Positions 1 to 39,333 of a stretch of DNA of 39,333 nt are shown in pieces. The position numbers were made by a program, and so were the translations under genes. Source of the DNA: a virus; the IMG/VR virus record IMGVR_UViG_3300009151_000158, positions 1 to 39,333 of that record; one strand, written 5' to 3'. The notes under the pieces were generated by a model. It had not been told where the DNA came from and did not search any database. It saw only the letters and a list, made by a program, of their open reading frames with translations. Position 1 is the first letter of the stretch. Each line of letters opens with the position of its first letter.

Positions 1-542
1 TATAGTTTCATCCAGTCAACATCACAACGATGGTTCTTTACTGTTGTTACAGGACCGTTGTTTTTGATTTCATTGTAAAAACTAGTACTATATTTTGGAT
101 GACAGTAACCACACTTGAAATTACATTCGTTGCCAAAGTTAATTTCTAAGTATTCGGGATTGATGTTCTGGTCCCAAGGGCCCTTAACAGTTTGCTCATA
201 TCGTTCTTCGGTGAAGATACTAGCATTCCGAATATGACGGTCACTGACATAGTCCGATCCCATTGCTTCAATATTCCAACAGTACTGACATCCTGTGGGC
301 TTTTTACCCTCAAGCATTTCTTTACGTTCAAGTTTCTTGTGCATTGTGTTGTGCAATGCAGAAGGGTTATCGGCTAGTTCACTTAGGGGAATTTTGTGTG
401 GTTTGGGGTGATAGCAACTATGTGTCTCGCCTGATTGCAAATACATAGTTACATGATGCCATTTAGCTAAACAGAATGAAGTTGTAGTTTCATTCTCAAT
501 TTTAATCTTAATGTCTTGAATTCTTTGGTGTTCACTACTCAT
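1..542 (-). CDS. Radical SAM protein, twitch-type, 3' end cut by window
   Basis: The first 180 residues are present; the rest lies beyond position 1. Residues 131-150 hold the radical SAM signature CxxxCxxC (Cys140, Cys144, Cys147, in the context NECNFKCGYC), which binds the [4Fe-4S] cluster that cleaves S-adenosylmethionine. Four more cysteines upstream (Cys24, Cys43, and the CxxC pair Cys85/Cys88) are placed as in phage radical SAM proteins with an N-terminal auxiliary-cluster (twitch/SPASM-like) region; that assignment is by family resemblance. The ATG at 540-542 shares one base with the stop of the preceding gene (TAATG), implying translational coupling. It is the last visible gene of a six-gene overlapping block with three glycosyltransferase-like genes. 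The substrate is unknown. The radical SAM assignment is firm; the role is not. Confidence 0.85.
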   Translation of the reverse strand, partial: MSSEHQRIQDIKIKIENETTTSFCLAKWHHVTMYLQSGETHSCYHPKPHKIPLSELADNPSALHNTMHKKLERKEMLEGKKPTGCQYCWNIEAMGSDYVSDRHIRNASIFTEERYEQTVKGPWDQNINPEYLEINFGNECNFKCGYCHPKYSTSFYNEIKNNGPVTTVKNHRCDVDWMKL

Positions 543-1495
543 TACCATCCTTCAATTCTGCGAATAACATCCATCTCTGTTACGAGCGGACCTAGATTAT
601 GTTTGTCAGTGTTGTAGTGACGTTTAAAAAACTTACTTTGTTCTTTTCCTAATGTACACATGGGCAATCCAAGTTTGTCGTGTAGTGCTGCACCTAATAG
701 TGTTGCTTCACGTTCAGGATCTCTATGTTCTTGTTCTTCCCAAAGTGTAATATAGTTGTCAAACCATTGCACATTAGTATAGTCCCAACCAGTTAACATG
801 GTCATGTATGTGCCTAATCGTGCGCCGTAAATAGCCCACATGCCATTCTCAACATCTGCCCCAACATTGTGCCAGATAGTTAAATTGTTTAAGTTGCGAC
901 TTGCGACAGTTTCTTTGAAAGTTTCTATATCAGGCTTTGCACCTTTGTCAAGAACCATTTTCACTCCTTCACGGAATCCAGCACGCCACGCTTGAAACGG
1001 GGTATAATTAGGATAAGTAGTAGAGTAACAATCATGCATTGCCCAGTATAAGTTATCTTTGCTATCCATGCAGAAATCAGCAATACGTGTTACATCACCG
1101 TCTGTTTGATTTTCATGTGTTTTCATATTAGCAACATAAGTCTTTGTCCAACTGCTCATGCCACCATTGCCATAGCGCAGCCCGTTGATGCTGTTGATAG
1201 CTTTCCAACGATACTGTGCTAATTTAAATTTAGAATCTTTTTCAGTAAAATCTAATTGAAGGTTGAAGAAACTTTCTTCTGGCATGTTATCACCATCAAT
1301 CAGAATAAAGCGTTCAGTACTACTTAATTCTGCTGCTGCTTTGTGTGCAGCATCACTACCCTTAACACCGTCTACACGTTGCGCCCAAGGAACCATGTTC
1401 TTTACTTTAAGCCAGAATTCTTCTTTTTGTGGCTCATCATAACTTAGGTAGATACAATCTAAGTCGGCCATATCAATGATATCACTGTAGTTCAT
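542..1495 (-). CDS. Glycosyltransferase-like protein (GT-A type, DGD motif)
   Basis: This is a 317-residue protein. Residues 13-70 look like the start of a GT-A nucleotide-sugar fold: a beta strand leading to the YDEP segment (19-22), then a strand ending in the acidic motif DGDN (67-70), the usual place for the metal/nucleotide-sugar ligand. I recall similar proteins as common in uncultured aquatic phages, usually annotated only as glycosyltransferase-like. There is no signal peptide or membrane segment, so it should act in the host cytoplasm. Its start overlaps the preceding gene by 14 nt and its stop overlaps the radical SAM start by one base. An alternative start at residue 9 is possible, as neither start has a strong ribosome binding site. 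Donor and acceptor cannot be told from the sequence. Confidence 0.65.
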   Translation of the reverse strand: MNYSDIIDMADLDCIYLSYDEPQKEEFWLKVKNMVPWAQRVDGVKGSDAAHKAAAELSSTERFILIDGDNMPEESFFNLQLDFTEKDSKFKLAQYRWKAINSINGLRYGNGGMSSWTKTYVANMKTHENQTDGDVTRIADFCMDSKDNLYWAMHDCYSTTYPNYTPFQAWRAGFREGVKMVLDKGAKPDIETFKETVASRNLNNLTIWHNVGADVENGMWAIYGARLGTYMTMLTGWDYTNVQWFDNYITLWEEQEHRDPEREATLLGAALHDKLGLPMCTLGKEQSKFFKRHYNTDKHNLGPLVTEMDVIRRIEGW

Positions 1496-1829
1496 AAATG
1501 TTTAATTTCCATTTAGTATGAACATCTTGCTCGCCAACTATAATACTAATATCTTCAGGGTGACAACTAACACCTTCTTCATTGTCTGGCATTAGTTTAT
1601 ATACTACTGCATTTGGTTTGACTCTTGAAATCCTACCATCGATTACTCTTATATCAGGTCTAGCTTCAGCAAATGTTTGTGTATCAACAACAATGTATTT
1701 GCCCTGCATAGATTTGTCGCCGGTATAACATATAACTGCGCCGCTGTCATCATAGTACAACCTAAATTCAGGTGTTTCTAATTTGGGTGCTTCCCAAACA
1801 ACTACATAATCTTCTTCGTTCGTACTCAT
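1482..1829 (-). CDS. Hypothetical protein, 115 aa
   Basis: I do not recognise this protein. It is acidic, starts MSTNEEDYVVVWE, and appears rich in short beta strands (for example YYDDSGAVICYTG and KYIVVDTQTF), with no membrane segment, signal peptide or known catalytic motif. It overlaps the upstream glycosyltransferase-like gene by 4 nt (ATGA) and the downstream one by 14 nt. It is therefore read from the same message and probably made in step with both enzymes. An accessory role in the same modification pathway is inference from position only. Confidence 0.75.
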   Translation of the reverse strand: MSTNEEDYVVVWEAPKLETPEFRLYYDDSGAVICYTGDKSMQGKYIVVDTQTFAEARPDIRVIDGRISRVKPNAVVYKLMPDNEEGVSCHPEDISIIVGEQDVHTKWKLNIYELQ

Positions 1830-2581
1830 ACTATTATTTTATCACAAAAATTTTTCACATGATAGTGAAATGGATACTGCTGCGGAACTGTTTGAATTCT
1901 AATGTGATCTGGCAAACATTCATATACAAACGTATCTGTCCAGTTTTCTGTAGGATTACCATTAATAAAAGATTTCATATGAACCATACTCATCTCTGTA
2001 AACTTAGGCAGTGTAGTTTTATCTATGCCTATTATATGGCAAGCTATAGAATATGCCCAATCAGTGGTTGCAATTTCTTGAGGATTACATTTTAGTATGG
2101 CCTTGTATTCTGCCCAATTTTCAAACACATCTCTAACTATCTCAAAGAACTTTTCCGCAGTAGCTGACTTCTTAAAATAAGTTATGGAATTGTACACATC
2201 AGGCAACTTGTTGTCAACTATGAATCTGCGATAGAATCTTACGTCCGATATTTCTTGGTTGAAGTTTCTGATTGTGCTTGATACTACTACATCTCGGTCT
2301 TTAAATACATCCCACCAATGATCTATATTGCGCGGTATGTACATATCTGCTTCTAATTTAATAGTATACTCGTATGGACTAGCTTCATATACTTGCCAAT
2401 CGTTGATTAGTTTCCATTCACTATCAGGTGCTAAGTCACCATGAGGTAACATGTCGGTTGTGATAATAGTTACATTGGCATCAGGCATGACTCTTAATAT
2501 GCTTTTACGTAATGTTTCTGCACATTTAGTATAACTGGTTTTCTCAGTATCCTGAGCCATTATAACGAAACCTTTATTCAT
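1826..2581 (-). CDS. Glycosyltransferase-like protein (GT-A/GT8-like)
   Basis: This is a 251-residue protein. The N-terminus (GFVIMAQ, residues 4-10) followed by a second strand (VTIITTD, 37-43) and the acidic segment LEADM (76-80), then a conserved Trp pair (WW, 89-90), has the layout of GT-A glycosyltransferases. In that fold the acidic pair after the fourth strand holds the metal and sugar nucleotide. Here the motif is ExD (Glu77-Asp79) rather than a classic DxD, so activity should not be assumed. Later, TTDWAYSIACHIIGID resembles the acceptor-side region of GT8-like proteins. The start overlaps the stop of the preceding glycosyltransferase-like gene by 8 nt; the stop overlaps the next start by 4 nt. 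A cytoplasmic soluble protein is expected. Confidence 0.6.
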   Translation of the reverse strand: MNKGFVIMAQDTEKTSYTKCAETLRKSILRVMPDANVTIITTDMLPHGDLAPDSEWKLINDWQVYEASPYEYTIKLEADMYIPRNIDHWWDVFKDRDVVVSSTIRNFNQEISDVRFYRRFIVDNKLPDVYNSITYFKKSATAEKFFEIVRDVFENWAEYKAILKCNPQEIATTDWAYSIACHIIGIDKTTLPKFTEMSMVHMKSFINGNPTENWTDTFVYECLPDHIRIQTVPQQYPFHYHVKNFCDKIIV

Positions 2582-3383
2582 AGTTAATCAACTCCATGAA
2601 GTTGTCTTTGTCCATCATATGAAAGTCCATATCTTTTATAATAGTATATTCTTTACGAATTTTGCCGCGCTGCCAGTTATCAAACATTACAGTGTATTCA
2701 GTGTTAAAATCATTGTCATTATTTCTATATACTGTAGTATTTTTACCTACATGTACCAAGTTCCATGGTATAATATCTGATTTGGGTGTAGTATGACCAT
2801 TGACAATTCTTGTAGCCAATGTTAATGCATAATCATTACGAAAAGTTGCAGATATAAATCCATATATATTAGCATAGTGTTGAAAATTATTTTGAATCAT
2901 TTCTAAACACTCAAATATTTGTTTTGCTCTTTGTGTTTTTTTAAATGTAATTGCTGTAGCCCACAATGTGTTGAAACTGTATGCACTTAATACTTCTTGT
3001 GGTACATTTGAATGCATCAAAAAACTAGTAGTGTCATGGCAGCAAAAATCAGTAGGCATGTTAAATGTAGTTAGCAATTTATCTGAGTTTACCATATAGT
3101 CAGTGTCTAGCAATAATGTTTCATCATAAGGACTGAATTGGTATGCACGGAATCTTCCTTTATTAATCCAAATGCCCCAGTCTCTTCGGTTGTTCTTGTC
3201 AGCCGGAGCCAATACAACATTATCAAATTTATAAGGTTGATAAACCGGAAGAGATTCACTATCTGTTACAATTGTAACAGGTATATCCAAAAAATGATTG
3301 ATGCGTTTGGCAGTTGCCACTGCCATATCATAGTAATTAAATTTGGGACTATTAAATGCGAAAAGTAATGCCCCTCTACTCAT
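2574..3383 (-). CDS. Glycosyltransferase-like protein (GT8-like, DTD motif)
   Basis: This is a 269-residue protein. It begins with a strand (GALLFAF), then PVTIVTDS (35-42) and a classic DxD motif, LLLDTDYMV (DTD at 93-95), preceded by the KGRFRAYQFSPYDE segment in which GT8-like families bring a helix up to the nucleotide site. The overall order matches nucleotide-diphospho-sugar transferases, and this is the clearest of the three glycosyltransferase-like genes. It overlaps the small gene before it by 4 nt (ATGA) and the next by 8 nt. The three enzymes resemble one another only at the fold level, so they may add different sugars in sequence. Phage fibre, host lipopolysaccharide or DNA base acceptors cannot be told apart here. 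Confidence 0.68.
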   Translation of the reverse strand: MSRGALLFAFNSPKFNYYDMAVATAKRINHFLDIPVTIVTDSESLPVYQPYKFDNVVLAPADKNNRRDWGIWINKGRFRAYQFSPYDETLLLDTDYMVNSDKLLTTFNMPTDFCCHDTTSFLMHSNVPQEVLSAYSFNTLWATAITFKKTQRAKQIFECLEMIQNNFQHYANIYGFISATFRNDYALTLATRIVNGHTTPKSDIIPWNLVHVGKNTTVYRNNDNDFNTEYTVMFDNWQRGKIRKEYTIIKDMDFHMMDKDNFMELINYE

Positions 3384-3688
3384 CTTTTAGTCTCTAGTTC
3401 TTTCCATTCTTTGTGCCATGCAAGCATAACAGATTCGTATGTTGTGGTTAAGATTTTTAATAGTTTTTCTCTGTCAACCATAACTGGATTATCAAAGGTA
3501 TCAATTAATACAACAAACTCACTATCAGATAGTGCCGAAAGTAAAGAGATTGTTTGCGAGTCTGCACGCCAAAGGCCAGACTGATCAGCTACGATAAATT
3601 TGCTATCATATTTGTCTTTTAAATATGATTTGGCTGAATTGTGATTGAAGCGGGCTTTGGCTTCGGTGATTAATGTCTTTGTATCCAT
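3380..3688 (-). CDS. Small conserved phage protein, 102 aa
   Basis: This is a soluble protein of 102 residues whose C-terminal half (VVLIDTFDNPVMVDREKL, then a helix ending in HKEWKELETKR) resembles small proteins I have seen near tail genes of T4-like aquatic phages; I know no function. I place the start at the ATG at 3686-3688 because AGGAG lies five bases upstream. The reading frame stays open to a TTG at 3703, but that would put the ribosome binding site inside the gene. A TCTAAATA element lies 17 nt upstream of the ATG, so this gene may open the transcription unit that contains the glycosyltransferase and radical SAM genes. Confidence 0.75.
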   Translation of the reverse strand: MDTKTLITEAKARFNHNSAKSYLKDKYDSKFIVADQSGLWRADSQTISLLSALSDSEFVVLIDTFDNPVMVDREKLLKILTTTYESVMLAWHKEWKELETKR

Positions 3689-3705
3689 GTGTACTCCTAT
3701 CAATC

Positions 3706-3713
3706 TATTTAGA
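3706..3713 (-). promoter_or_regulatory. Candidate late promoter TCTAAATA
   Basis: On the minus strand this reads TCTAAATA, matching the T4 late promoter core TATAAATA at six of eight positions. It lies in the 49-nt gap after the fibre-paralog gene and 17 nt upstream of the 102-aa gene. The spacing matches the other candidate late promoters of this window, but the match is weaker. Confidence 0.4.
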
Positions 3714-3737
3714 TAGATATGAAGGCTATGAGAAAAA

Positions 3738-4691
3738 TTATGAACCTGATACTGTTCCGGTTACGCTAAGTGTGCCCCAACTATTAGCCAAATATGTTGT
3801 TTCGGGAGCCTGCACAGTGACTGCGGTCGTAGTACCTGTACCTACAGTATATCCGTTGGGTATTTCATCCCAAGTAGTATATATAGTAATAACACTACCC
3901 GCATCACCATTTGATCCTTGAGTGCCATTACTTTTAGCTATCATATTAATATTAGTAGCTAGATAATATGCAGGCCCAGTAGTTGCTGCTTGTGAAAATA
4001 CATTTGCATTGCTTGTGGTCATTGCAAAGTATCCTAAATTAGTGCCAATAGTCGGTGTGGCTCCACCTCCGCCTATTTTAGTTATACCGTTAAATGAAGT
4101 GCTAGCAATTGTAATTGAACCACTTGACGGTGAACTCATTGCTACTGTACCTACATTACTTGCTAAATTATTCAGCAATAAATTAATACCAGCTGTATTA
4201 TTAGCATGTGAGCATGTGACTTTTAATTGACCGCCTGAATTAAAGAAATATCTGGCTGCATCTCCATTTGCAAAAGTTACAGTATGTATAAAAACTAATG
4301 CGTTAGCCCAAGTAGAACTATATGTTGCTGCATTAGAAATACTACTTCCTTGAGTGGCTGCATTTAATCTACTGCCATATATAGTTGTTAAGTTATTGGG
4401 GATAGCCGAAATATATTCAATATTCCCGCCAACAACGGGTGCAACTACACTTGTGATACTAGTACCTTGATGTGATGCTGAATTTGATGTTTTGTTAACC
4501 AAGTTAGCCCAATCAGTAGCATACACTGTGTTACCCGTTGCTACATTTGCTAATGCAGTCTGACCATATCCGGCAGTAGTACCACCAGTTGCCCATACAG
4601 TGTTCAGTGCACCAGATGATGTGATTGGATTACCACCTACTAGGGTGTTATAATCTAATGCTTGAATATTTCCGTATAATGCGTATGTCAT
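3738..4691 (-). CDS. Fibre/adhesin-like structural protein, paralog B
   Basis: This is a 317-residue protein made almost wholly of Gly, Ser, Thr, Asn and Ala with alternating short strands, the composition of phage fibres and receptor-binding proteins. The N-terminus (MTYALYG, then NTVWATGGTTAGYGQ) and the C-terminal part (IAKSNGTQGSNGDAGSVIT) recur almost unchanged in the neighbouring 318-aa gene, so the two are tandem paralogs. There is no catalytic motif, signal peptide or membrane segment. An AATAAATA element lies 16 nt upstream, so it may have its own late promoter. A virion surface protein is the best guess from composition and position after the tail fibre gene; the exact location in the particle is unknown. 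Confidence 0.7.
   Translation of the reverse strand: MTYALYGNIQALDYNTLVGGNPITSSGALNTVWATGGTTAGYGQTALANVATGNTVYATDWANLVNKTSNSASHQGTSITSVVAPVVGGNIEYISAIPNNLTTIYGSRLNAATQGSSISNAATYSSTWANALVFIHTVTFANGDAARYFFNSGGQLKVTCSHANNTAGINLLLNNLASNVGTVAMSSPSSGSITIASTSFNGITKIGGGGATPTIGTNLGYFAMTTSNANVFSQAATTGPAYYLATNINMIAKSNGTQGSNGDAGSVITIYTTWDEIPNGYTVGTGTTTAVTVQAPETTYLANSWGTLSVTGTVSGS
4221..4280. repeat. 60-bp segment identical to 5203-5262
   Basis: This 60-bp segment is identical, base for base, to 5203-5262 in the adjacent paralog. It encodes the middle of the protein around FANGDAARYFFNSGGQLK. Flanking DNA has diverged at many third positions, so this block is unusually well conserved. Confidence 0.9.
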
Positions 4692-4707
4692 AAAATTCTC
4701 GTTGTAC

Positions 4708-4715
4708 TATTTATT
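4708..4715 (-). promoter_or_regulatory. Candidate late promoter AATAAATA
   Basis: The minus strand reads AATAAATA, seven of eight matches to the T4 late core TATAAATA. It lies in the 28-nt gap between the two paralogs, 16 nt before the ATG of the 317-aa gene, leaving room for a short leader with ACGAG as a possible ribosome binding site. Confidence 0.5.
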
Positions 4716-4719
4716 AAAA

Positions 4720-5676
4720 TTACGAACCTAATGCTGTGCCGGTTATAGAAATTGTTCCCCAGCTATTAGCTAGATAGGTTATTTCTGGTGCTTGAGCAGT
4801 AACTGTAGTTGCAGATCCGGTGCCCACTGTTAATCCGTCGGGTACTTCGTCCCATACTGTATAAAGAGTTATAACTGAACCGGCATCGCCATTTGATCCT
4901 TGAGTACCATTACTTTTAGCTATCACACGAATGAATGTTGATAAATATCCACTTGGCCCAGTTGAAGCAAGTTGTGTAAACACATTTGCATTTGATACTG
5001 TCATTGCAAAGTATCCTGAATTAGTGCTAATTGTAGGGGCGGTACCACCTCCGCCTACTTTTGTTATTCCATTGTATGATATAGCTGCAATCGTTGCTGT
5101 TCCTGAATTAGGTGCACTTAAAACGACAGTACCAATATTACTTGCTAAATTGTTAAACAACAAATTAATGCCGGCCGTACTGTTAGGATTGCTACATGTA
5201 AGTTTTAATTGACCGCCTGAATTAAAGAAATATCTGGCTGCATCTCCATTTGCAAAAGTTACGGTATGAGTAAATGTCAATGAATTAGACCAAGTACTAG
5301 CATATGTTGCTGTATTTGCAACCGTAGAACCTTGAGTAGCAGCATTTAGTCTAGGGGCATATATAGTTGTTAAATTTGTAGGTATTGCAGATAGGTAACT
5401 AACTGTTCCACCTGTAACAGGTGCAGTAACGCTGGTTATAGTAGTACCCTGGTGTGACGCACAATTAGCGGTATAAGTTACTAAATTTGCCCATTGAGTC
5501 AGTGCAGCAATAGTATTGCCTGCTGCCACATTAGCTACCGCAGTTTGACCATATCCTGCAGTTGTCCCGCCGGTTGCCCACACTGTATTCAGAGTCCCGG
5601 AAGATGTGTTGGGATTTCCGCCAACCAATGTGTTAAAATCTAAAGCTGCTATTGTTCCGTATTGTGCGTAAGTCAT
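4720..5676 (-). CDS. Fibre/adhesin-like structural protein, paralog A
   Basis: This is a 318-residue protein, paralogous along its whole length to the next gene downstream (317 aa). The shared framework includes MTYAxYGxI, LVGGNPxTSSG, the NTVWATGGTTAGYGQ segment, the FANGDAARYFFNSGG segment and SNGDAGSVITxYTxWDE near residues 270-285. The intervening stretches differ, which is how adhesin families usually vary. It is rich in Thr, Ser, Asn, Gly and Ala, with no membrane segment. It begins 9 nt after the tail fibre stop with AAAGG seven bases before its ATG, and has no late-type element of its own, so it is probably read from the fibre promoter. Likely a virion surface protein. Confidence 0.7.
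   Translation of the reverse strand: MTYAQYGTIAALDFNTLVGGNPNTSSGTLNTVWATGGTTAGYGQTAVANVAAGNTIAALTQWANLVTYTANCASHQGTTITSVTAPVTGGTVSYLSAIPTNLTTIYAPRLNAATQGSTVANTATYASTWSNSLTFTHTVTFANGDAARYFFNSGGQLKLTCSNPNSTAGINLLFNNLASNIGTVVLSAPNSGTATIAAISYNGITKVGGGGTAPTISTNSGYFAMTVSNANVFTQLASTGPSGYLSTFIRVIAKSNGTQGSNGDAGSVITLYTVWDEVPDGLTVGTGSATTVTAQAPEITYLANSWGTISITGTALGS
5203..5262. repeat. 60-bp segment identical to 4221-4280
   Basis: This is the second copy of the 60-bp block shared by the paralogs. The first mismatches are the base on either side; identity then falls to a mixture of silent and coding changes. Confidence 0.9.
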
Positions 5677-5685
5677 GCGATACCT

Positions 5686-6933
5686 TTAATTTGATACTGA
5701 GACAGTTGCCAATACAGTACCAACGCAACTATCAACTTTATTTGCTAATGCACGTCCAATTACGTTGAACGCAGTTGCTTCACCTGCTTTAGCAGCCCGC
5801 GCTATACCATTACCTGCACTGACTAGACGATCACCTTTCTTAACTATACCAGTGACTTTAACTTGAACTCTACCGGTCATAGCTACAGGAGGATGAGTAG
5901 AGTCAGTTCCTGCACCTGAATTCATCAAATAAGCAGCAGTATCAGATATAACTCCAAAGATATCTTCACTTAATTCGTATTTGGCACTGGTGATTTCTTT
6001 CTCTCCGCCTAATTCTACAACAGTACCTGCGTCATAATATGCATCTGCTTCAAATCGTTCAGCCAAGTCAGCATAAGTTGCTAGCAATCTACTGCCAGAT
6101 GTTAATGTCCAATTACCAGTTAAACTACCTGAAGTAGAATTTGCACCAGTCGTGATATTTGCCGTTGTAACGCTTGCAGGAGCAATACTTCCGGTAAACT
6201 GAGGAACTGCATTTGATCCAGTTAAGTAGTCATACACGTTACCGTTATTATATGTACCAGCAAAACTAATTGGATTGCCATTTGCATACATATATCTGTC
6301 AGTTTTAATACCATACGTATTACCAGCATTATTGATAACAATGTTACCTGAATTCATGTACACACCAGTTCCTGCAACAGAATTTGCAGTTCCTGTACCA
6401 TTAAGAGTCCAAGTACCAGTTAAATTACCTGATGTACCGGCTGCGCCTGTTGTGATTTCTGCTGTGTTTAATGTTCCAATATTACCAGTTGTAACATTAG
6501 CATTTGCTATTGATGCATTGGCAGTGACAGTTGCTAGCCGAACAGTTATAGTATCTGCTGTAATACCATTAGTAATGGTTTGATTATTTGCAGTCAGATT
6601 ACCAGTAATTGTTACAGCACCAAATGTTGTTGTACCACCACTAGAAGTTGAGGTCAATGCTAACCAAGCATTTGCATTACTAGTTCCGTCAGCAGGACAG
6701 ACATACATGGTATTAGAATTAGTGTTATACCAAAGCTGTCCCTGTAATGGATTAGCAGGGGGGCTAGTATTAGCGTAGCTTTCCAGTTGATGCACAAAGT
6801 TAGTATCTAAATAAGAACCGTAGCCAGCATAGTTTCTGCCCGGTAGTGCTAGTGAAGTACTAGTTGTATTAATAGTACCGTCAGCAATGGTCGTTAATAC
6901 TTGACCATTAGTTTTTACAATTGTGTATGCCAT
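5686..6933 (-). CDS. Tail fibre protein
   Basis: This is a 415-residue protein with fibre architecture. Residues 1-80 form an N-terminal domain with the segment NFVHQLESYAN and then NPLQGQLWYNT, seen in fibres of T4-like aquatic phages and probably used for attachment. A repetitive Thr/Asn/Gly shaft follows, with a two-copy element (ITTGAxxTSGxLTGxWTL). The compact C-terminal part starts near YADLAERFEAD and runs through DIFGVISDTAAYLMN and VAMTGRVQVKVTG; this is a recurrent phage fibre tip/terminal domain. The start is supported by CGGAG nine bases upstream, and a GATAAATA late element sits 23 nt before the ATG. It probably helps recognise the host surface; the receptor is unknown. Confidence 0.8.
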   Translation of the reverse strand: MAYTIVKTNGQVLTTIADGTINTTSTSLALPGRNYAGYGSYLDTNFVHQLESYANTSPPANPLQGQLWYNTNSNTMYVCPADGTSNANAWLALTSTSSGGTTTFGAVTITGNLTANNQTITNGITADTITVRLATVTANASIANANVTTGNIGTLNTAEITTGAAGTSGNLTGTWTLNGTGTANSVAGTGVYMNSGNIVINNAGNTYGIKTDRYMYANGNPISFAGTYNNGNVYDYLTGSNAVPQFTGSIAPASVTTANITTGANSTSGSLTGNWTLTSGSRLLATYADLAERFEADAYYDAGTVVELGGEKEITSAKYELSEDIFGVISDTAAYLMNSGAGTDSTHPPVAMTGRVQVKVTGIVKKGDRLVSAGNGIARAAKAGEATAFNVIGRALANKVDSCVGTVLATVSVSN

Positions 6934-6956
6934 TTTGAAATTACTCCGATATCTGT

Positions 6957-6964
6957 TATTTATC
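6957..6964 (-). promoter_or_regulatory. Candidate late promoter GATAAATA
   Basis: The minus strand reads GATAAATA (seven of eight to TATAAATA), directly after the stop codon of the 206-aa gene and 23 nt upstream of the tail fibre ATG. A CGGAG ribosome binding site follows in the leader. Of the candidate late promoters this has one of the best contexts. Confidence 0.6.
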
Positions 6965-7585
6965 TTAAATTGTTACTAAGTTAGTCAGACTTTGAATCCT
7001 AACTGTGTAATCTATTTGAATCTGTCTATTTAAACTCTTTTGAACCGGGTGAAATATCACATGGGTCAATAATCTGGTAATAATATTACCATTAACATCT
7101 GCACCATAATTAGCAAGAAGTCCTAATTCATCAAAGATATAAGAACTATCTGTTTGGGTACTATTGTCAAATGCTGCTTGCCCTGAAGGTTCGCCGTAAT
7201 CTAGCAAACATTGCACTAAAATATCAGTATAAACTTTACCAGTAGTATGATTTACTGTCATTTTATTGCGGGTAGGATCTAAATTGAAAACACTTGTGTC
7301 ATCTACGATTTTTGCGTAAGTTTGATTGTAAAGTGCTGCATTTTGTCCGGTTACGTTTGGGGGTAGATAAGTGATAACCCCGGTATCCGAGACACTTGCG
7401 CCGCCATTACCAAACGCCATTTGGTATATTTCCCCATACCCTCGGCTACTTAGTGTGTCAGCAATAGCTTCTGACATGGTTTCATAGTTTATAGCGTTTT
7501 TCTTATCTACAAATATTTCCCCGTTATTAGGATCATAGATTTTGATAAATCCTTCTATTTTATATGATAGTGTTATTACTGACAT
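6965..7585 (-). CDS. Virion structural protein, probably baseplate-associated
   Basis: This is a 206-residue protein. The segments DKKNAINYETMSEAIADTL (27-45) and YQMAFGNGGASVSDTGVITY (54-73) are conserved in T4-like aquatic phages, where the protein is annotated only as structural. The C-terminal strand-rich part (HVIFHPVQKSLNRQIQIDYTVRI) looks like an interaction surface. Its ATG overlaps the stop of the 48-aa gene (TAATG), and it lies between the giant protein and the tail fibre, where T4 keeps baseplate periphery genes such as 8-11. A link between baseplate and fibre is a plausible inference; I cannot match it to one T4 protein. Confidence 0.7.
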   Translation of the reverse strand: MSVITLSYKIEGFIKIYDPNNGEIFVDKKNAINYETMSEAIADTLSSRGYGEIYQMAFGNGGASVSDTGVITYLPPNVTGQNAALYNQTYAKIVDDTSVFNLDPTRNKMTVNHTTGKVYTDILVQCLLDYGEPSGQAAFDNSTQTDSSYIFDELGLLANYGADVNGNIITRLLTHVIFHPVQKSLNRQIQIDYTVRIQSLTNLVTI

Positions 7586-7731
7586 TAATTATCGCCTCGC
7601 ATTTGTATCAAAACTTCATTGGTTTCTGGGTCTGTTATCTTTAAACTGGAAGAAAAATAGAAGCCACCTAATTCATTGGGTTTGGCCGCTGGCTTCTCGG
7701 GTGTTTTGTTTTCTTCTAGTTTTTCATTCAT
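7585..7731 (-). CDS. Small protein, 48 aa
   Basis: This short gene has an ATG at 7729-7731 and a stop at 7585-7587. The product begins MNEKLEENKTPEKPAAKPN, a charged, proline-rich and probably unstructured half, then GGFYFSSSLKITDPETNEV, which looks like a small beta hairpin. It fits exactly into the gap between the giant gene (13 nt upstream) and the 206-aa gene, whose start overlaps its stop as TAATG; such an overlap supports a real, coupled gene. No clear ribosome binding site is visible, so it may depend on ribosomes finishing the giant gene. Function unknown; a small baseplate accessory or chaperone is possible. Confidence 0.7.
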   Translation of the reverse strand: MNEKLEENKTPEKPAAKPNELGGFYFSSSLKITDPETNEVLIQMRGDN

Positions 7732-7744
7732 ATACTTATTATCT

Positions 7745-10700
7745 TTAACTTATATCCGTTCTTAAGAAAATTGCTCCCTGAGTGTACGCAATCTGTAACG
7801 GATCTCCCTCTACTGGGTTATAAATTCCGGGTATTGGATTCCATGTACTTTGATATAAAACGTCTGACATTCTATTATTAGGTATTAATCCAAATACTTC
7901 TGTATACAATGGAATATAATTTTGTTCCCCTGTACCATTCGTACCCCTGATTAGTTTAGTTACGGTATTAAGTGCTAAATTGCATTCACCAAACCCAATT
8001 TGCTCTCCGTTAATGTACAATAATCTACCTTCAACTGAAGTGATTGTCAAATCATCCCCGGTAGTAACTTGAGCAGAAATCTGCAATATTGGAGCAGTAT
8101 CTACAATAATTATTTTGTAATTATTAGAATTGACTTCGGTAGCTGTAGTGTTGTTATACACAGTCAAATGACATATAACGTTTTTATTAGATGATAGTCC
8201 AATATTATACTTACCGTCAATTATTGAAGGGGTGATTACATTTTGAACAACAGTATCAGTGATGCGAGATATATCATTTAAGTAAATTGTTTGATCAGTA
8301 TATGACAATGATCTAGTTAACCAAGTTCTAGTTTGAACATTTGCTCGGTAAACTGCGGCACGATTGGTTGTACTGACATTTAATAAATAAACTTCTTCAT
8401 TTGGTGTTGCAGTTGGCATCATACTGGTTATTATGATGCTATCACCAGTAACAATAGTTGACAATATACTTAGGTTGTTATTGGCATTTAGTTTTAGCGA
8501 TGATGATGGAACACGATAACCATTGATAGTTACCCACAATCTGTCTACATTCACTTGCTCAAAATCACTATCAATTGTAAATATTCCGTCTTTCCAAACA
8601 TAACCACCGGATATATAATTAGATGCAAATATTACTGGATAATTAATTGCATTTAATGCAGGATTGTATGGTTCTGAATATAAATCAAATACCGTGCTGC
8701 TTATTATTTTAGCATAATATGTATTGTTGTTTAATTGAATAGACCCCAATGTTCCGTCAATACGTACTAGTGCATTTTCTGTTAAATTATTGTTTATACC
8801 GGTTGTCACACGTATAGCAGGTGACCCGCCCATGTATCCCTGAATATTATCAGATGAATTTGTCAAATTAATCAATGTTCCAAATTCGTCAGCAATAGTA
8901 AAGTCAGTTAAATTAAGTATATCTTTAATAAAATACACTTGACCTGTTGTATCTATTCCACCTACATTAGCTAGTAACGCTTGTCCAGTACCACTTCCAG
9001 TTGTTGCCGCAGTAAAGATATCTCCTACTGCATAAACTACACCAACTGTACCTGCTGTTGTGTTCCATTGAAGTTGAGTGGTTCCGATTAATGTAGTAAT
9101 TTGATATATCTTTCCTACACCAAATGAACCTGCAGCAAATATTGGTGCTTTAAATATTATATTTTGATCTACCACTAATGAAGTAGTGCTATCGCAACTT
9201 ATATAATCACTTGCATCAGTACTGTTAACGTTGACTGTTGCAGCTGGAGGAGTAATAGAATTATTAATATACACGATATTAGCAACAGTTACTCCATTAA
9301 CAACCCCTGTCATTGTCCCAGTATCAGTAGTTACGACTGTAGGCAAACCACCTAATTGTGTAGATACTGTAAAATCAGTAGAGCTTAAAATTTCAGTAAC
9401 ATAATAAGTTACACCTGCAATTAATCCACCTAAAGTAGGACTGTTAAATATTATTGGATAATTCAACAATAAGCTAGCAGTTGTGCCTGAACCCAATGTT
9501 AAGTAATTTAATTCTTGGTCAAACAATACTATTTCAGGACTATCTTCGTCAAATGTATACGTGTTGGGCGAATTTTCGTCAAAAGAAGCCACACTGTGTA
9601 CGGTATTACTTACTGTGATTGTTGTTACAGTAGAACCAGTTGAACCAGTAACACCATATTGTGTATTAAAATATTGACGTTCAGTTAAATTATATGATGT
9701 AACTGCAATAGAACTATCAAGTGCAGGAGGACTATTAAACAATATTGTATTTGTTACTGCACTAATAGTGTATGCTGATGCAGTCTGACGTATGCCATTT
9801 ATTTCTACAATAGCACTAGTAGTATTAGTATCTCCTACATAATTATCCAAGTAGAATAATGAACTTGACCCGTTTCCTGCAAATATCTGCACTTGAGGAA
9901 TAGTATAACCGTACTGTATAGGATATGTTTGTCCAAACAAGCTGTATGATATATAGTGTTCTGTAACGTTAAAGTTATTTGCAAATATTAGCGCAGCAGT
10001 TATTCCGTTATCTGCTATACCAATAGCAAAATCATTAGTTATTAAAGTTGCCCCACCGGTGGCATTAGTCAATACTAGTTCACTTCCACCTACTGTTTCA
10101 GAAATAGTAAATTCATTATTATCATATATAGTTTTAATATAATAGATTTGATGAGGAACAATAACTCCACCAAAGATTGTATCACTAAACACAATAGTAG
10201 TGTTAGGGATAAAAGAACCGGTAGAATTAGTTGTTATGGTATTAGTAATAGCTTTTGTTTTGAATACCGATGCAAGTGTTCCCAATACTAATTGAGTTCC
10301 GTTATCATATACTGCAGGGGGTGTCCATACTACACCCGTACCCACTTGAATAATAGCAGTCATTGATCCAACGGCTGTGGTTAATTCAAAGGTTTCTCCT
10401 GCTGTACCAGTGGTTGAATTGTAGTATAGTGATACTGTAATTTTATTAGAAATTCCGCTTATAGATTTAACATAATAAATTTGGTCTTCAACTATGTTAC
10501 CAAATACTGCGCCACTGAATGTGATAGGACTATTTAACACAAAATCAATAACACTAGTGCATGTTATAGCATTGCTTATTCCATCAGTAGCGGTTGCAAG
10601 TATTTCAATTGGCTCAGTAGTTGGTCTTATTAGTCCAGATCCATTATATATATCTGCACTATAATTTGCATTTACATAAATCTCTTGGAAACCAGTAATT

Positions 10701-13700
10701 AAATTTAAACGAACGGGGTCAGTTTCAGTATTTGCTTTTACTAATTGATCACCGTTACCAACTTCATAAACATCAATTCGTAATATATTTGATACCCCCT
10801 GCGAAACAAACACTAGCGGGGTGTTTAGTATAACGAGTTTGTTTATCCAATCAATTGCGTAATCAATATTTTCATATATTGTTGTACTTACACCAGTTGT
10901 GTAATCAATTACAAATACACTTAATTGTGCTGGGGTTGTTACTATATGAGCAAAACTATAATCAGTTTGCGAACCTGATGTTGGTGCGATTTCTTTAGAA
11001 ACTACGTTATAACCAACATGTTGGTATATAGTTTCATCCCAATTTGTTCCGGGACGAGTAGCTACTGTCATCATAATGGTGTCTGAGACAACACCCGGTA
11101 CCATTTCTTCAGGACCATAACCTGAAAGAAAAGCATCACCTTGAATATTGTACGCTGATGGAGCAGTTTCAAACACTGCGGACGCTGTCCAAGTTATCGC
11201 ATCACTACTTATTAAAATAGTATTATTATAACCAACTGTAACATACTGTGCTAAATCATTATTCCAAACAACACTAGTTAGATCTTGAGTGACTCCTGAA
11301 GTTTGTGATGTCCATGTTATACCGTTAATGGGTGCTGTTTTTATAGTTCCATTTTTTCCAACTACTACAAACAAACTGTTGTCATTATCCCATATGATAT
11401 TGTTTAAATCATCTATGCCACCTGAAGATTGTGCAAACCAAGTTACAGCATTTGTACTAGTAAATACGACACCATTGTTACCAACTATAACTATATTTTC
11501 ACTATTTGCAGCGATTGAATTAAATCCATAATTTGTAGCAGTAAATGTCACTTGATTCCAAGTGTATCCATCTGTGCTTGTAAATATTATGCCAACATCT
11601 ACTGCAATGCCATTATCTAAATATTGACCGGCACCAACAGCAACAAATCCAGTAAATCCAGTAGTGCTTACATAAGCAACACTGTTTAATTGATTAGTTA
11701 ATGCACTGCTTGTAAATTGATAACGCTCTGTCCAACTGTATAAATCAATTGATGATATGATATTACTACCAACTGCTACATATACACCATTATGATATGC
11801 TGCACTATTTAAGAACGATGAAGGAACAATCAATGATGATAAATCAAAGTTAGTTATATCATATGGAGTACTATCATACGGAGTGAATGCACCATTAGTA
11901 ATCCAAACAAATCCGTTATCACTAACAAGCAACGGGGTTGCACTGTTAGTAGATGTTAATACATATTGACTTCCTGCAAATAATATATCAGTTATACCAA
12001 TTGATTGATTTGTTAACTTAGTAATAGTCCAATTATTAGTATCAACACTAGCAGAAATTGCTGAGTAGGTAGCTGTATCTGAACCTGCTAGGTAAGTTAT
12101 ACCATTCCAAACTATAGTTTTTAAATCAACACCCGTAACTGCAAATGGTTGATCAATAAGAATAGTATCTAATATAAATTCGTCTGCCGGGGCAAATGCA
12201 TTACCTAAATAATTGCTATTTGGATAAGTTATACCGTCTACTAGTTGAGTTAAATCTACACCGGGCATATTTACTGTAGGTTGATAGTAACCTATAATTC
12301 TGTCTAGTGCATTTAATCTTCTATTACCTGAATCTAATAATTCCCATTTGCCTAAAATGAATTCGTTATCGTTGTTACTTATGATACACTGATATACTTG
12401 TTTGTTATATTTTACAATACTACTACTAAAGAAGAACGGCTCTGGTAACAACGCATAGTCACCTGACTTAGCCATTGTCATTGATCCAGACGCATTTGTA
12501 GTAATATCAAAAACAGTTCCACCTAAAGTTTCTGAAATTGTGACAGTAGTAGTAGTTGGTTTAGACAATACATAATATGTTTGACCCAACGTGACTCCAC
12601 CAAATACGTTACCAGTAAACACTACCAGGTCATTTAAGTTAAAGCTAGTTGAACTAGTAACAGTAAATCTGTTATTAGCTGCTGTTGCAATTGTAGCAGT
12701 AGTTGAGGTTGTACCCACATACGGGAAGTTTTGACCAGTAACTGGAGCTGTTAAAATAGAATTACTATAAACAGCCATTTGATTTTCTGATATTACTTTT
12801 AAGTAATAGTTAGTTACTGTTCCTGCAGGAGTACCACTTGCGATAGCAGAAGTTACTCCACCAATAGAATCAATAGTCAACACAGTTAATAGTAAATCGT
12901 TTGATGTGGTAGTTCCTCCAATTGAAGTTCCCAAAATAGTTATAGTATTATCAACTGCGTATCCTTCACCAGCCAATTGAATTATTGTTCTATACCCGCC
13001 CAAAATGTAACTTACATCAAATATTGGGGCAGTAACTGTAACTTGGGTGAATACTACTGCACCTGTCGCATTAGTTAATGTATCTGCGACTTCTATGTAT
13101 GGTTCACCTGAACCGTACATCGTTCCGCTGTCAGTATTAGTAGTATAATCAGTGCCACCGGGTACTTCTGAAATAGTGAAATCAGTTGCAGAAACAAGCT
13201 GCTTTACATAGTATATTACATTTAGTGCTACTTGTCCAAGAGAGGTACCACTAAATATGATTGGCATGCCCTCATATAGTACATTAGTATCAGCACACAC
13301 AAGATAATTTGTTCCGGTCGTAGAAGTAACTGTTATTGATGTTATGCCAGAATCAGTTATAGTATAGTACGGGGTTGCTGCTAATAACCCACCAATGTTA
13401 CTTGCTACCTTAAATCTCATGCCAGTGTATATGTTAGTAATTCCACCGGTATTACTTAATAAACAAACTCTGTTTACTGTAGATAAAGTTGCAGAAATTT
13501 CTCTAGTTGTCAAATTAGAAACTGTTCCAGAAACACCAGTATATTGAGATGATGTTTCATATAATGTAAACTCTTGCCCGGTTACTTGACCAGGACTTAT
13601 TGGTACTGCTACATTTAATGTCATACTACCAGTACCAGTTGATAATGGTACTGCATTTATTTGACTAGTTACCGTGAACGACCCGGTATCAGTTGTCAAT

Positions 13701-16700
13701 ATTACAGCACTTCCGTTAACTGCTGTAGCAACAGAGAATGTTGTGTTACCACTGAATAATTCTCTTATATAATAAGTAGTACCTGCTACTATGTTTCCAA
13801 TAGTATTGCCCGTAAATATTATAGGTTCATTTACTGTTAATCCCAGTGTACTACTACAGGTGACTGAATTATTAGAAGATGATGTAGCTGTGCAAGTTAG
13901 TACAGTTGGATCGTTCACAGTAGACATGGTAAATGTCTGTGCGTCAATAACGGTTGTTACATAATATTTTTCATTGGCTACAACATCCCCAAATACATTA
14001 CCGGTAAAATATATAGGAAGACCTACATAAAATCCAGTTGTTCCGGCAAGTCCGGTTGCAGTAAGCAACACAGTTACGTTGTTTGTGGTTGCTGTGGTTG
14101 CAGTTGCATTTCTTATAGCGTCATAGTTGACTGTTAATACTGCTTGGTTAGTCAACTGACCAACAAACATTGTTAATCCTGCTACAGGAACCGTTGCTGT
14201 GCTAAGTGTAAACGTAGCGCCCGGGTTACCATCAACATCTACTGTGCTAGAAATTGTAAATCCAGTATCTTCTAGTACAGATGTAGTTGGGTTTGGTAAC
14301 TTTACTAGAGATTTTACATAGTAGGTAGTGTAATTAATTAGATTACCTACTGCTGCTCCCTCAAACTTTACTGGCATACCCACATAGAAACCAATAGTAG
14401 AACCTATATTGTCATTGACATCGGCTCCGCCTACAGTAGGGTTAATACGTATAGTATTTGGATATAATGACGCTGATCCATAAGTTTGAATAGTATTTCT
14501 AGTTCTTGAAGACCAAGTAAGTGTCTGTTGATTCGCTACATCTAAAATTTCAAATGCTGCGCCGTCAGCACTCGCTAGTATTGAACTAATTGGTGGTTGA
14601 GTGCTTTCTAATGTTATAGCACTAGATGAAACCTTACTACTGTTATTAAATGATCCTGCGTAAAACGCACCATAGAATCCGGCTGCTTCCCAAGGTATTA
14701 CTTGAGAAGTATATGATGTTCTGTCAAAGCGTAATGCTATAATATTTTCTCTTGTTGGAACTGAACTAGTGATGCAAGATGCAACTGCCCCGATACTAAA
14801 GTTTTGGGTTCCGCTTCCTGCATTAACTAAAACAATACGATTTTGATCATTTAACGCATCTAAATAACTGCTATAAAGTGCAATTATTGGATATGGTGTT
14901 ACCTCTAAGAGGTTTACATAATATTTTTGTCCATCAATTAATCCGCTAATTTTAGTTGAATCTGCCGCCGCAGTATAAACAATCAAATCACCGGTCTGTA
15001 ACAGTGGTGAAATTAATTGTATAGTATTAGATACTATGCTTACCTGGGTGCTATTTACCGATACAACAAGTGATGGGTCAATTATGATTTGGGGTAATAC
15101 AGCATAGCCTTCACCCGGGTCAATAACATTTACACCAATGACTGCACCCAAACTCATTATGGGTTCTAACTGTGCAACAACTCTTGGTATCGGATATGTG
15201 TTTAAATCAATATATGCTGTTACTCTAGGAGGTTCAGCGTATGCTCTACCGCTATTTAGTACTAACACCGCAGGTAAATCTATGAAAATATATTCACCGG
15301 GTATATGAACAGATACAGTAGTGCCGTTTACTCCGCGTGATAACCCGGTCAATTCATTTGTCGCCAAGTTTCTACTGTTATAACCAATCTCTTCGGTGCC
15401 AATTAATATAGTACCGACTACAGGGAAACCTGATACATTATCTACAAAACATGAACTTGAATTCAATGAAAGATAAGAAGTTAAAACTGAAATTTGATAT
15501 CCATTTTGTCCTATAATACTTAATCCATAGTTATTAAACCACTGACTATAACTAACATCTTGCCATATAGGGTCAGTATACAAATATTGATCAACACCGG
15601 ACGGATTTGCATAAACTAATTGAGGGGACACAAATTGGTCAATTGACGAATTATATTTGGCTGGCAAATCAAAATCAGTAATGTCACCTTCGTATACATT
15701 AATTCCGGTATACTTAAACAAGAAATCTTTTATTACTACATGATAAGGTTTCACTTCATTTAAATATCCAGATAAAAAGTCTTGATTGTCTGACTGGAAT
15801 ACTTCAATTGGACGTAGTTCACGTATAGTATGTGATACATCTAAGAAAGATGTTTTGTTTAACCACGGTAAGTAATTTTGATTTTCTACAGTTTCACTTT
15901 GGATGTAATCAAATAACAATATTAAACTTTTGTTTCTGAATATTAATAATTCACCTGTGTAAATTTCTTCGTTTAATGCACGAACGATATAGCGTGTTTC
16001 AACACTTGGGAATTCATCATATGGAGTAGTGTCAAAGAAGTTGTCACCAAATCCCAATCTAGCACTAGAATAATCCCATAGATAGCTACTGAATTCAATA
16101 GTTCCATTTTCTAAACCAATACGAGTCCATACACCGGCGCCATCATAACGATATGTTTCTGAATTTCCATTACCATTTGTAGCAACAGTTACAATTGTTC
16201 CGCTTGCTACATTTAGAGTAGACAAGTCAGCGTATATAGCAACTTGAATTGCAGATTTGGTATTATTACTATAACCGGGTGCCCACCAGTTAATTAGACT
16301 CCAATAAGCAGCGGTATCATAAAATTCACCTGATGAATACAAAAATTGAGGATTTCTTATTTCAATAATTGGGAACTGTGATAATATTGCGTTAGCATAT
16401 TGTAAATAATTCTTCAATGCACCAAATCTATTATAGAAGAAACTTTGTCTTGGCCTAGCAAGTACACCAGACTGAACTAATTTTGGTAAGAACGGGTCAG
16501 GAACCACTGCGCCTGAATTGTCAACTCCACACATGCTGTCTAGCATTCTATTGTATAATCCAATAGGAGAAGTAATTCCTACCGCGGCATGATTTTGATA
16601 TCCAGCTGCTGAACCAGGTAGTCCATCTAAGAAATCATCTGCATAATTAGCACGAATCAAACTATATTGATTATGCGCCACGTCATCATTTGTACCGGTA

Positions 16701-19700
16701 GCATATCCAATGTGTAGTACTGTATCAGTGGCATTGATGAAATCAAAGCAATTGTACAAGCCAAAAACACTTGGTAGTAATGGTGTGAAATAACTAATAC
16801 CCGATGCTTGTGGGTTAGCTATATAACCTTCTAACGTTGAGTCTGCTAAAGTTTTTCCCAAACGTTCAAATATTATATTGGTATTTCTAGCCCAAAAGTA
16901 ATAAACAGGAGTAAGTGTACCTTCGGCATTTATGATACTCTCTATCACATAGTTATCAATATTATAAGGCGTTCCTGGACCTTGATATTGTGCAGGAGGA
17001 ACATTGCTTGCTATCCAAGAATATACTGTTACTGTACTTCCCGGAAACACTCTGCCCCAATACTTGCTATTATATACAATATCATTTTGATGATAATTAA
17101 TAAAGCGAGAGTTAGCTGTGTTGAACCAAAGCTGACCAACTTTATCAGCTACCCACACTAAACCAGATTGAGTGTTACCTGAATTGTTATATCCTGCAGG
17201 ATCAACATTTGATACAACATCAATGTTTTCTGCTACTGCACCTAATAATTTTCCCTGAAGTGGATCAATATAATCTAAATTTTCTAATGTGTTATTGGTA
17301 GTTGCGCTAAACAATTGAATATTTGCAATTCCATTAATATCTACAATAGCAGATGAACTTCTATACACTGTCCAATCAGGATTGTTACTAGCACTAATAT
17401 AAGTTACTACCTGACCATTGGTATCATTCGCATTAGTAGTAGGACTAAAGTTAGTTGCGCCCACTACCACACGATTTTCATTAAAATCCAATGCTGAACC
17501 ATAGTAGGGTTGTGAACCGTAGTCTAGATCTTTTGCATTTGTACTTTGTGCATATACAAACTTACCTGGATTATCTAAATTTTCATTATACGCTGACAAA
17601 TAATCAAACATATATACTGCACCTGCATTAGTGAACGTATCTGTCCACTGAGTTGCATTATTGTCAAAAACAGTATCGTTATCTATCTCATCATCAGTAA
17701 AGTCAAATGTAGTTGCTGCATATCTAGTGCCAACTGGTGCACTTACTACGATTGATCCAGAAGTACCAAATTTAACGACAGTACCAAATTGAGTGCGGCC
17801 TTGTAAATGAGGGCTATTAATTTTTTGTGTTTGCTTATATAAAACTACACCCATCTCACCTAAAGTATCGCTATCTAATATAGTTAACGATAGTTTACTT
17901 CCAGCAACTCCAAGAGCAATATCAACCAATGTTATTATTAATTTTCCGTTAGTCGCTGCTGCATATACATTAATAATTGAACTTAAATTGATTGCGTTTG
18001 CTGCGGTAGTAGCATCACCAATTGGTAGTGTAACTTGAAACCCATTCAATAAAATTGTTCTAGGTGTAGTTATGTTACAGTTTGCTGTACCAATAATGAT
18101 ACCGTATTTTTCACCACCGTTGGTATATCTATGCACAGCACCTTCGTAGTTTTGTTCAGATAATTCAAACGGTGCTCCAACTAATATTTCATTTGCAAAT
18201 GTATTAGTATCAACACTTGTACCAAACTGTACACCAATTCTAGGTGTTTCTTCGTTAGTTAATGTCTGAGCTAATGTAAATTCACTACTACCTACATTTA
18301 TTATATCACCCGCATTTAATGTAGGGGTTAGCCCGCTATAGACATTTAATATTGACCCCACAACTGCATACATATTATCTTCTAATAGAGTTCCGTTAAC
18401 TGTTAGATACAACGGGGATATTTGACCGGTTGCGGTCATTGTTCCTGTAGAATTAGTTAATGTTAAAGTATCACCGTCTCTAGTCAATGATAGTGTAATA
18501 GTTGAACCAGAAATAAGTTTTACATAATATACTATATTAGCAGCTACTCCACCGTAAGGTGTGCCTGTAAATACGATTGGTGTTCCAGTAGCACCGTCAG
18601 TTAACCCTGATACACTTCCCAATGTAATTGCATTACTTGATATAGAATTTGCTGTGGTTGATAATGTTGATGGTGTAAACGCTAATTGGAATGTTAATGG
18701 AGTATATGCTTGGCTGCTAGTCTGTGCTTCAAAGTTTTGAGATGTTCTTGCAAAAATATATGTGTATCCATAATTCTCAATAGTAGTATCGTAATTTTGG
18801 TCGGGTGCGCCAACTACAACAGTGTCACCGTAGTAGTCAGTGACTAGTGAATATCCAAAATTATCTCCCGATACTAGTCCCGCAACAGTTAAAATATTTA
18901 CGAGTTCATACAATTTGGTTATAGTTGATTGACGATATACATAAACTCTATTACTTTCAATATCAGAAATGTATAGCCATTTCTTATCACCGGACATACT
19001 TGTTGAACTACCCCAATTTCCGATAGTATTTGGAGCAACAATAGTTTGAAGTAATGAAACAGTGTCAACTAGTGTATTAGTAATTAGTTGATAGACATAA
19101 ACATTAGGTGTTATTGTAGGTTCAGATATAACAAACAAATCATCGGCATATGAAATATATGAACCAAATGATACTCCGTGTGCAATAGTTTGTACTACAC
19201 GATAAGAATCTGTAATATTGTCGTAGGTATAGCGATACACTTCACCTGCTGCACTATCACCTATTAGGTAACCCATTTTAGAAGTATATGCTACTGCACT
19301 ACCAAATGTTTGACTGTTATTTCTTAAAATCTCTTTGTCATATTGATAGTTTAAAGTCTTACGATAAACAGCCCAGCTACCATCGTTATTGGTATCAACC
19401 CATACTTTTAATTTATTAAATTCGTTGTCTAACAAAGGTAAGTTAATTATTTCAGGTGCAGTAGCAACACGCTGACTTTGCATTCTGAAACCAATACCTA
19501 AACCAGTTATATTAATTGTGTTAGGATCAAGTGATAAGTTAATAATAACTCTAAAAGGATCTACAACACCGGCTACAATATAATAATTATTGATACTTGC
19601 ATTAAAATTGGCAATAGCAAAAATTTGATAAGTTTTTAATGTATGTGCTTGACCAAAAGTAATAGTTACCGTGCCATTTAAATTGTTCTGAGCATTAACT

Positions 19701-22700
19701 ATAGAACCCAAGCTAGCAGGGGTATATACTTGCCAGTCAGCCAAATAATTAGCTAACCAAACGTAATCACGCACATAAAATTGACTTATTGGAATTACAG
19801 TACCGCTAGAATTTCTAGCAGTTGCCAATCCAGAGTAAAAATAACTAGCCATTTTAACGTCATTGTAATTTACATATCCGGCTGTAGGATACAACGATGA
19901 CAATTGAGTATTAGATATAGTAGGTAGAATATCTACTGTATTGATTGGTCTACCATAGTTGAACACTGAGTACAATGGCACTTCTTGCTGTACCCCTTCG
20001 TTATATACTCCAGCAGTTAGTCCAACTATTGACGGATTACCAGTCAAGTCTGGTTGACTTAATCTGAACTCTATAAAATTATTGTTTAATACTCCGCCAA
20101 ATTCTCCTGACTTAATAGCCCAGTTTTCATATATGTCGTAGTTAATTCCACCCTGTGGTAGATTAGCACCTTTAAACGCACTTGCTGCATTTAAGGTACC
20201 CTTCTCTTTTATCATGTTTTTGTAAACATTGACTTGAGTTATATCTGTTAAATCGGCCAATGCCATGTAGTCTCTTGGACGATATCCAATTAAACTGAAA
20301 CTTAGTAAGTCTGCATCGTTTTCCAAGTTAGCTTTATCAGTATCATAATATAGTGTGCTTTCGTATGAACGAGTACTGCTGTTAGGTAATAATCCTTTTT
20401 GAATTTCGGCATAAGGAGTTTCTTTCCACTCACGCTCATTGAATACTTCTTGTGCTTGAATGATACTTAATGCTGCCCAATATCTATTTTTATACCGAAC
20501 AATAGCCCCTTTGGTGTATTTTATTTCCTTGACCCACTCTGTTATATTATCTTGGTTTAAGATAAAGCCGGCAGCATCAACAGTACCGTTCCAGTCAGCA
20601 GATTTTGCGCCACGTAAATAAACTCTATACTGGCGTAAGCCTGTAACTAAGTTATAAATTATATCGTTGAATAAAGTTACGTTGTTAAAAACAATACCGT
20701 GTTCAATGTTACTGATATTAAATTGTCCATAAGAAATACTATCACCCACATTCAACGGTGTTGCTGCAAACGCAGTATTTTGACGTAAGATTAATAAATC
20801 CCTAGATTGTATAGGGTATAAATTTTGATTTAGTACAAAATTAGTTTCTCTTAGTGTCAATGGTTGAACAATATGACTATCTTTATCAATACTTAACGTA
20901 TTGGCTGCTGGATTAATTGTAGCAATACTTCCAACTTCCCAGCCAATTTGCGCCCAATATAAAAATTCGGCAACCATTTGAGGCCAGTTGATTGGGATAC
21001 CGTTTTCAATTTCTTTAAATTTTACCCCTTGACTTTCTAAATATTTTCCATAACTATTCAAAAAGGTTGCAACTTGTTGCACATTATAAAATTCAGTACC
21101 GTAAGGAATCAGTGCAACTTTGTCGTAGAAATCTCTAGCTAATACTGCTGATAAGTTTTCTATTGATACCTTATCAGTATTATTATTAATCTTGGGAACT
21201 AGTGTAGTAAAGTACGCATTGGTCTGCGAATTACCATATACTTTAAAGCCGTTTTCTGTAATTTGAATAGCCACCGAACTATAAACAATTCTATCAAACG
21301 GTTGATTTTCATATAATAATACCCCGTAACTTTCGTCAGGTATTAATAAAGAACTGTTGTTGCTATTTGCAGAACTCTTTTCAACATAGAATTTCAATAG
21401 ATTTTTATCACTAAATCCAGCCAAACGATAGACTAAACGAACATCTAAATTATCTAACAATGTAGTAATGTTTGCAGTTGCATCAATACCAACTTGTTTT
21501 TCAAAATCAACAATCCAGTTAATGTAACTGGTTGCAGGAGTACCATTTCCGTAAATTGCTACATCAGCGACTACTAAATGACTTCTATCATTTACTAAAT
21601 ATTGATTAAATTCTACGTTGTATTTGTAATTGTCAACATCAACACCTAAGTTAAAAAACTCTGCTGGTTTAGTCAATGCTAATATACGCATCAAGTCAAA
21701 TGGCCATGTGCTACTTCTGCGATAGCTGAATTCTGCGGGACCTACATCGCCAACTTTCCAATCACGGTTAAATGTATTTTGATTATAGTTACCCAATATA
21801 GAAACAAAAGGTGATACTAAATTACCGGCTGAATCAACTGGTAGTACTTTTAATAATTGAGGGCGAACAAATCTAGGCAATACTATAGGATTACCATTGT
21901 TCCAATCTATACCCGCTGCTAAATCTCCCCATAGCACTAAGTTTTCACTAGTGTAGGGTGCTGCACCATATCTAGCAGTCCACCAACTTGGTTGCTTAGT
22001 AAATCCTAACATTTCCCAGGGAGTTACATTTGGGGTAGATGTATCATAATAGTATAGATATAATCCTCTAAAATAACCTTGTTCAATTGGTTGTTGATTT
22101 ATCTTGTTACCACTGTCTCTGTAATTGAAAGTATATTGATTATTTCTATTATATACTTGTCTCTTGTAATCAATGCGGTTTTCACCAACCCAATTTAAAA
22201 ATGATTCAGAATATATTTGTAAAAATTCATCGTATGAATAACCAGTGTCTCTGAAAAATCCCGGTAACACTTCATATAGTTGTACCGGAATAACGTTACT
22301 TAATTTTAAATTATTGTAAACACGAGTCTCGTATTCTAATAAAACTTGATCTCTATAATCATTTAACTGACCGGTTGTTGTGTTATAAGTACCGTATAAT
22401 TTATTGTATGAGCCATCATGACCTACAATAAAGTATGTTTCTGGAGTATATGCAGTATCAAGTGTAATGCTTGGTATAGTAGCAGGGAACAAACCCAATT
22501 TAGTGGGAGTATTTGGTACATAACTACCGTATGTTTGATTATACTCGTTGATTGTAATAATGTCATTGGCTAATAAATCTAAAGTAACAGTCAATGATGG
22601 ACTGTTAGTACTTACTGTATAATCAATCCCAGTAGTCAATTGTGTTACTGAAGTAACACCGTCGGTTGTTCTTGTTAAGTATACTAATACACCATAATAA

Positions 22701-25700
22701 TTTGATGTAGTAAAATTATATATTCTGCTCAACGGATAGATACTAGTGTCTAATGTGTTAGCAAATGAATACGTATTGGAAATGAACGGTGCCTTTGACG
22801 GAACCATGTCGCTCCAGAAAAACGACTGACTATCAGATTTAGATGCTGCTATCTTATCCATTGCCCCGTCAAAAATTTGTGCCGGCGTAACCGCAGTTGC
22901 GTATGGTGTTTTATTAACTGTATCAATCAATAAGTTTTTAAAATTTACATACTGTCTGCTGTTGTATAACAACGAATTAAACAAATTGTGATTTTGTTTA
23001 CGCAAGAAAGTTCCGGGGAGTACCAAGCTGGCACTATTTTGAATAATTCTAGTTCCCCATGGAACCAAGTTACCCAAATCACGATAATTGTTTGAACCAA
23101 ATACAATACCAGTTGTATTTGGATTGTTGAAGAATATACTTTGATATTGTCCTCGTATGTCACCGACACTTGCTGTAGTGATATCTTCATTCAATGGATT
23201 GTTGCTTAAGTTAGTAGGTACTTGATAATAACCAGTTGCGCTAACTTGGTCGCTCAAAACAAGAATTTGAATTACTGTGCTAACTGCATCAATTGTAGGT
23301 ATTAATACCTTAGTTGAATTTTCAGTTACTGTTACTGTGTATAGAGTTGAATCAAGATATGTATTATTCACATATACTTGTACAGTAGGCCAGTTAGTTG
23401 AACTAGAACTAACCGGAGCAACATCACACGTAAACTCATTTACCGGTGATACAATGGTCCAGTCAAAATCAAAAATTTGATATTGTACGCTGGGTGAAAC
23501 CGCAGTTTGCCAACCCAATTCTCTTACAAAGTCTACTCGTGATTGATAGTTATAGACATATCCGGTGTTTACTTTTTGTGTTATTGGTGTTGTTCCTGTA
23601 ACATAATTAAACGTTTGAGAATTCAATGTTACGTCAAAACTTATGTCACCCACGTTAGCTACTGCACTATAGCGAATAGGAAATCCTAATACAGAATCAT
23701 TTGCACCAATACCCAAACCATATGAGAATAATGTACTACCAATAAATGATGTACCTACATACACTAATTTGTCGCCAAAACTTATCCCGTTGTGGTCAAA
23801 TATATCAAATCTAGGTGCTTGATTAATTTGTGTTTTTTGTTGCCCTGCATACCAGTTAACACCATTAAAGTAAAAATCTTTACCCCTGTTATAGTAACCG
23901 CGATAGATTGCAGTTTGCTCATCTGGTAAAACTGCTCCATCTTCTGCTTCAGTCAATGTAATTACTGGAATAGAAGATGTGCTAATTGTAGAAAAGCGAG
24001 AAACATAAATTTTGTTTCTTACTTCTATGTTTGTATCTGCTGCGAATACAACTCTTGAACCATCAAACAATGAGTAATTGTCTAGGGTAGTATCCGCAGA
24101 TACTACTGACGCTACTGAGGTTGCAGCAATAATTGATTGGTTATCCCATGATACAGTTATTACAGTATTATATCCAACAGTAGTTACATTGGTTATATAA
24201 GTAACTCTAGGCAATACTTCTGTACTATCAGTGATATATTGACCTGCTTCAAACAATCCAAAAACATCAGTACTAGGTATTGTAATAGTAGTGCTATATG
24301 GATAGATAGAGGTAGACATTGTACCACTACCATTAACCAATACAAATGCACTACCCTGTTTTGTAGTAGATATTGTTACAGTATTACCTGATATACCAGT
24401 AATATAATATTTGGTTCCTGAAACAATATTACCAAAAACACTTCCACCAAATGTTATCGTATCGTTTACAAATAATCCGTTAACGGAACTTAATGCCACT
24501 TGATTAACTAATGAATACGTGTTGGTTGCTGTTACTGTAGTTACAGCACCTGTTACAGGGGCAATCACTGCATTATATGCAGTGTATCCAGCAGTATCCG
24601 GATAGTAGTTAGCTTGTCCTGCAACTAGACTAAATGCATCTGTTGTTCGTGTATCTATAAAGTCTATTGGATTTTTACCCAAAGCCCCTGCATCAAACAT
24701 TCTAAGATTTGGATAGAATTCAATGATGGGCCGTTTTGCTTTATTTGCGTCTACAGTATATGTAGAAACCAATAATGGATTATTATTGTATGCTGCGCTT
24801 GCATTAATAACATCAATATGAAACCAACGATTGCTTCTTGACCAGGCATTTCTATTAATTGCATTTCTGGCAATTGTGATATATTCGGGTGTTATTGGTA
24901 TATATAGATTGGAATCATAATTACCCACATCGTATGCAGTAGTATCGTATGGTATGTATGCACTTTCTGAAAATTGACCCGGTGAGACTAGTGTTGCAAC
25001 TGGTATTAACTCAATTGCAGTTCCTACACCTTCAACATAGTATTCAACATTATTGAAACTTGCGGGAAATATATCTCCCTGAAATAAAACTTTTAAACCA
25101 TTGGTGAATACTACTCCATTAGATGCAGTATAATTAGTTTTTCCTAAAATATCAGTTATAACATTAATTTGATTTGTTTTATTATTTTGAATTAAATTAA
25201 TAATCCCTACTTTGTTAGGAGAAGTACCGTCTTGGTAATACAGTGTGTCAAGTATAGCACTGTTATAAGGAACTAGAGAAATAAAGCCTGCAGTATTTCT
25301 ATAAAATCTTCTGTTTATCCATTCAGTTCCAAATGAAGGTATTATGTTTTGATTTGTAGGGATAACTCCTGCAGGGGTTAGCTGAATTATAGGGTTATCA
25401 ATTTCACCTATTAGAGTAATAGTATAAAAATTAGCATTTACTTCGCTATAAAAACCACCTTCATAGTTATTATAATTTGCAGAAGATCCGGGATAGTCAG
25501 TTGCTTCATTATATGCAACGCCACCGTCTTGATCGTACAATGTTTGATCGTAAAACTTTTGAACATACCCGGATTCGTTTTCAACTCCTGTGTTATAAAA
25601 CATAACGGTTAATCCGTCTAATGCAGTTACTCCGTCAATACCCCCAATAGAATTCACTAAAGCACCGTTAACTTCACTAAAAGGTAAAGTAGATACTACT

Positions 25701-26473
25701 CCAACTGGATTATTGCCGGGAAAATTATATTCATCTAATGCATTTTTTTTCGGTACTGTAAAAGTTACAACACCTTGTTCAGCACCATTATTTGAAACAC
25801 CATATACATCACGTGTCTGTACGTTTGGTTGGGTTGGACTTAGTCCGGTTACGCCCGGGGCTCCCTGAATCCAAAACTGAGAGTTTTGATTTACAGCAAA
25901 AGTATAAGTACCTCCTCGTAACAGAGTTAATGTAGGATTAGCACTAGGTACAGGTTGTGTCTCTGATGAGATGAGATAGTAATTAGGATTGCTTTGAACA
26001 ATGTAGTTGGCAGTATTGTATACAATACTTGATGAGACAATTACACGTTCAGGACCCGTTGGCAACCAATAATATTGATTAAAATTAATTATCTTATCTA
26101 AATCAGTAAATGAATCCCATGAATAAAATTGGCTAGTAAATAATCTACTATTATTTTCAGTTATACCACCCTCAAGATTTAACCCATCAACTATGCCAGG
26201 ATAACTAATAAAATCATTAGCAGTTGTTTCGTTTTGTTTTAAGAATACAACACCCGGATCTAATTGATAATCTTTTCTAGTCTTATTAGGTTCAGTTACA
26301 TAATAATCATTAGCATTTACACCGTATCCAAATCTACTACCTACATAACCCTGAATCTGTTTAGTATTGGGTTGTGCTACCAATTGATCAAGCGTTGCTG
26401 CTAGAAATTGACTATTGGTTGTGGTTTTAAATATTTCTGGTAAAAAATCTAATGTTCTAATTCTTGTTGCCAT
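7745..26473 (-). CDS. Giant modular structural protein, 6,242 aa (gp7/gp8 position)
   Basis: This is a single uninterrupted frame of 18.7 kb. Residues 1-130 (MATRIRTLDFLPEIF, YVGSRFGYGVNA, FYSWDSFTDLDKIINF) form an N-terminal region that I recall from large structural proteins of aquatic T4-like phages. Approximate layout: first copy of a ~70-residue beta module near 660-720; a long non-repetitive core to about 2300, with a carbohydrate-binding-like segment near 1980-2020; a seven-blade FG-GAP-like propeller near 2385-3030; a conserved segment near 3320-3365 (GVLARPRQSFFYNR); a dense module array near 4020-5945, split by a second carbohydrate-binding-like segment (~4670) and a BNR/Ycf48-like propeller (~4770-5105); and a C-terminal domain with an EQIGF...LIRGTNGT motif. 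It directly follows gp6, where T4 has gp7 (1,032 aa) and gp8. A baseplate periphery or adhesin scaffold is inferred. No signal peptide or enzyme motif was recognised. Confidence 0.85.
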   Translation of the reverse strand: MATRIRTLDFLPEIFKTTTNSQFLAATLDQLVAQPNTKQIQGYVGSRFGYGVNANDYYVTEPNKTRKDYQLDPGVVFLKQNETTANDFISYPGIVDGLNLEGGITENNSRLFTSQFYSWDSFTDLDKIINFNQYYWLPTGPERVIVSSSIVYNTANYIVQSNPNYYLISSETQPVPSANPTLTLLRGGTYTFAVNQNSQFWIQGAPGVTGLSPTQPNVQTRDVYGVSNNGAEQGVVTFTVPKKNALDEYNFPGNNPVGVVSTLPFSEVNGALVNSIGGIDGVTALDGLTVMFYNTGVENESGYVQKFYDQTLYDQDGGVAYNEATDYPGSSANYNNYEGGFYSEVNANFYTITLIGEIDNPIIQLTPAGVIPTNQNIIPSFGTEWINRRFYRNTAGFISLVPYNSAILDTLYYQDGTSPNKVGIINLIQNNKTNQINVITDILGKTNYTASNGVVFTNGLKVLFQGDIFPASFNNVEYYVEGVGTAIELIPVATLVSPGQFSESAYIPYDTTAYDVGNYDSNLYIPITPEYITIARNAINRNAWSRSNRWFHIDVINASAAYNNNPLLVSTYTVDANKAKRPIIEFYPNLRMFDAGALGKNPIDFIDTRTTDAFSLVAGQANYYPDTAGYTAYNAVIAPVTGAVTTVTATNTYSLVNQVALSSVNGLFVNDTITFGGSVFGNIVSGTKYYITGISGNTVTISTTKQGSAFVLVNGSGTMSTSIYPYSTTITIPSTDVFGLFEAGQYITDSTEVLPRVTYITNVTTVGYNTVITVSWDNQSIIAATSVASVVSADTTLDNYSLFDGSRVVFAADTNIEVRNKIYVSRFSTISTSSIPVITLTEAEDGAVLPDEQTAIYRGYYNRGKDFYFNGVNWYAGQQKTQINQAPRFDIFDHNGISFGDKLVYVGTSFIGSTLFSYGLGIGANDSVLGFPIRYSAVANVGDISFDVTLNSQTFNYVTGTTPITQKVNTGYVYNYQSRVDFVRELGWQTAVSPSVQYQIFDFDWTIVSPVNEFTCDVAPVSSSSTNWPTVQVYVNNTYLDSTLYTVTVTENSTKVLIPTIDAVSTVIQILVLSDQVSATGYYQVPTNLSNNPLNEDITTASVGDIRGQYQSIFFNNPNTTGIVFGSNNYRDLGNLVPWGTRIIQNSASLVLPGTFLRKQNHNLFNSLLYNSRQYVNFKNLLIDTVNKTPYATAVTPAQIFDGAMDKIAASKSDSQSFFWSDMVPSKAPFISNTYSFANTLDTSIYPLSRIYNFTTSNYYGVLVYLTRTTDGVTSVTQLTTGIDYTVSTNSPSLTVTLDLLANDIITINEYNQTYGSYVPNTPTKLGLFPATIPSITLDTAYTPETYFIVGHDGSYNKLYGTYNTTTGQLNDYRDQVLLEYETRVYNNLKLSNVIPVQLYEVLPGFFRDTGYSYDEFLQIYSESFLNWVGENRIDYKRQVYNRNNQYTFNYRDSGNKINQQPIEQGYFRGLYLYYYDTSTPNVTPWEMLGFTKQPSWWTARYGAAPYTSENLVLWGDLAAGIDWNNGNPIVLPRFVRPQLLKVLPVDSAGNLVSPFVSILGNYNQNTFNRDWKVGDVGPAEFSYRRSSTWPFDLMRILALTKPAEFFNLGVDVDNYKYNVEFNQYLVNDRSHLVVADVAIYGNGTPATSYINWIVDFEKQVGIDATANITTLLDNLDVRLVYRLAGFSDKNLLKFYVEKSSANSNNSSLLIPDESYGVLLYENQPFDRIVYSSVAIQITENGFKVYGNSQTNAYFTTLVPKINNNTDKVSIENLSAVLARDFYDKVALIPYGTEFYNVQQVATFLNSYGKYLESQGVKFKEIENGIPINWPQMVAEFLYWAQIGWEVGSIATINPAANTLSIDKDSHIVQPLTLRETNFVLNQNLYPIQSRDLLILRQNTAFAATPLNVGDSISYGQFNISNIEHGIVFNNVTLFNDIIYNLVTGLRQYRVYLRGAKSADWNGTVDAAGFILNQDNITEWVKEIKYTKGAIVRYKNRYWAALSIIQAQEVFNEREWKETPYAEIQKGLLPNSSTRSYESTLYYDTDKANLENDADLLSFSLIGYRPRDYMALADLTDITQVNVYKNMIKEKGTLNAASAFKGANLPQGGINYDIYENWAIKSGEFGGVLNNNFIEFRLSQPDLTGNPSIVGLTAGVYNEGVQQEVPLYSVFNYGRPINTVDILPTISNTQLSSLYPTAGYVNYNDVKMASYFYSGLATARNSSGTVIPISQFYVRDYVWLANYLADWQVYTPASLGSIVNAQNNLNGTVTITFGQAHTLKTYQIFAIANFNASINNYYIVAGVVDPFRVIINLSLDPNTINITGLGIGFRMQSQRVATAPEIINLPLLDNEFNKLKVWVDTNNDGSWAVYRKTLNYQYDKEILRNNSQTFGSAVAYTSKMGYLIGDSAAGEVYRYTYDNITDSYRVVQTIAHGVSFGSYISYADDLFVISEPTITPNVYVYQLITNTLVDTVSLLQTIVAPNTIGNWGSSTSMSGDKKWLYISDIESNRVYVYRQSTITKLYELVNILTVAGLVSGDNFGYSLVTDYYGDTVVVGAPDQNYDTTIENYGYTYIFARTSQNFEAQTSSQAYTPLTFQLAFTPSTLSTTANSISSNAITLGSVSGLTDGATGTPIVFTGTPYGGVAANIVYYVKLISGSTITLSLTRDGDTLTLTNSTGTMTATGQISPLYLTVNGTLLEDNMYAVVGSILNVYSGLTPTLNAGDIINVGSSEFTLAQTLTNEETPRIGVQFGTSVDTNTFANEILVGAPFELSEQNYEGAVHRYTNGGEKYGIIIGTANCNITTPRTILLNGFQVTLPIGDATTAANAINLSSIINVYAAATNGKLIITLVDIALGVAGSKLSLTILDSDTLGEMGVVLYKQTQKINSPHLQGRTQFGTVVKFGTSGSIVVSAPVGTRYAATTFDFTDDEIDNDTVFDNNATQWTDTFTNAGAVYMFDYLSAYNENLDNPGKFVYAQSTNAKDLDYGSQPYYGSALDFNENRVVVGATNFSPTTNANDTNGQVVTYISASNNPDWTVYRSSSAIVDINGIANIQLFSATTNNTLENLDYIDPLQGKLLGAVAENIDVVSNVDPAGYNNSGNTQSGLVWVADKVGQLWFNTANSRFINYHQNDIVYNSKYWGRVFPGSTVTVYSWIASNVPPAQYQGPGTPYNIDNYVIESIINAEGTLTPVYYFWARNTNIIFERLGKTLADSTLEGYIANPQASGISYFTPLLPSVFGLYNCFDFINATDTVLHIGYATGTNDDVAHNQYSLIRANYADDFLDGLPGSAAGYQNHAAVGITSPIGLYNRMLDSMCGVDNSGAVVPDPFLPKLVQSGVLARPRQSFFYNRFGALKNYLQYANAILSQFPIIEIRNPQFLYSSGEFYDTAAYWSLINWWAPGYSNNTKSAIQVAIYADLSTLNVASGTIVTVATNGNGNSETYRYDGAGVWTRIGLENGTIEFSSYLWDYSSARLGFGDNFFDTTPYDEFPSVETRYIVRALNEEIYTGELLIFRNKSLILLFDYIQSETVENQNYLPWLNKTSFLDVSHTIRELRPIEVFQSDNQDFLSGYLNEVKPYHVVIKDFLFKYTGINVYEGDITDFDLPAKYNSSIDQFVSPQLVYANPSGVDQYLYTDPIWQDVSYSQWFNNYGLSIIGQNGYQISVLTSYLSLNSSSCFVDNVSGFPVVGTILIGTEEIGYNSRNLATNELTGLSRGVNGTTVSVHIPGEYIFIDLPAVLVLNSGRAYAEPPRVTAYIDLNTYPIPRVVAQLEPIMSLGAVIGVNVIDPGEGYAVLPQIIIDPSLVVSVNSTQVSIVSNTIQLISPLLQTGDLIVYTAAADSTKISGLIDGQKYYVNLLEVTPYPIIALYSSYLDALNDQNRIVLVNAGSGTQNFSIGAVASCITSSVPTRENIIALRFDRTSYTSQVIPWEAAGFYGAFYAGSFNNSSKVSSSAITLESTQPPISSILASADGAAFEILDVANQQTLTWSSRTRNTIQTYGSASLYPNTIRINPTVGGADVNDNIGSTIGFYVGMPVKFEGAAVGNLINYTTYYVKSLVKLPNPTTSVLEDTGFTISSTVDVDGNPGATFTLSTATVPVAGLTMFVGQLTNQAVLTVNYDAIRNATATTATTNNVTVLLTATGLAGTTGFYVGLPIYFTGNVFGDVVANEKYYVTTVIDAQTFTMSTVNDPTVLTCTATSSSNNSVTCSSTLGLTVNEPIIFTGNTIGNIVAGTTYYIRELFSGNTTFSVATAVNGSAVILTTDTGSFTVTSQINAVPLSTGTGSMTLNVAVPISPGQVTGQEFTLYETSSQYTGVSGTVSNLTTREISATLSTVNRVCLLSNTGGITNIYTGMRFKVASNIGGLLAATPYYTITDSGITSITVTSTTGTNYLVCADTNVLYEGMPIIFSGTSLGQVALNVIYYVKQLVSATDFTISEVPGGTDYTTNTDSGTMYGSGEPYIEVADTLTNATGAVVFTQVTVTAPIFDVSYILGGYRTIIQLAGEGYAVDNTITILGTSIGGTTTSNDLLLTVLTIDSIGGVTSAIASGTPAGTVTNYYLKVISENQMAVYSNSILTAPVTGQNFPYVGTTSTTATIATAANNRFTVTSSTSFNLNDLVVFTGNVFGGVTLGQTYYVLSKPTTTTVTISETLGGTVFDITTNASGSMTMAKSGDYALLPEPFFFSSSIVKYNKQVYQCIISNNDNEFILGKWELLDSGNRRLNALDRIIGYYQPTVNMPGVDLTQLVDGITYPNSNYLGNAFAPADEFILDTILIDQPFAVTGVDLKTIVWNGITYLAGSDTATYSAISASVDTNNWTITKLTNQSIGITDILFAGSQYVLTSTNSATPLLVSDNGFVWITNGAFTPYDSTPYDITNFDLSSLIVPSSFLNSAAYHNGVYVAVGSNIISSIDLYSWTERYQFTSSALTNQLNSVAYVSTTGFTGFVAVGAGQYLDNGIAVDVGIIFTSTDGYTWNQVTFTATNYGFNSIAANSENIVIVGNNGVVFTSTNAVTWFAQSSGGIDDLNNIIWDNDNSLFVVVGKNGTIKTAPINGITWTSQTSGVTQDLTSVVWNNDLAQYVTVGYNNTILISSDAITWTASAVFETAPSAYNIQGDAFLSGYGPEEMVPGVVSDTIMMTVATRPGTNWDETIYQHVGYNVVSKEIAPTSGSQTDYSFAHIVTTPAQLSVFVIDYTTGVSTTIYENIDYAIDWINKLVILNTPLVFVSQGVSNILRIDVYEVGNGDQLVKANTETDPVRLNLITGFQEIYVNANYSADIYNGSGLIRPTTEPIEILATATDGISNAITCTSVIDFVLNSPITFSGAVFGNIVEDQIYYVKSISGISNKITVSLYYNSTTGTAGETFELTTAVGSMTAIIQVGTGVVWTPPAVYDNGTQLVLGTLASVFKTKAITNTITTNSTGSFIPNTTIVFSDTIFGGVIVPHQIYYIKTIYDNNEFTISETVGGSELVLTNATGGATLITNDFAIGIADNGITAALIFANNFNVTEHYISYSLFGQTYPIQYGYTIPQVQIFAGNGSSSLFYLDNYVGDTNTTSAIVEINGIRQTASAYTISAVTNTILFNSPPALDSSIAVTSYNLTERQYFNTQYGVTGSTGSTVTTITVSNTVHSVASFDENSPNTYTFDEDSPEIVLFDQELNYLTLGSGTTASLLLNYPIIFNSPTLGGLIAGVTYYVTEILSSTDFTVSTQLGGLPTVVTTDTGTMTGVVNGVTVANIVYINNSITPPAATVNVNSTDASDYISCDSTTSLVVDQNIIFKAPIFAAGSFGVGKIYQITTLIGTTQLQWNTTAGTVGVVYAVGDIFTAATTGSGTGQALLANVGGIDTTGQVYFIKDILNLTDFTIADEFGTLINLTNSSDNIQGYMGGSPAIRVTTGINNNLTENALVRIDGTLGSIQLNNNTYYAKIISSTVFDLYSEPYNPALNAINYPVIFASNYISGGYVWKDGIFTIDSDFEQVNVDRLWVTINGYRVPSSSLKLNANNNLSILSTIVTGDSIIITSMMPTATPNEEVYLLNVSTTNRAAVYRANVQTRTWLTRSLSYTDQTIYLNDISRITDTVVQNVITPSIIDGKYNIGLSSNKNVICHLTVYNNTTATEVNSNNYKIIIVDTAPILQISAQVTTGDDLTITSVEGRLLYINGEQIGFGECNLALNTVTKLIRGTNGTGEQNYIPLYTEVFGLIPNNRMSDVLYQSTWNPIPGIYNPVEGDPLQIAYTQGAIFLRTDIS
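8640..14420 (-). repeat. Array of ~70-aa beta modules inside the giant protein
   Basis: About a dozen degenerate copies lie here, and two more lie upstream near 18430-18650 and 24310-24500. Each copy has a hydrophobic strand, the signature FTGxxFGxxxxxxxYYV, a strand like TxFTISxxxGG, and an end resembling LTxxTGTM. Copies are clearest near 13905-14070, 13665-13900, 13110-13320, 12470-12690, 10350-10590, 10040-10250 and 9310-9510. They differ widely in DNA, so the array is old and not prone to slippage. Boundaries are approximate. Confidence 0.75.
11160..12160 (-). repeat. BNR/Ycf48-like propeller repeats in the giant protein
   Basis: The encoded region (about residues 4770-5105) repeats a pattern of roughly 40 residues: a strand like NxIxWxxxxxxFVVVG, then GTIxTS and a Trp-containing turn (TWTSQTSG, TWFAQSSG, TWNQVTFT). 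This is the hallmark of BNR/Ycf48-type beta-propeller blades. At least five blades can be read. No catalytic role can be assigned. Confidence 0.65.
17390..19320 (-). repeat. FG-GAP-like seven-blade propeller in the giant protein
   Basis: Seven segments in order follow the pattern (F/W/Y)G(S/T)xφ...VVVGAP...GxVYxY: FGSAVAY, FGSYISY, WGSSTSM, FGYSLVT, FGTSVDT, FGTVVKF and YGSALDF. Each is followed by a GAP-like or related turn and a tyrosine-rich strand. That is the number of blades of an integrin-alpha-type propeller. One copy of the ~70-aa beta module is inserted between blades four and five. Confidence 0.65.
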
Positions 26474-26501
26474 CTTTATAATCTCTGTGGTTATATACTA
26501 C

Positions 26502-29500
26502 TTATGCTATCTGTAATTCAGCGGGTGTAAGTGCTGCAATGACTATAACATCATTGGCTGTGGCAGCATTTACAAATATTTCGTAAGGAGAACATTTTAT
26601 TTCATATAAGTCACCAAATGCCATTGTGGGGTCGTTTGGTACTAGTACACAAGAACTAACTAGTTCACCAATAGCATTATGAATGTATGCGCTTAATTCA
26701 CTGAAGTAAAAAGTATCTCCAAAATTCCAATTATTAATATTAAAATAATTATTCATTTGTGTTAGTACAGCACTGCGAATTTCACTATCACTAGCATTGG
26801 TGTTAGAGTTCTTAATAACCTTGATTGTTCCTCTAAGAGCAGCAGCAGCCTTAGCACCAAACAATGGTTTAAATATAACGCTGTTTATGATAACACTATC
26901 ACTAAGCATTTTAAAATCTTGTACTTGACTATACTGTGTAGTTAGTTCACTGATAGTTGGACGCATAGGGATAGGTACTGTGTTTGTACTATCTTGAATA
27001 TAATTCTGATATTGAGTGTAATAAGCCTGAGTAACTACATACAAGTCAATGATGTTTGTCGTAGCAGGATCAATACGAGTAGTATTGTTACTGTTGTGAC
27101 GATACTGAAATTGTAATCCTTGACGACCTGGTTTCATTGAATATTGTGGTTGTGCCACTAAAGTATAGTATGGTGTAGTAACTGTAGGATCCTGTACCGT
27201 AATATAGAATACATTATATTTTCCTGCTGCGTTTATTTCATTATACGCATAGAACAGTTGACCCAATGGGTAATCATATTTTACAACTTCAATCTGATTG
27301 GTAGTTGCATATTGATAAGAAACTGAGGTACTAGCAATCAATTGCTCACGTGTTAGATTAACTGCATCTTGTAATTGCTCAAAGAACGTATAGATACCGA
27401 CGTTGGTATTACCTGTTATATACCCGGTTACTTCATTGAAGAAATCAGGATTCTTTACGATTGTTCTGTCATTAACGTCAATACTAGCAACTTCAACTTC
27501 AAAGTCATCAATGTAGCCGTCACTTTGTACAGTTTGTCCGACTATACTAGCAGTAACAGCTTCACTTAATGGGTAATTAGAACCTGGTTGTGTATTAGTA
27601 GTCAATACCTTTACAAAGTCTTGCAATATTACACCAGAGAAAGGATCATATACAAGTTTGCCGGCTTCATACGTGAATCTAGTATCTGCTACACTGCCAA
27701 AATAATATGCTAATGAACGATAGGTAACAGTATATCTGTTATACCCAACACTTTCAAAATTTACAAAATAATTAGCATCATTGTATCTTCCCACTGACCA
27801 ACGCTTTTGAGCAATGGTTAATGAATTATTGAATATGAGCGAGAAATTTTGTTGCAGTTCTAATTTGATTCTAGCTTCTGATATTACAGAGTTAGGTAGC
27901 ACATTAGAGAACACCGGTATTACTGTAGTTATTATTGCGCCTGCAGGGACATAACCATTTAATGTTATAGGTCCTGTGCCATTAGCAAATTGACCTGTAC
28001 CATTATTATATCCATCTCCAACAACATTCAATACAGTAGTCCATATGTAAGTTATATCAGATGGACTAGCTATTCCACTAACTAATCTGTTGTTAGTGTC
28101 AAAATAATAACCAGCCGGGGCGATAAATTTTATCGTTGCACCTTTTGTTATATATTTTGCATTGTATGTAGAATAAGTGCCTGTTGGCACAGGAGTTTCT
28201 GCACCATTAGTAATATTGTAAAAATAACCGGTTAAACTATTAGCATCTACTGTGCTTGTTTTCCAATATAGTGTGCCATCACCTGACGCAGAATCAATCG
28301 TGTACCTAGGGTAATTTTGATTATAATATTGAACAGAACGATTATCCGAAAGTATAGCAGCTAATGTATCGGTTAGAAAGGTGATGATATCGGTTGAGGT
28401 GTTAATCACTAATAAAGCATTACCGTCAGTATTGTTTAACCAAATACCACCGTCATTTGAAAAACTATTAGTACTGGAATATTTTCCAGTAGGGTCAAGT
28501 AAATCTAAATTTTTACTTACACCAATACTACTGCGATTAATTGCTTTACTCTTAATAATAGAACTATACAATGTATAAGGGAAGTTGTTATAATCTTCAC
28601 CATTAACCATACGATTTTGAGTATAGTAACGACTTGGGGCACGTTGTTTTATATCAGCTAGTGATTCACGTACTTGTGCATTTGTTACTGGAGTTTGCAA
28701 TCCCAAACCAAGTGTGAGTGTTTCAATGCGACCTACTCTACTTACGTAAGATATTGAAATAGAAATACCTTGCATTTCGTTTGGATCGATTGTGTAAGTT
28801 AATGCATTGCCTGCACGTACATATGCTCTGAAGTTGCCTACAGGAATATTACTGAATACACCATCACCAAACACATAACTTACCTGGTCATTAAATCTGC
28901 TGTTGACAGAGAATATATTCTTAACACTAGACTCAGTTTGTAAATATGCATCTGCATAAACATTGTCTACTTTTTTCCATATACCAAATGAACCATTAGC
29001 TTGACTTATTTGATATAACCAAGTGTCTGTGTTGTTGATACCTTGAATATCAATATCAACAACTTGATTAGCTATTTTTTGTTGCAATGTAAAATCAAAA
29101 TTCTGTAATGTTCCTTGTTTAAAGTAAAAGAAGAATCCTGTATTTGGGCTGCCGTAACCTAATTTGTCATTACGATATAGCATATTAAATTTATTTGTGG
29201 GCGCAGGGGGGATTTCATAAACATAATCTTCTCCCACTGTTGTGACACTGCACAACTCAAAGTTCATGTTTAGTCCACCTATAATAGATGTAAATGGTAT
29301 TGCAGGCAAACTAGCTGCGGGTATTTGCATGGTGTATTCTTCTGTTTTCACACCAAGAATTTGTGCAGTATTACCCGGAGTTCCTATTCGTTGAGTATTA
29401 ATCAATGTGGCATTAATAATGGTATTGAACTGATCTAGCCAATTTGAGTTTGCAGGATCATTCCAAAGTACAGGAATATTACTTAAATTAAAACCGTTAA

Positions 29501-29894
29501 GGTCAGTCAAATTCTGAGTAGTTCTAACGCTAGTTACTTTTAAATAACCCTGCCCTGCTAAGTTTCGCTTAGGAGTATAGCTTACTAAATTAGCTAATTT
29601 GATAACGCTGTCTCTACGTTCAGCAGTATCAATAAAGTTTTCACGGGTATTTAAGTCGTTACGAAATGCAAGACCCTGACCCATAAAGGCCATTACGTCT
29701 AATAGTGCAATAAATTCTGAACTTTCAATATAGTCATTGTATGTTTCAGGATAATACACACGCAAATAATCAATGAAACTTTTACGTAATGTTTCATAAT
29801 CATAGCTGCGGAAATCTGCTTCACGGAAAGTTTGGTAAATGGCTTTCCAGTCATTTACTCCAAATAATGCTGATTGTCTAGATGAGGTTGCCAT
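26502..29894 (-). CDS. 6: Baseplate wedge protein gp6 (baseplate J-like)
   Basis: This is a 1,130-residue protein, against 660 in T4. The N-terminal part (residues 20-115) carries the recognisable gp6 framework: FRSYDYETLRKSFIDYLR, then SEFIALLDVMAFMGQGLAF, then a helix (NFIDTAERRDSVIKLA) and YTPKRNLAG. In T4, gp6 dimers join the six wedges into a ring around the hub and change shape when the tail contracts. The C-terminal half contains NFGDTFYFSELSAYIHNAIG, like the conserved end of gp6/baseplate J proteins. A GATAAATA late element lies 17 nt upstream, inside a 7-bp inverted repeat whose proximal arm contains the likely ribosome binding site. It is followed after 28 nt by the giant gene. Assignment is firm by family resemblance and gene order (gp25-gp6). 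Confidence 0.9.
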   Translation of the reverse strand: MATSSRQSALFGVNDWKAIYQTFREADFRSYDYETLRKSFIDYLRVYYPETYNDYIESSEFIALLDVMAFMGQGLAFRNDLNTRENFIDTAERRDSVIKLANLVSYTPKRNLAGQGYLKVTSVRTTQNLTDLNGFNLSNIPVLWNDPANSNWLDQFNTIINATLINTQRIGTPGNTAQILGVKTEEYTMQIPAASLPAIPFTSIIGGLNMNFELCSVTTVGEDYVYEIPPAPTNKFNMLYRNDKLGYGSPNTGFFFYFKQGTLQNFDFTLQQKIANQVVDIDIQGINNTDTWLYQISQANGSFGIWKKVDNVYADAYLQTESSVKNIFSVNSRFNDQVSYVFGDGVFSNIPVGNFRAYVRAGNALTYTIDPNEMQGISISISYVSRVGRIETLTLGLGLQTPVTNAQVRESLADIKQRAPSRYYTQNRMVNGEDYNNFPYTLYSSIIKSKAINRSSIGVSKNLDLLDPTGKYSSTNSFSNDGGIWLNNTDGNALLVINTSTDIITFLTDTLAAILSDNRSVQYYNQNYPRYTIDSASGDGTLYWKTSTVDANSLTGYFYNITNGAETPVPTGTYSTYNAKYITKGATIKFIAPAGYYFDTNNRLVSGIASPSDITYIWTTVLNVVGDGYNNGTGQFANGTGPITLNGYVPAGAIITTVIPVFSNVLPNSVISEARIKLELQQNFSLIFNNSLTIAQKRWSVGRYNDANYFVNFESVGYNRYTVTYRSLAYYFGSVADTRFTYEAGKLVYDPFSGVILQDFVKVLTTNTQPGSNYPLSEAVTASIVGQTVQSDGYIDDFEVEVASIDVNDRTIVKNPDFFNEVTGYITGNTNVGIYTFFEQLQDAVNLTREQLIASTSVSYQYATTNQIEVVKYDYPLGQLFYAYNEINAAGKYNVFYITVQDPTVTTPYYTLVAQPQYSMKPGRQGLQFQYRHNSNNTTRIDPATTNIIDLYVVTQAYYTQYQNYIQDSTNTVPIPMRPTISELTTQYSQVQDFKMLSDSVIINSVIFKPLFGAKAAAALRGTIKVIKNSNTNASDSEIRSAVLTQMNNYFNINNWNFGDTFYFSELSAYIHNAIGELVSSCVLVPNDPTMAFGDLYEIKCSPYEIFVNAATANDVIVIAALTPAELQIA

Positions 29895-29897
29895 AGT

Positions 29898-29932
29898 TGT
29901 TCTCTTTTAAGTATTTATCATACCTGAGAACA
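29898..29932 (-). repeat. Inverted repeat around the gp6 late promoter
   Basis: The perfect 7-bp arms TGTTCTC (29898-29904) and GAGAACA (29926-29932) enclose the GATAAATA element. In a transcript read through from gp25 the arms could pair and mask the GAGAAC part of the gp6 leader. A transcript begun at the late promoter would lack the distal arm. Confidence 0.5.
29912..29919 (-). promoter_or_regulatory. Candidate late promoter GATAAATA (gp6)
   Basis: The minus strand reads GATAAATA, 17 nt before the gp6 ATG, in the 52-nt gap after gp25. It would give a leader of about ten bases with AGAG as the ribosome binding site. Confidence 0.6.
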
Positions 29933-29946
29933 CGGTTTTTTAAGGA

Positions 29947-30396
29947 TTACTGCAAAACTGCAATATTAGTAGAACTATTAAAGAATACGTTTAATAATAG
30001 TGCTTGATTGAAGGGAGCAACAGCCATCTCTACTTCAAGCAATATTCCAAGTTCTTGCGGGTATGCTCTTATTGAATTTAATATCAATCTAGGGTCTAAA
30101 TTAGCGATTCTACGTATTTCATTTTCTATTTGAAACTGTACGTCTGCGGTGTTTGGTTCAAATATGAATGACCACAATGTAGTTCCATATTCGGGTTTAC
30201 CGACTTTTTCACCCTGTCTAATGTTTAATGAATTAACAAAATCTCGTAGTACTAACGGGACATCTACTAGTCTAAATTTATTTCCAAGCTGAACTGGTTG
30301 GGTAGTTGAACCCACTCCACCGCTAGTACCTGTAGGTAAATTAGTAGACCTAGGTACATTTGTGTTTATAGTGCTGAATCCGATATATGAGGGCAT
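29947..30396 (-). CDS. 25: Baseplate wedge protein gp25 (GPW/gp25 family)
   Basis: This is a 149-residue protein. Residues 45-110 match the GPW/gp25 family: LVLRDFVNSLNIRQGEKVGK, then PEYGTTLWSFIFEP (68-81), a helix IENEIRRI and the PRLILNSIRAY strand. In contractile tails gp25 joins the gp6 pair and primes sheath assembly; despite the old name it is not a lysozyme. The first ~38 residues are Gly/Ser/Thr/Pro-rich and probably flexible. It starts 7 nt after the gp5 stop. gp25 placed directly before gp6 differs from T4, where gene 25 lies elsewhere, but is common in other contractile phages. Confidence 0.92.
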   Translation of the reverse strand: MPSYIGFSTINTNVPRSTNLPTGTSGGVGSTTQPVQLGNKFRLVDVPLVLRDFVNSLNIRQGEKVGKPEYGTTLWSFIFEPNTADVQFQIENEIRRIANLDPRLILNSIRAYPQELGILLEVEMAVAPFNQALLLNVFFNSSTNIAVLQ

Positions 30397-30403
30397 GACG
30401 TAT

Positions 30404-33400
30404 TTATGCTGACACAGTAGTTGAGCTTGGCGGTGGTTTACCGGTAGTTAATGTGTATAGTTTATTTCGTGCAGTTAGTAACTTTTTATCTAATTCGTCT
30501 AGATTGTTTTTAGCTGTTGCAACTGCTTGTTCTAGTGTAGATATAGCAGGATCACCCTGTGGTAAATCTTGTTTAGCTGTGCTAAGTGCATATCTCGCAT
30601 TTGCTACAGCCCTAGATAAATCAAAACGAGAATCAGCTAATGTTGCAATTTCTTTTGAAGTTGCATCATATGTATCAATTTCAGCTTGTGATAGGTCGCG
30701 ACTGGGATTAGCAACAAGTCCTGAGAAGTTTGGTCTTGGTATCTTTGGATCACCTAATAATGAGTTAATCTGTGAAGTAATTTCACTTCTATCTACAGTA
30801 TTTGTGGCAACAGTTGGTAACTTTATTGATACCGGGCCAGCTGCACTTAATGCACTAATATTAGATTGCAACTGTGCCGATGCACCAGCTGGTAAGCCAG
30901 CTGATACTAGGGCTGTTAAACTTTCTTGTCCACCTGCTATTTTATCTGATAATGCGCTTAGTGAACTTGGTATACTTGGAATAGCTGAACCAGTAAGACT
31001 TGCTAGACTTGGTAGTCTACCGGCTGACGCACTTACTAGACTGCTAGCTGCACTTGTTGCTGATGAAATTCCATTAACTGCAGCCGCAGATGCATTTGAC
31101 GCAACGCCAGATACACCTGCTAGTGAAGGTAACTTATTAACAGCGCCACTAGCAGAATTTACAAGTGAAGAAACAGCTCCGGCTCCTCCGGGTAGTGCAT
31201 TTACTCCACTAGCAATTGAATTGGTAATTGATGATGGAGAGATTACTATAGCCCCTGCAGTGGTTGCCGGTGTACCTGCCGCAACGCCAACAGAAGATGC
31301 TATTGCAGCAGCACCCGATGCAACACCGGCTGTTGCCGCCGTAACACTTGCTGCTGCATCTGCTATGATTGGTGTTGCGGCTGCTGCCTCAGTCTTGGCT
31401 TGAGCTTCTGCATTGCTTTTGGCAATCGCTTTTAAATCTTGAGGAACACCGGGTTTAAATGCTTTAAATGACGCTGTAATTGCTGAGAATGCTGAACCAG
31501 CAATTCCTTTTGCAGCATCAATTACTCCGCTCAAGCCTTCGCTTGCTGATTTGCTTAGCCCACTCAGTGACAACGCTATTGAACTTAATCCACCCGTTGC
31601 GTTTGTTGCTAAATTAGCAGCAGATTTTCCGCCGGCAATTGCATTAGATACTGCACTTGGTACTCCACCTGCTGCTGCTGCCGCTAATGTACTAGTAACA
31701 CCCGTAATATTATTAGTAGATGCTGCGTTCTTCACAAAGTCTGTTGTAGAACTTAGGCCCACTTGTGAAACAGAATTTACTAAACCAGCAACTACTGCAG
31801 GTGATTCATTACCAGTAATAAGTCCTGATTGTTGTAATGAAGTTTGTGCTTGTTGGAAGTTTTGAACCTGTGCTGACACTTGAGCAGGTATGTTTTGAGT
31901 AAAAGCTGCAAGTGTTTCTGCACCGGGTTTCCCTGTAAACAAATTATCAGTCATTGCAGCTTTTACAGTTGAACCTGATTGTACTAACCCAGTAACTAGT
32001 GCGGCTGAACCGGTTTTTAGTACGCCGGCAGTTTCCATTTGTTGTGGTGTCATTGCTAATTTACCTACCGCTGCGTTTACTTGCCCAGTTGCATCAGTAA
32101 TAACTCCCGATCCACTTGTAACCACCTCTGGATTTGCAGCCGCTGCTTGAGTGGCTACTCCACTGACCATAGAACCAGTTACGTTTTTGTCTAATGCTTT
32201 ACTTGTAGCTTCAGTAACAGGTACCGTTGATGCGTTTGCTGTACTAGTAGGGTTAGTTGGTGTAGCTGGCGTACTGTTATTTGTAGCAGCAACAGCCGGT
32301 GGAGGAGGTGTTGGCAATTCTGAACTTGCATTGTTGCTAACTTTGACATCAACTCCTTGGTTGGCATTTGCCCAAGGTGCATGAGCCGGTGCTCGGCTCA
32401 CAATAGATAATAATTTGCCTGGTGCTGCTGCATATCCCTTCACTGGATCTGACAATGTATCGGCGTGTGCTACAAGAGGTATCAATGGAGTGAATGCTGG
32501 TGTGACTGATGTAGACCCAGTATTAAGATTTACTTTTTTACCATTAATATACATGATGCCCTCGCTAGCGTAAGAACCTTCGCCAGCTGCTGCCATACTC
32601 ATGGCACCGGTAACTTTAACAGTATATTTACCTATTGTGTATCCACTAAAATTTCCACCTGCTCTCCAAGCTATATTATTTTCAGCATTTATGTTTATGT
32701 TATCTGCTGCAATGTTTAAATCTTTTTTAGCATTTATATTGATATTATTATCAGCATGTAAGTTCAAATCACCCTGAGTTCTAATGTTAACACTGTTGGT
32801 TGAGTACATATCAATAGTACCCTCTTTACCCAACTCTATCCAACTTTGTCCATTACTATGAATTATATGCAGACACTGACCATCATCACTCATCAGTATT
32901 TGATGACCCAATGCAGTTCTAAGTCGTATCAACTGATCTTTACCCAATACAGTGCCGTCATCCATTACGATGCTGTGTCCACCTCTACGAGCAATAACAG
33001 CTAGTGTTTCTTTTTCTCCCTTAATACCCTTTGATATAATATCATCATCATTATATCCACCTTGAAAAATAGGTCTTCCTGGAGTACTAACTCCCCAACC
33101 AACACGTGATGGACTTTCACGTAATGCGCTACTTGATACTGGTCCTCTAATAGGATCTCTAATCAACCCTTGCTGAGTATAAATGCTTGCAGAAAAACTA
33201 TGTACAGGTTTAGCTTTATTTAAAAAATCTGCACTATTGGTAATTGCCGGATTATTTGTGTTTAAATTAGTTGTGGGTAGTTTAGTAGAGCCACCTAAAC
33301 TTTTTGCTTCACCCTCATTCAGTGTAACATTTTCTGATGATCCTATTGCAGGGACCATTTGTAACACTTCTGGTTTGGGAACTCCGCCTATGTAATAACC

Positions 33401-33757
33401 ATAACTCATATCACCGTTGATGAATATACAAATTACTATGCTACCTATGTCAGGTGGACTATACCACATACCGTAAGAACTCGGATTTTCTGTATAACTT
33501 CCATAAGTATCTTTACCTCCGCTAGCCTCAGTGTTGCCAAAAAACGGAACCATCATGCCCACTGTAGTCCAACTGGAACTATCATCTGGGTCAGGTGCAC
33601 CAAAGTCTGAAATATAAACTTGTAATCTACCTGAACGAACAGCGTCAATGTTATTCTTTACTACCCCCAGTACCGGTACTGAACGTATTACGCCGCCGCC
33701 GGCATCGGGTTTACTTTCTTTGGTTGCACCAATTGGTTTAAAATAATTTTGTGGCAT
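30404..33757 (-). CDS. 5: Baseplate hub/spike protein gp5-like, without lysozyme domain
   Basis: This is a 1,117-residue protein, against 575 in T4. Residues ~25-130 form the gp5 N-terminal OB-fold (SGRLQVYISDFGAPDPDD, MMVPFFG, MWYSPPDIGSIVICIF). Residues ~270-370 carry the gp5/VgrG spike start (RLRTALGHQILMSDD) and an eight-residue periodic beta-helix (DLNLHADNNININAKKDLNI). T4's lysozyme domain between these two parts is missing: the linker holds no E...D...T catalytic arrangement. From about residue 440 to 1000 the chain is Ala/Ser/Thr/Gly-rich low-complexity sequence, unlike its neighbours in base composition, and it ends in a charged helix typical of a coiled coil (ISTLEQAVATAKNNLDELDKK begins it). 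The role is the central membrane-puncturing spike; the job of the long tail is unknown. Confidence 0.88.
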   Translation of the reverse strand: MPQNYFKPIGATKESKPDAGGGVIRSVPVLGVVKNNIDAVRSGRLQVYISDFGAPDPDDSSSWTTVGMMVPFFGNTEASGGKDTYGSYTENPSSYGMWYSPPDIGSIVICIFINGDMSYGYYIGGVPKPEVLQMVPAIGSSENVTLNEGEAKSLGGSTKLPTTNLNTNNPAITNSADFLNKAKPVHSFSASIYTQQGLIRDPIRGPVSSSALRESPSRVGWGVSTPGRPIFQGGYNDDDIISKGIKGEKETLAVIARRGGHSIVMDDGTVLGKDQLIRLRTALGHQILMSDDGQCLHIIHSNGQSWIELGKEGTIDMYSTNSVNIRTQGDLNLHADNNININAKKDLNIAADNININAENNIAWRAGGNFSGYTIGKYTVKVTGAMSMAAAGEGSYASEGIMYINGKKVNLNTGSTSVTPAFTPLIPLVAHADTLSDPVKGYAAAPGKLLSIVSRAPAHAPWANANQGVDVKVSNNASSELPTPPPPAVAATNNSTPATPTNPTSTANASTVPVTEATSKALDKNVTGSMVSGVATQAAAANPEVVTSGSGVITDATGQVNAAVGKLAMTPQQMETAGVLKTGSAALVTGLVQSGSTVKAAMTDNLFTGKPGAETLAAFTQNIPAQVSAQVQNFQQAQTSLQQSGLITGNESPAVVAGLVNSVSQVGLSSTTDFVKNAASTNNITGVTSTLAAAAAGGVPSAVSNAIAGGKSAANLATNATGGLSSIALSLSGLSKSASEGLSGVIDAAKGIAGSAFSAITASFKAFKPGVPQDLKAIAKSNAEAQAKTEAAAATPIIADAAASVTAATAGVASGAAAIASSVGVAAGTPATTAGAIVISPSSITNSIASGVNALPGGAGAVSSLVNSASGAVNKLPSLAGVSGVASNASAAAVNGISSATSAASSLVSASAGRLPSLASLTGSAIPSIPSSLSALSDKIAGGQESLTALVSAGLPAGASAQLQSNISALSAAGPVSIKLPTVATNTVDRSEITSQINSLLGDPKIPRPNFSGLVANPSRDLSQAEIDTYDATSKEIATLADSRFDLSRAVANARYALSTAKQDLPQGDPAISTLEQAVATAKNNLDELDKKLLTARNKLYTLTTGKPPPSSTTVSA

Positions 33758-33759
33758 GA

Positions 33760-36294
33760 TTAATAAATTCCCCCAGTAGAATTGTATCCACCGTCATCAT
33801 CTTGTACTCTACCAGTTTTAGTAGGTACAGTTTTCGTTTGATTTTGAGAATATTTTAAGTTGGGAGAATTAAAAGCAACTACTCCATCAATTGTATCCTC
33901 CGGAGCAGTATAAGGAGTATTTTGAGTAAAGCCAGTTTCAGCCTTTGCCAAAAGGGAGTTTGCAGCCTTTAATCTATTTATTTCAGCTTGACTTTGAAAT
34001 TGATCTGCAACCAATCCAGTTGGACTAGCAGTTGGACTAGCAGCTGGTCTACCGGCATCAGTCTTAGTTTCATCAGTTTTTGACAAATCACTTTGAGTCA
34101 AATCTAACTCTTGTTCAAATTTTCCACCTTGAAATGTGCTACGTGCAACTTTAACCAGATAGCTTATACCGCCTCCTCGCTTGGCTATTTGTGCCTGTAT
34201 ATCATCGGAGTATTTATAAAATAATATTGAATCATTAATACTCATCAAACCGGTAGAGTTTTTATAATCTTGTGGTTCTTTGAAATTGATTTCTATAAAA
34301 ACCTGTCCTCCGTTTGGATTTACTGTATACCCGTCAGGTCCATAAAATCTATTATATACCTCTCGTACACTGCTTGCTGAAGTAGTCATTAGAAAATCAG
34401 GATCTCCTAAAATTTTTATTTTACCTTCGGCATATGCACCGGGCTCAAACAGACTAGTCAAATATGAGTTTTGTGATTGTTTTCCATCACCTTGTGCACC
34501 TGTTTTGGATTGATTTTGTTCTTTATTAGCCTTAGTAGGTATTTGTTGGCTTCCAACATGTGATTGTTCATTTATAGAAGGAGATATTGCAACGTTAAAG
34601 TATGCTTGGTCAAAAGTTAGTTGAAAACTCAACACCTCACTATTTTTTCCAGTAAATGTGTATTCATATCGCTTGAACGGTCCATAGTATGGAGGAGTTT
34701 TTTTAATGTAAGGACTAGTGACTACTGGTGTTGAGTAGGGTTGAAAGACATAATTGATTTCATATGCAAAATCACTTTGTTTTTCATCCCAACCTAAATT
34801 TGTTATTTCGGGTGTTACATTATACCAAGATATATTATTCTTTCCTGCAGTAGGTACCTCACCTTCAGATTCGTCATTTGATTTATAAATTACAGTCAAC
34901 GCATTTTCTAAAAAAGCACTTTGTGTTATAACTTGCTGTATAGCTTGCAATATTGGAGTACCGCGCATAATAGTAATTTGTCTTTCATTTGGCACGGGTT
35001 TGGCAGATTCTTCTGTTATTATATTTGATTCTGCTGTATTTGCAGCATTATTCATTTTCCATTTTAATTTATCTAAATCAGCCTCGCTAACAATACTAGC
35101 TTGTCCTATCGTTTGATCAGTGTCTCCTAAGTAAGTAACTTTATACCTATTGGGTTTTTGAATCTTACCTTCATTAAATAACTTTATTTGGTCGTTATTG
35201 AGTTTGGTAAACATACCTATTTTACCATCAGAGTTGCCCATAAATGCATCATCAACTGTGCCACCTATCATGGTTACACCGTTATCTAATATACCATTTT
35301 TAGTACCAAGTACTTCGCTTATTATTGGGGGGACGGCTGTACAATGATAAACCACGGCTTTCCCATCTAGTTTAAATTTAAGATCTTGTATTTTAATATC
35401 ATAGAACCGTTGATAAACTCCATTAGCATTACCAGCTGGATCACCGTTATATCCTATTTCATCCTTAGAACTTATTAAGTTGCCATCTTTGTCGTATCCT
35501 TGAAATCTGATACCTAATATAAAAAATTGTCTTTGTGGATTTTCTACTTTGTTTGAGTTTGAAGGAGTTGTATTTGATCCGGCTGTTGGCGCGGGTGTTC
35601 CTTGGCTAGCTAATAAATCATCCCGTGCATTTTGACCGGTAACCGGCGTTCCTTGGCTAGCTAATAAATCATCCCGTGCATTTTGACCGGTGGCTGAAGA
35701 AACCGAGCTAGCTGAAGAAGTCGGACTAGCCGAAGCTGTTGAACCAGCATTAAGAGCATCTAATGCTTTTTTTAAATTTGATAAAAAAGAGAATCCATAT
35801 GGTTCAATAATATCAAAAGTTATTTCTTCAATGCCAGTTGATGTTTGAGTTGTTTTACCACTGATATTTGAGAGAATTTTTAAATTATCTATATAATAAT
35901 CTAACTCAAAACCAGAGGCACGTTTAGAAGTAGAATTATTAATACCACCACTTTGTGCAACCAAAAAAACGCCTTTATTTGGATCAGCGGGTGTTTGAAA
36001 AGATGTAATATCTTTTCTACCTGATAATATAAAGTCATTATAAGCAGTAGGTGTTATCATGTATAATGATATTTGATACGTATAATTGCTAAAGTTTCCT
36101 AGGGGATTTTGTAGTCGCTTGCCGGGTGCAGAGTTGGAAGTAGGACCGGGGCGGGCAGCGGCTGTGGTTGGAGTTGCTAGCGCCTCTATTCTAGCTTGAC
36201 CAAGCTGCGACGGGTCAAGAAATTGATTTGGTGGATTTTGTTTATCATCATTCGCCCCGCCGGAAGCTATATATACTTCATCGTGAATTGCCAT
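33760..36294 (-). CDS. Baseplate hub-like structural protein (gp27-like candidate)
   Basis: This is an 844-residue protein between gp53 and gp5, with its ATG directly after the gp53 stop (TAAATG) and only 2 nt before gp5. It has several separate beta-rich regions: NYTYQISLYMITPTAYNDFI near 70-90; FELDYYIDNLKIL and EEITFDIIEPYGFSF near 130-170; a central part with VYHCTAVPPIISEV; and a C-terminal part with GQVFIEINFKEP and SYLVKVARSTFQGGKFEQEL. The last resembles the end of hub proteins that carry the spike. Because T4 gp27 binds gp5, a gp27-type hub role is a fair inference, but I see no decisive motif. Residues ~180-240 are a Ser/Thr/Ala linker with a duplicated 17-residue unit. Residues ~720-844 are polar and probably disordered. 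Confidence 0.6.
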   Translation of the reverse strand: MAIHDEVYIASGGANDDKQNPPNQFLDPSQLGQARIEALATPTTAAARPGPTSNSAPGKRLQNPLGNFSNYTYQISLYMITPTAYNDFILSGRKDITSFQTPADPNKGVFLVAQSGGINNSTSKRASGFELDYYIDNLKILSNISGKTTQTSTGIEEITFDIIEPYGFSFLSNLKKALDALNAGSTASASPTSSASSVSSATGQNARDDLLASQGTPVTGQNARDDLLASQGTPAPTAGSNTTPSNSNKVENPQRQFFILGIRFQGYDKDGNLISSKDEIGYNGDPAGNANGVYQRFYDIKIQDLKFKLDGKAVVYHCTAVPPIISEVLGTKNGILDNGVTMIGGTVDDAFMGNSDGKIGMFTKLNNDQIKLFNEGKIQKPNRYKVTYLGDTDQTIGQASIVSEADLDKLKWKMNNAANTAESNIITEESAKPVPNERQITIMRGTPILQAIQQVITQSAFLENALTVIYKSNDESEGEVPTAGKNNISWYNVTPEITNLGWDEKQSDFAYEINYVFQPYSTPVVTSPYIKKTPPYYGPFKRYEYTFTGKNSEVLSFQLTFDQAYFNVAISPSINEQSHVGSQQIPTKANKEQNQSKTGAQGDGKQSQNSYLTSLFEPGAYAEGKIKILGDPDFLMTTSASSVREVYNRFYGPDGYTVNPNGGQVFIEINFKEPQDYKNSTGLMSINDSILFYKYSDDIQAQIAKRGGGISYLVKVARSTFQGGKFEQELDLTQSDLSKTDETKTDAGRPAASPTASPTGLVADQFQSQAEINRLKAANSLLAKAETGFTQNTPYTAPEDTIDGVVAFNSPNLKYSQNQTKTVPTKTGRVQDDDGGYNSTGGIY
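35597..35691 (-). repeat. 51-bp tandem duplication in the hub-like gene
   Basis: Two copies with 51-bp period share 44 consecutive identical bases (35597-35640 and 35648-35691). They encode TGQNARDDLLASQGTP twice in a Ser/Thr-rich linker at about residues 201-233. The near-perfect identity implies a recent in-frame duplication. Confidence 0.95.
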
Positions 36295-36606
36295 TTAAAT
36301 TCCCAATACTTGTTTTAATGCATCTAACTTGGGCAAGTAGATACCAACGCCTTCAATGAAATCAAAATATGGATCTTTTAATCTATTTGGATTTCTACTT
36401 GCAAAAACCCACCACAATCTACTATCACTATATAAATCATATGCCAATGTGTCAGGTCTAAATGCATATACTGAAGTTATTTGCCAGTATATATCAGAGG
36501 GTTCAAGTGGTATTTGTCTATTGATCATAACGTCTAAAAAGGTGTTATTGACTATTCCAGTATTATAATAGGGGCTACTTGCTGGATATAAATTATTAGC
36601 TGCCAT
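36295..36606 (-). CDS. 53: Baseplate wedge protein gp53
   Basis: This is a 103-residue protein matching the gp53 family: FRPDTLAYDLYSDSRLWWVF at residues ~48-68, followed by RNPNRLKDPYFDFIEG and IYLPK near the end. The LysM-like core and WWVFA motif are characteristic. In T4, gp53 completes each wedge and ties neighbouring wedges together. I choose the ATG at 36604-36606, which overlaps the upstream stop as TAATG, over the TTG two codons earlier. The stop is directly followed by the next ATG. The T4 protein is 196 residues; this shorter form is usual outside close T4 relatives. Confidence 0.9.
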   Translation of the reverse strand: MAANNLYPASSPYYNTGIVNNTFLDVMINRQIPLEPSDIYWQITSVYAFRPDTLAYDLYSDSRLWWVFASRNPNRLKDPYFDFIEGVGIYLPKLDALKQVLGI

Positions 36607-38162
36607 TACCAAATTCCTCCACCGGCACGTTGAGTGCCTCTTAATAATGCACCAGTGGCATATTCTTTTAAACTAAACTTATTACTAATGTCATTTCGGG
36701 TAACAATCGGTGCTGCTGTTATTGTTATACTTATTTTAGTAGGAACATATGTTGGGGTTTTACCAGCAGTAGTGGTTGCAAACACCGGCGGTGCTGCAAT
36801 TGCACCAGGTCCAATTCCATTGTTGCCGCTCATTCGTTGCACACTAGCGTTCCCTCCCGGCTTTAGTTTTGCTACACCCGATTCTTGACTAGCTCCTGCT
36901 AGTGAGCTTGAGCCGCCGGCTCGTATGTAGTCTACGTCAGTGGGTAGTGCATATGTAAATCCAGTTATTGCTAGTGGATGTGCATCAAATTGAAATGCAC
37001 CTAAACCACTTAGATAACACAACGGAGGAGGGGTACCGGGTTTAGGTCCAGGATCTTGTCCATAGAACATTTTGGTAACTGATCTGAAAAAGTGAATTAC
37101 TGCTAATAAGTAATTTGCCTCAAAAGTATCCTGTGCAGTAAAGTCGCACGTGATAGTTACTGTGTCAACTGCACTTCCCCTATAGGTAAAATATTTATAG
37201 TTATTATGAGTCAATTCTGTGGGGTCATAATTTGCAATATAGTTAACTGATACTGCTGGTGTATAAGGAAAAATTACTCCATCGGTTGCTACTAATGGTT
37301 CTAATATACCCGGTGGTGTAGCTCTATACAAATAAGTAGCTCCGGGAGATAAACTTAATCTTACACGCCAATCTTCTTTGGCTGCAAAAGCGGAGATATC
37401 CTGTTGAGTTGCTTGTGAGTTAGTATTTTCTTTTGCTTTTGTTAGACCGTAGTTTGTGGCGTTTTCTAATTCTATTTTCCCTGTATCATTGAGCAGTTGT
37501 TGGGCAGTAGACACCGCAGGTTCATCAGGAAGTTTTTTATCTTGTGCAGCTTGGTCTGTTGTTGCAGCAATTTGTGCTAAATTAGGTTCATCAGGAAGTT
37601 TTTTATCTTGTGCAGCTTGGTCTGTTGTTGCAGCAATTTGTGCTAAATTAGGTTCTTCGGGAAGTTTTTTATCTTGTGCGGCTTGATCTGTTGTTGCAGC
37701 AATTTGTGCTAAATTAGGTGCTGTAGCCGCTGGTGCAGGATTTTCTACGGTGGGTAGAGGGGCATCTTCGGTAATAGCTGCCGGTACAGGGGTAACCGGG
37801 CCAGCTGGTTGGTCTATTGATGTTTGTTCTGCTTGTGTATTGGCTGCAACTTTTTGGTTTGCTTCAGTTAGCGATGCCTGTGTAGTTTGTACAGTTTGAG
37901 CCGCATTATTTACTTGACTATTTGCTACTATTTGCTGATTAGCTAAGGCAGCGGTGTTTGCATTTAACGCTGCAATTTGAGCCGGTGATGCTCCTGTTGC
38001 ATATGCATTAGCCAATGCTTGCTGAGAAGTATTAAAGTTTCTGGCTGCAGCGGCAGCATTAGCAGTAGCTTGAACTAGTGCTTTCTTTGCTACCACTAAC
38101 GCAGCAGATTGTTCTGCTGCGACTTTAGCCCATATTTCTGCCGTACTAACTGCGGTTGTCAT
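36606..38162 (-). CDS. Baseplate/tail-tube-initiator-like protein with N-terminal repeats
   Basis: This is a 518-residue protein with two parts. Residues 1-115 are Ala/Gln/Asn-rich and strongly helical, probably a coiled coil. Residues ~149-214 hold three 22-residue repeats (core AQIAATTDQAAQDKKLP). The folded part, residues ~264-412, contains DWRVRLSLSPGATYLY, VIFPYTPAVSVNY, a helix LAVIHFFRSVTKMFYGQD, then GTPPPLCYLSGLGAFQF and ALPTDVDYIRA. I recall this set from T4-like aquatic phages; its tube-protein-like layout and place before gp53 suggest a gp48/gp54-type tail-tube initiator, at moderate confidence. I start at the ATG at 38160-38162, with AAGGA ten bases upstream. An in-frame ATG at 38192 would overlap the candidate promoter. 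Confidence 0.65.
   Translation of the reverse strand: MTTAVSTAEIWAKVAAEQSAALVVAKKALVQATANAAAAARNFNTSQQALANAYATGASPAQIAALNANTAALANQQIVANSQVNNAAQTVQTTQASLTEANQKVAANTQAEQTSIDQPAGPVTPVPAAITEDAPLPTVENPAPAATAPNLAQIAATTDQAAQDKKLPEEPNLAQIAATTDQAAQDKKLPDEPNLAQIAATTDQAAQDKKLPDEPAVSTAQQLLNDTGKIELENATNYGLTKAKENTNSQATQQDISAFAAKEDWRVRLSLSPGATYLYRATPPGILEPLVATDGVIFPYTPAVSVNYIANYDPTELTHNNYKYFTYRGSAVDTVTITCDFTAQDTFEANYLLAVIHFFRSVTKMFYGQDPGPKPGTPPPLCYLSGLGAFQFDAHPLAITGFTYALPTDVDYIRAGGSSSLAGASQESGVAKLKPGGNASVQRMSGNNGIGPGAIAAPPVFATTTAGKTPTYVPTKISITITAAPIVTRNDISNKFSLKEYATGALLRGTQRAGGGIW
37519..37716 (-). repeat. Three 66-bp tandem repeats
   Basis: There are three copies with 66-bp period at 37519, 37585 and 37651. 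The first two in window order are identical over all 66 bases; the third differs at four. They encode three 22-residue units with the core AQIAATTDQAAQDKKLP. The high identity points to recent expansion and possible copy-number variation. There are no spacers, so this is not a CRISPR array. Confidence 0.95.
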
Positions 38163-38182
38163 ATTAATCTTATCCTTATATG

Positions 38183-38190
38183 TATTTAGC
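38183..38190 (-). promoter_or_regulatory. Candidate late promoter GCTAAATA
   Basis: The minus strand reads GCTAAATA (six of eight to TATAAATA), 20 nt before the ATG of the 518-aa gene that opens the leftward structural block. An AAGGA ribosome binding site lies between. Confidence 0.45.
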
Positions 38191-38215
38191 ATTTCAAAAT
38201 ATCAACATTTGAAAT
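38191..38215. repeat. Inverted repeat in the divergent control region
   Basis: This is a perfect 8-bp inverted repeat, ATTTCAAA (38191-38198) and TTTGAAAT (38208-38215), with a 9-nt loop. It lies between the proximal and distal late-type elements. It could be a protein-binding site or a hairpin in a long leader. There is no T-run, so a terminator is unlikely. Confidence 0.6.
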
Positions 38216-38219
38216 AAAA

Positions 38220-38233
38220 TATTTAGATAAATA
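38220..38233. promoter_or_regulatory. Back-to-back late-promoter-like elements
   Basis: The sequence TATTTAGATAAATA is nearly its own reverse complement. It reads GATAAATA rightward (38226-38233) toward gp55 and TCTAAATA leftward (38220-38227) toward the baseplate genes. It may be a two-way late promoter. Overlap means both directions could not be bound at once. Confidence 0.4.
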
Positions 38234-38268
38234 AAAAGCATCTTTTTTACCTTTTCTGCAAAAAACTG

Positions 38269-38297
38269 TTGCTTTTCTGCAACCAGTATGCTATAAT
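38269..38297 (+). promoter_or_regulatory. Host sigma-70-type promoter of gp55, extended -10
   Basis: TTGCTT (38269-38274) and a perfect TATAAT (38292-38297) are 17 bp apart, with TG one base before the -10 (TGCTATAAT). The -35 matches only TTG, but the extended -10 would make up for that. It lies 31 nt upstream of the gp55 ATG. It should allow the host polymerase to make gp55 before late transcription begins. Confidence 0.7.
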
Positions 38298-38328
38298 ATT
38301 CATTAACATAAGTATATACAGGAGAACC

Positions 38329-39240
38329 ATGTCACTACTTCCCGCACCACGCAAACCCGTAAATTATCTTAATAACAAAGATATTTTAAAAGAAATACAC
38401 GAAAGTAAAACCGCATATTGCTATTTTACAAAACCCGAATATCATCGGTATGACTTTATAGTAGACATGCCCCAATCTACACTAGAAGAAAGTTTTGAAT
38501 ATACTTTTAAACCAGAAACTATTCAGCAGGCCAGAGAAACAAGAGCCACACGCTTGAGTTTAGAAGCAGGGGTAAAAGATTCAGTTGACCCATTATCTAT
38601 TCCAATTACTGATTTAGTTTTTAGAATTATGACTTGGGAACATGTTCCGGTAGCAGCAAAAGTTCCTCGCAAAACTGTCAAAAAGAAAACAGCAAAAGAA
38701 ATATTTGAATTTGAAGAAATCGATCCTGATGAGATTTTTGCTGATTTAGAAGACGTAACCACAAAAGCAGAAGTTGACGACATGGTTCATGTCAAAGTTA
38801 ATTTTCCCCCATTCCAACATTATAAAATTGACATGAACAATACAATATATTGTGTGGGAAAAAGTCATTGGAACGGTGACTTAGATACAGGAACATTCAG
38901 CAAAGACCACGGTCAAATTACAAATAAACTAGCCCGCATGTATATTATGATGTGTGAAAAATATTCCATGAAATATAACTGGCGAGGTTACACTTACCGT
39001 GACGAAATGCAAAACAGTGCTATTCTTCAATTAACCTATGTAGGGTTAAGATTCAATGAGGTAAAGTCTGCTAACCCATTCGCTTACTACACTGCTGCTA
39101 TCACAAATAGTTTTTGCCGAGTATTGAATACCGAAAAGCGTAGCCAAAATATACGTGATGATATTTTAGAAATTAATGGGCTAAATCCAAGTTGGTCTCG
39201 TCAAGGTTCCGGTGGCGTGTCAGTCACATACGAAGAATAA
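38329..39240 (+). CDS. 55: Late-transcription sigma factor, gp55-like
   Basis: This is a 303-residue protein, against 185 in T4. Residues 12-25 (NYLNNKDILKEIHE) resemble the gp55 N-terminus. Residues ~199-290 carry the sigma region-2-like core: LARMYIMMCEKYSMKYNWRG, YTYRDEMQNSAILQL, NEVKSANPFAYYTAAITNSF and a basic NTEKRSQNIRDD segment. In T4, gp55 replaces host sigma on RNA polymerase and recognises TATAAATA with help from gp33 and the clamp gp45. Residues ~26-190 are an insertion relative to T4, including an acidic stretch near 125-151. The clamp-binding tail of T4 gp55 is not recognisable. The start is the ATG with GGAG five bases upstream (38321-38324), not the earlier TTG in frame. It is divergent from the late genes. 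Confidence 0.85.
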   Translation: MSLLPAPRKPVNYLNNKDILKEIHESKTAYCYFTKPEYHRYDFIVDMPQSTLEESFEYTFKPETIQQARETRATRLSLEAGVKDSVDPLSIPITDLVFRIMTWEHVPVAAKVPRKTVKKKTAKEIFEFEEIDPDEIFADLEDVTTKAEVDDMVHVKVNFPPFQHYKIDMNNTIYCVGKSHWNGDLDTGTFSKDHGQITNKLARMYIMMCEKYSMKYNWRGYTYRDEMQNSAILQLTYVGLRFNEVKSANPFAYYTAAITNSFCRVLNTEKRSQNIRDDILEINGLNPSWSRQGSGGVSVTYEE

Positions 39241-39252
39241 TTAATATTTTAA

Positions 39253-39288
39253 CCCTAAATGATAAATAAGTATATCATTCATTTAGGG
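39253..39288 (+). repeat. Bulged hairpin overlapping a late-type element
   Basis: CCCTAAAT (39253-39260) pairs with ATTTAGGG (39281-39288), and GATA (39261-39264) with TATC (39273-39276), leaving a 4-nt bulge and an 8-nt loop. It follows the gp55 stop by 12 nt and might act as a weak terminator, though no T-run follows. Confidence 0.5.
39261..39268 (+). promoter_or_regulatory. Candidate late promoter GATAAATA, rightward
   Basis: GATAAATA lies 27 nt before the ATG at 39296, in the left arm and loop of the hairpin. AGGG seven bases before that ATG would serve as ribosome binding site. It is the same sequence as the elements before gp6 and the tail fibre. Confidence 0.5.
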
Positions 39289-39295
39289 CTATAAA

Positions 39296-39333
39296 ATGTT
39301 CATTTACAAAATCACTGTTGTTCCTTTAGGGGA
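39296..39333 (+). CDS. Start of a rightward gene, possibly GIY-YIG endonuclease
   Basis: Only the first twelve codons are in the window (MFIYKITVVPLG), after a good leader with AGGG seven bases upstream of the ATG. The opening F/YIYKIT is typical of GIY-YIG nucleases, which often begin this way before an NGKxYIG motif, but twelve residues cannot prove it. If true, this would be a homing endonuclease or related nuclease next to gp55. Confidence 0.4.
   Translation, partial: MFIYKITVVPLG

Follow-up and report, generated by a model that had tools for sequence, protein, structure and literature searches.

In phage T4, the gene that follows gp6 in the baseplate operon encodes gp7 (1,032 aa). In cyanophages, gp25 and gp6 are followed by a giant protein of 3,274–6,422 residues that is often named 'baseplate wedge initiator' (the S-SRM01 protein of that name has 3,895 aa, and in ACG-2014b the giant after gp6 reaches 6,422 aa). 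The gp7-type protein of phage XM1, gp17, connects a gp6-type dimer to the tail spikes (PMC10457771); with 242 residues, it shows how wide the size range in the gp7 slot is. Tentatively structural proteins of up to 7,694 aa have been reported from metagenomic huge phages (PMC7162821). They match the protein described here in size class and tentative annotation, and may include members of its family, phrog_10938, but the main text gives neither their anatomy nor their family. Two phrog_10938 proteins of RaK2-like jumbo phages have been detected directly: virion mass spectrometry yielded 21 unique peptides of CBB_236 (7.7% coverage; PMC5259590), and the PA5oct record flags gp355 as detected by ESI-MS/MS.

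We analysed a stretch of 39,333 nucleotides from IMG/VR virus record IMGVR_UViG_3300009151_000158 (hereafter, the window), in which a protein of 6,242 residues is encoded directly after gp6. Larger proteins of this kind are on record, since both the ACG-2014b protein, in the same slot, and the largest of the huge-phage proteins exceed it. We found no description, in the literature searched, of the anatomy of the phrog_10938 family or of its enlarged form in the clade to which the window belongs.

The reading frame and its neighbours

The giant gene is an uninterrupted minus-strand frame with an ATG start (Table 1), and stop codons are abundant on the plus strand across the same interval. At ~35% GC, stops would make up ~7% of random codons; hence, 6,242 open codons did not arise by chance. 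The encoded protein has a mass of 680 kDa, a pI of 4.4 and a cysteine content of 0.24%. The initial annotation had the coordinates of the frame right, as it did the placement directly behind gp6: in the direction of transcription, the giant begins 28 bases past the gp6 stop, in an operon ordered gp53, gp5, gp25, gp6, giant.

Table 1. Position of the giant gene, its neighbours and the parts of the encoded protein in the window
Feature	Position	Strand	Remarks
Giant structural protein gene	7745..26473	minus	phrog_10938; full length conserved
gp6-like baseplate wedge gene, 1,130 aa	26502..29894	minus	phrog_10646, E 3.8e-252
gp25-like baseplate wedge gene	29947..30396	minus	PF04965
gp5-like baseplate hub/lysozyme gene	30404..33757	minus	phrog_13211
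gp53-like baseplate wedge gene	36295..36612	minus	phrog_7145, PF11246
48-aa ORF directly downstream of giant gene	7585..7731	minus	
206-aa gene in gp8 place, function unassigned	6965..7585	minus	phrog_11259; kept in relatives
Core block 1, residues 1-150	26024..26473	minus	length constant, 149-155 aa
Variable insert, residues 151-430, cupredoxin/YHYH-like beta fold	25184..26023	minus	233-557 aa in relatives
Core block 2, residues 431-620	24614..25183	minus	length constant, 189-193 aa
Variable insert, residues 621-760, one ~80-residue module (645-723)	24194..24613	minus	
Core blocks 3 and 4, residues 761-2240	19754..24193	minus	
CBM5/12-like (chitin-binding type 3) module, ~residues 1978-2020	20414..20542	minus	borders by eye
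FG-GAP-type beta-propeller insert, residues 2241-3000, repeat module at 2601-2685	17474..19753	minus	
Core block 5, residues 3001-3660	15494..17473	minus	649-706 aa
C-terminal region, residues 3661-6242 (~2,600)	7748..15493	minus	11 of 13 ~80-residue modules
YCF48-like beta-propeller stretch, ~residues 4961-5080, propeller probably 4900-5100	11234..11593	minus	

A search of IMG/VR with residues 1301-2600 of the giant as query returned 93 relatives. Among them, a longer contig, of 63 kb, holds a copy of the giant that is 100% identical. Taking whole records, the frame is unbroken in 48 of 49 related contigs, at 4,933-7,757 codons, with a few of the 48 intact frames reaching the contig end. The sole exception (L068) has one frameshift, at its positions 14790-14800, when compared with the intact frame of L058, and its flanks on both sides of this point are still ~88% identical to L058. 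We completed twelve contigs by fetching their missing 3' part, giving 13 full-length proteins including that of the window, which range from 5,842 to 7,756 aa and are colinear from the first residue to the last. Start, stop and downstream genes are kept among them. We then compared the window gene with a relative that is ~75% identical (L014) in ten windows of 624 codons. In all ten, dN was 0.16-0.29 and dS 1.2-1.9, with dN/dS of 0.08-0.24 all along the chain; these ratios are approximate, because dS is near saturation. This pattern indicates that the protein sequence is constrained by purifying selection over its whole length.

The initial annotation had named a frameshift or an assembly join within the frame as one of the findings that would refute its reading. 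The comparison of contigs at the DNA level rules out both for the window, given the identical copy, the open frames in nearly all relatives, their colinearity and the substitution ratios. We consider it very unlikely that virions contain no chain of 6,242 residues because the frame is an assembly product or its protein is cleaved or only partly translated. The split frame of L068 speaks for this view, and proteolysis lies beyond what DNA can exclude, but the conserved ends and downstream genes and the selection along the entire frame argue against this view. Moreover, repeat copies within the giant are only 26-47% identical as proteins, and are thus too different to have confused the assembly.

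The 206-aa downstream gene gave no profile match to gp8, and we dropped that identity for lack of support in the profile comparison. A search of a 349-kb relative with phrog_977 (gp8) was without a match, but it carries no weight, since the gp8 controls were equally silent. The 48-aa ORF (7585-7731) is kept in at least eight relatives, and PA5oct and Atu_ph07 have small ORFs in this position too (gp356 and gp179, respectively). The 48-aa product ends in a sequence (LKITDPxTxEVLVxxRGDN) similar to that with which the 206-aa protein begins, like a truncated duplicate. Farther downstream on the minus strand, 5686-6933 encodes a protein of 415 aa that is likely to be a self-cleaving tail spike or fibre, having close to its C-terminus a Peptidase_G2 autoproteolytic (intramolecular chaperone) domain (E 4.8e-07). 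Two adjacent similar genes at 3738-5676 (minus strand; 317 and 318 aa) both match the same place in relatives and represent a tandem duplication; another contig (L022) likewise has two copies. Adjoining the tail genes at 542-3383 (minus strand) are genes of 269, 251 and 317 aa that by eye resemble nucleotide-sugar or glycosyltransferase-type enzymes; none had a Pfam match at 0.001.

A family shared with RaK2-like jumbo phages

When the giant was searched in five pieces, the first three matched phrog_10938, annotated 'virion structural protein' (E 3e-80, 2e-114 and 3e-52). A tblastn search of phage records placed the relatives in RaK2-like jumbo phages and their neighbours; members include CBB_236, PA5oct gp355, RaK2 ORF070, 121Q gp582, Atu_ph07 gp180 and SCTP-2 gp140. 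The family gene lies directly 3' of a gp6-like gene in PA5oct, Atu_ph07, Phosso, RaK2, 121Q, Vibrio 2.275.O, XaC1 and CBB, and in SCTP-2 it directly follows a large gene in the gp6 position. No relatives of the giant were confirmed in bacterial genomes.

In addition to the slot after gp6, the window giant and its jumbo-phage relatives have a colinear core in common: blocks at residues ~1-146, 438-622, 755-1250, 1317-2240 and 3000-3650 (window numbering) align in the same order at 20-38% identity. They differ in size, since family proteins in jumbo-phage isolates have 3,323-4,555 residues and the window giant is ~1.4 to 1.9 times as long. We conclude that the giant is an oversized version, enlarged by repeat modules and propellers, of a structural protein that cultured jumbo phages are known to have, and that an uncultured clade has a phrog_10938 protein grown to between five and eight thousand residues. 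Judging by this homology, together with the detection of CBB_236 and PA5oct gp355 and the setting in a baseplate operon, the giant is very probably itself a virion structural protein. The initial annotation had said as much, and the homology that it feared, to a non-virion protein, did not appear.

Conserved core, variable inserts and repeat modules

Within the clade, the core segments keep almost the same length (922-938 aa for residues 1317-2240, the best conserved stretch), whereas those between them vary (459-1,345 for the segment 5271-5900). Scanned directly against Pfam, the window protein gave nothing above the cut-off, and the Pfam domains given here come from scans of each relative. 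PDB sequence searches, with profiles for the N-terminal and core parts and single sequences for the remainder, gave no convincing match, and two AlphaFold models were weak (mean pLDDT 49 and 62).

For the insert at 151-430, YHYH-named viral models were among the top structural matches, and cupredoxin-type PDB matches came at low probability only; laccase and other PDB matches of the N-terminal model were also of low probability and were discarded. The CBM5/12-like module was found by Foldseek (probability 1.0, E 0.065), and Pfam CBM_5_12 is reached by 23 of 46 relatives (best E 0.0012), though not by the window sequence alone. FG-GAP_2 was matched in 12 of 13 members (best E 8.4e-10). The site of this propeller (2240-3000) is an insertion hot spot, since its size ranges from ~230 to ~1,500 residues among jumbo phages: it is longest in Atu_ph07, whereas 121Q and PA5oct have only 230-260 residues there, too few for the propeller of the window. 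Near residues 4961-5080, the giant matches YCF48-like propellers (PDB 5ojr and 2xbg, E 7e-5), and PSII_BNR and DUF6242 were found in some members. The adhesin-like modules that the initial annotation had mentioned are present. They may point to carbohydrate or receptor binding by the giant, but glycan binding does not follow from the presence of propellers or CBM-like modules.

A module of ~80 residues recurs 13 times in the giant, and all but two of these copies lie beyond residue 3660. Relatives carry 10-20, and longer proteins have more of them (r = 0.85 for 13 proteins, kinship ignored). Neither the RaK2-like isolates nor the cyanophage proteins searched gave a match to the module. The shortest relative (L042, 4334-19108; ~4,930 aa) agrees with the others in its ends and downstream genes but is without parts of the C-terminal repeat region, making it a natural test for dispensable modules.

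We considered whether the giant might be a whisker or fibre-type protein of the tail or neck that merely has baseplate genes for neighbours. CBB has tail hairs of ~119 nm whose composition is unassigned, CBB_236 is in the virion, and propellers and repeat modules are fibre-like. However, the authors of the CBB study sought hair proteins among genes that GAP32 lacks, and the family gene is present in GAP32 and in RaK2-like phages generally; in addition, a large core of constant length is more in keeping with a scaffold than with a fibre. We judge the whisker or fibre assignment to be improbable.

The gp7 position and the proposed role of the giant

The initial annotation had raised the possibility that the giant is a gp7 homologue grown about sixfold. 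We found no support for this at the level of sequence or profile. Every block of the window family compared with T4 gp7, a protein one sixth the size of the giant, had a probability of at most 1%. Cyanophage giants have a segment in common with T4 gp7 (727-790 in T4; hhalign 86.6%), whereas a profile of this segment, which recovered T4 itself at 2e-47, had no match in the window or in ten relatives. A search of the 349-kb relative with T4 gp7 (phrog_964) returned none. We looked for the N-terminal helix-turn-helix of the (gp6)2-gp7 core bundle, as seen with XM1 gp17 (PMC10457771); residues 1-138 were modelled with short helices only, at pLDDT < 50. Remote homology to gp7 may nevertheless be hidden, because in control comparisons of gp6 profiles the jumbo-phage and T4 proteins were linked at only 34.5% (jumbo-cyanophage 99%, cyanophage-T4 99.9%).

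The giant could be a true gp7 orthologue that has diverged past sequence recognition, with a hidden helical segment in the (gp6)2-gp7 bundle and the rest of the chain added. The gene order gp25, gp6, giant parallels that of T4 gp6 and gp7 and that of the cyanophages, the 349-kb relative yielded no other gp7, and the jumbo and T4 forms of gp6, certain homologues, are themselves barely connected directly. Set against these points, no block matches T4 gp7, the segment common to T4 and the cyanophages is absent, and the model, although of low confidence there, is without a clear helix-turn-helix. We give orthology appreciable weight but think it rather doubtful. As there is neither a profile match nor the segment, and the weak gp6 control could conceal a remote homologue, we do not claim membership in the gp7 family, and say only that the giant likely works in the place of gp7.

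The cyanophage giants resemble the window giant in slot, size class and beta-rich modules, and have one short module in common with it, at 75% probability over 52 residues. This is what a clean alignment left of a 94% match between residues 3640-4100 and a cyanophage giant, which had come from a repeat-laden profile. A weak chain of matches (at most 1%) that led from residues 3273-3340 to gp7 by way of a cyanophage giant was dropped on inspection. The core blocks of the two groups are unlike. Separately, ~7 kb directly after gp6 in Synechococcus phage S-SKS1 (L095, 21287-28284) are unannotated and probably contain a giant structural gene.

Our preferred reading, which we hold with moderate confidence, is that the protein is a giant virion structural protein of the RaK2-like group, whose core sits on the baseplate wedge in the gp7 slot and whose variable parts face outward. 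Its operon position makes the tail baseplate the most likely location. One long chain would be made, as selection at the DNA level suggests, and would be built into the virion, by analogy with CBB_236 and PA5oct gp355. The argument of the initial annotation that so costly a chain must bring a strong benefit would hinge on the number of copies per virion. Core blocks 1-150, 431-620, 761-2240 and 3001-3660, ~2,500 residues that are in outline common to all relatives, would lie on the gp6/gp25/gp53 wedge and organise the baseplate periphery; a bridging role would be natural, since XM1 gp17 bridges the gp6-type dimer to the spikes. The inserts and the ~2,600-residue C-terminal region may project outwards and touch the host envelope or anchor fibres, as the types of module and the rapid change in length suggest. 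Length may be tuned by gain and loss of the ~80-residue module, consistent with the correlation between the two, such that two propellers and the repeat modules would form a length-adjustable array. A bolder version, which we regard as unlikely though worth stating, is that a wedge protein without gp7 ancestry took the gp7 slot in RaK2-like jumbo phages and, separately from the gp7-derived cyanophage giants, became a length-tunable, propeller-bearing array for host contact, of up to 7,756 residues, with ~80-residue modules gained and lost to adjust it.

Our analysis gives what was an anonymous giant frame both a family and an anatomy, in which a conserved RaK2-like core is combined with a fast-changing outer part. 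It also poses two testable questions: whether giants have evolved repeatedly in one baseplate slot, in cyanophages and in RaK2-like phages, and whether the length and modules of such giants track the host surface. Tractable cultured relatives are available in 121Q-type phages of E. coli, PA5oct and CBB.
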